From the NCBI GenBank assembly GCA_016201865.1, contig JACQCA010000085.1, positions 1 to 42,182 on the forward strand: DNA of 42,182 nucleotides. Reading direction: 5' to 3'. Position 1 is the first letter of the stretch, and each line of letters starts with the position of its first letter. Source of the DNA: Nitrospirota bacterium. GTDB taxonomy: Bacteria > Nitrospirota > Nitrospiria > JACQBZ01. Shown here piece after piece: positions 1-42,182 of the stretch. The notes under the pieces were generated by a model, which saw nothing but the letters and a program-made list of their open reading frames with translations, searched no databases and was not told where the DNA came from. Both the position numbers and the translations under genes were made by a program.

Positions 1-99
1 AACCGCAAACGCCGTCATTCAACCCTCGGTTACACCTCGCCGATCCAGTTTATGGAACACTGGATGCGTGGACAGTATGAAGAAAAACTGGTAGCATGA
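1..99 (+). CDS. IS3-family transposase OrfB, C-terminal fragment
   Basis: Only the last 32 codons are in the window. They begin [11 protein letters not shown] and continue T-S-P-I-Q-F, which matches the highly conserved end of the IS3 OrfB integrase core (the [12 protein letters not shown] block after the catalytic Glu). The frame ends with TGA at 97-99. The protein would be the DDE transposase moving the element. The catalytic residues are outside the window, so activity cannot be judged. Confidence 0.85.
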
Positions 100-138
100 A
101 CCGCTTGCCTTGGAAGACGAAAAACAGAGGGAACCTCA
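1..138 (+). mobile_element. 3' end of an IS3-family insertion sequence (partial)
   Basis: The window opens inside an IS3-family element, since frame 1 reads as the end of an IS3 OrfB transposase. The right boundary is placed near 137-138 because the minus-strand FGE-domain gene loses its family-like sequence at that point (after AAAGTP, codon 138-140). IS3 ends usually finish in CA and the bases at 137-138 are CA, which fits but is weak evidence. The other end and the target duplication lie outside the window. Confidence 0.65.
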
Positions 139-815
139 GGAGTGCCGGCCGCCGCCATCTGCCACTCGGCATTGGTCAGAAGACGCTTGCCTGATAGCGC
201 ACAGGCCTGTTGTGCCTGAAACCAGGTCACACCGGATGAAGGTAAAACAGCCTGTTTGGAGACGGCATAAACCGCCGCAGTCCAGTTGCCGTTTGCCGGG
301 AAAGTCCCGGGATAGGCGTTCTGGCCGGCAAATACTCCATAGGGCGTACCGGTGCCATCGGCAGCGGACCAGATACTCGCCTCGTATTTGTCCACACACA
401 ACGGTCCGACTTTGACCATCACGTCATTGGCGCTGTTTCCCACGCAGGAAGTCCCGGTGAAGAACTTATCCCGCACTTGATCCCCCGTGTCCGGAGAGCC
501 GGCGGGACCTTGGGGACCGGTCGGACCGGTTGTACCGGTGGCACCAGTCGGACCGGCAGGACCCGATAGACCCGTTGCGCCAGTGGCTCCTGTTGCGCCG
601 GTAGCGCCAGTCGGACCCGCCGGAATCGAATCAATCGCCGTGGCCAGTGCGCTAAAATTCGCATTCACTTCGGCCGCCTTGGCGGTCGTCCCGGTCGTGA
701 AGGTGTTCGGCACCGTCGTCGCCGCATAGGCATCAATGGCGATGCCGACCACCACAAAGGCAAGCAGGCCGATGGTCTCGACCATCGAAAAGCGTTTCTT
801 GAATATCCGTCTCAT
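30..815 (-). CDS. Exported collagen-like protein with FGE-sulfatase (SUMF1-like) domain, truncated by IS
   Basis: The start ATG at 813-815 has an AAAAAGGAGAT Shine-Dalgarno. Residues 1-31 form a basic N-terminus and hydrophobic segment ending in AYA, a likely signal or anchor. Residues 67-107 are about 13 Gly-X-Y triplets rich in GAT and GPT. Residues ~138-226 look like the start of a formylglycine-generating-enzyme / SUMF1-type fold ([10 protein letters not shown], then [11 protein letters not shown] and [13 protein letters not shown]). After P226 the similarity stops, and the remaining 35 residues read through the IS3 end, so the gene has lost the rest of the domain. In bacteria this fold is often used as a surface or lectin-like module rather than as a true FGE. 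The intact protein was probably exported and extracellular. The truncated product may still be made but is unlikely to fold fully. Confidence 0.75.
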
Positions 816-830
816 GGTTGATCTCCTTTT

Positions 831-872
831 TCGTTATTCGTTATTCGTTGTTCGTTAAACGTTAATCGTGAG
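831..872. repeat. Degenerate 7-bp tandem repeat upstream of the collagen-like gene
   Basis: Six consecutive heptamers of the form TCGTTAT occupy 831-872. Their variants in order are TCGTTAT, TCGTTAT, TCGTTGT, TCGTTAA, ACGTTAA and TCGTGAG. On the minus strand they lie just 5' of the Shine-Dalgarno of the collagen-like gene. They overlap the last few bases of the upstream small lipoprotein gene only beyond its stop region. A role in expression is possible but not shown. Confidence 0.6.
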
Positions 873-874
873 TT

Positions 875-1033
875 TTATCCCCACTTCCCCTGATCCCAAC
901 CCATCTGATCCCAGGTGGAGCCTTCGGCCGGATTGGGCGACGCCGCTCCACCTCCTCCACCGCCATGACCGCAGCCGGCCAGAAGCCCGGCGCAGAACAC
1001 AAGAAGGAGCAGAAATGGTTTAAGTCGTTTCAT
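875..1033 (-). CDS. Small lipoprotein, 52 aa
   Basis: This gene is short. It begins MKRLKPFLLLL and has a lipobox LLAGC with Cys21, so it should be lipid-anchored in the envelope. After the Cys come a run of six Gly following GH, then AASPNPAEGSTWDQ, and the protein ends at residue 52 with TAA. I chose the ATG at 1031-1033 because an AAAGGGGGTG Shine-Dalgarno sits about 8 nt upstream; an ATG two codons earlier is too close to it. It lies upstream of the collagen-like gene on the same strand, so the two are probably co-transcribed. No function can be assigned. Confidence 0.6.
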   Translation of the reverse strand: MKRLKPFLLLLVFCAGLLAGCGHGGGGGGAASPNPAEGSTWDQMGWDQGKWG

Positions 1034-1061
1034 TCGCATCACCCCCTTTCACATAGAAATA

Positions 1062-1160
1062 AAAAAGCCCGCCTCGGCCCATGTCTATGAAACACGGACG
1101 CAAAGCAGGCTAAGCGTCTACCGAAAATTAAAAAGTCTATATGGAAAGGGCGGGTTCTTT
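1062..1160. ncRNA. Candidate structured RNA / terminator between apt and lipoprotein gene
   Basis: Two readings are possible. On the minus strand, GCCTGC (plus 1110-1115) can pair with GCGGGC (plus 1068-1073), which is followed directly by six T; this would work as an intrinsic terminator after apt or as an attenuator before the lipoprotein gene. On the plus strand the segment has a CCATGT...ACACGG hairpin followed by ACGCAAAGC, which resembles the core of c-di-GMP-I (GEMM) riboswitches. The rest of that fold, including the GCAAA strand and the long P2 arm, is missing or unclear, and no plus-strand gene follows. The assignment is therefore tentative. Confidence 0.3.
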
Positions 1161-1223
1161 GAGTGATTGAGTGAGTGCAACATGGAAGCCTTTATGCTAC
1201 CAAAGAGGCGATGGAGGAGTAGC

Positions 1224-1772
1224 TTAATACTGAATGAGGGACAGAATATCGTAGCCCTTTAATTTATCGCGGCCCTTTAACTCGGTCAGCTCCACCAGAA
1301 AAGCCAGTCCACAAATCTCCCCGCCCAGCCGCTTGACCAGATCCACCGCCGCGGCTATGGTGCCGCCCGTCGCCAGGAGGTCGTCCACCAGAAGAACGCG
1401 CTCGCCTCGCGCAATCGCATCCTGATGCACGGCGATCGTGCTGTTGCCGTATTCAAGCGAATAGGTCGATTCATACACGTCCGCCGGCAACTTTCCCGGT
1501 TTGCGGATCGGCACAAATCCCGCCGAAAGCTGCAGCGCCAGCGGCGCGCCGAAGATAAAGCCGCGGGCCTCGACGGCCACCACCTTCTCAATGCCAGCGT
1601 CTTTGTACGGAAAGGCCAGCTCCCCCAAAATCGTGGAGAAGGCTTTCGGGTTTTTGAGCAGGGTCGTAATATCGTAGAAAAGAATCCCTTTCTTGGGAAA
1701 GTCCGGGATTTCGCGAATCGCCGTTTTCAGATGGTTCAGCTTTCCTTCACGATGCGGGCGCGCGGGATTCAT
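1224..1772 (-). CDS. apt: Adenine phosphoribosyltransferase
   Basis: This enzyme converts adenine and PRPP to AMP plus pyrophosphate in cytosolic purine salvage. The 182-aa length is normal for the family. The N-terminal block LKTAIREIPDFPKKGILFYDI is family-typical, and the PRPP-binding loop VLLVDDLLATGGT is intact, as is the upstream VEARGFIFGAPLA segment. The ATG at 1770-1772 overlaps the TAA of the sigma-factor gene by one base (TAATG), which implies translational coupling. The first dozen residues are longer than in some homologues, so a slightly later start is possible. Confidence 0.95.
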   Translation of the reverse strand: MNPARPHREGKLNHLKTAIREIPDFPKKGILFYDITTLLKNPKAFSTILGELAFPYKDAGIEKVVAVEARGFIFGAPLALQLSAGFVPIRKPGKLPADVYESTYSLEYGNSTIAVHQDAIARGERVLLVDDLLATGGTIAAAVDLVKRLGGEICGLAFLVELTELKGRDKLKGYDILSLIQY

Positions 1773-2728
1773 TACAGGATCTCCTCCGGTTTAATCGTCT
1801 TCTCATCAATGATCGCGCGAAGCTTGGTGATGGCCGCGTGTTCGATCTGCCGCACCCGCTCCCGCGTCAGCCCAAAGGTCTGACCGATCTCCTCCAACGT
1901 GTGCGACATCTCGCCGGAAAGGCCGAAACGCAAAATGATCACTTTCCGTTCGTTCTCTTTGAGTGTTTCGAGCCATTTTTCGATCTCCTCCCGGTTGCGG
2001 ATGCCGATGGTCATCACGGAGGGCGAGATCTGCGCCGTGTCCTCGATGATGTCCTTCAACGAGGTATCGGGCCGACCCCCGATCGGGCTGTCCAGGGAAT
2101 AGGTCTTTCGGATGAGTTGCTGGGTGTCCCGGACCTCCTTTTCCTTCGAATGCATCCGGCGGGCCACCTCCTTGACCGTGGGCTCGCGACCCAGCTCCTG
2201 CATTAATTCTTCGACGGCTCCCAGGTAATGGTTCAGCTTCTCCACCACATGAACCGGAAGCCGAATCATCTTGCCTTGATTGATGATCGCCCGTTCGATC
2301 GCCTGCCGGATCCACCAGGAGGCATACGTGCTGAACTTAAAACCGCGCTTGTAATCGAACTTTTCAACGGCGCGGATCAATCCGATGTTTCCTTCTTCAA
2401 TAATGTCCGAAAACGACAAACCGCGGTTGATGTATCGTTTGCCGATGCTCACCACCAACCGCAGGTTGGACTCGATCATCTGCTGGCGGGCATCTTCATC
2501 GCCGTGCTCCTGGATGCGTCGCCCGAGGTGCTGCTCCTGTTCAAAGGTGAGCAGCACCGATTTGCGGATCTCCTTGAGATAGCTCTTGACGGCATCCATC
2601 GCCTCGGCCGGCTCGGCCTTTTCTTCCGGTTCCTCCTCGCGCAGATTACCATCCAAGGCGGCTTCGGGAGACTCGGCCTCGTCGTCCAATGGAACGGGCT
2701 TATCCCCGTCGTCCGAATGGCTGATCAT
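1772..2728 (-). CDS. Sigma-70 family RNA polymerase sigma factor, RpoS/RpoD type (group 1/2)
   Basis: This subunit directs RNA polymerase to promoters. The protein has 318 aa. It carries an acidic N-terminus (1-45), region 1.2 (~48-75), and region 2 (~87-157) with [31 protein letters not shown] and [13 protein letters not shown]. Region 3 follows (~165-240), then region 4 (~250-305) ending in the helix-turn-helix [22 protein letters not shown]. It lacks a large region 1.1, and its length resembles RpoS better than housekeeping RpoD (usually over 500 aa). I would call it a stationary-phase or group 2 sigma factor, but phylogeny is needed to choose. It is followed by apt with a 1-nt overlap and preceded by acyP 24 bp upstream. 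Confidence 0.9.
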
Positions 2729-2752
2729 CGTGAAGACCCCACGGCGTCACCG

Positions 2753-3034
2753 TTATTCCGCATACCGGATTGAAAAATTCTTAAACCGCCCTTCCGCCGG
2801 CCTCCAGACCGTCTGAAGATCTTCGACCTGAGCGCGCGGCGGGCCCTTCCGAAGCTGTTCGATCAAGGTCTCAATGACCTCCCGATCGCCCTCGGTCACC
2901 ACCTCAACGCGGCCGTCGGGAAGATTCCGGCAGAAACCGGTGAGGCCCAACCGTTCCGCGGCGTCCTGAGTAAACGCACGGTAATAGACCCCTTGCACCC
3001 GACCGCTGACAAGAATCTTCGCACGGACCGACAT
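2753..3034 (-). CDS. acyP: Acylphosphatase
   Basis: This small cytosolic enzyme hydrolyses acyl phosphates. The 93-aa length is typical. The signature GRVQGVYYRAFTQ carries the expected phosphate-binding Arg (R19), and GFCRNLPDGRVEV carries the catalytic Asn (N37). Their spacing of 18 residues matches the family. The gene lies downstream of tRNA-Pro and a repeat element, and upstream of the sigma-factor gene, all on the minus strand. No separate promoter is visible. Confidence 0.93.
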   Translation of the reverse strand: MSVRAKILVSGRVQGVYYRAFTQDAAERLGLTGFCRNLPDGRVEVVTEGDREVIETLIEQLRKGPPRAQVEDLQTVWRPAEGRFKNFSIRYAE

Positions 3035-3065
3035 CTAAAACCCGCGGCAAACCCGAGGGAGCCAC

Positions 3066-3140
3066 CCAGCGAGCAAAGCGAGCGAGAGGGGGAGGCTCCA
3101 TCCGGCTTCGCCGGTGGAGGGGGCGACGTGAGCCCCTATA
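3066..3140 (-). repeat. Interspersed palindromic repeat, family A copy 1
   Basis: In minus orientation this reads TATAGGGGCTCACGTCGCCC, then a CTCCA-CCGGC hairpin with its mirrored half ending TGGAG, then CTCCCCCTCTCGCTCGC and a further CGCTCGC. Related copies are at 10060-10138, 37721-37919 and 40382-40455. This copy ends 3 bp from the 3' CCA of tRNA-Pro. The three hairpin-forming blocks resemble REP/BIME-type elements. Confidence 0.8.
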
Positions 3141-3143
3141 AAT

Positions 3144-3220
3144 TGGTCGGGGCGCGCGGATTTGAACCGCGGACATCCAGCTCCCGAAGCTGGCGCGCTA
3201 CCGGGCTGCGCTACGCCCCG
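3144..3220 (-). tRNA. tRNA-Pro (anticodon CGG)
   Basis: The acceptor stem CGGGGCG / CGCCCCG, the anticodon stem CCAGC / GCTGG with 7-nt loop TTCGGGA (anticodon CGG), the T-loop TTCAAAT and an encoded 3' CCA (plus TGG at 3144-3146) are all visible. The total length is 77 nt. The first 10 nt of the tRNA (3211-3220) are also the last 10 nt of the ald reading frame. The tRNA is most likely cut out of the ald transcript. Confidence 0.95.
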
Positions 3221-4326
3221 ATGAATTTCGGATTTTCGTATTTCATCCCATGCGCTTCGGCCACGCCCGGATGCGTGACCTTTCCTTGATAAACATTCAG
3301 CCCTTTGGACAGCGCCGAGTCATGGCGACAGGCCTTCAACACCCCTTCGTCCGCCACTTTTAATATATAGGGAAGCGTGACATTGCCCAACGCCGCCGTC
3401 GCCGTTCTTGGAAAGGCCCCCGGCATATTCGCGACGCAATAATGGATCACGCCATCCACCACGTAAACCGGATCCGAGTGCGTGGTCGGTCGAGAGGTCT
3501 CGATGCAGCCGCCCTGGTCGACGGACACATCAATGATGACGGAACCCTTCCGCATCCCGGCCACTAAATGCCGGCCGATGAGCTTCGGGGCCTTGGCCCC
3601 GGTCACCAGCACCGCGCCGATCACCAGATCCGCGCTTAAGACCGCCTGCTCGATCAAGTCCGGCCTCGAAACCCGCAGTACGATCTTCCCGCCGACCGCC
3701 GCCTCTAAATTTTGGATGCGGTCCGTTTCCCGATGGAATAGAGTGACCTGGCCGCTCAGCCCCACCGCCATTTGAGCGGCGTTTGTTCCGACCGTCCCGC
3801 CGCCCAAGATCACCACGCGGGCCGGCGGCACGCCCGGAATACCCGGAAGAAGCACGCCGCTTCCGCCGTGGATCTTCTGCAGATAGAAGGCGCCCATCAG
3901 GACCGACATCCGACCGGCGATCGCGCTCATCGGCTTAAGCACCGGAAGCGATCCGTCCGGCAACTGGATCGTCTCGTAGGCGATCGCGGCGATCTCCCGT
4001 TCGAGAAGCGCCTCGGTCAACGACCGATCGGCCGCAAGATGCAGAAAGGTAAAAAGCGTCTGGCCCTTTTGAAACAGGGGATATTCCGAAGCCAGGGGCT
4101 CCTTGACCTTTACAATCAATTCGGCCTCGCCGAACAACCGCGCACGGTCGTTGACGATTTTCGCGCCGGCCGCAAGATAGGCCTGATCGGAGTAACCGCC
4201 ACCTTCGCCGGCGCCGGACTCCACCAAGACCCGATGGTCCGACCGGACGACGGTGCCGGCCGCCTCCGGCGTCATTGAGACGCGGTATTCGTGGTCCTTG
4301 ATCTCTTTGGGAACCGCAATGATCAT
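3211..4326 (-). CDS. ald: Alanine dehydrogenase
   Basis: This enzyme interconverts L-alanine and pyruvate plus ammonia using NAD(H), in the cytosol. The 371-aa length matches the family (~370). Catalytic and substrate residues sit at the positions known in characterised Ald proteins: R15, K75 and H96. A Rossmann motif GGGTVGTNAAQMAVG lies at ~175-188. Motifs IIDVSVDQGGCIETSRPT and NMPGAFPRTAT are also typical. The promoter is TTGACA-18-TATTCT at 4339-4368, whose predicted start point is only about 5-6 nt before the ATG, with no Shine-Dalgarno, so the mRNA should be nearly leaderless. The stop codon (3211-3213) lies inside tRNA-Pro. Confidence 0.95.
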   Translation of the reverse strand: MIIAVPKEIKDHEYRVSMTPEAAGTVVRSDHRVLVESGAGEGGGYSDQAYLAAGAKIVNDRARLFGEAELIVKVKEPLASEYPLFQKGQTLFTFLHLAADRSLTEALLEREIAAIAYETIQLPDGSLPVLKPMSAIAGRMSVLMGAFYLQKIHGGSGVLLPGIPGVPPARVVILGGGTVGTNAAQMAVGLSGQVTLFHRETDRIQNLEAAVGGKIVLRVSRPDLIEQAVLSADLVIGAVLVTGAKAPKLIGRHLVAGMRKGSVIIDVSVDQGGCIETSRPTTHSDPVYVVDGVIHYCVANMPGAFPRTATAALGNVTLPYILKVADEGVLKACRHDSALSKGLNVYQGKVTHPGVAEAHGMKYENPKFIGA

Positions 4327-4338
4327 GAACGGGAAGTG

Positions 4339-4368
4339 AGAATATCAGGATCGGGCGGCAAATGTCAA
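4339..4368 (-). promoter_or_regulatory. Sigma-70 promoter of ald / tRNA-Pro
   Basis: The -35 TTGACA is at 4363-4368, the spacer is 18 bp and the -10 TATTCT is at 4339-4344, read on the minus strand. The -10 ends 12 nt before the ald ATG. Confidence 0.65.
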
Positions 4369-4387
4369 TGAAACGCTTGGACCCGGA

Positions 4388-4413
4388 GGGGGCAGATTTG
4401 AAATCTGTCCCCC
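4388..4413. repeat. Short palindrome, family B copy 1
   Basis: GGGGGCAGATTT faces its mirrored half AAATCTGTCCCCC across a single G, with one bulged T. It starts about 10 bp after the stop of the 4424 gene. Similar palindromes occur at 20963-20985 and 30778-30804, each just 3' of a minus-strand gene. There is no T tract, so it is not a classic terminator. Confidence 0.75.
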
Positions 4414-4423
4414 GTCCGACATG

Positions 4424-4771
4424 CTAAGGGGACGTCACCCGGATCTGGTAGCCGCCGTAAACGCCGGCCGAAGGCGGGGCGGAGGGAGAGCGTCTCACGC
4501 GAACATAGTAGGTGCCGCTTGTCGAGGGCGTGAAGACGATTTTGGAAGACAGGGTCGTTGCATCATTCGGGGGACAGTTGCTGACCTGCGCGATCGGATT
4601 CACGCCGCAGATGCTGCTGTAGGTCACCCCGTTGATGTTGTCGTTGGTCACCAGAGGAGGCGCCGCACCGCTATGATGACTTCCGCTCCCACAACCCTGA
4701 AGCGTCAGTCCGACAACTCCGATCATGGAAAGACTCATCACAAGCATCGAACAGGCTCGCCGTCTTCTCAT
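4424..4771 (-). CDS. Lipoprotein carrying the second half of a PPC-like domain
   Basis: This is a 115-aa protein. Its arginine-rich start, hydrophobic stretch and LTLQGC with Cys27 look like a lipoprotein signal. The C-terminal part (~70-115) reads DATTLSSKIVFTPSTSGTYYV, then a VRVRR and a final YQIRVTSP. That is the second half of a bacterial pre-peptidase C-terminal (PPC) beta domain. The first half of such a domain ends the upstream metalloprotease. The ATG overlaps that gene's TGA (ATGA), so translation is coupled. It probably sits on the outer face of the envelope. Function is unknown. Confidence 0.65.
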   Translation of the reverse strand: MRRRRACSMLVMSLSMIGVVGLTLQGCGSGSHHSGAAPPLVTNDNINGVTYSSICGVNPIAQVSNCPPNDATTLSSKIVFTPSTSGTYYVRVRRSPSAPPSAGVYGGYQIRVTSP

Positions 4772-6234
4772 GGTTGACCCCCCTCGATGAGCCCCGTGTT
4801 GTCTGTTGCTCTTTGACTTTTCGCCACAACATTCCCATTGCCGTCCAGCACCTCGATGAAGGTATCGGCCCCGTTGGTGAGGCCTGATGTCTCGATGGTA
4901 TAAGTCGTTCCGGCCGCGGCCGGGAAGCTCACCTGATCCGTATCCCCGGCCGGGTACAGGGTATGGGTCTGAGGCGCGACGTTGACTGCGATGGGCACGG
5001 CCGTCGCCGCCGTATCATCCGGCTCAAAACCGTCCACCGCAAGCGCCATCTTCCGGTCGGCCACCAAGACCGCCATTTCGGCCGGTGATCCATGATTGGC
5101 GGTCGCGCAGACCGGACAATTGAACCAGCCGTCCCAGAAATCCTCAAAGCTCACGTTCGTAATGCCGCAGGCGGCGCAGGTGAAATAGTGGGCGATCACA
5201 TCCCAGATGGGCGTCATACCGGCCGAGACGGCGTCCGTCCCGGCAACGTTGGCATAGCTCTCGAACGGTGTGGTATCGAAGATGTCCCACAAGGCGGCCG
5301 CGACTGAGATTTCATTCGTCGTATAAACGGCATCTGTCGGCAGCGTGGGAAGCGTGACCGAGCTTAGATCTTCAAGATTGAAGGAAAGGCTGGCCGCCGA
5401 ACCGACCGTGTCCACGTATAAGGGATCATTCCGCGCGGCGCTCGAGAAGAAATCGCCCCAGCCCTCCGACCAGGAAAGACGGATATCCTGGGTGTTGTCG
5501 TTTAAATAATGGATTCCGTCGGGGGAGTCGTCGCGGGAATAGACCGAAGCCGCGAAATGACCGAACTCGTGGGTGAGAACGGCATCGTCATATTCATCCG
5601 TATCGCCGTCGGTGCATCCGCCCAGCACATGAATCGAATGATCGGCCGGATCAAAGTAGGTCCCGTCGCAGGAGCCGGCGGACCAGAAAACCGTCAACGG
5701 CGGCAGCGCCGCGGCCGTCAAGCTGTTGACGAACTCGGCCGCGGAGATCATCACATCTAAAAGATTGAATGCGCCTCCCCCGTTCGTCGTCGTCGCCGTG
5801 AGATCCCGGGTAAAGGTCATTCCCGTTGAGTCATCGATCGGAGGTGAGGTAACGGAATAGAGAGAGCTGGAAGGGTTTAAGATCTGAACCTGACCGGCGG
5901 CGATGATCGTGCCGGCCAGCACCCGTATATACACAACGGCCGGGCCGGTGTTCGTGAAGGTCACACTGTAATAGCCGTTGACATCACTCGCGTCGGCGGC
6001 GTTTAAAACCACGGCATCCGAGTTTCTTACAACCTGGACCGTGGCAAAACGGATCGGCTTTTTCGGCAGCGCGCCGGTGAATCCGTTTTTGTCGAAGGCC
6101 TTGTCTTCATACTGGAGGAGTCCCGTGACCGTCACCAGGGAGCCGGTGCCGCCACTACCCGGAAGGATTATGAGAGCAGCCATGAACAGAACGAGAAAGC
6201 GGGCGATTCGAGCAGATACGAACCGGCCGCGCAT
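4768..6234 (-). CDS. Exported zinc metalloprotease-like protein with truncated PPC domain
   Basis: I place the start at 6234 because GGAGAGAA precedes that ATG; a longer frame runs from 6273 (501 aa; residue numbers here use the long form). A signal segment lies at ~23-45, then an Ig or carboxypeptidase-regulatory-like domain (~48-120) and a zincin core with HEFGH at 235-239. About 30 residues later comes SEGWGDFF, resembling the third-ligand motif of gluzincins such as fungalysin (EGWSDFF). From ~415 the protein has the first half of a PPC domain (DGFEPDDTAATA, then FIEVLDGNGNVVAKS) and stops there. It lies downstream of the T2SS operon, so it is a likely secreted substrate. Specificity is unknown. 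Confidence 0.75.
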   Translation of the reverse strand: MRGRFVSARIARFLVLFMAALIILPGSGGTGSLVTVTGLLQYEDKAFDKNGFTGALPKKPIRFATVQVVRNSDAVVLNAADASDVNGYYSVTFTNTGPAVVYIRVLAGTIIAAGQVQILNPSSSLYSVTSPPIDDSTGMTFTRDLTATTTNGGGAFNLLDVMISAAEFVNSLTAAALPPLTVFWSAGSCDGTYFDPADHSIHVLGGCTDGDTDEYDDAVLTHEFGHFAASVYSRDDSPDGIHYLNDNTQDIRLSWSEGWGDFFSSAARNDPLYVDTVGSAASLSFNLEDLSSVTLPTLPTDAVYTTNEISVAAALWDIFDTTPFESYANVAGTDAVSAGMTPIWDVIAHYFTCAACGITNVSFEDFWDGWFNCPVCATANHGSPAEMAVLVADRKMALAVDGFEPDDTAATAVPIAVNVAPQTHTLYPAGDTDQVSFPAAAGTTYTIETSGLTNGADTFIEVLDGNGNVVAKSQRATDNTGLIEGGQP

Positions 6235-6288
6235 TTCTCTCCATTGCAAATGACCGCTCATCAATCGGATCATCCGGGCTTGTCCTGT

Positions 6289-6807
6289 TTATTTGACCAT
6301 TGGATCGCTTGGAAGCGGGATCTCAAGGATTGATTGCCCGCCGGGGCCCGGCCGCTCGCGCAAGCGAGACTTCGGTTTGGTGGGGTTCAGATCGAGCGTC
6401 AGAACGGCAAGACGGCTGACCTGAGCCCCGTTCGGCAGCGTCAGCGTGGCCTTTCCCTTCACTTCGATCTGAGGGATTGAAGGATTGACCGGCTCCGGCC
6501 GGACGGTCATCGTCACGGTGTGACTTTCCTCCTTGGCCAGCGTCCCGGTCCAGACCGTCTCGCCGTTGACGAGCCGCATTCCTTCCGGCAGCACCGCAAC
6601 GACCGTCACCGATTCAGGCTGGACCAGCGGCGTGACGGTCAATGTGATCGTCATCTCGGACCCGACCGCAACCGGGCCTTCCGCGCCGAACTGCAACCGG
6701 ATCGGAACCTGAGGTTTCCCGATCACACCGCCGTCGCCGGCGACGGCATCGACCGAGGCCGTCGCAACGATCGCAAGCAGCAGAAAATAGAATCTCATGA
6801 CATCCAT
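6289..6807 (-). CDS. Exported hypothetical protein with DUF11/Ig-like beta domain
   Basis: This is a 172-aa protein. Residues 1-24 are a signal peptide (MDVMRFYFLLLAIVATA, cleavage near VAG). Residues ~45-140 alternate like a beta-sandwich: MTITLTVTPL, VTVVAVLPEGM, SHTVTMTVRPE and GKATLTLPNGA, similar to DUF11/CARDB-type domains. The C-terminus is basic then Gly/Pro-rich. An AAAGGA Shine-Dalgarno precedes the ATG. The gene starts just after gspK, with a CRP-like palindrome and a TATTAT -10-like box in its upstream region, and it is followed 15-55 bp later by the metalloprotease gene. A role as partner or chaperone of that protease is only a guess. Confidence 0.6.
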   Translation of the reverse strand: MDVMRFYFLLLAIVATASVDAVAGDGGVIGKPQVPIRLQFGAEGPVAVGSEMTITLTVTPLVQPESVTVVAVLPEGMRLVNGETVWTGTLAKEESHTVTMTVRPEPVNPSIPQIEVKGKATLTLPNGAQVSRLAVLTLDLNPTKPKSRLRERPGPGGQSILEIPLPSDPMVK

Positions 6808-6862
6808 TGATCAATCCTTTCGTTGGGTCTGATTTAAGAACTGCATAATAACATACCATATT

Positions 6863-6882
6863 CGTGTGATATTTGTCACACG
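6863..6882. promoter_or_regulatory. CRP-like operator / perfect 7-bp inverted repeat
   Basis: CGTGTGA-TATTTG-TCACACG is a perfect inverted repeat. Its core TGTGA-N6-TCACA (6865-6880) equals the consensus of CRP/FNR-superfamily activators of the CRP type. It lies 4 bp beyond the gspK stop and about 55 bp upstream of the 6807 start. A TATTAT box at 6845-6850 could be the -10. It could also act as an RNA hairpin at the end of the T2SS transcript. Confidence 0.5.
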
Positions 6883-6885
6883 GGA

Positions 6886-7833
6886 CTACTCGATCTGCCA
6901 CGAAACAAGTTTTGTTTTAGTCCCTTCCCGAAAGATCATGGCCGTGGCGATCTTCTCGGTATCGTGCATGATCCCATGAGACTTGACCGTAAAGTAGCTG
7001 CTCTTGACACCAACCTTCCTTCGGCAGGATGGGTTGGCCAGGCAGTCCGTTGGGCAGCCGACCCAAGTAGCGTTATTTATCATCTCATATGGCCGTCCAT
7101 TCTGGATGCAGATCGCGGTGTCATGATCGATATTATTACCGTCCAGCGCCTGTAAAACCGGCAGGCCGGCCGTATTGATATTGATCGGGTTAGTCAGCAT
7201 GGAAACCGTCGTCAGATAGGGACGGACTTTCCGATAGATCTCCGGCGTCACCCCTTTCACCAAGAGCAGTTCCGAGAGAGTATCCATCGGAGCCTTCTTG
7301 CAATGATACGGCGGATCAAGCCGCTGATAGTAGGAGTCTTCGTCGCAGTCGAGGGACGCCGGGTCCACCCAGTGCTTGATCGCCTCGACGATCGGGTCGA
7401 TCTGACCGGATTCAATTTCCAGAACCCCCAAGAGTCGTTTCAACATCTCCTTGGTGTCGCCGCTCACGCTGGTGTCCTTAACCCCTAGACGGTTGACGTC
7501 GATCTTTCCGCCTTCATCCGTAATCTCGCCCGACACAACTCCCTCACCGACCGGAAGTGAAAGCAGCTGGGCCCAGAACTCGTCCGGCCCGTCATAGCCC
7601 GGGCTATTCTTGGCGTCGTCCTTGAGCACGGCCCGTGCCGCGGTCACGCCCGATTTGGCCAGATAGGTCGCCCGCACATCGTCTCGGAAATTGGCGGCCG
7701 TCATCAGATCCACCTTGGCCCCGTAGTCAAACTCCACGATCACGGCAACCATTAAAACCAGGACGACCAGCGTCAGAAGCAGCGCAATGCCGCGTTCGTC
7801 AGCAAGGTAATTTTTTATTTTCAAAGCCGACAT
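6886..7833 (-). CDS. gspK: T2SS minor pseudopilin GspK
   Basis: This is the tip pseudopilin of the T2SS, capping the I-J-K complex in the inner membrane/periplasm. The protein has 315 aa. Its prepilin-like N-terminus has G15 followed by IALLLTLVVLVLMVAVIVEF. As usual for GspK, the +5 Glu is absent (Leu). The large periplasmic part contains DEGGKIDVNRL, a family hallmark, and SAM-like segments around LSELLLVKGVTPEIYRKVRPYLTT and ININTAGLPVLQAL. It is the last gene of the gsp operon here rather than following gspJ directly. Confidence 0.92.
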   Translation of the reverse strand: MSALKIKNYLADERGIALLLTLVVLVLMVAVIVEFDYGAKVDLMTAANFRDDVRATYLAKSGVTAARAVLKDDAKNSPGYDGPDEFWAQLLSLPVGEGVVSGEITDEGGKIDVNRLGVKDTSVSGDTKEMLKRLLGVLEIESGQIDPIVEAIKHWVDPASLDCDEDSYYQRLDPPYHCKKAPMDTLSELLLVKGVTPEIYRKVRPYLTTVSMLTNPININTAGLPVLQALDGNNIDHDTAICIQNGRPYEMINNATWVGCPTDCLANPSCRRKVGVKSSYFTVKSHGIMHDTEKIATAMIFREGTKTKLVSWQIE

Positions 7834-7852
7834 AACTCTGTTACAATCCCGC

Positions 7853-8425
7853 TCATCCCGTCCGCTCGTACGTGCTGACGAGAAAGGTCACGTCTAAGAA
7901 TTGCGGATTGGCATAGCGCGTGCGGAAATGCAGGTTCTTGACCCTCAGGACATGCGGGGCCTGCTCGATCGAAGAGAGAAATTTCACGGCTTGATCCAGC
8001 GTGACGTTCTCGATCTTGATCTCAACCGAGGTCTCGCGATACCGGTCCACGACCACGCCCGACTGCGGACGCATGTAGGCGATTTTGGACCGGACGTCGG
8101 CGTTGCCGGCCAACGACTCCAAAAACGAGAGCAGTGAAAATTTCCCCTCGTCTTTCCGGATCCGTTCGTCCAGCGAGCCGGTCTGATTCTTAAGCCGGAC
8201 ATATTCCTTTCGGACCTGATCCAGCGTGACCAGGGCCTCCTCCTTCTGACGGATCAGCCGGTCCAGCCCCCGCATCCGGTCCCCATACCAAGAGGCTGTC
8301 GAGAGAATCCCATAAAGGAGAATCCCGCCCGTCGCGACGCCTCCGATCATCAGATAGAGCCTCTCGCGGGCCGTGATGCGGTCGCGGCCGAGACGGGCCA
8401 AGACCTGTTGAAGAAAGGCCTTCAT
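7853..8425 (-). CDS. gspM: T2SS inner-membrane protein GspM
   Basis: This is a 190-aa single-pass protein: a short cytoplasmic start, a transmembrane segment ~26-46 (LMIGGVATGGILLYGILST), a coiled coil (~52-95, DRLIRQKEEALVTL) and a periplasmic ferredoxin-like domain. It partners with GspL in the assembly platform. The ATG overlaps the stop of gspL (8422-8425, ATGA). Family similarity is low in sequence but the size, topology and position between gspL and gspK support the call. Confidence 0.85.
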   Translation of the reverse strand: MKAFLQQVLARLGRDRITARERLYLMIGGVATGGILLYGILSTASWYGDRMRGLDRLIRQKEEALVTLDQVRKEYVRLKNQTGSLDERIRKDEGKFSLLSFLESLAGNADVRSKIAYMRPQSGVVVDRYRETSVEIKIENVTLDQAVKFLSSIEQAPHVLRVKNLHFRTRYANPQFLDVTFLVSTYERTG

Positions 8426-10047
8426 GCGGGCGGCCTCCCCGACTCCCGCGGCGACAGCGTCACGGTCAGACGGAAGCGCACCCGGGATTGGTCTGCGCTG
8501 ACTTTGGCGTCGCTGACCGTCACGTCTTTGAAGGCCTCAAACTGTCCCAGCGAGGCCTTGATCTTGTCCACCGACTCGAAGCTGTCCGTCTCGGCCTCCA
8601 GGCGGAACCGGCCGGATTCGATCATGAGGTCCTGAACCTCGATCTTGATCGAGGAAGGCACCCGACGGCTCAGTTCGGCCACGACCTCCAACGGCGTCAG
8701 GTCGCCCGTCCCGAACAGCGCCGATTTCTTTTTCATCTCGGCGACGGCCGTCTTCGCCTGCTGGACTTCGTCCACGATCGTCTTGACCTCCGGGAACATC
8801 GTCCGGAATTGTTCGCGGACCCGGGTCTTCAACGCCTGGTATTGGCTCATCTGAAGGCTGTATTTCAGATAGAGATCCGCCCCCGCCAGCATCGCGACTA
8901 AAAGGGCCGCGATCCAGAGGAAGCGGTTGCGCGCCCTCGACCCGACCCGTTCGCGGCCGTGCGCGAATTCGCCTTTGCGGAAGTTCATCCCCGATTCGGC
9001 GACGGGATTCGCGCCTCTCAACGCCAGTCCCAGGCCGACGGCAAACGCCGGATCCCACGACGCCCCGTTGCCCGAAACGATCTTGGGAGCGCGCCCCGTC
9101 ACCTGAAGGCCCAGCTCGGTCGCCAGGTAGGATCCCAGGCCTTTGAGCTTGCCTCCGCCGCCGTAAAGGACGAGTTCCGTGACGGTCTTTTGCCCGGCCG
9201 ACGGCTCGCCGGCCTGAGCGACATGAAACGTCCGGATCAGTTCGGCCGTCAGCGGCTCCAGCGCGCGACGGATCGTCTCGGAAACGCCTTTTTGATGAAG
9301 GCGGGAGATGCCGGAATCGTCGAGGCCGGCCTGTCGTTTCCATTCCTCGGCCTCTTCAATCGAAATCCCGCAGGCCTCGGCCAGCGCCGTCGTCATGTCC
9401 CGCCCGCCCCACAGGATCGTCCGCAGAAAGGCCGCCCGGCCCCGGCGCAGGATGCCGATGATGGTTTTGGAGGCGCCGATGTCCAAGACCGCCGAAACCG
9501 GATCTTCCCCGGCCCGCGCGCCCGGCGCGGATCGTTCCGGAAACGTATGGCGCATCAGGTGGATCAAGGCCATGCCGTCCAGTTCGACCCATTCGGGATC
9601 GATTCCGGCGCGGGCCAGTTGGTCCAGATAATGTTTCACGAGGCTGCGCGGCGCGGCCGCCGCCAGGAGATGCGTCTTCCCATCCGTCGTATCGACCGCA
9701 TGATAATCCACCACGACCTCTTCGAGCGGATACGGAAGCAGCGCCTCGATCTCGAACGGAACGACCTTTTCGAGTTTTCGGGCATCGCTGAATGGAAGCG
9801 TCAACGCGCGAAGCGACATCAGATGGACGGGAAGGGAGACCACGACGCGATCCGCCGGCCGTCGGTGTTCGGCCAGGAATTCCCCCAACCCCGGAATCGT
9901 TTCTTTTCCCCAATCCAACGGGCCGCCCGCTGGGGGTATATCTTTCTGGTATCCACCCGTCCACTCCAGCCCCATCAGCCCCTTTCGCAGAGAAACCGCT
10001 TTCAGGGAGAAGGAGCCGAGATCAAGACCTAAGATCTGTTGCGCCAT
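8422..10047 (-). CDS. gspL: T2SS protein GspL (PilM-like actin fold plus PilN-like periplasmic domain)
   Basis: This 541-aa protein links the GspE ATPase to the assembly platform. Residues 1-~355 are a cytoplasmic PilM/actin-like ATPase-fold domain beginning QQILGLDLGSFSLKAVSL, with AVLDIGASKTIIGIL and LVLYGGGGKLKGLGSYLA as the nucleotide-binding-like blocks. A transmembrane segment lies at ~383-400 (FLWIAALLVAMLAGADLYL). It is followed by a coiled coil and a PilN/ferredoxin-like periplasmic domain to the end. It therefore resembles a fusion of type IV pilus PilM and PilN. Repeat element A copy 2 lies immediately upstream, inside the operon. Confidence 0.87.
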   Translation of the reverse strand: MAQQILGLDLGSFSLKAVSLRKGLMGLEWTGGYQKDIPPAGGPLDWGKETIPGLGEFLAEHRRPADRVVVSLPVHLMSLRALTLPFSDARKLEKVVPFEIEALLPYPLEEVVVDYHAVDTTDGKTHLLAAAAPRSLVKHYLDQLARAGIDPEWVELDGMALIHLMRHTFPERSAPGARAGEDPVSAVLDIGASKTIIGILRRGRAAFLRTILWGGRDMTTALAEACGISIEEAEEWKRQAGLDDSGISRLHQKGVSETIRRALEPLTAELIRTFHVAQAGEPSAGQKTVTELVLYGGGGKLKGLGSYLATELGLQVTGRAPKIVSGNGASWDPAFAVGLGLALRGANPVAESGMNFRKGEFAHGRERVGSRARNRFLWIAALLVAMLAGADLYLKYSLQMSQYQALKTRVREQFRTMFPEVKTIVDEVQQAKTAVAEMKKKSALFGTGDLTPLEVVAELSRRVPSSIKIEVQDLMIESGRFRLEAETDSFESVDKIKASLGQFEAFKDVTVSDAKVSADQSRVRFRLTVTLSPRESGRPPA

Positions 10048-10059
10048 GATCCACCAATC

Positions 10060-10138
10060 ATAGGGGCTTGCGTCGCCCCCTCCATCCGCCTAAGGCGGAA
10101 TGGAGCCTCCCCCTCTCGCTCGCTTCCGCTCGCTGGGG
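10060..10138 (+). repeat. Interspersed palindromic repeat, family A copy 2 (inside the gsp operon)
   Basis: The blocks are TAGGGGCTTGCGTCGCCCCC, then CTCCATCCGCC-TAA-GGCGG-A-ATGGAG (an 11-bp stem), then CCTCCCCCTCTCGCTCGC and a CGCTCGCTG end. This copy fills the 105-bp gap between gspN and gspL and should form strong RNA hairpins in the operon mRNA. Confidence 0.8.
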
Positions 10139-10152
10139 AGACACTTTAATTA

Positions 10153-11136
10153 TTATTGACCCGGCCCGCGCGGCCCGATGGTCGGGAGTCGGGGCGGTTC
10201 GCCCGCCCGTCCGGTTCCGACCGGCAGACCGGCGCCGCCGATTCCGACGGAAGCGAACGGCGTTCCGTTCAGATAAGGCGTCGGACGCCGCAAAACGCCG
10301 CGAAGCGCAAAATCGAAATGGCCGTCCGGCGGGGCCATCGCGGACAGAAACGCCAGCGGACCGGTCGGCTTGCGTAGCGTGACACGCGAATTAAAATTCA
10401 GCAGGCTGTCCATCACATCCGGCCTCAACAGAAGGCTTCCACTGCCCGCCAGGTCCAGGGCATCTCCCTGCGCCGAGAAATTCTCCAGATTGCCCATCCC
10501 GCCTTTGAAGCTCATGCTTCCGTTCATCCGCGAAAATTGAATCTCCCAACGCTTCGATCCAACACCCGTCGCCTCCAAGGCCAGGACCCCCTGTCCCTGC
10601 AGAACGTCCCCGTTCATCCAGTCGTGCTCGATCCGACGGATCAGGATCGTGCCGCTCACGTCGTTCGACGGAAGACCGAATCCCTCCGCCAGTTTTTTGA
10701 GATCCAGTCCCTTGCCGCTTCCTTCCAGACGGTATTTCATCCCCAAGGCCGCCCGCCGGACCGTCAGACGGCCGCGGGCCTCGCCCCCCAAAGTCTGCAC
10801 GACTAGGTCCAGATCCCAATGCCGCCGAAGGATCGCGCCGATCGGCCAGCCGACCGAGATTTCTTCCGCCGTCCAAAGGACCGGGACGGGATGCTCCACG
10901 CGGCTCACCGTCACCCCCTTCCAGACCAGACGGAACGGAAATCGAACCTCGCTCTTCCGGACGGAGATCTCAAGGGCCGCGGCCCGTTCGACCTTGATTC
11001 GTATCCAATCCGACAGCTTCGACCAGGGAAAGGTCAAATAAACAAAGACCGTAACGGTGACGACGGCCGCGGTCGCGTATCCGATCGCCGTGATCAGAGC
11101 AGCCTTATGACGATTGAACCATTCAAAGAACCGCAT
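10153..11136 (-). CDS. gspN: T2SS protein GspN
   Basis: I start at the ATG at 11134-11136 (MRFFEWFNRHK), six bases after the gspJ stop; the frame is open further upstream only as a shadow of gspJ. The 327-aa protein has a transmembrane segment ~16-34 (GYATAAVVTVTVFVYLTF) and a periplasmic AsmA/GspN-like domain with VERAAALEISVRKSEVRFPFRLVWKGV. GspN is an accessory T2SS protein found in some lineages. The C-terminal 25 residues are Gly/Pro-rich. Its place between gspJ and gspL is typical of Nitrospirota and deltaproteobacteria rather than of enterobacteria. Confidence 0.82.
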   Translation of the reverse strand: MRFFEWFNRHKAALITAIGYATAAVVTVTVFVYLTFPWSKLSDWIRIKVERAAALEISVRKSEVRFPFRLVWKGVTVSRVEHPVPVLWTAEEISVGWPIGAILRRHWDLDLVVQTLGGEARGRLTVRRAALGMKYRLEGSGKGLDLKKLAEGFGLPSNDVSGTILIRRIEHDWMNGDVLQGQGVLALEATGVGSKRWEIQFSRMNGSMSFKGGMGNLENFSAQGDALDLAGSGSLLLRPDVMDSLLNFNSRVTLRKPTGPLAFLSAMAPPDGHFDFALRGVLRRPTPYLNGTPFASVGIGGAGLPVGTGRAGEPPRLPTIGPRGPGQ

Positions 11137-11141
11137 TCGGG

Positions 11142-11783
11142 CTACGACGTCTGGCCGACGGGAATATCGGTCTGTGTGGTGAACTGCCGCTCCCGGCCCG
11201 AGGGATCCAAAAAGAAGATCTGGATCTCGACCGCCTTCGGTAACTTTCTCTGATCCTGAGCATCGGCGTTCCATTCATCTGCCCATTCTTTTCCGTCGAA
11301 GTATCGGAAGTTCAGTCCGATCACCCGTTCGGCCAGTTCATATCGTTCCAGGCTCTTCTCCGAGAGGAGGTTTGTCTCTTCGCCGTGCATCAAAACGGCC
11401 ATCCCGGTATCCGGAACCGCCATCAGCTCATACTTCACGGCCGACAGGGTCGGGTCCATGATCCCCTCCGACACCCTCGCATGGGAAAGCGTCGTGAACT
11501 TGAGCGTATCCGAAGGCTGCGCTCCGCTCAGACCGTCCTCCCCGATAAAAAGGAAGGACGTCGATCCGCTCGGCGGACGCCAATACGCCGACCGGAGTTC
11601 ATTCGCCATGATCCCCAGACTGCTTCGGGCCATCTGATCGATCTCGGTCGCCTCATCCACCTGCCGCGTGGATCGAAGCACGGCATTGAAGGTCTCATAC
11701 AGGATCGCCATGAGCACGGCGACGATGCTCAGCGCCACCAAGAGTTCAATCAAGGTGAATCCCTCTCGATCCCTCAGCGGCAT
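11142..11783 (-). CDS. gspJ: T2SS minor pseudopilin GspJ
   Basis: The start is ATG at 11781-11783, giving MPLRDREGFTLIELLVAL; the longer frame would add residues overlapping gspI. The prepilin cleavage site is G8/F9, with Glu at +5 (E13) and an N-methylation-type hydrophobic helix. The periplasmic part contains MARSSLGIMANELRSAYW, a typical GspJ block. The 213-aa length is normal. GspJ forms the pseudopilus tip with GspI and GspK. It sits 2 bp from gspI. Confidence 0.9.
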   Translation of the reverse strand: MPLRDREGFTLIELLVALSIVAVLMAILYETFNAVLRSTRQVDEATEIDQMARSSLGIMANELRSAYWRPPSGSTSFLFIGEDGLSGAQPSDTLKFTTLSHARVSEGIMDPTLSAVKYELMAVPDTGMAVLMHGEETNLLSEKSLERYELAERVIGLNFRYFDGKEWADEWNADAQDQRKLPKAVEIQIFFLDPSGRERQFTTQTDIPVGQTS

Positions 11784-11785
11784 CT

Positions 11786-12208
11786 TCACTTTTCTTCCAT
11801 CATATACGTCACGAGATCCATCGAGTCTTGCCGCGAACCCTCCCTCCAATGCACTTCCAGCTTCACCTCCCGGGCGTAATCAAACGGCGTTGAATCAACG
11901 GTCTGGGTCCAACTAAACATGGCGTCCGGTTCCGGAAAATCCCCGCTTGAGATCCCAAGCGGGGGGAAGCCCGCCATTTCCGACTCCGAGATCTTCTGCT
12001 GGGCCAGAAGGGTCGCCCGGGTGATGTATTGCGCCTCGTGATGCTGGAGGATGTCGCGGTTTCGAAGTCCGAGAAGAACGACGAAGGTCACGGCTAAGAT
12101 GGACAGCGCCGCCATCACTTCGATCAGGGTAAAGCCCGCCCGTCCGGAAGGCGGGCCGAGCTGCGTGTCGAAAACGGTCTTACTTAATCTCTTCCCGATA
12201 CCCTTCAT
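11786..12208 (-). CDS. gspI: T2SS minor pseudopilin GspI
   Basis: This is a 140-aa prepilin-like protein with an unusually long leader: cleavage is predicted at G25/F26 (RAGFTLIEVMAALSILAV) with Glu +5 at E30. The periplasmic part has YITRATLLAQQKISESEMAGF, characteristic of GspI (the conserved A..LA..KI/ME block). It initiates the pseudopilus tip. The start codon overlaps gspH by 29 bp; an internal start would leave a shorter leader, so the exact start is uncertain. Confidence 0.88.
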   Translation of the reverse strand: MKGIGKRLSKTVFDTQLGPPSGRAGFTLIEVMAALSILAVTFVVLLGLRNRDILQHHEAQYITRATLLAQQKISESEMAGFPPLGISSGDFPEPDAMFSWTQTVDSTPFDYAREVKLEVHWREGSRQDSMDLVTYMMEEK

Positions 12209-12704
12209 ATACCGTCACCCGAGCCGTAATCGGATTGATCGCCAGCGTCAGGACATGTTGATTCCGGTCCGTCAAATGCAAAAGGGTCTTGTCCACCCGT
12301 CTCAACGGATAAAAATCGGTATAGGCCTCGCCCAGCGTCACCTTGCCCTGGCGCAACGTAGCCACGTCCTTAAATTGAACCGTCTCGGGAAGGGTCGTGC
12401 GCGCCGATCCATCGGACGTCACCGGGTTGAATTCGCCCTCCGCCGACCGGCTCGTCACCCAGTACTCCTGACGGTCCAAGTCATAATTCAGACGGTAGAC
12501 CCGCTTCGTGGCCGCGGCCCGGTCGGCCAGAAAATAGACCGTCCGGACGAGGTGACGGGCCGCAAGCTTGAGCTCGTCCTCGGTCAAGCGCTGAAGCGTC
12601 GGAAACGCCAAGGCCGCGACCACTCCGAGAATCAAGAGCACGACGGCCAGCTCGATAAAGGTAAAGCCTCTTTTAGTCCAGATTCCAGCTTTCCACATCG
12701 GCAT
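12180..12704 (-). CDS. gspH: T2SS minor pseudopilin GspH
   Basis: This is a 174-aa prepilin-like protein with cleavage site G13/F14 (KRGFTFIELAVVLLILGVV) and Glu +5 at E18. The helix is followed by LAARHLVRTVYFLADRAAATKRVYRL, the conserved GspH/FimT-like block. The beta-rich end carries RITARVTVYEG-like strands. It overlaps gspG by 32 bp and gspI by 29 bp, as expected in a tightly packed operon. Confidence 0.88.
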   Translation of the reverse strand: MPMWKAGIWTKRGFTFIELAVVLLILGVVAALAFPTLQRLTEDELKLAARHLVRTVYFLADRAAATKRVYRLNYDLDRQEYWVTSRSAEGEFNPVTSDGSARTTLPETVQFKDVATLRQGKVTLGEAYTDFYPLRRVDKTLLHLTDRNQHVLTLAINPITARVTVYEGYREEIK

Positions 12705-13119
12705 CCTTCCCGTCCCCGCCCGGCTCGCCGTCGCCTCCGTAACTGATCAGGTCGAAATCCCCGTGACCGCTCGGACTGATATAGACGTAGTCATGCCCCC
12801 AGGGATCCTTCGGCAACTTGGGCAGGTATCCGCCCTCCCGCCAGTGTTGCGGGATCACCCCGATCGTGGGGCTCGTGACCAAGGACGACAGGCCCTGTTC
12901 CGTAGACGGGTAAAAACCGTTGTCGAGTTTGTAGAGATGGAGGCCTTCTTCGATATTCTTGATCTGGACCTTGGTCGCGGTCCGTCGGGCCTCATCCGTC
13001 CGGCCCATGATTTTGGGAACGACGATCCCGGCCAGAAGCGCCAGGATGAAGACGACCACCATGATTTCGATCAGGGTAAAGCCGGCTTGATGCGCATTTT
13101 TAACAATGGGACGTTGCAT
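12673..13119 (-). CDS. gspG: T2SS major pseudopilin GspG
   Basis: This is the main subunit of the periplasmic pseudopilus, 148 aa. The prepilin site is G13/F14 with E18, in QAGFTLIEIMVVVFILALL. GspG hallmarks follow: VVPKIMGRTDEARRTATKVQI, LYKLDNGFYPSTEQGL, LPKDPWGHDYVY and the C-terminal calcium-site loop DLISYGGDGEPGGDGKDAD. It needs a prepilin peptidase (GspO/PilD) for processing, which is not encoded here. Confidence 0.97.
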   Translation of the reverse strand: MQRPIVKNAHQAGFTLIEIMVVVFILALLAGIVVPKIMGRTDEARRTATKVQIKNIEEGLHLYKLDNGFYPSTEQGLSSLVTSPTIGVIPQHWREGGYLPKLPKDPWGHDYVYISPSGHGDFDLISYGGDGEPGGDGKDADVESWNLD

Positions 13120-13121
13120 TC

Positions 13122-14384
13122 CTACCTCACAATCTGACTCAATTCGAAAATCGGAAGAAGAATGGCCAGCACAATAAACAGGACGACCCCTGCCATCACC
13201 AGCGTCATGACCGGCGTCAGAAGAGCCGTCAGCGTGCCGATGGTCGCCTCCACCTCGTGGTCATAGGCCTCGGACACCTTGATCAACATCGGCTCCAGCT
13301 CGCCGCTCTTCTCGCCGATCCCGATCATGTACGTCACCAGCGGGGGAAACATCCCGCTCTTTCGGAGCGGCTCGGCCAGACTCTCCCCCTCGCCGATGTT
13401 CTGCCGTGCGCGGTCGATCGCCTCGGCCATGACCGTATTCTGGACCACGTTTCGCACCACATCCAGCGCCGGAAGCAGCGGGACGCCGCCCGTCAGCAGC
13501 GTGCTGAGCGTCCGGGTAAAGCGCGAGATCGCAACTAAAAGGGTCACGCGGCCGACGACCGGAACCCGAAGCAGGAACCGATCATACCGCGCGCGGCCGG
13601 CGGGCGTTTTAATGTATTGTTGGAGCCCGAACAGGCCGAAGAGGCCCGACATCAGGACGGCCCACCAGTACCGGTTCAAGAAATGGCTCATGGCAATGAG
13701 CGCCACGGTCGGCCATGGAAGGACCTGATGCACCTCCTCAAAAATCAGCGTGATCTTGGGAACGATAAAGGCGACCAGTGAAAACAGAATCAGACCGCCG
13801 ATGATCACCATGAAGATGGGATACGTCAGCGCGGCGACGAGTTGGTTCCGGAGACGGACCTGGTATTCGAGGTAATCCGCAAGTCGGAGGAGCATCCCGT
13901 CCAGCATGCCGCTGGCCTCGCCGGCCCGCACCATGTTGACGTAGACTTCCGAAAATACCGACGGGTATTGCGCCAGCGCCGACGCAAGGGAACTGCCCTC
14001 CTTCACCCGCTCCCGAACCTCCGCCACGATCCGCTTCAACTCGCCCTTCTCGAGTTGATCCATCAGGGCCGTGAGGGCCTCCATCAACGGAAGCTTGGCC
14101 GCCGTCAGGGTGGCGAGATGACGGGTCAGGAAAGCGACCTCCATCAAGCCGGCGCGTTCCACCACCCGAATCCGGGACAGCCGGGAGAGAGGCTGGCCGG
14201 GACGTTCCGCCCGAGTCTCCGAGCCGAATCGGTGCGCCGACTCCCCGGCGCCTTCCACGACATGAGTGGGATAGACCCCGGACTGGCGCAGCTTGACCCG
14301 CGCGGTTTTCGGGCTGTCCGCATCAATGATCCCGGACACATCCCGGCCCTCGGTCGTCAGGCCTTTGTATTCATAAACCGGCAT
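13122..14384 (-). CDS. gspF: T2SS inner-membrane platform protein GspF
   Basis: This is a 420-aa polytopic protein. It has an N-terminal MPVYEYKGLTTEGRDVSG block, two homologous T2SSF domains (~90-215 and ~290-415) and three hydrophobic segments (~190-215, ~240-260, ~390-412). Conserved features include FTRTLSTLLTGGVPLLPALD and the C-terminal GTLTALLTPVMTLVMAGVV. It forms the cytoplasmic-membrane platform that couples GspE to the pseudopilus. The gap to gspG is 2 bp. Confidence 0.96.
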   Translation of the reverse strand: MPVYEYKGLTTEGRDVSGIIDADSPKTARVKLRQSGVYPTHVVEGAGESAHRFGSETRAERPGQPLSRLSRIRVVERAGLMEVAFLTRHLATLTAAKLPLMEALTALMDQLEKGELKRIVAEVRERVKEGSSLASALAQYPSVFSEVYVNMVRAGEASGMLDGMLLRLADYLEYQVRLRNQLVAALTYPIFMVIIGGLILFSLVAFIVPKITLIFEEVHQVLPWPTVALIAMSHFLNRYWWAVLMSGLFGLFGLQQYIKTPAGRARYDRFLLRVPVVGRVTLLVAISRFTRTLSTLLTGGVPLLPALDVVRNVVQNTVMAEAIDRARQNIGEGESLAEPLRKSGMFPPLVTYMIGIGEKSGELEPMLIKVSEAYDHEVEATIGTLTALLTPVMTLVMAGVVLFIVLAILLPIFELSQIVR

Positions 14385-14390
14385 GCCCTG

Positions 14391-16103
14391 TTACTCCATG
14401 ACCAGCTCTTCTTGGGTGACGCGAAGAATCTCTTCCACCGTTGTAACGCCGCTCACCACCTTCCGGGCCCCGTCGTCCCGAAGCGTCCGCATCCCCTTTT
14501 CGACTGCGCGATTCTTGATCCGATTGGCATCCAGCTTGCTCAAGATCATCTGCCGGACCTCGTCGTCGATTAATAAAATTTCGTAGATCCCGGTCCGGCC
14601 GTGGTATCCGGTCCGCTTGCATGGGTCGCAGCCGACCGCCCGGTAAAAGGTCGGCCGCACCGTCGCGGTCTTAAACCCCAGCTTGGCGAGTTCCTCCGGC
14701 GTGGGCGTGTAGGCCTGCCGGCAGTCCAGGCAGAGGCACCGGATCAGCCGTTGCGCGATGATCGCGATCACGGAAGAGGAAACGAGGAAGGGCTCGATGC
14801 CCATGTCCAGAAGACGGGTGATGGCGCCGGCCGTGTCGTTGGTGTGAAGCGTTGAGAAAACCAGGTGACCCGTCAGCGAGGCATGGATCGCGATCTCGGC
14901 CGTCTCGACGTCCCGGATCTCGCCCACCATGATCACGTCCGGATCCTGACGGAGGATGGACCGCAGACCGTTGGCAAAGGTCAGATTGATCTTGGGGTTG
15001 ACCTGCATCTGCCCGATCCCCTTCAACTGGTACTCGATCGGGTCCTCAATCGTGATAATGTTTTTGTCCGGAGAATTAATCCGGTTGAGCGCCGCGTAGA
15101 GGGTCGTGGTCTTCCCGCTGCCGGTCGGGCCGGTCACGAGCACGATCCCGTGGCTCATCTGGATCAACTGGAGCATCGTATGCCGTTCTTCCGCCGTCAG
15201 ACCGATCTCCTCCAGATCCAAAAGGCTTGTGCTCTTGTCCAGGAGCCGCAAGACCACCCGTTCGCCGTGGGCCGTGGGAATGACCGAGACGCGGATATCG
15301 ACATCCCGACCGGCGATTTTGATCCCGATCCGGCCGTCCTGGGGCAGCCGCTTTTCGGCGATGTTCAATCCGGCCATGATCTTGATCCGAGAGATGATGC
15401 TGGACTGGAATCGTTTCGGCGGCGACAGGATTTTGTACATGATGCCGTCGATCCGGTAGCGGATTTCCAGATCGCGCTCAAACGGCTCGATGTGAATGTC
15501 GCTCGCCCGGTCCTTGACGGCCTGGAACAACGCGGAGTTCACCAACCGGATGATCGGCGCCTCGTCCGTCGCCTCCAAGAGATCCACCGGCTCCGAAAGC
15601 TCGCTGGCCAAAAGGTCCAGGCTCTCGGCGCTCAGGTCTTCGATCACCTGTTGCGCCGTATCCGAGGCGCGGTCGTACATCTGGTTGATGCAGTTGAGGA
15701 TCGCCTTGGCGGGCACCAGGACCGGACGGACGTCGCGGCCCAACAACGCCCGGACGTCGTCCAGCGCCGTCAGATGGAGCGGATCGGCCACGGCCGTCAT
15801 CACCGGGCCGTTTTCCTCGCGGATGGGAAGGAGTTCGTATCGTTTCGCAAACCCGATCGGGATTTTCGACAGAAGCGCCGGATCCACCTGAACCGGCAGC
15901 AGATCCGGAAGGCAGGGAAGACGGAACTGGAGACCCAGGGCATCGAGGATCTCGCCTTCCTTGACGGCGCGCATCCGAACCAGGATCTCGCCGAGGCGTC
16001 CCCCTTTTTCCCGCTGAAGGGCCAGGGCGTCCCGGATCGCCTCCGCCGAAACGGCAAACTTGTCTTGAAGAATCTGGCCGATGCGCTTCCACGGGCTGGA
16101 CAT
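14391..16103 (-). CDS. gspE: T2SS ATPase GspE
   Basis: This is the cytoplasmic motor ATPase, 570 aa. N1E/MshEN-like domains lie at ~1-150. The ATPase core has Walker A GPTGSGKT at 325-332, an Asp box around IITIEDPIEYQ, a Walker B-like region DPDVIMVGEIRD and a His box STLHTNDTAGAITRLLDMG. The zinc tetracysteine is CLDC...CDPCKRTGYHGR. All key residues are present, so an active enzyme is expected. The gene is 9 bp downstream of gspD and 6 bp upstream of gspF. Confidence 0.97.
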   Translation of the reverse strand: MSSPWKRIGQILQDKFAVSAEAIRDALALQREKGGRLGEILVRMRAVKEGEILDALGLQFRLPCLPDLLPVQVDPALLSKIPIGFAKRYELLPIREENGPVMTAVADPLHLTALDDVRALLGRDVRPVLVPAKAILNCINQMYDRASDTAQQVIEDLSAESLDLLASELSEPVDLLEATDEAPIIRLVNSALFQAVKDRASDIHIEPFERDLEIRYRIDGIMYKILSPPKRFQSSIISRIKIMAGLNIAEKRLPQDGRIGIKIAGRDVDIRVSVIPTAHGERVVLRLLDKSTSLLDLEEIGLTAEERHTMLQLIQMSHGIVLVTGPTGSGKTTTLYAALNRINSPDKNIITIEDPIEYQLKGIGQMQVNPKINLTFANGLRSILRQDPDVIMVGEIRDVETAEIAIHASLTGHLVFSTLHTNDTAGAITRLLDMGIEPFLVSSSVIAIIAQRLIRCLCLDCRQAYTPTPEELAKLGFKTATVRPTFYRAVGCDPCKRTGYHGRTGIYEILLIDDEVRQMILSKLDANRIKNRAVEKGMRTLRDDGARKVVSGVTTVEEILRVTQEELVME

Positions 16104-16112
16104 GGACGACGA

Positions 16113-17681
16113 CTACCTCTTGTCCTGCGGCGGGTTGATGCTGTTCAGAAATTGATAATTCGGTGTCTGATCTTTCAAAGTCCCTTCCGATATCGCCCGT
16201 TTCATGACATCGCTCTTTTGCTGCAGCAACGCATCCAGCTCCTGGTTTTCACGCACAACGTGCGGAGTGAGAAAGATGAGGAGATTTGATTTGGTCGCAT
16301 GCTTCGACTGAAATTTGAACAACCAACCGATCAGCGGGATGTCCCCTAACAGCGGGATTTTCGACTCGACCCGGCTGACGTCATCCCGCATCAATCCTCC
16401 GATCACAACCGTTTGATTCGTGGAGACGATCACCGTCGTCGTGGCCTCCCGCTTGTTCGTGGTCGGCCCCAGCTCGACCAGAACCGTCTGCGGCGTCTCG
16501 GCCAGGCTCGAGATCTCCTGGCGGACATCCATTCGAACCCGATCCCCTTCGAGAATCTCCGGCGTCAGTTCAAGCGTCACACCCACGTCCTGCCGGCTGA
16601 TCTGCCGCTGCGTCACGCCGCCCGTGACCTGGCTGCTGCCGGTCACAAACGGAACATTCTGGGCCACCACAATCTTGGCCTTCTGGTTGTTGGTTGTCAG
16701 GATCTGGGGCGTGGACAGCACATTGACATCCGATGAGCTCTGCAATGCCTTCAGAAGCACCTTGACATTAACGGTGCTGACGCCGATCTTGATGCCGGTG
16801 ATACTCGTCAGGGCCGCGATATCCTCCGGCGCCTCATTGAACCCGCCATAGGCCGTCAGATCCTTATTAGGCGACTGGTAACCGGCCACCGCCCCCAACG
16901 TCGTTCCCAGTTCTCGAAGTTTGTCCTGGCTCACTTCCATGATCACGGCCTCGACGTAAACCTGGCGGCGTCTTACGTCCAGTTTTTTGATCACCTCTTT
17001 GAGCATTTCATAATCTCGGGTCGACGCCGTGATCAGCAGAGCGTTGGTGGCCTTATCCGGAATGATCTGGATCGTGCCCTCGAATTCCCCCGGCGATTTA
17101 ATGACCGGCCGGCCGGCGGCGGGCGGCGCTCCGGTGCGGGTCACGAGGGAGGTCAAGAGTTTCGTCAACTCCTCGGCATTGGCATTCTCAAGATAGTAAA
17201 CATTGATATTCCGTTCCGGCGGGACTTCCGATACCGGAAGGATCTGGACCATCTCCCCCGTTGAGACGGCCGCGAGGCCCTTGATATCCAGAACGGACAG
17301 GAAAACCTGGTAGACTTTGTCTACGGAAATTTTGGCAGGTGAAAAGATCGTCACCTTCCCCCGCACGCGTTCATCAATGATGAAATTCTTGCCGATGATC
17401 TCGCTGACGAACTTCACGAACACCGGCAGATCGACATTGTTGAAATCGAGGGTGATCAACCGATCCTTTGCCGACTTGACCGGGACCGGTGCGGGCGCTG
17501 TCGGCGTCACAGGCGTCGGCGAGGCAGGCAGCGGAGGAGGCGGAGGCGGGCCCCCGCCGGATTCCGGAGATTGAGCCGCCGCCGGCGGGGTCGGGATCAG
17601 GCAAACGGCCAAACCGATGACGATCCGAAAAAGAAGAACCGGAACGGATATCGGGCCGGACGACCCGTTAACGAATCTCAT
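16113..17681 (-). CDS. gspD: T2SS outer-membrane secretin GspD (short form)
   Basis: This forms the outer-membrane exit channel. The 522-aa length is short for GspD (usually 600-750). Residues 1-37 are a signal peptide, ~40-68 a Pro-rich linker and ~74-150 the N0 domain (LDFNNVDLPVFVKFVSEI, DERVRGKVTI). A single KH-like N domain occupies ~158-236 (NVYYLENANAEELTKLL, IPDKATNALLITAS). The secretin domain covers ~240-490 with VYVEAVIMEVS, LLGDIPLIGWLFK and LLIFLTPHVV. The usual chain of N0-N1-N2-N3 seems reduced to N0 plus one domain. No lipobox is present, so a pilotin or the ExeA system may handle outer-membrane targeting. Confidence 0.94.
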   Translation of the reverse strand: MRFVNGSSGPISVPVLLFRIVIGLAVCLIPTPPAAAQSPESGGGPPPPPPLPASPTPVTPTAPAPVPVKSAKDRLITLDFNNVDLPVFVKFVSEIIGKNFIIDERVRGKVTIFSPAKISVDKVYQVFLSVLDIKGLAAVSTGEMVQILPVSEVPPERNINVYYLENANAEELTKLLTSLVTRTGAPPAAGRPVIKSPGEFEGTIQIIPDKATNALLITASTRDYEMLKEVIKKLDVRRRQVYVEAVIMEVSQDKLRELGTTLGAVAGYQSPNKDLTAYGGFNEAPEDIAALTSITGIKIGVSTVNVKVLLKALQSSSDVNVLSTPQILTTNNQKAKIVVAQNVPFVTGSSQVTGGVTQRQISRQDVGVTLELTPEILEGDRVRMDVRQEISSLAETPQTVLVELGPTTNKREATTTVIVSTNQTVVIGGLMRDDVSRVESKIPLLGDIPLIGWLFKFQSKHATKSNLLIFLTPHVVRENQELDALLQQKSDVMKRAISEGTLKDQTPNYQFLNSINPPQDKR

Positions 17682-18543
17682 AGGCGAACGACTCTTTTTG
17701 ATTGTTCCGCAACAGATCCAACGTGATGTTGGATTGCTCCCGGAGTTGCGTGAAGACCTGCATGAAGGTCTGCGGGTCTTTGACTTCGACCCCGTTGATG
17801 CGTTGGATCACATCGCCGTTTCTAAGCCCGATCCGCTCGTAGAAACTGGCGGGCGAGATCGAGACGATTCGGAAGCCGTCGCTCTTTCCTTCCGGGGTCA
17901 AGTTCGGGACCACACGGGCCTTCGTCATAAGCTGCGGCAGATCCTCAAGCGCCGCCGTCACTTCATGCTTATCCAAAATCCAATTGTTCGGGACTCCGGC
18001 CGGTCGGATCGCCGGCGGGGCCGGGGCCAATATTGGAACCGGGAAGGAAACCGCCGGTTGTCCCGGGACGCCCTCTTCCTGCAGGCCCAGGGTCTCCCGG
18101 ATATCCCCGCGAAGAAACGTCACCTCATTGCGGGTAATTGCGATCAGCTTGGCATCCGTCCCGACCAGATCTTCAAGGTGATAGAGTCGTTGCTCTTTGG
18201 TCGCCAGATCCTCGATCACGGCCAAGGACTCCTCCGACTCTCCCACGATCGTCCCCACCAACCGCACCCGAAGCGGGGGAAGCGGAACCGGTTGAGGTCT
18301 GGCTTCCTCCGGCGGACCGATGGCGGCCGACGGTTTGGTTCCAAAGATATTCCGCTCCACGATGGACGAATAGATCTCCATGGTGGGCCTCACTTGCGCC
18401 TCGGTCGTCGTGATGGAGACGGTGGGTGCGGGAGGCGGCAGTTCCAATTGCCGGCCGATGAACAGATTCACCAAGTCGGCCACAAAATAGCTGAAACCCA
18501 ACAGGAACAAGACATTCAAGGTCCAAAGATATCGTCTGATCAT
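17668..18543 (-). CDS. gspC: T2SS inner-membrane protein GspC with PDZ domain
   Basis: I choose the ATG at 18541-18543 because GGAGG lies 8 nt upstream; a GTG three codons earlier would overlap that site. The 291-aa protein has a transmembrane segment ~6-28 (LWTLNVLFLLGFSYFVADLV), an HR domain (~80-150, RLVGTIVGESEESLAVIED), a linker, and a C-terminal PDZ domain (~212-285, GFRIVSISPASFYERIGLRNGDVIQRINGV). GspC links the platform to the secretin N0 domain. It is the first gene of the operon and overlaps gspD by 14 bp. Confidence 0.93.
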   Translation of the reverse strand: MIRRYLWTLNVLFLLGFSYFVADLVNLFIGRQLELPPPAPTVSITTTEAQVRPTMEIYSSIVERNIFGTKPSAAIGPPEEARPQPVPLPPLRVRLVGTIVGESEESLAVIEDLATKEQRLYHLEDLVGTDAKLIAITRNEVTFLRGDIRETLGLQEEGVPGQPAVSFPVPILAPAPPAIRPAGVPNNWILDKHEVTAALEDLPQLMTKARVVPNLTPEGKSDGFRIVSISPASFYERIGLRNGDVIQRINGVEVKDPQTFMQVFTQLREQSNITLDLLRNNQKESFAYEIR

Positions 18544-18602
18544 GGCGAGCACCTCCCATGCCGGAGTCCAAATGCAAATGCCTGCTTTCGAGAACCTTTT
18601 AA

Positions 18603-18631
18603 ATTATAGACGTTTTCTGAGAAAAGTTCAA
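18603..18631 (-). promoter_or_regulatory. Sigma-70 promoter of the gsp operon
   Basis: On the minus strand, TTGAAC (18626-18631), a 17-bp spacer and a perfect TATAAT (18603-18608) precede gspC. The predicted leader is about 50 nt. Confidence 0.75.
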
Positions 18632-18658
18632 TGATCTTGTCGTTTAAGCGGCAAACGT

Positions 18659-19069
18659 TTAGGGACCGGAAGACTCTATCTTTGTCACAAAGGATTGCAC
18701 AATGAAGACCTTCTGATTATTGCTCTGTTGATCCGCCGGAAAGAGGAAGAAGCCGGAACGGTTTGGGGAGAAACCCTGGGTCACTCCATAGAGAAGCTCT
18801 CCATCCTTGAACTGGACAATGACTTTCTTCCCATAGGCAGATTTTTCAATGCCTGAAAAATCCTTGAGCTCCTGATAGCCTTTACGCCCCACAAAATTTT
18901 TCACAAAAAAGATCGCCTTGAGCTGAGAAACCGTAATCTCAATGGGTTTTTTATCGGGGGGCTGATCCAATACATTGAGATGGAAGCTGTCTTTGTTTGG
19001 GAAGAAGTCGTGAGAGTAGCCTTTCATGATCTTGCCGTTCTGGAAACGGACAACAATCTTCTGATCCAT
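18659..19069 (-). CDS. Conserved hypothetical protein with two DUF6982-like repeats
   Basis: This is a 136-aa protein with no signal peptide. It consists of two related units: residues ~4-60 (KIVVRFQNGKIMKGYSHDFF, then FHLNV and ITVSQLKAIFFVK) and ~75-134 (KKVIVQFKDGELLYGVTQGF, then GFFLFP and FIVQSFVTKIE). Each starts with a V-V-x-F-x-D/N-G strand and ends in a short beta hairpin. This pattern matches DUF6982-type domains, which often occur near PilZ or pilus genes. It has its own promoter (19108-19136). Molecular function is unknown; it lies between exeA and the gsp operon. Confidence 0.65.
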   Translation of the reverse strand: MDQKIVVRFQNGKIMKGYSHDFFPNKDSFHLNVLDQPPDKKPIEITVSQLKAIFFVKNFVGRKGYQELKDFSGIEKSAYGKKVIVQFKDGELLYGVTQGFSPNRSGFFLFPADQQSNNQKVFIVQSFVTKIESSGP

Positions 19070-19107
19070 GGACTTTCACACACTCCGGGCATTAATCAAC
19101 TCAGGCA

Positions 19108-19136
19108 CTTATACCAAAGCAATTCTTTAGAGTCAA
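19108..19136 (-). promoter_or_regulatory. Sigma-70 promoter of the 18659-19069 gene
   Basis: TTGACT (19131-19136), a 17-bp spacer and TATAAG (19108-19113) are read on the minus strand. The leader is about 30 nt. Confidence 0.65.
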
Positions 19137-19146
19137 TACAGGAGAA

Positions 19147-20922
19147 TCATAGATCGCCGATCTGGAGCCCGGGCGTTTCCCTGAACATCACCCTCGACAA
19201 GACAAGGTAACTTTCAAAATCAAAGCGGCTGCTGTCCCTGAGGCCGTATTTCTGTTGGAAGAAACGAATCGCCCGCTTGGTGTTTGGACCCAAAACGCCG
19301 TCCGCTTTTCCAAGATATAACCCCTGGACCTTCAGGGCTTTCTGAATGGTCTTGACGGATGAATCCGTTCCTTTTGACTTGAGCGGCAAGGCAATGCCGG
19401 GAAGCCGTTTAAAGTAGACCGTGCCTTTCTCCCCCCACAAGGTCTGCAAGAGATCCAGATCATAGGTCGTCTTCCCGTTTAAAGGATCAAGGATCGTCGC
19501 GTCTTGGTCGGTGAGATGAACCAACACCGCATCGGTCAGGGTCGTGCCGTGCGTCCAGTGTCCCCGGATCAGGCAGGGATAATCGAGTATCCGGATCCGT
19601 TTCAGGTCGATCGGAAAACGATAGGCCGAAAATCCGTTGACGGACATGAATCGATCTCCGTCCGAATCCTTGAATCCCCCGGAAGGAAGAGAGGCCGAGT
19701 TTCCCCAGATTTTCAGCAAGGTCAACAAGGCCGCGTTGTGCGTCTCCTCCGGACGGACCGCCCGAAACACACCGTTCTCATCAAATCGGCCCGCGCCGTC
19801 CTTCCGAGGCGGAGACACGACGGTCTCGGTCGGTTTCGCAACGGGAGCGGGCTTCGGTTCGGTCTCCTCGGTCGCCGCAACCGGAAGCGCGTTGGAAGCG
19901 ACCGAGGGCTCCGGTTGCATCGAGTTCTCGATCGTCTTTCGGGCGGCGCGCCACGCCGGCACTCCCCACACGAGCCCGGCCAAGAGCGTCAACAACAGAC
20001 CGATGATCGTCGCACCGAGGGGGCTGAACCACGGCGCCTTCGACCGGTCCCGGCCTTCGGTTTCTCGTCGTCGTTGGGCGGTCGGGCGAACCGTCCTCCC
20101 CTCCGCGTTTCCGGTCGGCGGGCCTTCCAACTCCGTCGCGGCCCGCGCCACGGCGGCATCATCCACCACGCGGCTTTCCCGGGCATAAGCGGCCAACAAC
20201 GCCTTGTCACATAGAATATTAATCAGTCGGGGAACTCCTCCGCTGCAATGGTAAAGTTTCTCAAGCGCCTTGGGAGTAAAGAGCAAGCGATCATGCCCCC
20301 CCGCCACCTTGAGACGATACGCCACATAGGCCTTCGTCTCCTCCAAATCCAGCGGGGCGATGTGGTACCGGATCGCAATACGCTGATTGAGCTGGCGCAG
20401 CTCCCGGACTTGAAGCTTCTCCCGGAGTTCCGGCTGACCGATCAGGAGGATCTGGAGCAGTTTTTCCTTTTCGGTCTCGAGATTCGAAAGCATCCGGATC
20501 TCCTCCAGGCATTCGATCGAGAGATTCTGCCCTTCGTCGATGATCAGGAGGGCGTTTCCCCCTTCGGCCAAGGCCTGCAGTAGAAACCGGTTCAGCGTTT
20601 CGACCAACTCCTTTTTCGAGGCAGCGTCTCCGGGAATCCCGAAGTCCTGGTTGATGGCCTGCAACAGCTCGATCGTGCTGAGGCTGGGATTGAAGATCAT
20701 GGAGGTCCGGATCTTTTTGTCCAGTTTCTCCAGTAACAATCGCGAAAGCGTGGTCTTCCCGGTTCCGACCTCACCCGTCACGACGATGAACCCTTTTCGC
20801 TCCTGGATTCCGTACCGGATGTGATCGAAGGCCTCTTCGTGTTTCTTGCTGAAAAAGAAGAATCGGGGGTCGGGGGTTAGGTTGAAGGGAATCTCGGTGA
20901 ATTGGAAGAACGTCTCATACAT
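19147..20922 (-). CDS. GspA/ExeA-type AAA ATPase with peptidoglycan-binding C-terminus
   Basis: This is a 591-aa, three-part protein. Residues 1-~265 are an ExeA AAA ATPase (YETFFQFTEIPFNLTPDP; Walker A GEVGTGKT at 50-57; Walker B NALLIIDEGQNLS). A transmembrane segment lies at ~300-322 (IIGLLLTLLAGLVWGVPAW). The periplasmic part holds a C39-peptidase-like fold without an obvious catalytic Cys (~395-500; HWTHGTTLTDAVLVHLTD) and a peptidoglycan_binding_1 domain (~508-585; IQKALKVQGLYLGKADGVLG). In Aeromonas, ExeA with ExeB helps the secretin ExeD cross and assemble in the peptidoglycan. Its position near the gsp operon supports the same role. Confidence 0.9.
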   Translation of the reverse strand: MYETFFQFTEIPFNLTPDPRFFFFSKKHEEAFDHIRYGIQERKGFIVVTGEVGTGKTTLSRLLLEKLDKKIRTSMIFNPSLSTIELLQAINQDFGIPGDAASKKELVETLNRFLLQALAEGGNALLIIDEGQNLSIECLEEIRMLSNLETEKEKLLQILLIGQPELREKLQVRELRQLNQRIAIRYHIAPLDLEETKAYVAYRLKVAGGHDRLLFTPKALEKLYHCSGGVPRLINILCDKALLAAYARESRVVDDAAVARAATELEGPPTGNAEGRTVRPTAQRRRETEGRDRSKAPWFSPLGATIIGLLLTLLAGLVWGVPAWRAARKTIENSMQPEPSVASNALPVAATEETEPKPAPVAKPTETVVSPPRKDGAGRFDENGVFRAVRPEETHNAALLTLLKIWGNSASLPSGGFKDSDGDRFMSVNGFSAYRFPIDLKRIRILDYPCLIRGHWTHGTTLTDAVLVHLTDQDATILDPLNGKTTYDLDLLQTLWGEKGTVYFKRLPGIALPLKSKGTDSSVKTIQKALKVQGLYLGKADGVLGPNTKRAIRFFQQKYGLRDSSRFDFESYLVLSRVMFRETPGLQIGDL

Positions 20923-20962
20923 GGATTCGCGAATCCCTCATCGGGATTGGACCTGCTGGATG

Positions 20963-20985
20963 GGGACGGATTTGAAATCTGTCCC
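20963..20985. repeat. Short palindrome, family B copy 2
   Basis: GGGACGGATTT and its mirrored half AAATCTGTCCC meet at a single G, with one G-T wobble. It lies about 20 bp beyond the stop of the 21006 gene. Confidence 0.75.
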
Positions 20986-21005
20986 TTCCCACTCCCCCGT
21001 CCGTG

Positions 21006-23066
21006 CTATTCATACCGGTTCCCGTTCAGGTCCAAGTACCGGATCCGTGTTTCCTTTTGGATGATCGTTCCGGCGCGAAGCCCGGGCCGCGTCTTGACGT
21101 TGACCACAAACACCTTCTTCTGGTTCGGCGCCAGTTCCGTCACCTGCCAGACGAGACCTCCCTCCTGCCGTTCGGACGGCTGCGGATCGGAATTGACGTA
21201 TTCCAGTTCGGTCGGAAGCAGGTCGGTGATCACGACGTTCCGGGCAATCCCCGATCCGGAATTGATCGCGGTCAGTTGATACGAAATGATCCCGCCCGGA
21301 ATCGTGTCGCGGGCCCCCTGCTGCGTCGAGACGGTCACGATCGGCAGCGTGTAATGAAAAACCTTGGTCGTCCGGGCCGAGACCGACCGATCCAGTTTCG
21401 ACTGGGCCACGAGATGGGTCTCCAATTTCTGTCCGTCGGACTGCCGGACCGGAACCGTGATGTGAACCATCACCGGGAAGGCCTCCCGGCTTCCCATCGG
21501 AGGCGTCTCGGTCAAGGTCGGTTCCGTGGATTGGTACAGGCCGTCATTGTTTTGGTCGACATAGACCAGGCCTTCCACGGCGTCGCTCCCCTCCAGGCGC
21601 AGGCGGAAGGCGTCCGCGCCGTTGCCCATGTTCTTCACGACATAGGGGAGATCCAGGGCGTCTCCGGGCGTCACGGTGATCTCCTCCCGCGAACCTTCTA
21701 ATTTCACCATCGCCACCTGCTCCACCGTCACTAAGGGAGAGGACAACAGGATCGGCTCGCCCCCGGCCGACATCTCCAGGCCGCCGCGGTTGATGATCTC
21801 CTGGCCCGCCGTCGCTTCATCGCCGACCTTGAAGTGGACCTCCATCCGCCGGGACGACTGGCTGGGAAGATTTTCCAGGGTCCAGGCCAGCGTCCGGGAG
21901 GCCTGCTCGACGATATTCGGGGTGGGCTGCGCCGACAGAAAGATCAGATTGGGATGATACGCATACTGGAACTTCACCTCGCGGGCTTCGGCGCCGCCCG
22001 CATTCTGGAGGATCAGCATATAGCTGAGACGATCGCCCGGCTTGACGCGTTCCTTGTCCGCCTTGAAGTCCGCGCGAATCAGCGGCCCCTTCGAGTTCAC
22101 GGCGGCCTTCACGAGTTGAGAAATATTCGGATCGAACGAGGATGAGACTAAAATCTCAAACTCTTTCTTCTGCCCGTCCGCCGTCGACGGCGGGAGATGG
22201 ATCTGGAGGACGATCGAGGCCGACCGGTTCACGTCCAACACGGGCGAGGCCTGAACGGACCGTTCGTTCGCGTCCACCTGGCCGTTCCCGTTCTCGTCCG
22301 CATAGAAGACCGGCTGATATTCCGGCGGAAGCGTCGTTCGGACATTGAAGGCGTCCTCCGCATTGCCGGTATTGGTAATCCGCAACGGAATGAGTCCCGA
22401 TTCGCCGGGATAGATCGAGAGCGACTCGCCCTTCGCCTCCACCTTCAGATCCGCGACCTGCATGATCGTGAGCGAAAACCCTTTTTGCGTCCCCCCGGCC
22501 GGAAGGGGAAGGGTCTGGGTCGTCGGCGGTTTCGTCTTACGCGGCGCGGCCGATTTCGGAATGGTTGGAGGGGACGACTCGTTCGCGACGGCCGGCGGCG
22601 CTTTTGGCACGGCCGGCGGCTTCGGGGCCTTCTCCGGTTTCTTCGCGATCTTCGGCGGAGGCGTCGGCGGCTGCGGCTTGGCCGCCGGTTCCTGAGGCTT
22701 GGACGATTTTTCGGCGATCTCTTTCTTCAGTCTCGGAACCAATGGGCTGTCCGGAAACTCGTGCTGAAGCTGTTGCAGGATCACCTCGGCCTCGGAGGTC
22801 CGCTTCAGATCGAGATAGGCCCGGCTCAGCCAGTAGAAGGCCAGGTCGCGGATGTTGCTGCCGGGATATTTTTTCAGAAGATCGTTGAACTTCGTCGCGG
22901 CCGCAAGCGGCTGCTTCTTCTCCATCAAGGACTGGCCCTGATAGAAGAGGGCCGTGTCCTCCTTTTCCTGGGCCGGAGCGGTGGCGGCAAGACCGAACGG
23001 GAATAACAACGACAACAGACAAATAATGAACAGGCCTTTGCGGATCACCCCTGGCCCAACGCGCAT
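21006..23066 (-). CDS. Exported TPR and DUF11/CARDB-like beta-domain protein
   Basis: The start is placed at the ATG at 23064-23066, preceded by GGAGAGGA. Two upstream in-frame ATGs (23087, 23114) lack a Shine-Dalgarno. After a signal peptide (GLFIICLLSLLFPFGLAATA) come two TPR-like units (ALFYQGQSLMEKKQPLAAATK; IRDLAFYWLSRAYLDL). A Pro/Lys/Ala-rich linker of ~80 residues follows, then several beta-sandwich domains, two with calcium-loop-like inserts (DENGNGQVDANE; DQNNDGLYQSTE). A DUF11-type domain ends the protein (GGIISYQLTAINSGSG; VVITDLLPTELEYV). The linker probably spans peptidoglycan. Function is unknown; the TPR front resembles YbgF/CpoB-like proteins. Confidence 0.7.
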   Translation of the reverse strand: MRVGPGVIRKGLFIICLLSLLFPFGLAATAPAQEKEDTALFYQGQSLMEKKQPLAAATKFNDLLKKYPGSNIRDLAFYWLSRAYLDLKRTSEAEVILQQLQHEFPDSPLVPRLKKEIAEKSSKPQEPAAKPQPPTPPPKIAKKPEKAPKPPAVPKAPPAVANESSPPTIPKSAAPRKTKPPTTQTLPLPAGGTQKGFSLTIMQVADLKVEAKGESLSIYPGESGLIPLRITNTGNAEDAFNVRTTLPPEYQPVFYADENGNGQVDANERSVQASPVLDVNRSASIVLQIHLPPSTADGQKKEFEILVSSSFDPNISQLVKAAVNSKGPLIRADFKADKERVKPGDRLSYMLILQNAGGAEAREVKFQYAYHPNLIFLSAQPTPNIVEQASRTLAWTLENLPSQSSRRMEVHFKVGDEATAGQEIINRGGLEMSAGGEPILLSSPLVTVEQVAMVKLEGSREEITVTPGDALDLPYVVKNMGNGADAFRLRLEGSDAVEGLVYVDQNNDGLYQSTEPTLTETPPMGSREAFPVMVHITVPVRQSDGQKLETHLVAQSKLDRSVSARTTKVFHYTLPIVTVSTQQGARDTIPGGIISYQLTAINSGSGIARNVVITDLLPTELEYVNSDPQPSERQEGGLVWQVTELAPNQKKVFVVNVKTRPGLRAGTIIQKETRIRYLDLNGNRYE

Positions 23067-23104
23067 GAAATCCTCTCCGGCTCGCATGAAGACAAACCCG
23101 CCAT

Positions 23105-23133
23105 AATCTGTCACATTTCAGATGGTTTGTCAA
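23105..23133 (-). promoter_or_regulatory. Possible sigma-70 promoter of the 21006-23066 gene
   Basis: TTGACA (23128-23133) is followed 17 bp later by CAGATT (23105-23110) on the minus strand. The -35 is perfect and the -10 weak. It gives a leader of ~30 nt to the start at 23066 and argues against the start at 23114. Confidence 0.45.
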
Positions 23134-23288
23134 CAAATTTGTCCTCTAAAACCGGCGCATTGGAGACAGGGATTAAACCGACCGCCGCGCCGTGCGCACG
23201 AGGATGGGCGGAAATTTTTCTATTTTCCTGTTTCATCTAAGATAATCGCGGCGGGTTGGGTAAGGTTTTCTCATAGGCCTTCCTTCTC

Positions 23289-23316
23289 TTGATTTTACCC
23301 CTTCAGTGTGTAATAA
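23289..23316 (+). promoter_or_regulatory. Possible promoter of the VapB-like gene
   Basis: TTGATT (23289-23294), a 16-bp spacer and TAATAA (23311-23316) lie about 40 bp before the ATG at 23360. Confidence 0.45.
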
Positions 23317-23359
23317 TTGTTCAGAATATGCGCATTTATTTGAAGAGGGGTAGACGAAA

Positions 23360-23566
23360 ATGAGCGGCACGAAGATCGCGCGTAAAAATCTTATGGTGGA
23401 AAGCAAGAAGCTGCAGGCTCTGCGAAAGTTATTGGGATCATCCAGCGAATCGGAAGCCGTCCGCGAGGCGATTGATCGAACACTGGCCGGCGAAGAAATC
23501 ATCACTGCATTTGAGCGACTCCGAAAGCGCGGAACCTGGACGGACCGGTACGGGCGAACCGCTTGA
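23360..23566 (+). CDS. VapB-like antitoxin (partner toxin lost)
   Basis: This is a 68-aa protein with a GAGGGG Shine-Dalgarno. Residues ~1-45 (SGTKIARKNLMVESKKLQAL, then SSSESEAVREAIDRTL) look like a short DNA-binding antitoxin whose S-E-S-E-A-V-R-E-A block resembles VapB/ribbon-helix-helix proteins. The C-terminus (ITAFERLRKRGTWTDRYGRTA) would bind the toxin. The stop overlaps the ATG of a vapC remnant by one base (TGATG), the normal vapBC layout. With the toxin gone it is an orphan antitoxin and may still repress its promoter or neutralise related toxins. Confidence 0.7.
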   Translation: MSGTKIARKNLMVESKKLQALRKLLGSSSESEAVREAIDRTLAGEEIITAFERLRKRGTWTDRYGRTA

Positions 23567-23604
23567 TGAATCGCTATCTGGTTTTTGACACCTCGATTAT
23601 TTAA
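23566..23604 (+). pseudogene. VapC (PIN-domain) toxin remnant, 12 codons
   Basis: The frame reads MNRYLVFDTSII and then TAA. L-V-F-D-T-S is the first strand of a PIN domain, including the first catalytic Asp. Everything after it has been lost or replaced, and I cannot find the rest of the domain downstream. It starts in the classic vapBC overlap with the antitoxin gene. Confidence 0.6.
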
Positions 23605-23772
23605 TAACTCAAAACAGAAAGGACATGGCGCGGTGGCAAAAAATCCTAAAAGGCTCCGGCAAAAACCTCCTCCTCTATCCGATCCAGCAGTATTCCTTTT
23701 AGCAGCACGTTCAATGGATACCCTCGCTCTTACAGGCGGGATCTCCCGCTAAAAAATACGGCCCGACAGACC
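23605..23772. other. Gene-free segment between vapC remnant and repeat copy A
   Basis: I see no complete gene. A 26-codon frame begins MARWQKILKGSGKN at 23624, which vaguely resembles the first residues of some small toxins, but it stops early. A small hairpin GCGGGATCTCCCGC lies near 23737-23750. The segment is probably debris of earlier insertions. Together with repeat A it makes a 344-bp stretch without a gene. Confidence 0.4.
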
Positions 23773-23890
23773 TTATTGATCTTTTGGATACGCCCCTTTC
23801 ACAGCGGCCTTCCTCGGCATACGACCACATCATGACTGAATTACTACCATCGTGTTCGCAATCGCGAATGGCCGAACTCAAGCCCCGGCC
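23773..23890 (+). repeat. 118-bp direct repeat, copy A, upstream of the DUF4258/DUF2283 pair
   Basis: It begins TTATTGATCTTTT and ends CAAGCCCCGGCC. It aligns without net gaps to copy B (24462-24579), sharing long identical runs such as CTCGGCATACGACCACA and CTACCATCGTGTTCGCAATC. It contains the near-palindrome TTCGCAATCGCGAA. It ends 16 bp before the -35 box of the toxin promoter. Confidence 0.85.
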
Positions 23891-23906
23891 CCGCGTCTTG
23901 CATTGC

Positions 23907-23935
23907 TTGACTCCCCTGCCGCTATTCGGTATAGT
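23907..23935 (+). promoter_or_regulatory. Sigma-70 promoter of the DUF4258/DUF2283 pair
   Basis: TTGACT (23907-23912), an exact 17-bp spacer and TATAGT (23930-23935). The -10 ends 13 nt before the ATG, so the transcript should start about 6-8 nt before the start codon, leaving no room for a Shine-Dalgarno. Confidence 0.7.
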
Positions 23936-23948
23936 CCAAGTTGTTTAT

Positions 23949-24233
23949 ATGCAAATCCTCTTCTCAGATCATCTTCGACATCGTCTGGCCTTGCGGAAGA
24001 TCCCTAAGGATCTTCCTAAAAGAGTTTACATCCATGCAACGGAAAGATATTACGATGAAAAAACGCATCTTACCGTGGCTGTAAAGGGCGTGATTTTGTA
24101 TGGTAAAATGCGTGAAGTTATGGTAGCATATCGTGCAGAAGGAACCAACGTATGGTTAATCACCATACACCCTCTTAAAAAAGCCCAAAAAGATAACCGA
24201 GTAAGGTCGAAACGTTGGAGGAAACTGACGTGA
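23949..24233 (+). CDS. Putative DUF4258-like toxin
   Basis: This is a 94-aa basic protein starting MQILFSDHLRHRLALRKIPKD. The start is chosen because the promoter ends just before it; the frame is open further upstream only through repeat A. Central strands TVAVKGVILYGKMREVMVAYR and WLITIHPLKKAQKDNRV, with a Lys/Arg-rich tail, fit the small DUF4258/BrnT-like RNase-fold families. Its stop overlaps the next gene's GTG (GTGA, 4 nt). Paired with a DUF2283 protein, it is best read as the toxin of a type II-like module. Toxicity has not been shown, and the family call is by pattern only. Confidence 0.6.
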   Translation: MQILFSDHLRHRLALRKIPKDLPKRVYIHATERYYDEKTHLTVAVKGVILYGKMREVMVAYRAEGTNVWLITIHPLKKAQKDNRVRSKRWRKLT

Positions 24234-24439
24234 AACTGCCTAAGGCATTCTATGATAGTCGGGAAGACATTCTCTATCTCGGGAAACCGGGGAATGAAGA
24301 GGAGTACGTCGAGATCCAGCCCGGTGTGAATATTGAGTTGGATTCAAAGAAAAAGATTATCGGCATCGAGGTTCTTCAGGCATCAAAGGTTTTAAAGGAT
24401 GTGATCGCGCCCTTGGCGAAGAGAATCCAAGCAGCGTAG
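24230..24439 (+). CDS. DUF2283 protein, putative antitoxin
   Basis: The start GTG at 24230-24232 has TTGGAGGA seven nt upstream; a TTG at 24215 would sit on that Shine-Dalgarno. The 69-aa protein begins VKLPKAFYDSREDILYLG and continues EIQPGVNIELDSKKKIIGIEV and LQASKVLKD. The YD...D-x-LYL start and the G-I-E-(V/I)-L-x-A-S end are DUF2283 hallmarks. DUF2283 genes usually follow DUF4258 genes and are viewed as antitoxins. The acidic to neutral character against a basic partner fits that view. Confidence 0.7.
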   Translation: MKLPKAFYDSREDILYLGKPGNEEEYVEIQPGVNIELDSKKKIIGIEVLQASKVLKDVIAPLAKRIQAA

Positions 24440-24461
24440 TCGTCAGACTCCCATTTTCCTT

Positions 24462-24579
24462 TTATTGATCTTTTTGATACACCCCTTTCACACCGGCCTC
24501 CCTCGGCATACGACCACAGCCTATTTGAATGACTACCATCGTGTTCGCAATCGCGAATAGCAAAAATCAAGCCCCAGCC
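24462..24579 (+). repeat. 118-bp direct repeat, copy B, downstream of the DUF4258/DUF2283 pair
   Basis: It begins TTATTGATCTTTT and ends CAAGCCCCAGCC, 22 bp after the DUF2283 stop. It has the same length and order as copy A (23773-23890), with scattered substitutions, so the two genes and their promoter are bracketed exactly. Confidence 0.85.
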
Positions 24580-24642
24580 CTGTCCCACACCCGCCAACGG
24601 CGGTTTCTCAAATATCAATAAGGCATTTAACCCATGAATACT

Positions 24643-25542
24643 CTATTTATATTTGACACACCAATTCTCCTCGTCTCGATTATACACCCCAGCAAGTACA
24701 TCCACCGAATCAAATTCCACCCTTGATGCTCCGTAATACCAAAACCCAGCTTCTTTTAGTATCCCGTCAGGCTTGCCAAGTATCTCTCTGACATCTTTCC
24801 TCGTCATGCCTGTATTTAGACTGCAGGCAATTTTAGTGCTGTGCCTGACTCTTTCCTTGATTCTTTGTATGAGTTTCTCTATCTCGGCCTCTCGTTGGTC
24901 CATTCGCTCCTCAGCATCCTTTAATTGAGCTTTAAGAATTTGCACCGGAACAGATTTACCGGGATGGGAATCCCGAGATGAATCTCCATTTATTTGAGCC
25001 AATAACAATTCAACTTCCTTTTGTTTCTCTTCTACCCTCCTTGTATGCATTAATAGAGACTCCTCTAGTTGGTGTACTTCTTCAATGGTACTTTCCATTT
25101 CACGCTTTTTGTCCTTAAGTTCTGCCTGTATCTTCTTTAATGCTATTGTGTTCGACTCACCTTGTGTTTTAACATTCTCCTGAATTTTAAGGAGCCGGTC
25201 TATCGGAACTCGAAGGAGTCTATATACAGTTACAGTTCCATCATCATGCGGGTCTTCAAATGTCATCTGGGTCTCTATTATTAATCCTTTAGATTCAAGA
25301 TCCGTAACTTGTGCAAAATTCATCAATTCTACTTTTCCATTTTCAAATGCGATTTTTCGGGCCTTTTCCACTGTTTTCTCATTGGAAGCCACCCCAACAA
25401 CAAAGAGATCGGCTCCCTCAATATAGGATGATTTCTCCGTCCAAAAGGGTCTTTTATCATCCTTAGCGGTCACAAAGCTCAATGGGATAATAGAGAGCAG
25501 CAGAATGAGAAGCAGAGTTATCCTTATTTTCGATCGGACCAT
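24643..25542 (-). CDS. Exported LPP20-like coiled-coil protein with SmpA/OmlA-like end
   Basis: I start at the ATG at 25540-25542 (MVRSKIRITLLLILLLSII), which gives a clean signal peptide; the frame stays open 46 codons further without sense. The mature part has an LPP20-like block (~32-115; DLFVVGVASNEKTVEKARKI and ELMNFAQVTDLE), a long coiled coil (~125-245) and a C-terminal SmpA-like block (~255-299; MTRKDVREILGKPDGI, WYYGASRVEFDS). The DNA is clearly richer in A and T than the neighbours, with codons such as ATA, TTA and AAT common, which suggests recent transfer. It is divergent from ubiB. Function is unknown. Confidence 0.65.
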   Translation of the reverse strand: MVRSKIRITLLLILLLSIIPLSFVTAKDDKRPFWTEKSSYIEGADLFVVGVASNEKTVEKARKIAFENGKVELMNFAQVTDLESKGLIIETQMTFEDPHDDGTVTVYRLLRVPIDRLLKIQENVKTQGESNTIALKKIQAELKDKKREMESTIEEVHQLEESLLMHTRRVEEKQKEVELLLAQINGDSSRDSHPGKSVPVQILKAQLKDAEERMDQREAEIEKLIQRIKERVRHSTKIACSLNTGMTRKDVREILGKPDGILKEAGFWYYGASRVEFDSVDVLAGVYNRDEENWCVKYK

Positions 25543-25621
25543 GGTAAGCAAAAGTATAAACTTTTGAGAAAACCGGTCAAGATGGGGAAATGATAGAGAG
25601 ACGAACCAATCGCCCCCTTCG

Positions 25622-25650
25622 TTGACTCTCCACCATGCGTGTGATATAAC
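25622..25650 (+). promoter_or_regulatory. Sigma-70 promoter of the UbiB-like gene
   Basis: TTGACT (25622-25627), a 17-bp spacer and TATAAC (25645-25650). Transcription would start near 25657, just before the GGAGGA of the gene at 25674. Confidence 0.65.
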
Positions 25651-25673
25651 CCAATCACGTGCTGGAGGACTTC

Positions 25674-27317
25674 GTGTCATCCCGTTCCTGGTTGGGCCTT
25701 CGAGTCATCAGGATTCTTTTCTTGGTGTTGGACACCGCCGTATCGTATCGCATCCATTACGGCTGTTCGCACTTTTACGGCGAGCCACTTCTCCGGCGCC
25801 GTCGCTCCCGACTGCATCAAAGGAAGGCCGACCGGCTTTGCCGAACGGCGATCGATCTTAAGGGTATCCTGATCAAACTGGGACAGTTCTTGAGCGCCCG
25901 CGTGGATCTCCTGCCGGACGAATACACCCGGACGCTGGCCCGGCTTCAGGATTCCGTTCCCCCGGACGATTTCGCATCCATCCGGCAGCGCCTGAGGGAC
26001 GAACTGGGTAAGAATCCCGACGAGGTCTTTGCGGCCTTCAATGAAACGCCGATCGCGGCCGCCTCGCTCGGACAGGTCCATGAGGCGGTCCTCAAAGACG
26101 GCCGGCGGGTCGCGGTGAAGGTTCAATACCCCGGCATCCGGCGGATCGTCGAGGCCGACCTGCGCGCGGCCCGGTGGGCCTCCTGGTTTCTTCAACGATT
26201 CCTCCACCGGATCCGCTTAGACATCCTCTACGAAGAATTCTCCCGCATCCTCCATCAGGAGATGGATTATATCCAGGAAGCCCGAAACGCCGAGCGGTTT
26301 CATCGGAATTTCGACGGCGACGATCGGATCGTCGTCCCGAACGTAATCTGGGATTACACCACGCCGCATGTCCTGACGTTGGAATTCGTGGAGGGGATCA
26401 AGATCACCGAGTTCGAGACGATCCGGGCCGCCGGCGTGGAACTCCCGGCCCTGGCGCGGCTGCTGATGGAGTCCTATATGATTCAGCTCTTCGCGCATCG
26501 GTTCCTTCACGGCGATCCGCATCCCGGCAACCTGTTCGTCCGGCCCGGCCGGACTCCGGGCGGCGGTCCGGTCCTGGTCTTCGTGGATTTCGGCCTGATG
26601 CAGCCTCTGTCCCCCGCCATGCGGGAGGGCATCAAGACGACCGTGGGGGGTATCATCGATCGGGATATCTCGCGCATCGTCCAAGGCCTGTTCGACCTCG
26701 GCTTCATCGACCGCACCGGCGACCGCCGAGCAATCGAACAGGTCGCGACCTTTTTCATCGAGAAATATCGCGACATCTCGCCCAAGGCCTTCCGCGAAAT
26801 CGGGGTCGGCGACATCGCCCACGACCTGGAGCAGATCTTCAGCGTCTCCTCGGCCGTTCAGATCCCCAATAACTTCATCCTGATCTGGCGGACGCTGGGC
26901 ATGCTGAACGGGATCAATTCCAAGCTGGATCCGAATCTGAATATTATCGAACTGGCCAAGCCCTATGCTGTTTCATTCATTCGAGCAGAAGAGAGCTGGC
27001 TCGACCGGCTGTGGAAGACCGGGCGCGAAGTGGGCGGTTCCCTCGTATCGCTGCCCAAGGCCCTGGAGACCTTTCTCGTCATGGCCAATCGAGGCGAGTT
27101 CAAGACTCGGATGTCGTCCGACGATGTCACGGGAGCTCTGTTGAAGCTGCACCGGCTGGTCTTCCGCGCGATACTGGGCGCCCTCCTGCTCGCATTGCTG
27201 GTCGTCTCCCGCTTCTTTGACTATCAGGAACAGCCGCTTGAAAGCCGGATGGTCCTGGCGGCCGCGATCGTCACGGGAATGGCTCTCGGCTGGTCCTTTT
27301 TGAAGGCGCGTCGATGA
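25674..27317 (+). CDS. UbiB/AarF-type ABC1 atypical kinase-like protein
   Basis: I use the GTG at 25674-25676, which follows GGAGGA and the promoter; the GTG at 25659 would be nearly leaderless. The ~547-aa protein has the ABC1 hallmarks: KxGQ (LIKLGQFLSARVDLLP), the Ala-rich nucleotide loop AAASLGQVHEAVL with Lys in VAVKVQYPG, the catalytic block HGDPHPGNLF, and metal-binding VDFGLMQ. Two C-terminal transmembrane helices (AILGALLLALLVVSRFF; MVLAAAIVTGMALGW) anchor it in the inner membrane. The family supports quinone biosynthesis through ATPase activity. No other quinone gene is nearby, so the precise pathway is unknown. Confidence 0.9.
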   Translation: MSSRSWLGLRVIRILFLVLDTAVSYRIHYGCSHFYGEPLLRRRRSRLHQRKADRLCRTAIDLKGILIKLGQFLSARVDLLPDEYTRTLARLQDSVPPDDFASIRQRLRDELGKNPDEVFAAFNETPIAAASLGQVHEAVLKDGRRVAVKVQYPGIRRIVEADLRAARWASWFLQRFLHRIRLDILYEEFSRILHQEMDYIQEARNAERFHRNFDGDDRIVVPNVIWDYTTPHVLTLEFVEGIKITEFETIRAAGVELPALARLLMESYMIQLFAHRFLHGDPHPGNLFVRPGRTPGGGPVLVFVDFGLMQPLSPAMREGIKTTVGGIIDRDISRIVQGLFDLGFIDRTGDRRAIEQVATFFIEKYRDISPKAFREIGVGDIAHDLEQIFSVSSAVQIPNNFILIWRTLGMLNGINSKLDPNLNIIELAKPYAVSFIRAEESWLDRLWKTGREVGGSLVSLPKALETFLVMANRGEFKTRMSSDDVTGALLKLHRLVFRAILGALLLALLVVSRFFDYQEQPLESRMVLAAAIVTGMALGWSFLKARR

Positions 27318-27333
27318 AAGGAGTCTTTTCCGG

Positions 27334-27786
27334 ATGAAAACAATTTTGAAATGGATCGGACTGTTGCTCGTGCTGACCCTCATTTTCGGCGCCGGATATC
27401 TCTCCGGCGCCTCGCGGGAGGAAAAGCTGAGCCGGCTGCTTAACGCCGTCACCTCTGAGATGAAAACCAAGGTGGCCGGACTGGAAAGCGAGGTCCGCGC
27501 GTTGCGGTTCCGAATGCAGCTCACCACGGCGCGCGACCGCTTGAACGCGGCCGAGAACAACATCAAGGAGCGGAATTTCGGAATGGCCGAGAAGGAGATT
27601 GAATCCGCCAAAGCCGAGCTGGGCGCAGCCGCCAAGCTGACGTCGAAAGAAACCGGAGAGACGTTGTCGGGAATCGAAAGGTCGCTTAACGGCGTGATCG
27701 AAGCCGTCCGCCGTTCCGATCCCCGGGCCAAGTTCAAACTCGACGCGGTTAAAGCCGATCTGGACCGGCTGATCGGGCGATCGTAA
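27334..27786 (+). CDS. Membrane-anchored coiled-coil hypothetical protein
   Basis: This is a 150-aa protein with AAAGGAG upstream, starting 16 bp after the UbiB-like gene, so probably co-transcribed. One N-terminal transmembrane segment (~5-25; LKWIGLLLVLTLIFGAGYLSG) is followed by a long helical, charged region (REEKLSRLLNAVTSEMKTKV ... NAAENNIKERNFGMAEKEIES) typical of a coiled coil. I do not recognise a named family. It would face the periplasm or cytoplasm as a helical rod. Pairing with a UbiB-like kinase suggests a membrane scaffold, but that is inference. Confidence 0.6.
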   Translation: MKTILKWIGLLLVLTLIFGAGYLSGASREEKLSRLLNAVTSEMKTKVAGLESEVRALRFRMQLTTARDRLNAAENNIKERNFGMAEKEIESAKAELGAAAKLTSKETGETLSGIERSLNGVIEAVRRSDPRAKFKLDAVKADLDRLIGRS

Positions 27787-27813
27787 ACCCGAAATCAGGA
27801 ACGGGCTTGTCTC

Positions 27814-29961
<2,148 letters not shown>

Positions 29962-30020
29962 CGGCTCGCTGCGGTCTCCCTTTGCGACGGCCGTGGTCCC
30001 GGAACGTTTCGGGTGGAGGA

Positions 30021-30296
30021 CTAACCGGCCTTGGCCTCTTTCGCGGCGGCCGGCTCCGGTTTCGCCGACGGCTTTTCGGCCGGCTTGGCTTCTTTCTCCG
30101 CCTTCTCGGTTTTGCCCTTCGTCCCGCGTTGCATCCAGTTCAACAGGACACGCCGTCGGCGTTGGAGACGTTTTAGCCGTTTTTGAAACGCCCGCAATTC
30201 CAGCGAAGGCTCCGCGTCCGACGCTTTCTGCCGTTTCTCCGACAAGGTTTTCTTAAGTCGTTTGATCTTTCCTTCCAGTGCTGCGACATCGGTCAT
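30021..30296 (-). CDS. Small basic coiled-coil protein with KAEP-rich tail
   Basis: The start is ATG at 30294-30296, after AAAGGAG; a TTG one codon earlier is less likely. The 91-aa protein has a helical, Arg/Lys-rich front (LEGKIKRLKKTLSEKRQKA and KRLKRLQRRRRVLLNWM) and a low-complexity tail rich in Lys, Ala, Glu and Pro. No signal peptide is seen. It may bind nucleic acid or a membrane protein, but no family is recognised. It lies between the diguanylate cyclase and a small exported protein. Confidence 0.5.
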   Translation of the reverse strand: MTDVAALEGKIKRLKKTLSEKRQKASDAEPSLELRAFQKRLKRLQRRRRVLLNWMQRGTKGKTEKAEKEAKPAEKPSAKPEPAAAKEAKAG

Positions 30297-30340
30297 CAAA
30301 TTTCTCCTTTGATATGTGTGGGCCCGTGCAGATGTCTCGT

Positions 30341-30766
30341 TTACGTGATCTCCTTGAAACCGGTCACGGTAAATTCATAGAGCAGGAGGTTGCTTCGATG
30401 CCCGTCCCGGTCGAACACGTACACCACAAACCAATGCGGCCCTGGCGCGGCGGTCCGCGGAACGGTCATCGGCCCCGCAAAAAAACCGTCGTCCGGCCAG
30501 GCGTCGCCGTGGGTCCCGTCGTCATAAATCGGCACCCGGATCTCCTCGAGTCCCTCCCGGATCTGATACAGGATCGGAATGATATTTCCCGCGCCCTGAC
30601 GATCGAAGAGATGGACGCGGACCACGACCCGGCTGCCCGCCGGCCCGGAACCCGGGACCCAATTCAGGTTGGTGATCACCGGGGCATCGGCCAGGTTCAC
30701 CGGTCCCCCGACGGCCGGAAACAACCATAGCAGTCCCGCCCCGATCAGGCCTCTCGTCCAGTCCAT
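30341..30766 (-). CDS. Exported hypothetical protein with Ig-like fold
   Basis: This is a 141-aa protein. Residues 1-~26 form a signal peptide (MDWTRGLIGAGLLWLFPAV). The mature part reads as one beta-sandwich: ITNLNWVPGSGPAGSRVVVR, then IRVPIYDDGTHGDAWPDDGF with an Asp-rich loop (DDGT-GD-PDDG), then PHWFVVYVFDRDGHRSN and LLYEFTV. The Asp-rich loop is common in proteins of the choice-of-anchor / DUF-type Ig group and may bind calcium. Function unknown. It follows rlpA on the same strand after the palindrome at 30778-30804. Confidence 0.6.
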   Translation of the reverse strand: MDWTRGLIGAGLLWLFPAVGGPVNLADAPVITNLNWVPGSGPAGSRVVVRVHLFDRQGAGNIIPILYQIREGLEEIRVPIYDDGTHGDAWPDDGFFAGPMTVPRTAAPGPHWFVVYVFDRDGHRSNLLLYEFTVTGFKEIT

Positions 30767-30777
30767 GGCTTACTAAC

Positions 30778-30804
30778 AGGGGACGGATTTCGAATCTGTC
30801 CCCT
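30778..30804. repeat. Short palindrome, family B copy 3
   Basis: AGGGGACGGATTT faces its mirrored half AATCTGTCCCCT across a CGA centre. It lies about 8 bp beyond the rlpA stop. Confidence 0.75.
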
Positions 30805-30811
30805 CCCCGTT

Positions 30812-31483
30812 TCATGGATCTCGGCGTATGACAAAGGTGTCCAAGCGATCCTCTGTTGCCAACCGCTCGGCCAATTGAAACGCGAAACGTTTCTGGGCAA
30901 GGGCGCCGACCCGGACACGGTAGACCGTGTTCTGATTGGTTCGCACGGGGACCAGATAAACGTCCGTGTATCTTTTTTTCAAATGCTGCGCCAACTGTTT
31001 CGCGTTTTCTTCAATCTCAAACGCGCCCACCTGTACGGTGAACAGCCCCTGCTCGAACATCGCCGAGCCCGACGGGAGGGACGCCACCTCGATTGCGACG
31101 GGCGCTGTTCCCGTCCCGATCATTCCCAGGCTTTTGGCCGCACCATAGGAAAGGTCCAGAATCCGTCCGCGCACGAACGGCCCCCGGTCGTTGACTTTGA
31201 CCGTGACGGATCGGCCGTTTTCACGATGCGTCACCTTGACCACCGTCCCCAACGGCATCAGCCGGTGCGCCGCCGTCATCCCGTACATGTCGTAGATTTC
31301 GCCGTTGGCGGTCGGCCGGCCGTGAAACTCTTCGCCGTACCATGAGGCCAGTCCCGTCTCCCGATATCCGATCGGATAGTCCTCGACGGATCTCGGAACG
31401 GACGCGCAGGATATTGTAACAACCGACAGGAAGAAACCGAGCCATCGTTGGGGTTTTTGCCGGTATTCGCCGCGCCGGTTCAA
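30812..31483 (-). CDS. rlpA: Septal-ring lytic transglycosylase-type protein RlpA
   Basis: This 223-aa envelope protein has the two RlpA modules. An N-terminal hydrophobic signal (WLGFFLSVVTISC) could lipidate Cys26, although its lipobox is atypical. The DPBB domain (~40-135) carries GLASWYGEEFHGRPTANGEI, DMYGMTAAHRLMPLGTVV and VNDRGPFVRGRILDLSYGAA, with the catalytic-type Asp. The C-terminal SPOR domain (~145-220; FTVQVGAFEIEENAKQLAQ) binds denuded glycan. The start overlaps the preceding gene by 4 nt (ATGA). Confidence 0.93.
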   Translation of the reverse strand: MNRRGEYRQKPQRWLGFFLSVVTISCASVPRSVEDYPIGYRETGLASWYGEEFHGRPTANGEIYDMYGMTAAHRLMPLGTVVKVTHRENGRSVTVKVNDRGPFVRGRILDLSYGAAKSLGMIGTGTAPVAIEVASLPSGSAMFEQGLFTVQVGAFEIEENAKQLAQHLKKRYTDVYLVPVRTNQNTVYRVRVGALAQKRFAFQLAERLATEDRLDTFVIRRDP

Positions 31484-31725
31484 CGCTTAGCCGACATCCG
31501 GATCTTGACGACCCGGACTTTGCAGGAAGGACAATACGCGGTCGGAGTCAGTTCCCCCCCGCAGGTAGGGCAGAGATCCTTTCGGCGACCGGACACGCGT
31601 CGCTCACCTTTGCGCTGCTCCCTCTGTCGTCGCTCCGCCTGCCGGCGATCGGACAGAGGATCTCGACGATCCCACCGGACCCGTTTTTCTTCCTCCAGCC
31701 CCGCCATCTTTGTGCGCCCGACCAT
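31480..31725 (-). CDS. Small basic zinc-ribbon-like protein
   Basis: I take the ATG at 31723-31725, eight nt after AGGAGGG; the frame also has ATGs at 31731 and 31743. The ~81-aa product has an extremely Arg-rich front (RQAERRQREQRKGERRVSGRR) and a C-terminal zinc ribbon CPTCGGEL...YCPSCKVRV (two CxxC pairs). It is likely a nucleic-acid or protein-binding accessory factor. It is coupled to rlpA by ATGA overlap and follows the nuclease gene. No family name can be given with confidence. Confidence 0.55.
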   Translation of the reverse strand: MVGRTKMAGLEEEKRVRWDRRDPLSDRRQAERRQREQRKGERRVSGRRKDLCPTCGGELTPTAYCPSCKVRVVKIRMSAKR

Positions 31726-31743
31726 CCGCATCACCCTCCTCAT

Positions 31744-32316
31744 CTAATGAACGGCCCATAGGCCTCGTTGATGGGCCCGAGCCTCGGCCTGAAGTTTCAT
31801 CAATAAATCCGCATAGCGAAGGTTCGGCGGATGGATACGGACGACCGCATAGCCGGCGGCGATCAGCTCGGCATTGACCAGACGATCCCCGACAAACACA
31901 TAGGCCAGGAGACGGTGGTAACGATCCCGCGACTCCCGGTCCAACTCCAGCCGGACCGCACGACCTTCCACCAACCGACGATTCAGTTCAAACGCCTCGG
32001 TCGCAAACGGCTCCGCCCTCTCAACCCACCGGCCACGGATTTTACGCCGCAATTCCGGAGCGTCGATGCCCAGATAACGGACCCGCTCCCCGTCGGCCAG
32101 TTCGATGGTGTCCCCATCGATCACCCGTTTCACCGCGATGAGTTTGCCGGGGTCTAAGGCCTGAGCGTCGGTCCGGGGTTGCGCCTTCGACTCGGATAGG
32201 GCGCCGGAGAGAAAAAGAACCGTCCCCAACAACACAAGCGGAATAGACCGTTCCCGGAATCGGAGAGAAGGTCTCAGGCCTGTTTTTTCTTGGAGCCCTC
32301 CTGTTTTTTGATCCAT
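31744..32316 (-). CDS. Thermonuclease-family (SNase-like) nuclease
   Basis: This 190-aa exported protein has a hydrophobic signal (~24-45, IPLVLLGTVLFLSGALSESKA). The SNase fold follows: KRVIDGDTIELADGERVRYLGIDAPE, then FATEAFELNRRLVEG, DRYHRLLAYVFV and the end helix NAELIAAGYAVVRIHPP. The catalytic-type Asp, Arg and Glu positions look intact. It probably cuts extracellular or periplasmic nucleic acid. The start overlaps the PilZ gene by 43 bp; no better start is visible. Confidence 0.88.
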   Translation of the reverse strand: MDQKTGGLQEKTGLRPSLRFRERSIPLVLLGTVLFLSGALSESKAQPRTDAQALDPGKLIAVKRVIDGDTIELADGERVRYLGIDAPELRRKIRGRWVERAEPFATEAFELNRRLVEGRAVRLELDRESRDRYHRLLAYVFVGDRLVNAELIAAGYAVVRIHPPNLRYADLLMKLQAEARAHQRGLWAVH

Positions 32317-32684
32317 TGACCGATCGCCTTCATTTTCCGGTCGTTGAGATCCACAAATCGGATGCCGATGCCTTCCGAACCGCCCCCTTCATTTATATAC
32401 GGCCGGGTCCAGGTCACTTCACCCGTGCAGCTCACCTTGGTCTTTTTATCCGGGAGGATAAACTCGATTGGAAACTGCTCTCCGATGTGGGGGGAACGGT
32501 CGGTCGCCATGGAAAGACCGCCGATGCTGATGTTTTGGGTTTGTCCGATGAAGACCTTGTCGTACTTCTTCCATTTCACTTCCAGGACAAAGAGGGGAAC
32601 GCGAAGCGATCGGCGTTTCTCGATAAAGGCCTGCAGGCCGTCTTGGCTCGACGGCGCCGGCTTGGGCTGATCAAATGGCTTCAT
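32274..32684 (-). CDS. PilZ-domain c-di-GMP receptor
   Basis: The start is ATG at 32682-32684; a longer frame to 32756 is rejected because it runs through the promoter. The ~136-aa protein is a single PilZ domain with both c-di-GMP motifs: RxxxR (R24-R28 in EKRRSLRVPL) and the N-x-S-x-x-G form of the second motif (N51-S53-G56 in QNISIGGLSM). The C-terminus is Lys-rich. It is the likely reader of the signal made by the diguanylate cyclase in this window. Its target is unknown. Confidence 0.85.
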   Translation of the reverse strand: MKPFDQPKPAPSSQDGLQAFIEKRRSLRVPLFVLEVKWKKYDKVFIGQTQNISIGGLSMATDRSPHIGEQFPIEFILPDKKTKVSCTGEVTWTRPYINEGGGSEGIGIRFVDLNDRKMKAIGQWIKKQEGSKKKQA

Positions 32685-32727
32685 CTTCAATTCAGACCTC
32701 TTAATGGTTGGTCCCGACGCAACCGAA

Positions 32728-32756
32728 ACTATAACAATTTGCGTTCCGTCCGTCAA
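32728..32756 (-). promoter_or_regulatory. Sigma-70 promoter of the PilZ gene
   Basis: TTGACG (32751-32756), a 17-bp spacer and TATAGT (32728-32733), minus strand. The leader is about 37 nt, consistent with a start at 32684. Confidence 0.65.
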
Positions 32757-32788
32757 GGAAATTTAGATTTCCAGACCGGTTTTCCGGC

Positions 32789-32816
32789 TTGACAAGCCGT
32801 TCGTCTCCGCTATAAT
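32789..32816 (+). promoter_or_regulatory. Consensus sigma-70 promoter of the DUF4388 gene
   Basis: TTGACA (32789-32794), a 16-bp spacer and a perfect TATAAT (32811-32816). The -10 ends 7 nt before the first ATG (32824), so the mRNA would start at or next to that codon. A CCGG-TTTT-CCGG inverted repeat at 32776-32787 abuts the -35. Confidence 0.75.
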
Positions 32817-32823
32817 CAAACTA

Positions 32824-33348
32824 ATGCAGCCCAAGTTCTTGCAACCGATGACGAACAACGAGACGATTTCGGGGAAACTTCAGGATCACCCGCTGACCGA
32901 TCTGCTCCAAACCCTTCAGCTTTCCAAGGCCACAGGACTGCTCACCCTTCAACGGCTCGAACAGGAAAAATCGATCCATATCAAGGACGGGAATATCGTC
33001 TTTGCCTCGTCCAATCAACAGGAGGACCGGCTGGGGAATATCCTCATCAAGGCGGGTAAGTTGAGCCGGGAACAGGTGGAAGGCGCGCTGAAACTCAAGG
33101 GGGCGACCCAAAAAACGTTCGGCGCCGTCGTGGTGGAGTTGGGATTTCTCACGCCCAAGGAACTGTTCGAAGGCCTGAAACTTCAGGTTAAAGAGATCAT
33201 CTACAATCTCTTCCGATGGGAGGAAGGCGCCTACCGATTCCAGCCCGGCGGCCTTCCCCCTCAGACCATCCCACTCGCGCTGGATCCCATCCAGCTCATC
33301 TCCGAAATCATCCAGCGGCTTCAGAAAGAGTCCGACAGCGGAATGTAG
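32824..33348 (+). CDS. DUF4388 (PATAN-type) protein
   Basis: This 174-aa cytosolic protein has an N-terminal DUF4388 domain (~14-110; GKLQDHPLTDLLQTLQLSKA, GLLTLQRLE, IHIKDGNIVFASS) and a C-terminal extension with a conserved EIIYNLFRWEEGAYRFQPG. DUF4388 proteins are linked to response regulation, chemotaxis and gliding or c-di-GMP pathways. The first ATG appears to be used leaderlessly; an ATG eight codons later has no Shine-Dalgarno either. It is divergent from PilZ and convergent with rpsR (9 bp apart). Confidence 0.8.
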   Translation: MQPKFLQPMTNNETISGKLQDHPLTDLLQTLQLSKATGLLTLQRLEQEKSIHIKDGNIVFASSNQQEDRLGNILIKAGKLSREQVEGALKLKGATQKTFGAVVVELGFLTPKELFEGLKLQVKEIIYNLFRWEEGAYRFQPGGLPPQTIPLALDPIQLISEIIQRLQKESDSGM

Positions 33349-33357
33349 GCCTTTGCT

Positions 33358-33588
33358 CTATCGCTCTTCGGCAAACGCCAAGAGGGCGATGCTGCGGGCC
33401 CGTTTGATCGCCTGGCCGACATCCCTCTGGTGAGACGCGCAGTTGCCGGAAATCCGCCGAGGGACGATCTTTCCCCGCTCCGTCACAAAATTTCGAAGCA
33501 ACGACGTGTCCTTATAATCAATAGAGTTGATCTTATCGGTACAAAAGCGGCAGTTTTTCCGCCGCTGGCTAAACTTGCCTTTCTCCAC
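33358..33588 (-). CDS. rpsR: 30S ribosomal protein S18
   Basis: This is a 76-aa basic protein typical of bS18. [19 protein letters not shown] carries the Cys pair, and [20 protein letters not shown] with [16 protein letters not shown] is the rRNA-binding core. It lies 14 bp downstream of ssb, in the usual rpsF-ssb-rpsR operon. Confidence 0.97.
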
Positions 33589-33602
33589 CTTTCGCCTCCC
33601 TG

Positions 33603-34022
33603 TTAAAACGGCACATCATTACTGTCCGCGCCTTGGGCCGACTCGACGTCTTCCGGAGCCGCCTCGGTTTTTCCGGACGGGCCGGCGGACTCGCTTCGTT
33701 TGGGTATGAACCGGACCGACTGGGCGACCACCTCGTGCTTGCTGCGTTTCTGGCCGCCCTCGGCTTCCCAACGACGCTCTTGGAGCCGCCCGTCCACGAT
33801 CACGCTCTGCCCCTTATTCAGGTACTGGCCGCAATTCTCGGCCTGCTTCCCGAAAACCACCACGTCAATATAGCACACCTCTTCTTTAAGATCCTCCCCC
33901 TGCTTGTATTTGTGATTAACCGCAAGACGTAAATTGGCCACCGGTGTGCCGCTGGGGGTGTAGCGGATCTCGGGATCTTTGGTGAGATTGCCGATGAGAA
34001 TAACCTTACTGTAACTGACCAT
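33603..34022 (-). CDS. ssb: Single-stranded DNA-binding protein
   Basis: This binds ssDNA and recruits replication and repair partners. The 139-aa protein has an OB fold (~1-105; [49 protein letters not shown]), then a flexible acidic linker and a tip ending SNDVPF, close to the consensus DDIPF interaction tail. It sits between rpsF and rpsR. Confidence 0.96.
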
Positions 34023-34051
34023 CGGTTTTTAATCCGCCTCTTTAAAAAGGT

Positions 34052-34432
34052 TTAAGCGCTCCGGCGATCTTCTCTGTCATACCCCGATCGGGCGCGGAAG
34101 GGTCGTCCTTCTTCCGTAGAAGGCGCCGCGAGGCTGCCCAGTTCCCCTTTTGCCGCTTTGACCGTTAAAAACTTGATGATCGCGTCCTCGATACGGTAGT
34201 TGTGCTCAAGGTCGTTGATCACCTTTCCATCGCCTTTAAAACGGAAAATGACATAGATCCCCTTCTTTTCCCTCTCCACCTCGTAGGCCAGTTTCCGTTT
34301 CCCCCAGTTCTCGGTCTGGAGAACAGCGCCGCCGTTTTTCTCAACGACCCCCTTCACCTTCTCGACCACTTTCGTCGCCTCTTCGTCCGTCACGCTGGGG
34401 CGGATAATAAAAATGGATTCATAGGTCTGCAT
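34052..34432 (-). CDS. rpsF: 30S ribosomal protein S6
   Basis: I use the ATG at 34430-34432, giving the canonical MQTYESIFIIRPS start; the frame begins three codons earlier, close to GGGAGGAA, so the longer form cannot be excluded. Conserved blocks include ENWGKRKLAYEVEREKKGIYV and EHNYRIEDAIIKFLTVKA. The C-terminal tail is extended and charged. First gene of the rpsF-ssb-rpsR operon. Confidence 0.96.
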   Translation of the reverse strand: MQTYESIFIIRPSVTDEEATKVVEKVKGVVEKNGGAVLQTENWGKRKLAYEVEREKKGIYVIFRFKGDGKVINDLEHNYRIEDAIIKFLTVKAAKGELGSLAAPSTEEGRPFRARSGYDREDRRSA

Positions 34433-34497
34433 AAAGATCATTTCCTCCCGGGTATCAAGCCCTCAAATTGAGAGCGAGGTGGTCTCCGTCTTTCGAT

Positions 34498-34517
34498 GTG
34501 TCACCCTTGTAACACAT
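34498..34517. promoter_or_regulatory. Inverted repeat upstream of rpsF
   Basis: TGTGTCAC-CCTT-GTAACACA has 8-bp arms with one mismatch. It lies about 65 bp upstream of rpsF and could be an operator or a leader hairpin. It does not clearly match the known S6:S18 binding motif. Confidence 0.35.
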
Positions 34518-34565
34518 CCTTCTCGCTAAAATCAACTGCCCAAGCACACCCGCGATCGCCGACAA

Positions 34566-35660
34566 CTAAACTTGAAATCTGAAATACAGGATGTCCCCGT
34601 CCTGAACAATGTAGTCCCGTCCTTCCACTCGAAGCAGCCCCCGTTCGCGCACCGCGGCCGCGCTTCCGCAGGCGATCAGATCGGAATAGGCCATCACCTC
34701 GGCGCGGATGAACCCTTTCTCTATATCGCTGTGAATCTTGCCGGCCGCAAGCGGCGCCTTCGTCTCCCGCGGAACGGTCCAGGCTCTCGACTCCGGCTCG
34801 CCGGCCGTAAAAAAAGTGATCAGCCCCAGCAGTTCATATCCCGCCCGTATCAGTCGGTCCAGTCCGGATTCGGCCAGCCCCAGTTCCTTTAAAAAGGCGG
34901 CGCGATCCCCTTTCGGAAGGGCGATCAGCTCTTCTTCAACCTTGCCGCTCACCACGATCACGCCGGCCCCTTCGCGTTGCGCGATCTCCCGAACCCGCTG
35001 CACATGGACCGTTTCTTTCTGCAGATCGGCTTCGGCGACGTTGGCCACGTACACCACCGGCTTGTCGGTGAGCAGATGCAGCTCATGAAGCCACCGTGCC
35101 TCCTCAGGCGTATAGGACTTTCCACGGATCGGCTCGCCTTTGGCCAGCATGACCTGGAGCCGTTGTGTGAAGGCCTGCTCGGCCGCGGCCTTGGCATCGC
35201 CCGACCTCACCTTTTTTTCGGCCGATTGAAGTCGCCGTTCGACCGTTTCCAGGTCGGCCAGGATCAATTCGGTCTCGATGATCTCGATATCCCGCGCCGG
35301 GTCGACCGATCCCGAGACATGTACGACGTCCGGGTCTTCAAAGCAGCGGACGATATGGACGATCGCGTCCACGTTTCGGATATGGCTTAAGAACTTGTTG
35401 CCGAGCCCCTCTCCCTGACTGGCCCCCTTCACCAGCCCGGCGATATCGACAAACTCGACCGTCGTGGGAACGACCTTCCTGGACTTGAACATCTCGGCCA
35501 GCCGCCGCAGCCGCTCGTCCGGAACATCGACCACCCCGACATTCGGCTCGATCGTGCAGAAGGGGTAATTGGCCACGGCCGCGCCGGCCGCCGTCAAGGC
35601 ATTGAAGAGAGTCGATTTGCCCACATTGGGAAGTCCGACGATTCCGCAATTGAATCCCAT
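34566..35660 (-). CDS. ychF: Redox-regulated ATPase YchF (Obg family)
   Basis: This 364-aa translation-associated P-loop ATPase has G1 [19 protein letters not shown]3 [20 protein letters not shown], and the family-specific NxxE (NVAE) in place of NKxD, which explains its preference for ATP. A helical coiled domain lies at ~125-200, and the C-terminal TGS domain ends [17 protein letters not shown]. It is placed 6 bp downstream of hppA and before rpsF, in a conserved order with pth. Confidence 0.96.
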
Positions 35661-35666
35661 AGGAGA

Positions 35667-37706
<2,040 letters not shown>

Positions 37707-37720
37707 CCCCTGTCTATTTG

Positions 37721-37919
37721 TAGGGGCTCACGTCGCCCCCATTTTATCTGGGGGCCCGTGCGGTTCGCTACTGCGAATCCTCCGATGCCCCCAGGCCCCG
37801 CGCTCGGACGGGCAGAGCCCGATCCTCGCTTACTCAACCGGTGAAGCCGGATGGAGCCTCCCCCTCTCGCTCGCCGTGCTCGCTGAGTCGATCCCCTCGG
37901 GCGACGCGAGCCCCTATAA
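37721..37919. repeat. Family A repeat, copy 3: compound element with two opposed ends
   Basis: The left end TAGGGGCTCACGTCGCCCCC (37721-37740) is followed by ~90 bp of unrelated sequence. A partial copy in plus orientation comes next (GTGAAGCCGGATGGAGCC, CTCCCCCTCTCGCTCGCC), then an inverted end GGGCGACGCGAGCCCCTATA (37900-37919). The element fills the hppA-pth gap and its outer end supplies the TAG stop of pth (37914-37916). I see no gene in it. Confidence 0.75.
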
Positions 37920-38477
37920 TAGGTTATACCGGTTCATCGCCGCTTCCGGCCCTTCCCGAATAAAACAGTCGAGGGCCGAAACGGACCGTTGGATCATTTC
38001 ATTCGCAAGGGATCGTTCTTCTGGAAGGAACGCCGACAGGACGTACTCATCGGCCGCCAGATGGGCCGGCGGTCTGCCGATTCCGATCCGGAGACGGTAA
38101 AACTGTTGGGCCTTCAGCGAGGCGATAATGGATTGGACCCCGCGATGACCGCCATGCCCCCCTTTGGTTTTGATCCTGAGCCGTCCGAGGCCCAGATCCA
38201 GGTCGTCATGAATCACGAGCAGATCCGAAAAACCGGCGCCGGTCTTCTCGATCAGCTCCAGGACCGCCGCACCGCTCCGGTTCATGTATGTAAGCGGCTT
38301 GGCCAGAATCAGTTTTTCATGCCCCGCCGCACCGTGAGCAGTAACCAGCCGCGGCGACGATTTCCGAAAGGAAAAGGCCAGGGACCTCGCAAAGGCGTCC
38401 ATGACCATAAAACCCAGATTGTGACGGCTGTTCTCGTACTCGGCCCCAGGGTTCCCGAGTCCCACAAGGATTTTCAA
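37914..38477 (-). CDS. pth: Peptidyl-tRNA hydrolase
   Basis: This 187-aa cytosolic enzyme frees tRNA from stalled peptidyl-tRNA. The active-site start LVGLGNPGAEYENSRHNLGF has N9 and H19, equivalent to the catalytic Asn10/His20 of E. coli Pth. LAKPLTYMNRSGAAV and LVIHDDLDLGLGRLRIK with the catalytic Asp are also present. The C-terminus ends in MNRYNLL, and the stop codon lies inside a repeat. It follows rplY by 11 bp. Confidence 0.96.
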   Translation of the reverse strand: MKILVGLGNPGAEYENSRHNLGFMVMDAFARSLAFSFRKSSPRLVTAHGAAGHEKLILAKPLTYMNRSGAAVLELIEKTGAGFSDLLVIHDDLDLGLGRLRIKTKGGHGGHRGVQSIIASLKAQQFYRLRIGIGRPPAHLAADEYVLSAFLPEERSLANEMIQRSVSALDCFIREGPEAAMNRYNLL

Positions 38478-38488
38478 TAGAAACCTGA

Positions 38489-39274
38489 TCAGCCTTTCGC
38501 TCCGGATTCCTTCTTCGCTTCCTTTTTCTCTTCCTTGCCGGCGGGCTTCTGGGTCTTGGCATCTCCTTTAGCCTCCGGTTTCGCGCCGGCCGCCGGCTCC
38601 ACCGCCGCCCCGGCCTCCCCTTCTTCCTCTTTCTTCTTTCCGATCACCTCGGGCTCTTTCACCTCGCCCGCGGGTGTTCCGGCCAGAATCTGTTCCAGCT
38701 TGGCCTCCGACATCGGAGCCGCGACCGAGACAACCGCGAGATCCTTGTCTTCAAGAATCCGGATCCCCTGTTCCACCTCAAGATCCCGCACATGAATGGA
38801 CTCCCCGATCTTCAGATGCGCCGCATCCACATAGAGATGGTCCGGAATCACGGAAGGCAGACATTCGATCTCCACCTCCCGGAGGTTGTGTTGGAGAACA
38901 CCGCCTTCTTTGACACCGGCCGGCAGATCCCCTTTCACGCCGATGGGGACCTTCACCCGGATCGGTTTGTTCATGTTGATCTCGAACAGATCCGCGTGCA
39001 ATATGCCTCCGGTGACGGGATCCCGCTGAAAATCACGAAGGATCGCCGTCCGTGTTTCGACGGACTTTTCCCCTTTGATCTTGAGATTGATCAGTGCATT
39101 CTCGCCCGATTCCGACTTCAGGATCTTGATCAGGTCCGCGGGTTGAAGGGCCAACAGATTCGACTTCCCTTCGCCGTACAGCACGGCCGGAATTCGGCCG
39201 GACCGTCGGAGGCTGCGGGCCACCCCTTTCCCGCTTTGTGATCGTTGTTCCGCTTCCAAATCCATGCGCTGCAT
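38489..39274 (-). CDS. rplY: 50S ribosomal protein L25/Ctc with K/A/E-rich tail
   Basis: This protein binds 5S rRNA. The 261-aa protein has the L25 domain (~5-95; GVARSLRRSGRIPAVLYGE, FQRDPVTGGILHADLFEINM), a TL5/Ctc beta domain (~100-190; IECLPSVIPDHLYVDAAHL) and a ~60-residue low-complexity tail rich in Lys, Ala, Glu and Gly. The ATG has AAAGGAG six nt upstream. It sits between prs and pth, the usual order. Confidence 0.95.
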   Translation of the reverse strand: MQRMDLEAEQRSQSGKGVARSLRRSGRIPAVLYGEGKSNLLALQPADLIKILKSESGENALINLKIKGEKSVETRTAILRDFQRDPVTGGILHADLFEINMNKPIRVKVPIGVKGDLPAGVKEGGVLQHNLREVEIECLPSVIPDHLYVDAAHLKIGESIHVRDLEVEQGIRILEDKDLAVVSVAAPMSEAKLEQILAGTPAGEVKEPEVIGKKKEEEGEAGAAVEPAAGAKPEAKGDAKTQKPAGKEEKKEAKKESGAKG

Positions 39275-39300
39275 GACTGGCTCCTTTGATGATTGGACGG

Positions 39301-40242
39301 TTACACGAACAATGAACTGACCGATTCTTCATTATGAATCCGACGAATCGCTTCCCCCAACAGCGGGGCCACGGATAAAACCTTGATCTTTTTGCAGACC
39401 TGATCTTTGCCGGCCAGCGGGATGGTATTGGTTACGATCACCTCATCGATGACCGAGTCGTTGAGGCGCTGCAAGGCCGGGCCGGACAGGACGGGATGCG
39501 TGCAGCCGGCCAGGACTCGCCGGGCCCCTTTATCGGCGCAGGCCTGGGCGCCCTGGGCGATCGTGCCGGCGGTATCGATCATATCGTCCAAAAGCACCAC
39601 ATCCCGGTTCTCAACATCGCCGATGATGTTCATGATCTTGGCCTGATTCGGACCCTCCCGCCGCTTGTCGATGATCGCCAGGTTCGCATTGAGCCGCTTC
39701 GCGAAGGCGCGCGCACGCTCCACCCCGCCGGCATCCGGAGAGACCACAACCAGGTCCTTCAATTCGATGGAACGCAGGTAGTTCAAAATCACCGGCGTGG
39801 CGTATAGATGATCCACCGGGATATTAAAGAAGCCCTGGATCTGTCCGGCGTGGAGGTCGATGGTGAGGACCTTATCGGCGCCGGCCGTCGTGATCAGATC
39901 CGCCACGAGCTTCGCCGTAATCGGAACGCGGGGCTGGTCTTTCCGGTCCTGTCGCGCATAACCGTAATACGGAATCACGGCCGTGATCCGACGCGCCGAC
40001 GATCGCTTGAGCGCGTCGATCATGATCAGGAGCTCCATGATGTGTTTATTGACCGGATCGGAGCAGGACTGAACCACAAAGACATCCATCCCCCGGACAT
40101 TCTCTTCGATCCGGACCAGGATCTCCCCGTCGCTGAAGCTCGAGACGGTGGCCGCGCCCAAGGTGACTCCCAAGTGATCGCAGATCTCCTTGGCCATCGG
40201 CGTGTTCGAACTGCCTGAAACGAGTTTAAGCTCGTTTAACAT
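39301..40242 (-). CDS. prs: Ribose-phosphate pyrophosphokinase (PRPP synthetase)
   Basis: This makes PRPP from ribose-5-phosphate and ATP for nucleotides and for enzymes such as Apt. The 313-aa length is normal. Motifs include RRITAVIPYYGYARQDRKDQ (ATP and flexible loop), LTIDLHAGQIQGFFNIPVDH, and the PRPP-binding VVLLDDMIDTAGTIAQGA. CAGGAGGGA precedes the ATG. It is downstream of tRNA-Gln and upstream of rplY. Confidence 0.97.
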   Translation of the reverse strand: MLNELKLVSGSSNTPMAKEICDHLGVTLGAATVSSFSDGEILVRIEENVRGMDVFVVQSCSDPVNKHIMELLIMIDALKRSSARRITAVIPYYGYARQDRKDQPRVPITAKLVADLITTAGADKVLTIDLHAGQIQGFFNIPVDHLYATPVILNYLRSIELKDLVVVSPDAGGVERARAFAKRLNANLAIIDKRREGPNQAKIMNIIGDVENRDVVLLDDMIDTAGTIAQGAQACADKGARRVLAGCTHPVLSGPALQRLNDSVIDEVIVTNTIPLAGKDQVCKKIKVLSVAPLLGEAIRRIHNEESVSSLFV

Positions 40243-40299
40243 TCCATCCCTCCTGGCACCATCCGACAGCCCACAACCGAGTCTATCCGATTCCGAATT

Positions 40300-40373
40300 T
40301 GGTTCGGAGGTAGGGACTCGAACCCCAATTCACAGCTCCAAAGGCTGCTGTCCTACCGTTGGACGACCTCCGA
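40300..40373 (-). tRNA. tRNA-Gln (anticodon TTG)
   Basis: Acceptor TCGGAGG / CCTCCGA, D-stem GTCC/GGAC, anticodon stem GCAGC/GCTGT with loop CTTTGGA (anticodon TTG), T-stem TGGGG/CCCTA with loop TTCGAGT, and encoded CCA (plus TGG at 40300-40302) give 74 nt. It lies between ispE and prs, a conserved placement. Confidence 0.94.
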
Positions 40374-40381
40374 GTCTATTG

Positions 40382-40455
40382 ATAGGGGCTCACGTCGCCC
40401 CCTCCATCCGCCTAAGGCGGAATGGAGCCTCCCCTTCTCGCTCCTTCGCTCGCTG
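40382..40455 (+). repeat. Interspersed palindromic repeat, family A copy 4
   Basis: ATAGGGGCTCACGTCGCCCC, then CTCCATCCGCC-TAA-GGCGG-A-ATGGAG and CTCCCCTTCTCGCTCC...CGCTCGCTGA. It is nearly identical in its first two blocks to copy 2. It lies 8 bp from the 5' end of tRNA-Gln, between it and ispE. Confidence 0.8.
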
Positions 40456-40499
40456 AATCAATCGGGAGGAACCCTGCCGACGATCGTCGGATGATCCAC

Positions 40500-41459
40500 T
40501 CACACGGGCGGCCGCTCCAATAGACGGACCGCCCAGATTTTCCAACCCCGCTGTCCGTTCGATCGCCCGCCCCGACCGGCCTTACGCAGGGCCCCCGCGG
40601 CCGACAGGGCCGATGAACGATCCGGAAACAACCCAAAGACCGTCGGACCGCTACCGGACATCATGACCCCCTTCGCTCCCGAAGAACACAGGTCTTCTTT
40701 GATCGTCTCAATGACCGGATATCGTCTGATCGTGATCGCTTCCAAGTCATTGTGGAGGGAGAAGGATCGTCTCGTCAGCGGGAAGGCCGTTCTTGTACGG
40801 GAAACGATTTTAAGCCGATTCCGACCCAAAGTCAACCCCATTTTTTTAAGGGATCTTTTTCGTCCGACCAACGTCTCAGATCGGACGCGATCCGCCTCGG
40901 AATAAGCCCAGGCGGTCGAGACCTCGAAACCCGGATTCACCAGCACCGCCCAGAAGGAGTTCCCCCATTGGACCGGGTAAATCTCATTCCCCGTGCCCGC
41001 CACCCACGCGGTCGGCCCGCCGAAAAAAAACGGCACGTCGCTGCCGAGCATGCGCCCCAGCTCCATCAGTTCCATCCGAGGCCGATTCAAACAGTACAGG
41101 CGGCAAAGCCCGCGGAGCGTCGCCGCGGCATCGCTGCTTCCTCCGCCCAGGCCGGCCCCGATCGGGATCTTCTTATCCAGCTCAACCTGCAGACCGGTCC
41201 GGATCCCGTAGCAGCTCATGAAGGCCCGCGCCGCGCGCGCGATCAGGTTGTCTTCCCCCAGCGGCAGGTCCGGATTCTGCGATGCGATCCGAACCCCGTA
41301 TCGCGTCGGCAGAAGCCTCAGTGTCAATCGGTCGTGGAGCCCAATCATTTGCATCAAAGAGAGGATCCGATGGTATCCCCTCGCCTCTCGGTTTAAAACA
41401 TACAATAGGAGATTGATCTTGGCGGGCGCTAGAATCGTGACTTTCCTGCATGGATGCAT
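40500..41459 (-). CDS. ispE: 4-diphosphocytidyl-2-C-methyl-D-erythritol kinase
   Basis: This phosphorylates CDP-ME in the MEP isoprenoid pathway. I use the ATG at 41457-41459; a TTG at 41495 would extend it by 12 residues and overlap the regulator gene. The ~319-aa GHMP kinase has LAPAKINLLLYVL, the P-loop IPIGAGLGGGSSDAAATLRG, and the C-terminal GVMMSGSGPTVFGLF motif. No clear Shine-Dalgarno is present. Next downstream are repeat A copy 4, tRNA-Gln and prs. Confidence 0.93.
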   Translation of the reverse strand: MHPCRKVTILAPAKINLLLYVLNREARGYHRILSLMQMIGLHDRLTLRLLPTRYGVRIASQNPDLPLGEDNLIARAARAFMSCYGIRTGLQVELDKKIPIGAGLGGGSSDAAATLRGLCRLYCLNRPRMELMELGRMLGSDVPFFFGGPTAWVAGTGNEIYPVQWGNSFWAVLVNPGFEVSTAWAYSEADRVRSETLVGRKRSLKKMGLTLGRNRLKIVSRTRTAFPLTRRSFSLHNDLEAITIRRYPVIETIKEDLCSSGAKGVMMSGSGPTVFGLFPDRSSALSAAGALRKAGRGGRSNGQRGWKIWAVRLLERPPV

Positions 41460-41491
41460 ACGGGAACGGGAAATGCGCTCGCTGTCCGTAT

Positions 41492-42182
41492 TCAAGGTTT
41501 GTCCCGGCTGAGATCGAGCTCGGAATCGTCCTCATCGGGAGCATCCGAAGGAGCGTCGGCTTCCCGATTTTTGTGAATCCCGTGTTTTTCCAGACGGTAT
41601 CGGAGGGACCGCATGTTCAGTTGGAGAAGTTTGGCGGCATCTCGCTTGACCCCATGAGTCCGTTCCAGAGCTTTGAGAAGGAGCATCTTTTCCAGGTCGC
41701 CGATCACTTTGTCCAGGTCCAGTCCTTCCGAAGGGATGGAGGTCGGTATGGGCTCCCTTAGGACCGCCGGCCGTTGGAGACATTCCATGACATCCTTGAG
41801 CGCGATCGTCTCTCCGGTCGTCAATGCAACGACCCGCTCCAGTACATTCTCAAGCTCACGCACATTTCCGCGCCACTCATGGGCCTGCAAGGCCTTCATG
41901 GCTTCCGGTGAAACAGACCGGATCTTTTTGCCCAAGCCCTGATTCAGGAGCGTGAGAAAGTGCTGCACGAGGAGTGGCATATCTTCGACCCGTTCCCGAA
42001 GCGGCGGGAGATGAATCGGGATCACGTCCAGGCGATAATACAGATCCTCGCGAAACGTCCCGTCCGCAACCGCTTTTTCGAGATCTTTATTCGTGGCCGC
42101 GATGATTCGGACATCGACCCGGATATTTTGCGTCCCGCCGATCCTCCGGAACTCTTTCTCTTCCAAGACCCGCAACAGCTTC
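41492..42182 (-). CDS. Sigma-54-dependent transcriptional regulator, C-terminal part
   Basis: The gene runs off the right edge; about 230 codons are present. They include the end of the AAA+ sigma-54 interaction domain (LLRVLEEKEFRRIGG, DVRIIAATNKDLEKAV, FREDLYYRLDVIPIHLPPLR, and the sensor II block HEWRGNVRELENVLERVVAL). A C-terminal Fis-type helix-turn-helix follows (RTHGVKRDAAKLLQLNMRSLRYRL) and an acidic tail. The order fits the NtrC/PilR group, but the N-terminal receiver or sensor is outside the window. It lies 32 bp upstream of ispE on the same strand. Confidence 0.92.
   Translation of the reverse strand, partial: KLLRVLEEKEFRRIGGTQNIRVDVRIIAATNKDLEKAVADGTFREDLYYRLDVIPIHLPPLRERVEDMPLLVQHFLTLLNQGLGKKIRSVSPEAMKALQAHEWRGNVRELENVLERVVALTTGETIALKDVMECLQRPAVLREPIPTSIPSEGLDLDKVIGDLEKMLLLKALERTHGVKRDAAKLLQLNMRSLRYRLEKHGIHKNREADAPSDAPDEDDSELDLSRDKP

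Follow-up and report, generated by a model that had tools for sequence, protein, structure and literature searches.

A family of short hairpin-built repeats, probably mobile and non-autonomous, found in a Nitrospirota genome and in other bacterial phyla

Results

Four loci in the window carry the same folded repeat

The window is the whole stretch of 42,182 nucleotides that was analysed, one of the contigs of a 2.47-Mb, 97-contig Nitrospirota genome. Four loci within it hold a folded DNA repeat of about 80 bases (Table 1). They are confirmed at the places given by the original prediction, and all window copies lie between genes, as it had also claimed. A shared GGGGC-TCACGTC-GCCCC hairpin had been described, and its word GGGGCTCACGTCGCCCC occurs five times in the window at three mismatches or fewer, against 0.32 expected from shuffled sequences, which never reached five. 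The shared block CTCGCTCGC is likewise present in the window copies. The description of a shared stem has to be amended: CTCC..GGAG is present, but its sequence is not fixed, and some copies have CCGCC..GGCGG or CCGGC..GCCGG with compensatory changes.

Copy 1 lies directly beyond the 3' end of tRNA-Pro and has the minority orientation, on the strand of the neighbouring genes. Copy 2 is antisense to both flanking genes, pilM-like and gspN-like, and stands about 15 nt off the start codon of the former. Copy 3 precedes a Na+/H+-pyrophosphatase gene. Copy 4, which carries the target-like flank TCTATTGATA, lies between ispE and tRNA-Gln (minus strand), is antisense to the latter and stands about 11 nt upstream of its 5' end; tRNA-Pro and tRNA-Gln are the tRNA neighbours that had been pointed out. 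What was first taken for one compound locus (37721-37919) does exist, but consists of a recurrent long form and, apart from it, an end hairpin copied in inverted orientation. This inverted copy completes the pth stop codon, as proposed, with TA coming from the flank and the first G from the hairpin. Both orientations occur on the chromosome; relative to transcription, however, one orientation is common to three of the four window loci and to most copies elsewhere.

Table 1. Positions of repeat copies, neighbouring genes and related features (window coordinates unless a contig, C, or locus, L, is named)
Feature	Position	Strand	Parts or basis
Copy 1, short form	3066-3136	-	End hairpin 3120-3136, second stem, linker, third stem; covariance-model match 3065-3145, 94.5 bits
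pilM-like gene	8422-10047	-	
Copy 2, short form	10061-10138	+	Covariance-model match, 79.6 bits
gspN-like gene	10153-11136	-	
Na+/H+-pyrophosphatase gene	35667-37706	-	
Copy 3, long form	37715-37879	+	Covariance-model match; end hairpin 37723-37739, extra domain ~37749-37833, second stem, linker 37857-37867, third stem
Separate inverted end-hairpin copy	37898-37914	-	End-hairpin pattern and sequence reading
pth	37914-38477	-	Stop codon TAG 37914-37916
Copy 4, short form	40377-40457	+	Covariance-model match, 70.2 bits
Long form, other source-genome loci	C6:19272, C13:2078, C23:4297, C30:70988, C67:27552		
RAYT-like Y1 genes (C52, C59)	L171 2617-3655, L172 2501-3516		Long inverted ends GGGGTCAAGTCTGC.. 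and GGGGTCAGGCTT..
Other dispersed palindromic repeat, AATGCGGGCGAACACATGAGTTCGCCCCTAC	L171 4817-4847 and 5586-5616		
In-frame copy in dabA (G030:C8)	L352 ~9750-9840		
Loci with nested palindromes	L031, L101, L297, L304, L291, L298, L059, L063, L109, L122		

Anatomy and fold of the element

On the strand of the original prediction the element reads, from the left, as a degenerate YCTATTATA, a hairpin GGGGC-TYRCGTC-GCCCC, a stem CTCC(variable)GGAG, a C-rich linker CCTCCCCCTCT and a third stem CGCTCGC-nnn-GCTCGCT, to which some copies add a GTAG-tagged hairpin, GGGTAGATACCCACGGGC-aaa-GCCCGTGGGTATCTAC. Its size is about 75-115 nt, or about 165 nt in the long form. The GGGGC hairpin forms the left end. 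The right end, when present, is the GTAG-tagged hairpin closing in TATCTAC, and most copies have it in degenerate form or not at all. The two ends are thus unlike hairpins, and the element has no terminal inverted repeats.

Among 56 diverse copies the variable second stem has both-sided changes at all five inner pairs, and its covariation score is 0.217, against 0.083 for shuffles and at most 0.037 for slid versions. The third stem contains a tandem G.A/A.G pair in 37 copies and Watson-Crick pairs instead in 12. Part of the invariance of the end hairpin reflects the way in which copies were searched for. On the strand opposite to that of the original prediction, G.U pairs outnumber A.C mismatches 22 to 3, an excess to which coding-strand C-to-T bias could contribute; this strand, the one found in most host transcripts, is therefore probably the strand constrained to fold. 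Covariation alone cannot tell RNA from single-stranded DNA hairpins.

The extra domain of about 90 nt between the end hairpin and the second stem defines a recurrent long form, with at least six copies in the source genome and relatives at L100, L045, L056 and L114. In the window copy and at five other source-genome loci (Table 1) this domain is made of GGGGGCCCGTGCGG..TCCTCCGATGCCCCC and CGCTCGGACGGGC-aaa-GCCCGATCCTCGC. At a further set of loci (Table 1) small unrelated palindromes, CATGTCTGCTGCGAAYCGCAGCATGCAGG, GGGACAGATTTCAAATCTGTCCC and GCACCCGCAAGCGGGTACCCGG, are nested within stems of the element and look as if such repeats target each other's hairpins.

Copy number and host range

The many genomic copies that had been anticipated, rather than very few, were found, with about 50-60 counted genome-wide. 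Searches of the source genome gave 42 copies by blastn, 52 by the covariance model, 51 matches to the right-hand block and 63 end hairpins, with none for the reversed-pattern control of either pattern search. Exact words of the element were found in Nitrospirota, Syntrophus, Syntrophorhabdus, other Deltaproteobacteria, Bdellovibrionales and one Acidobacteria assembly. The covariance model counted 51 copies in a Syntrophorhabdus genome (G040), 49 in each of two Syntrophus genomes, 113 in one Deltaproteobacteria assembly, 19 in Bdellovibrionales and 3 in Acidobacteria; these cross-phylum counts come mostly from metagenome assemblies, where mis-binning could affect the low ones, and those for Desulfobacterota describe chosen carriers only. 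Under stricter filters 5 of 148 evenly drawn Nitrospirota genomes hold the element. Since it is patchy in Nitrospirota and abundant in unrelated phyla, horizontal spread between phyla is likely. In one Syntrophorhabdus assembly (PtaU1.Bin058, L109) five copies stand head-to-tail in a tandem array with a period of mostly 93 bp.

Plasmids, phages and IMG/VR contigs yielded no element at the sensitivity used, and no Rfam family matched at or above its gathering score. In the open literature searched, a scope that leaves out most subscription journals, the nucleotide words of the element were absent, and work on REPs, MITEs and intergenic repeats held no description for these taxa.

Position and orientation relative to genes

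In tandem gene contexts of the source genome, antisense copies prevail by 18 to 2. Over all loci the ratio of antisense to sense relative to operon transcription is 72:13, with 14 convergent and 12 divergent contexts in addition; the gene calls behind these orientation statistics come from a simple home-made caller, and copies within one genome are not independent. About half of the copies that turn their constant end towards a gene start are placed tightly: 44 of 84 lie at a distance of 7-27 nt. The target motif described below is enriched three- to fourfold 10-40 nt before starts, compared with gene interiors, and before starts it favours the template strand by about 1.7 to 1. This supply of targets accounts for the position and for some of the orientation bias, and the remainder needs selection or strand-specific insertion.

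A single copy lies in frame in dabA (DabA, PF10070) of a Nitrospiraceae genome, G030, where it adds about 22 residues (..REGEAPPAKPEEGATRAPA..) by comparison with G208 of the same genus (compared loci L379, L380 and L381). The element is at the same place in G191, and G184 seems to contain a diverged relative of it.

Turnover of copies and the target motif

The regions orthologous to three window sites (10060, 37721 and 40382) were compared in all six same-family genomes. The flanking genes are syntenic in these genomes, tRNA-Gln included, and by covariance model and alignments the element is absent from the three sites in 6/6, while 17 to 23 listed copies are present elsewhere in the same genomes. 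Empty syntenic sites together with copies elsewhere in the same relatives indicate that the element moves or turns over, and turnover of copies between genera is strongly supported. Alignments at other source-genome loci also reveal copies missing in named relatives, and at one locus the corresponding gap of the relative holds the element inverted. With the patchy spread across phyla, these results support the mobile repeat that had been suggested, as against a sequence at identical positions in distant relatives. No target-site duplication was seen, at empty sites in intergenic regions of family- and genus-level relatives that are too diverged for junctions to be read to the base.

The copies of one genome (G009) are nearly identical, yet the eight bases before their hairpin vary around CTATTATA, and in a logo of 174 copies the left-flank motif ends sharply at position -9. 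This fits a target preference and not cargo, and the left flank may be read as a degenerate target motif, YCTATTATA. The word TATAATAG beside the element was also considered as a promoter -10 box; this was not adopted, with no -35 visible and a very short spacing to start codons.

Discussion

A non-autonomous repeat probably moved in trans

We favour, with a probability of about two in three, the reading that the element is a family of short non-coding, non-autonomous, hairpin-built mobile repeats. A transposase acting in trans, encoded elsewhere than beside the element, would recognise the end hairpins as single strands, in the manner of IS200/IS605 HUH enzymes, and would join the element to the 3' side of the target motif. 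This target would turn up more often in the AT-rich stretch ahead of Shine-Dalgarno sites, with a preference for the template strand, which would produce part of the bias in position and orientation; the rest could come from selection against the opposite orientation, whose C-rich RNA may be polar. Once transcribed, the hairpins would probably be passive mRNA structures that bear on processing, stability or translation and not a specific switch. The anatomy of the end hairpins and the target makes a single-strand HUH-type mechanism the likeliest one, which we hold tentatively and at somewhat less than even odds.

The first alternative, which we consider unlikely, is a mobile folded leader RNA spread by horizontal transfer. 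Here a three-hairpin module with tandem G.A pairs would stand before unrelated starts in several phyla as a portable module for translation or mRNA processing, and the enzyme moving it would be of a class new to such repeats.

It is improbable that the hairpins are REPs of a RAYT-mobilised REP/BIME system, moved by the REP-associated tyrosine transposase of the same genome. The element is abundant, palindromic and intergenic, its optional right-end hairpin begins with GTAG, which is the RAYT-REP tag, and the source genome has three Y1_Tnp genes. However, no element lies at the gene at the examined Y1_Tnp loci, where the nearest copy is 2.3 kb away (in L186). The RAYTs of the source genome at C52 and C59 have long inverted ends of their own, GGGGTCA..., unrelated to the element. 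Moreover, two well-assembled genomes with many copies, G004 (96% complete, 17 copies) and G015 (95% complete, 14 copies), gave no Y1_Tnp match. The RAYT named as a possible enzyme in the original prediction is therefore not supported. Its likening of the repeat to REP/BIME or MITE elements holds for numbers and mobility, and the MITE label is only partly right because terminal inverted repeats are absent.

The wider search for an enzyme covered 2,215 ORFs near elements, among which no transposase family recurs. No insertion sequence or autonomous parent with the element's ends was found near copies, nor any TnpA gene or cognate Y1 transposase with these ends. A tail-like word near one Y1 gene (in L185) was rejected, as it lies in an unrelated gene. 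Another dispersed palindromic repeat occurs twice near a RAYT-like gene (Table 1).

There is also little prospect that the element is a conserved cis-regulatory RNA, riboswitch-like or a protein-binding leader, held at its genes by selection. Such an RNA would suit the covarying fold on the transcribed strand, with its invariant hairpin loop and tandem G.A pairs, and the location just before start codons. In contrast, the downstream genes are unrelated and not the genes of related function that mark a riboswitch or gene-specific leader: 73 proteins matched 124 Pfam families, none of which matched more than two members. Even same-family genomes do not share the window positions, the constant part is also found in copies whose middle is deleted, Rfam offers no match, and the covariation fits single-stranded DNA hairpins too.

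We find it very unlikely that the copies arise from RNA, by reverse transcription of a transcript at the target from its constant 3' end, often stopping early. The constant end is indeed the 3' end of the RNA, copies with only the constant end are commoner than those with only the other end, and the fold appears constrained on the transcribed strand. Shortened, hairpin-only copies at L349, L346 and L322, however, retain the far terminus CCCGTGGGTATCTAC with the middle gone, which points to two-ended DNA recognition or slippage and weakens the case for retro-copying. Finally, descent from an insertion sequence bearing terminal inverted repeats, as for a classical MITE, would agree with the size, copy number, mobility, intergenic location and internal deletions, but is highly improbable given ends that are different hairpins and not mutual inverted repeats, no insertion sequence with these ends near copies and no target duplication evident at the diverged empty sites.

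Comparison with known systems

By the features tested, the family belongs neither to the RAYT-REPs nor to the classical MITEs, with which it shares being non-coding, mobile and multi-copy but not the terminal inverted repeats. It is REP/ERIC-like in behaviour, ordinary in kind and unusual in detail. Non-autonomous derivatives of IS200/IS605 keep both ends, which carry unlike hairpins and no inverted repeats; a short target motif lies 5' of the left one. The element resembles them in its hairpin near each end and its target motif 5' of the left end, and differs in that no TnpA gene or full-length parent with its ends was found.

Neither ERIC nor the element has a known dedicated transposase. 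Like ERIC and intergenic MITE-like repeats, the element is a transcribed palindromic repeat of about 100 nt, intergenic, present in many species and occasionally found inside genes (PMC10969869). No relation in sequence was seen; ERIC occurs in enterobacteria and vibrios only, whereas the element crosses phyla and has a marked preference for start codons. With REP/BIME it has in common that it is palindromic, abundant and mostly intergenic, that its stems covary and that it is found in mosaics (PMC3733652, PMC2817692), so that it too is a set of high-copy extragenic palindromes kept by compensatory change. REPs are single hairpins of 20-40 bp, whereas the element spans about 80-115 nt with three or four hairpins, follows a target motif on its left and is strongly biased to lie antisense before start codons, and its copies have no RAYT beside them. 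The RAYT-REP arrangement, a RAYT gene between two inverted repeat copies, is absent from the examined loci. A RAYT-REP is also a 20-40-bp palindrome headed by unpaired GTAG (or GTGG), whereas the element is a unit of about 80 nt with three stems in which GTAG opens the optional right-end hairpin only. CGTC-tagged REPs, which are also without a known transposase, have an unpaired CGTC at one end and a stem of 8-9 bp beginning with A and T pairs (PMC3733652); in the element CGTC sits inside the end-hairpin loop and the stems are G+C-rich.

Rickettsia palindromic elements (RPE; PMC10969869) can likewise insert in frame into genes, as seen here in dabA of G030, but such insertion is exceptional for the element, which also differs from them in its sequence and its hosts. 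Correia repeats of Neisseria (PMC10969869) also lie immediately upstream of genes, are transcribed and fold into hairpins, but they have terminal inverted repeats and the element has none. Most described bacterial palindromic repeats are tied to RAYTs or to recognisable parent insertion sequences, each in one clade (PMC2817692, PMC3733652). The element combines dozens of copies across phyla with much unchanged sequence, no recognisable parent and a strong orientation bias at ribosome-binding regions. It lends itself well to asking through which enzymes repeats without a known transposase move, and whether their insertion rewires operons or, as seen in DabA, makes proteins longer.

What the first reader, a model, noticed from the sequence alone, without database searches (positions are those of the whole stretch)
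4424..6234. PPC domain split between a metalloprotease and the overlapping lipoprotein gene
The protease ends after the first half of a PPC-type beta domain. The next gene, overlapping by ATGA, begins with its own lipoprotein-like signal and ends with the second half (SSKIVFTPSTSGTYYVRV). The two halves could rejoin at the cell surface, anchoring the protease to a lipoprotein, or the pair may be a gene broken by insertion of a signal segment. I know of no described case of this arrangement.
Basis: partly seen in the sequence, partly recalled or inferred. Interest (0 to 1): 0.55.

Follow-up and report, generated by a model that had tools for sequence, protein, structure and literature searches.

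The report
Protease domain split onto lipoprotein anchor
In one draft bacterial genome, a secreted protease that its relatives make as a single lipid-anchored protein is encoded as two overlapping genes, so that half of its tail domain, together with the lipid anchor, sits on a separate small protein; if the halves pair up, it is an unusual natural way to tether an enzyme to the cell surface.

Summary
The protease ORF (4768-6273, minus strand; likelier start 6234) ends after strand five of a PPC-type beta-sandwich. The next ORF (4424-4771, ATGA overlap) encodes a lipoprotein signal, then the last three strands. Of 32 relatives aligned over this domain, 30 carry it whole in one ORF and 2 are cut by contig ends. 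The window has about 170 extra bases in the domain's longest loop, carrying a ribosome-binding-site-like run, a start codon and a lipobox.

A second change makes this more than a broken gene: 38 of 41 homologous ORFs have a lipobox on the protease itself (the other 3 lack a readable N-terminus), while the window protease has serine at the cysteine position. The lipid anchor seems to have moved from the protease to the second half of its own domain. That half shows no excess divergence, and read in cis the halves are predicted to form the whole sandwich.

The genes follow a type II secretion cluster with GspN. Best explanation: a non-lipidated protease held at the surface by a lipoprotein that completes its PPC domain (0.45). 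Gene decay and assembly error are not excluded; no second example was found in the genomes searched.

The parts
4768..6273 (-). thermolysin-like metalloprotease ORF, 501 aa (likelier start at 6234, 488 aa), ending in PPC strands 1-5
   Evidence: relatives; fold of the G004 relative; HEFGH and SEGWG motifs fall in invariant or nearly invariant columns
6154..6156 (-). codon AGT (Ser40 of the 501-aa reading) at the position where homologues have the lipobox cysteine; context LPG-S-GGTGS
4771..5031 (-). first half of the PPC domain at the protease C-terminus, from GFEPDD, with a 17-residue tail not seen in the aligned relatives
4646..4821 (-). extra segment in the PPC loop (176 bases as delimited, about 170 net against G004; 2 mod 3)
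   Evidence: no second copy in the own genome; only matches of 16-23 bases in the six other family genomes
4778..4785 (-). Shine-Dalgarno-like GAGGGGGG, six bases upstream of the second start codon
   Evidence: sequence itself; not tested functionally
4424..4771 (-). lipoprotein ORF, 115 aa; ATGA overlap with the protease
4691..4771 (-). lipoprotein signal peptide and lipobox LTLQGC (Cys27), followed by GSGSHHS
   Evidence: lipobox pattern; chance estimate; G/S count
4427..4645 (-). second half of the PPC domain (NDN loop, cysteine loop, strands 6-8)
   Evidence: 50 of 73 residues identical to the C-terminus of the G004 protease; codon-position differences; model
6289..6807 (-). small exported DUF11-like gene, next to the protease in many relatives
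   Evidence: DUF11 below cut-off; adjacent at E<=1e-6 in 12 of 18 fetched loci
6886..17681 (-). type II secretion cluster upstream in the same direction: K, PilO/M-like, L, N, J, G, F, E, D identified
   Evidence: Pfam; GspN, TIGR04411, E 1.1e-27

Best explanation
This lineage inherited a surface lipoprotein metalloprotease with a C-terminal PPC beta-sandwich, encoded next to a type II secretion system that has GspN. A segment of about 170 bases in the long loop of the PPC domain ends the protease early and gives the rest of the domain its own ribosome-binding-site-like run, start codon and lipoprotein signal; the protease has serine where relatives have the lipobox cysteine. (These sequence facts are shown.) Inferred: the protease is exported without a lipid, the small protein is lipidated and goes to the outer membrane, and the halves pair non-covalently (strands 1-5 with strands 6-8), so that the sandwich is completed in trans and the protease is held at the surface by the lipoprotein. 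Translational coupling through ATGA would keep the two chains near one to one. Which change came first, and whether the segment came from another gene's start or from a lost tandem copy, is not settled.
For: Continuous domain in 30 of 32 aligned relatives, the other 2 cut by contig ends. No other free-standing second half among 28 matches in 25 of 269 class genomes or 29 matches in 21 of 395 phylum genomes (15 candidates scored per genome at most); other short frames run into contig ends. Lipobox in 38 of 41 listed homologous ORFs (32 strict, 6 relaxed pattern), 3 without readable N-terminus; none in the window protease. The moved half does not diverge faster: its identity to 11 outgroup sequences is at least that of the intact G004 half in 8 of 11 (14 of 35 relatives used). 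Differences by codon position to G004 in the lipoprotein's frame are 0.22/0.15/0.53 over 73 codons. The break falls in the loop between strands 474-476 and 514-517 of the G004 model, where ten-residue blocks dip to pLDDT 65-83 in a model of mean 89.1. Read in cis, the blocks holding the strands reach 91-97 except the one with the end of strand 5 (71) and the loop before the last strand (87); the joining stretch is at 46-56. That model matches PPC structure 5sv5 with TM 0.75 to the target. GspN lies beside the gene pair; GspN is needed for surface transport of T2SS lipoproteins elsewhere (PMC12802150: abstract, passages and part 1 of section 10 seen).
Against: One genome only. The cis model is steered by the alignment of intact relatives (33 sequences) and cannot show that separate chains pair; Foldseek gives it no match at E<=1e-3, the best being 1.2e-3. 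One relative (L024/L092, G025) has no PPC domain at all, and PPC domains are usually cleaved off mature proteases (PMC3327674, passages), so half a domain may not matter. G004 and G002 agree better with each other in the second half (41/52) than the window does with either (50/73, 36/52), as expected for sister genomes but not proof of full constraint. The time of the split is unknown, so lack of acceleration may only mean that it is recent. No signal peptidase I prediction was run for the altered protease signal, and by eye no good site is seen. The G/S-rich stretch after the lipobox is also found in unrelated lipoprotein-like ORFs of these loci.
Confidence: 0.45

Rival explanations
1. Gene decay or neutral breakage: the extra segment truncated the protease, the catalytic part still works alone, and the small lipoprotein is a passenger that folds poorly and is degraded. 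The missing lipobox cysteine is part of the same decay or makes the enzyme freely secreted.
For: One relative has no PPC domain at all (L024/L092, G025). PPC domains are usually removed from mature proteases (PMC3327674, passages). Seen in one genome only.
Against: The catalytic ORF is fully open with conserved motifs. The second half is about as conserved as in intact relatives and keeps codon-position bias. A start, lipobox signal and in-frame junction together arise by chance in about 1 of 1,000 stretches.
Confidence: 0.28
2. Artefact: an assembly chimera or an indel error near the junction. A short homopolymer lies just before the stop codon, and the lipoprotein frame is open for 81 codons upstream of its start, so a length error could divide one longer frame.
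For: Draft genome in 97 contigs. The open frame of the second ORF is 196 codons. Homopolymer in the sequence. No reads were available.
Against: Even undivided, a segment encoding a whole lipoprotein signal would still lie inside the domain, and the serine at the lipobox position lies elsewhere. The junction is 4.6 kb from the nearer contig end. The segment has no second copy in this genome, although a chimera with another organism's DNA would not show up that way.
Confidence: 0.15
3. The small lipoprotein is an independent protein with its own role (for example binding a T2SS part or substrate), and the protease no longer needs the rest of its domain.
For: It has its own signal and a ribosome-binding-site-like run. 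Lipoproteins that serve T2SS exist (recalled).
Against: Its mature part is little more than a loop and three strands of a sandwich, no relative was found with it as a free gene, and it sits in the position of the missing half.
Confidence: 0.12

Closest known systems
Lipoprotein thermolysin-like protease with C-terminal PPC domain of Nitrospirota relatives (G004, the same contig as JACQFA010000020.1, L031)
   Same: Same catalytic part (236/360 identical), same PPC sequence on both sides of the break, same neighbouring small gene and gspK
   Different: The relative is one chain with an N-terminal lipobox; the window has two chains, with the lipobox on the second
Dentilisin (PrtP-PrcA-PrcB) of Treponema denticola
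   Same: A protease whose mature form lacks its own lipid is proposed to be held on the outer membrane by separate lipoproteins of the same operon (PMC8167434, passages)
   Different: Subtilisin family; in those passages PrcA and PrcB are not halves of a protease domain; the lipidated end of PrtP is removed by processing rather than absent from the gene
T2SS surface lipoproteins PulA and InvL (GspN-dependent)
   Same: T2SS with GspN, G/S-rich stretch after the lipobox (PMC12802150, passages and part of section 10)
   Different: Lipid and working part are on one chain
PPC-bearing M4 protease E495
   Same: Thermolysin-family enzyme with C-terminal PPC domains; these bind protein substrate (PMC3327674, passages)
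   Different: Whole PPC domains in one chain, soluble secreted enzyme
Engineered split beta-domains such as SpyTag/SpyCatcher (recalled, no call)
   Same: A beta-sandwich divided into two chains that reassemble
   Different: Engineered and covalent; here natural and, if it pairs, presumably non-covalent

Membership tests
PPC domain (PF04151) | Full-length profile match above the curated cut-off in one chain | tested here: not met
   Two complementary partial matches, 1-49 and 36-69 of 70, below cut-off; 26.0 bits for the first half in the genome scan
PPC domain (PF04151) | Jelly-roll sandwich like solved PPC/collagen-binding domains | tested here: inconclusive
   Met for the G004 relative and for the two window halves read in cis; not testable here for two separate chains
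Thermolysin-like (M4-type) metalloprotease | HExxH plus downstream Glu and thermolysin-like fold | tested here: met
   HEFGH and SEGWG present, in invariant or nearly invariant columns; aureolysin and thermolysin-type enzymes are the best PDB matches of the G004 model, though TM to the whole query is only 0.32-0.34 and there is no Pfam M4 match
Bacterial lipoprotein (signal peptidase II substrate): small ORF | Basic n-region, hydrophobic stretch, lipobox Cys | tested here: met
   MRRRR...IGVVGLTLQGC fits the strict pattern; no trained predictor was run
Bacterial lipoprotein: window protease | Lipobox Cys | tested here: not met
   Ser at the position; first Cys is residue 202
GspN-dependent T2SS surface lipoprotein | T2SS with GspN in the genome | tested here: met
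GspN-dependent T2SS surface lipoprotein | More than four Gly/Ser (or Asn/Asp) just after the Cys | tested here: met
   CGSGSHHS, five Gly/Ser; weak, since by my tally of the rows 15 of 35 family members meet it and so do some unrelated lipoprotein-like ORFs
GspN-dependent T2SS surface lipoprotein | Surface exposure lost without gspD or gspN | not testable with these tools
   needs a cultured host

The most novel reading that the evidence does not exclude
A natural two-chain protease in which one beta-sandwich domain is completed in trans by a lipoprotein, so that the membrane anchor of an enzyme has been transferred during evolution from its own N-terminus to the detached second half of its C-terminal domain.
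Probability: 0.4. Interest if true: 0.68.

Novelty: new variant of a known kind. Interest (0 to 1): 0.5.

Why it matters
If true, it shows a route by which a one-chain surface enzyme becomes an enzyme plus a separate anchor: a signal placed in a permissive loop, and loss of the old lipidation site. It would give a natural split point in the PPC domain, an accessory domain found in several families of secreted proteases, usable for docking enzymes on cells. It would also make testable whether a type II secretion system can move a lipoprotein and its non-lipidated partner as one folded complex.

Tried and rejected
Rejected: a simple frame error dividing an otherwise normal gene, because about 170 extra bases lie in the loop. 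Rejected: the segment as a repeated element of this genome; beside itself it has one match of 25 bases at 88%, and in the six other family genomes only matches of 16-23 bases. Weak: short similarity between the protease tail and the NDN loop, which might hint at a tandem-copy origin (0.059 of shuffles score as high); not used. A first lipobox filter was badly set and missed most homologues; it was replaced, where the pattern was sought near the N-terminus of each open frame without fixing the start codon. In one search the first pattern hit of one L039 ORF is a different cysteine, so its row there is not meaningful. NCBIfam gave nothing meaningful for the protease or lipoprotein. The promoter and terminator scan showed nothing at the junction. 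The PDB sequence search with the family alignment matched positions 19-133 of the profile only (mostly Ig-like domains), not the protease domain. Literature: nine searches; among the rows listed, titles and abstract starts only, none describes a PPC domain divided between a protease and a lipoprotein. Listings were capped, and the library holds open-licence PubMed Central papers only.

Dropped rows: L002, L003 and L005 as copies of L031-L033. L043-L046 (distant) appear but not in the listing (E cut-off 1e-15). L015, L023 and L027 have no readable N-terminus and are not among the 38. The alignment left out L015, L023, L024, L027 and L040-L042; that further left out L033 and L010 (cut by contig ends before or in the domain); that further left out L032 and L026. 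One search used 14 of the 35 relatives. The G006 relative, closest in the catalytic part (191/273), ends at a contig edge before the PPC domain and says nothing about the split.

Full report
What is there. The window is a whole 42,182-base contig of a 2.47 Mb draft genome in 97 contigs. That it belongs to Nitrospirota, class Nitrospiria, is inferred: three genomes of its own family in the kinship table (G004, G002, G006) have contigs of the same lengths as named Nitrospirae/Nitrospiria records found. On the minus strand an ORF of 501 codons (4768-6273; likelier start 6234) is followed, with ATGA overlap, by an ORF of 115 codons (4424-4771). The first is a metalloprotease with HEFGH and SEGWG motifs; the second starts with a lipoprotein signal.

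The split. The Pfam PPC profile matches the two proteins in complementary pieces (1-49 and 36-69 of 70, both below cut-off). Relatives were found in 27 of the 58 genomes searched first (own genome included) and in 16 loci of the species collection. Of the 32 relatives aligned over the domain, 30 carry it through in one frame and 2 are cut by contig ends. One relative, L024/L092 of G025, ends before the domain and has none of it. A DNA alignment with G004, G002, G009 and G008 shows the window carrying extra bases between the codons for NGNVVA and NDN: 176 as delimited, about 170 net, 2 mod 3. The extra segment holds a 17-codon tail for the protease, a GAGGGGGG run six bases before ATG, and the lipoprotein signal.

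Is it unique? The lipoprotein searched against 269 class genomes gave 28 matches in 25 genomes; all except the window's own cover only the domain half of the query, in long frames or at contig ends. A profile of the second half searched against 395 genomes drawn from the phylum gave 29 matches in 21 genomes, with at most 15 candidates scored per genome; the one new short frame, L119 with 280 codons, is a protease cut by the contig end. I found no second case.

The anchor. Of 41 homologous ORFs listed, 38 have a lipobox near the N-terminus (32 by the strict pattern, 6 by a relaxed one) and 3 have no readable N-terminus; the window protease has none. Its signal ends LPG-S-GGTGS, with AGT at the cysteine position; GGTGS resembles the Gly/Ser-rich stretch that follows the cysteine in many relatives. 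The missing lipid site on the protease and the lipid site on its detached half occur in the same genome and in no other that I looked at. That coincidence is the strongest argument that the split is more than damage.

Constraint. Identity of the second half to G004 is 50/73, to G009 41/65, to G008 42/70; the intact G004 half gives 39/65 and 36/70 against G009 and G008. Over 11 outgroup sequences the window half is at least as similar as the G004 half in 8. Against that, G004 and G002 agree better with each other (41/52) than the window with either. Differences by codon position are 0.22, 0.15, 0.53 against G004 (73 codons), like those of the catalytic part, 0.26, 0.21, 0.49 (361 codons). This shows coding constraint over much of the divergence; it cannot date the split.

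Structure. The G004 relative models well (mean pLDDT 89.1, pTM 0.88, 35 sequences). Its catalytic part is thermolysin-like and its C-terminus matches PPC/collagen-binding domains (aureolysin E 9.0e-8; 1nqd_A TM 0.78 and 5sv5 TM 0.70 to target). The break of the window falls in the loop 477-513, after five strands and before three. Read in cis, the window's own halves give strands 12-16, 22-29, 35-40, 48-53, 59-64 and 154-157, 163-171, 183-190, with a low-confidence joining stretch (mean pLDDT 79.9, pTM 0.71), and resemble PPC structures (5sv5 TM 0.75 to target, prob 1.00, E 1.6e-3). This says that the sequences of the halves remain compatible with one sandwich. It does not show that two chains pair.

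Setting. Upstream in the same direction lie type II secretion genes D, E, F, G, J, N, L, PilO/M-like and K. T2SS genes adjoin or lie near the protease in 5 of the 18 fetched loci that hold it (G004, G002, G009, G006, G008), and the small partner gene adjoins it in 12 of 18 (some loci are cut by contig ends). GspN is needed for surface transport of T2SS lipoproteins in Acinetobacter and of PulA in Klebsiella (PMC12802150: abstract, passages and part 1 of section 10). The ancestral protease therefore looks like a T2SS surface lipoprotein (inference). In the window the lipoprotein that could take that route is the small one, with five Gly/Ser in the seven residues after its cysteine; this motif is weak evidence because it is common.

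How it most likely works. Shown: sequence arrangement, relatives, anchor change, constraint. Inferred: coupled translation, export of both chains, lipidation of the small one, pairing through the divided sandwich, surface retention. A functional parallel exists in dentilisin, where the mature protease lacks its lipid and partner lipoproteins of the operon are proposed to anchor it (PMC8167434, passages). Rivals are decay, artefact and an independent small lipoprotein. PPC domains are usually removed from mature proteases (PMC3327674, passages), which is the best argument for decay.

Verdict. It is a new variant of a known kind (surface protease with PPC domain), resting on one draft genome.

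Noticed in passing
window 6289-6807; L077-L094: A small exported DUF11-like protein gene lies next to this protease in 12 of 18 fetched loci (E<=1e-6), whether or not T2SS genes are near; it may be a dedicated partner.
   Followed up: partly
L092 (G025:C67) 2193-3587: A relative of the protease ends before the PPC domain, and the next gene in the same direction begins 38 bases on, so the domain can be lost outright.
   Followed up: partly
L034 5602-7488 and 8074-9993; L038; L039: Three gammaproteobacterial loci carry two of these proteases close together on one strand, a possible source for divided genes by duplication and deletion.
   Followed up: no
L093 (G050) 9430-11336: The protease relative is divided between two frames in the catalytic region in a 3-contig genome; whether by sequencing error or not was not checked.
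   Followed up: no
L078 3149-4039: In G002 an ORF for a lipoprotein-like 296-aa protein on the opposite strand lies between the gspM-like gene and gspK.
   Followed up: no
window 4778-4785: The run of G before the second start codon is both the likely ribosome-binding site and a short homopolymer close to the stop codon of the protease; slippage or length variation there could change the ratio of products.
   Followed up: no

Follow-up and report, generated by a model that had tools for sequence, protein, structure and literature searches.

The repeat pair and the genes between its copies

In the Nitrospirota sequence analyzed here (the window, i.e., the whole stretch of 42,182 nt) two overlapping genes of toxin-antitoxin appearance are bracketed by two direct repeats, which raises the question whether the repeats are the borders of a mobile or excisable cassette, as the initial annotation had suggested, or came to lie around the genes in another way. 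The features concerned are the following:

23773-23891, no strand assigned: repeat copy A, which probably lacks its right end
23907-23935, plus strand: promoter-like site of the gene pair (TTGACT-17-TATAGT, 10/12)
23949-24233, plus strand: DUF4258-like putative toxin, 94 aa (PF14076, 15.7 bits, below the cut-off of 25)
24230-24439, plus strand: DUF2283 putative antitoxin (PF10049, E=3.7e-11, 43.5 bits against a cut-off of 23)
24462-24580, no strand assigned: repeat copy B, extendable to a candidate MITE-like unit at 24459-24623 (~165 bp) whose terminal inverted repeats are imperfect

The repeats are 119 nt long each, align without gaps and share 104 of the 119 positions (87%), with a spacing of 689 bp and a longest common exact run of 27 nt. 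Among 50 shuffled versions of the window the best match reached 54/119, and the resemblance between A and B is, therefore, not due to chance. They had been described as two 118-bp repeats of equal length and matching order: the repeats themselves proved to be real, while their 13% divergence had been omitted, and the 15 differing positions suggest that the repeats are old. The described layout agreed with the coordinates, i.e., the repeats enclose one promoter-like site together with both genes, copy A lying 16 bp before the -35 box and copy B 22 bp beyond the last stop at 24439, albeit promoter-like sites in this region showed no excess over the region's own shuffles. Neither an evidently conserved reading frame in the repeat copies nor anything credible in an RNA-family search was found.

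Judged by its profile score, the second gene belongs to DUF2283 beyond doubt; its most likely start is the GTG at 24230, which overlaps the first gene (GTGA) and is preceded by GGAGG. The assignment of the first gene to DUF4258 is weakly indicated. A search of 147 genomes, of plasmids and of viral contigs found no relative of its product, and a single-sequence structure model (pLDDT 60, poor) gave no match in a fold search. DUF4258 is listed among the toxin families of the RelE/ParE superfamily, with its activity given there as unknown (PMC11980606). The protein from the window has the small size and the two-gene overlapping operon in common with these toxins and differs from them by the match below cut-off and by the DUF2283 partner. 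A profile search of the 2.5-Mb genome detected eight DUF2283 matches, and at other loci of this genome DUF2283 is also partnered by a DUF4258-type gene, with one DUF4258 match over the cut-off, while a literature search found no paper naming the two families as a pair. The pair may plausibly be a type II toxin-antitoxin module, most likely of the RelE/ParE superfamily (BECR-type), in which the first gene would encode the toxin and the second its neutralizing partner. Further DUF2283 genes were located close together on single contigs at loci L104 (C1:614-1484) and L105 (C42:43751-49488).

A lineage-specific block and its empty sites in relatives

The repeats and the gene pair are part of a larger block, which includes the following additional features:

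23136-25620, no strand assigned: lineage-specific block of 2.48 kb, flanked by a surface/DUF11-like gene and a ubiB-like gene
23360-23566, plus strand: vapB-like RHH antitoxin ORF, 68 aa (RHH_1, 16.7 bits, below the cut-off of 20.5)
23566-23604, plus strand: vapC-like stub of 12 codons, reading MNRYLVFDTSII up to its stop
24643-25545, minus strand: signal-peptide coiled-coil protein, weakly BamE-like at its end, probably starting near 25543

The composition of the block is foreign, with 45% GC vs 58% in the window. An intact vapB followed by a vapC cut to 12 codons had been proposed next to the gene pair: the stub is present, while the RHH_1 match of the vapB-like ORF stayed below the threshold. 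The stretch from the vapC stub to copy A (23605-23772) consisted of broken frames, two of which were compared with Pfam and gave no credible match.

All five relatives examined (G001-G005) lack the whole block, including the coiled-coil gene. The distance from the left motif TGTCATATTTCAAATGGTTTGTCAACA to the ubiB promoter GTTGACTCTC, 2,485 bp in the window, amounts in these genomes to 16 bp (G002), ~58 bp (G004), 101 bp (G005), 119 bp (G003) and 124 bp (G001). Both flanking genes sit together in G003 and G005; in G004 the left gene is kept along with the promoter region of ubiB, ubiB itself being absent, and G001 and G002 kept ubiB and still carry the left motif next to a different left neighbor. 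The flanking genes are conserved in the family, and the short spacing in the relatives identifies the whole block as a lineage-specific gain or, less simply, as a result of several losses. This bears out the earlier suggestion of a site that gains and loses modules and of which empty versions exist. The expected empty site with one repeat was not among them: no repeat copy was retained at any of the five sites, and the reading of the repeats as a duplicated insertion site is disfavored for that reason.

Distribution of the repeat

A search of this genome and its relatives, as had been proposed, did reveal further copies, bringing the total, fragments included, to four in two genomes, with several of them truncated. 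Contig C30 of the same genome contains a 52-nt repeat fragment ~440 bp from another DUF4258/DUF2283 pair, on one side of that pair only and in the opposite relative orientation. G002 has a single 90-nt copy between recQ and rimP, which supplies the recQ stop region with its first bases, at a junction that the other relatives lack; this copy flanks no toxin-antitoxin genes. Six of the eight DUF2283 loci had no repeat copy in the surrounding stretch examined. No strong match was obtained with a sequence model in the rest of the 147 genomes, no substantial match with the core pattern in 396 genomes of the phylum, and none in plasmid and viral collections; the sole match of a GTDB scan with the core pattern was the relative's contig, from a Nitrospiria bacterium of the Hainich set. 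Within the scope of these searches the repeat is a rare one, restricted to this Nitrospiria-like genome family. In other families the repeat model gave weak matches (E 0.003-0.1), which appear to be due to chance, and a pattern match in G371 falls inside a kinase-like gene.

The window also contains a different dispersed repeat of ~62-70 bp (GGGGCTCACGTCGCCCCC.. / GCGAGAGGGGGAGGCTCC) at 3057-3152, 10060-10125, 37707-37895 and 40378-40443. It occurs there in both orientations, is also found in G002 (L004 2210-2400) and outnumbers the 119-nt repeat here.

Inverted ends and the nature of the repeat

Extended by 43 bp to 24623, copy B acquires imperfect terminal inverted repeats of ~26 nt, CCTTATTGAT...ATCAATAAGG (ends of the candidate unit, CCTTATTGATNTTT; right end at 24581-24623). 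The start of copy B has nearly the same letters as the left end of copy A, CCTTATTGAT, and the inverse of the latter, ATCAATAAGG, closes the sequence immediately beyond copy B. In a shuffle test, which was chosen after the match had been seen, the pair formed by the left end of A and the right end was equaled in 0 of 2000 shuffles and the B pair in 2 of 2000, with 0 of 500 in a separate run. Copy B is surrounded by CATTTT / CATTTA, a weak CATTT target duplication, while none is clear around A. The end motif was absent from the other loci examined (467 kb in all), and a transposase with the same ends was not found. Given the imperfect terminal inverted repeats of B, the best guess for the repeat is a MITE-like element, with A as a truncated second copy. 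It resembles MITEs and other short non-autonomous repeats in being short, non-coding, dispersed and intergenic and in having inverted ends, and differs from them by its very few copies, imperfect ends, weak target duplication and the absence of an identified parent transposase.

The same ends permit a wider reading, in which A's left end and the right end beyond B, matching as inverted repeats, would delimit a composite or MITE-like unit of 853 bp (23771-24623) carrying the gene pair. This is rather unlikely: positions 23771/24623 are not flanked by a target duplication, the presence of the internal repeat finds no explanation, a second example of the unit was not found and the stretch missing from the relatives is far longer than 853 bp. 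Its extended version, a non-autonomous transposon with CCTTATTGAT ends and the pair between internal direct repeats that spreads such pairs among Nitrospiria genomes, appears more doubtful still.

That the repeats derive, on the minus strand, from 5' leaders of REP-associated (Y1) transposase (RAYT) genes, since decayed, is suggested by their reverse complement, which reads GGGGCTTGA...ATGCCGAGGAAGGCC in a layout resembling the RAYT leaders in these genomes. The similarity to 20 such leaders, however, barely exceeded that of shuffles, 2% of which reached the score of A and 13% that of B, the repeats have no coding remnant and none of the three Y1 loci in this genome carries the repeat, making this origin improbable.

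Recombination between A and B, moving the 689 bp as an excisable cassette, would account for the bracketing of exactly one operon and for the repeat fragment near the second pair on C30, and the 27-nt exact run could permit rare RecA-dependent deletion. It is nevertheless very improbable, and active excision of the gene pair finds no support: the copies have diverged, no recombinase is adjacent to them, the empty sites lack 2.48 kb and have no single repeat, and, outside this site, the C30 fragment is one-sided and oppositely placed, the G002 copy is free of toxin-antitoxin genes and most DUF2283 loci are free of the repeat.

Finally, the repeats can hardly be considered as attC sites of a decayed integron cassette, despite the cassette-like layout of direct repeats separated by a toxin-antitoxin pair and an integron-integrase-like (IntI-like) C-terminal fragment at the edge of contig C97 (G000:C97:3-158, locus L096; 99/265 bits, below the cut-off, N-terminal part missing), since the GTTRRRY/RYYYAAC cores are absent, the repeats fold no better than shuffles (z-scores -1.04 to 0.67) and no intact integrase over the cut-off was found; the initial annotation had correctly set attC aside, as judged from the core sites and the single-strand fold.

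Origin and significance of the locus

The explanation preferred here, and considered probable, is that an intergenic hot spot received insertions step by step, with decay thereafter; the gene pair would be a type II module and the two repeats MITE-like elements. In this lineage, the hot spot upstream of the ubiB-like gene would have taken up a number of small modules, namely a vapBC pair, decayed since then, the DUF4258-like/DUF2283 pair and the gene for the coiled-coil exported protein, together with two copies of the repeat, a short and rare MITE-like sequence that is non-coding and has inverted ends. Copy B (~165 bp) would be the fuller one and A would lack ~44 bp at its right end, so that the bracketing may result from two insertions or an old duplication rather than from an active cassette boundary. 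Against this explanation stands the fact that none of the four repeat copies has both ends proven.

As it stands, the locus is a modest annotation. With its several empty sites it is a clean illustration of a gene-gain hot spot, and it adds an example of the rarely described DUF4258-like/DUF2283 pairing, while the unit with inverted ends, if shown to move, would represent a route for the spread of toxin-antitoxin pairs.
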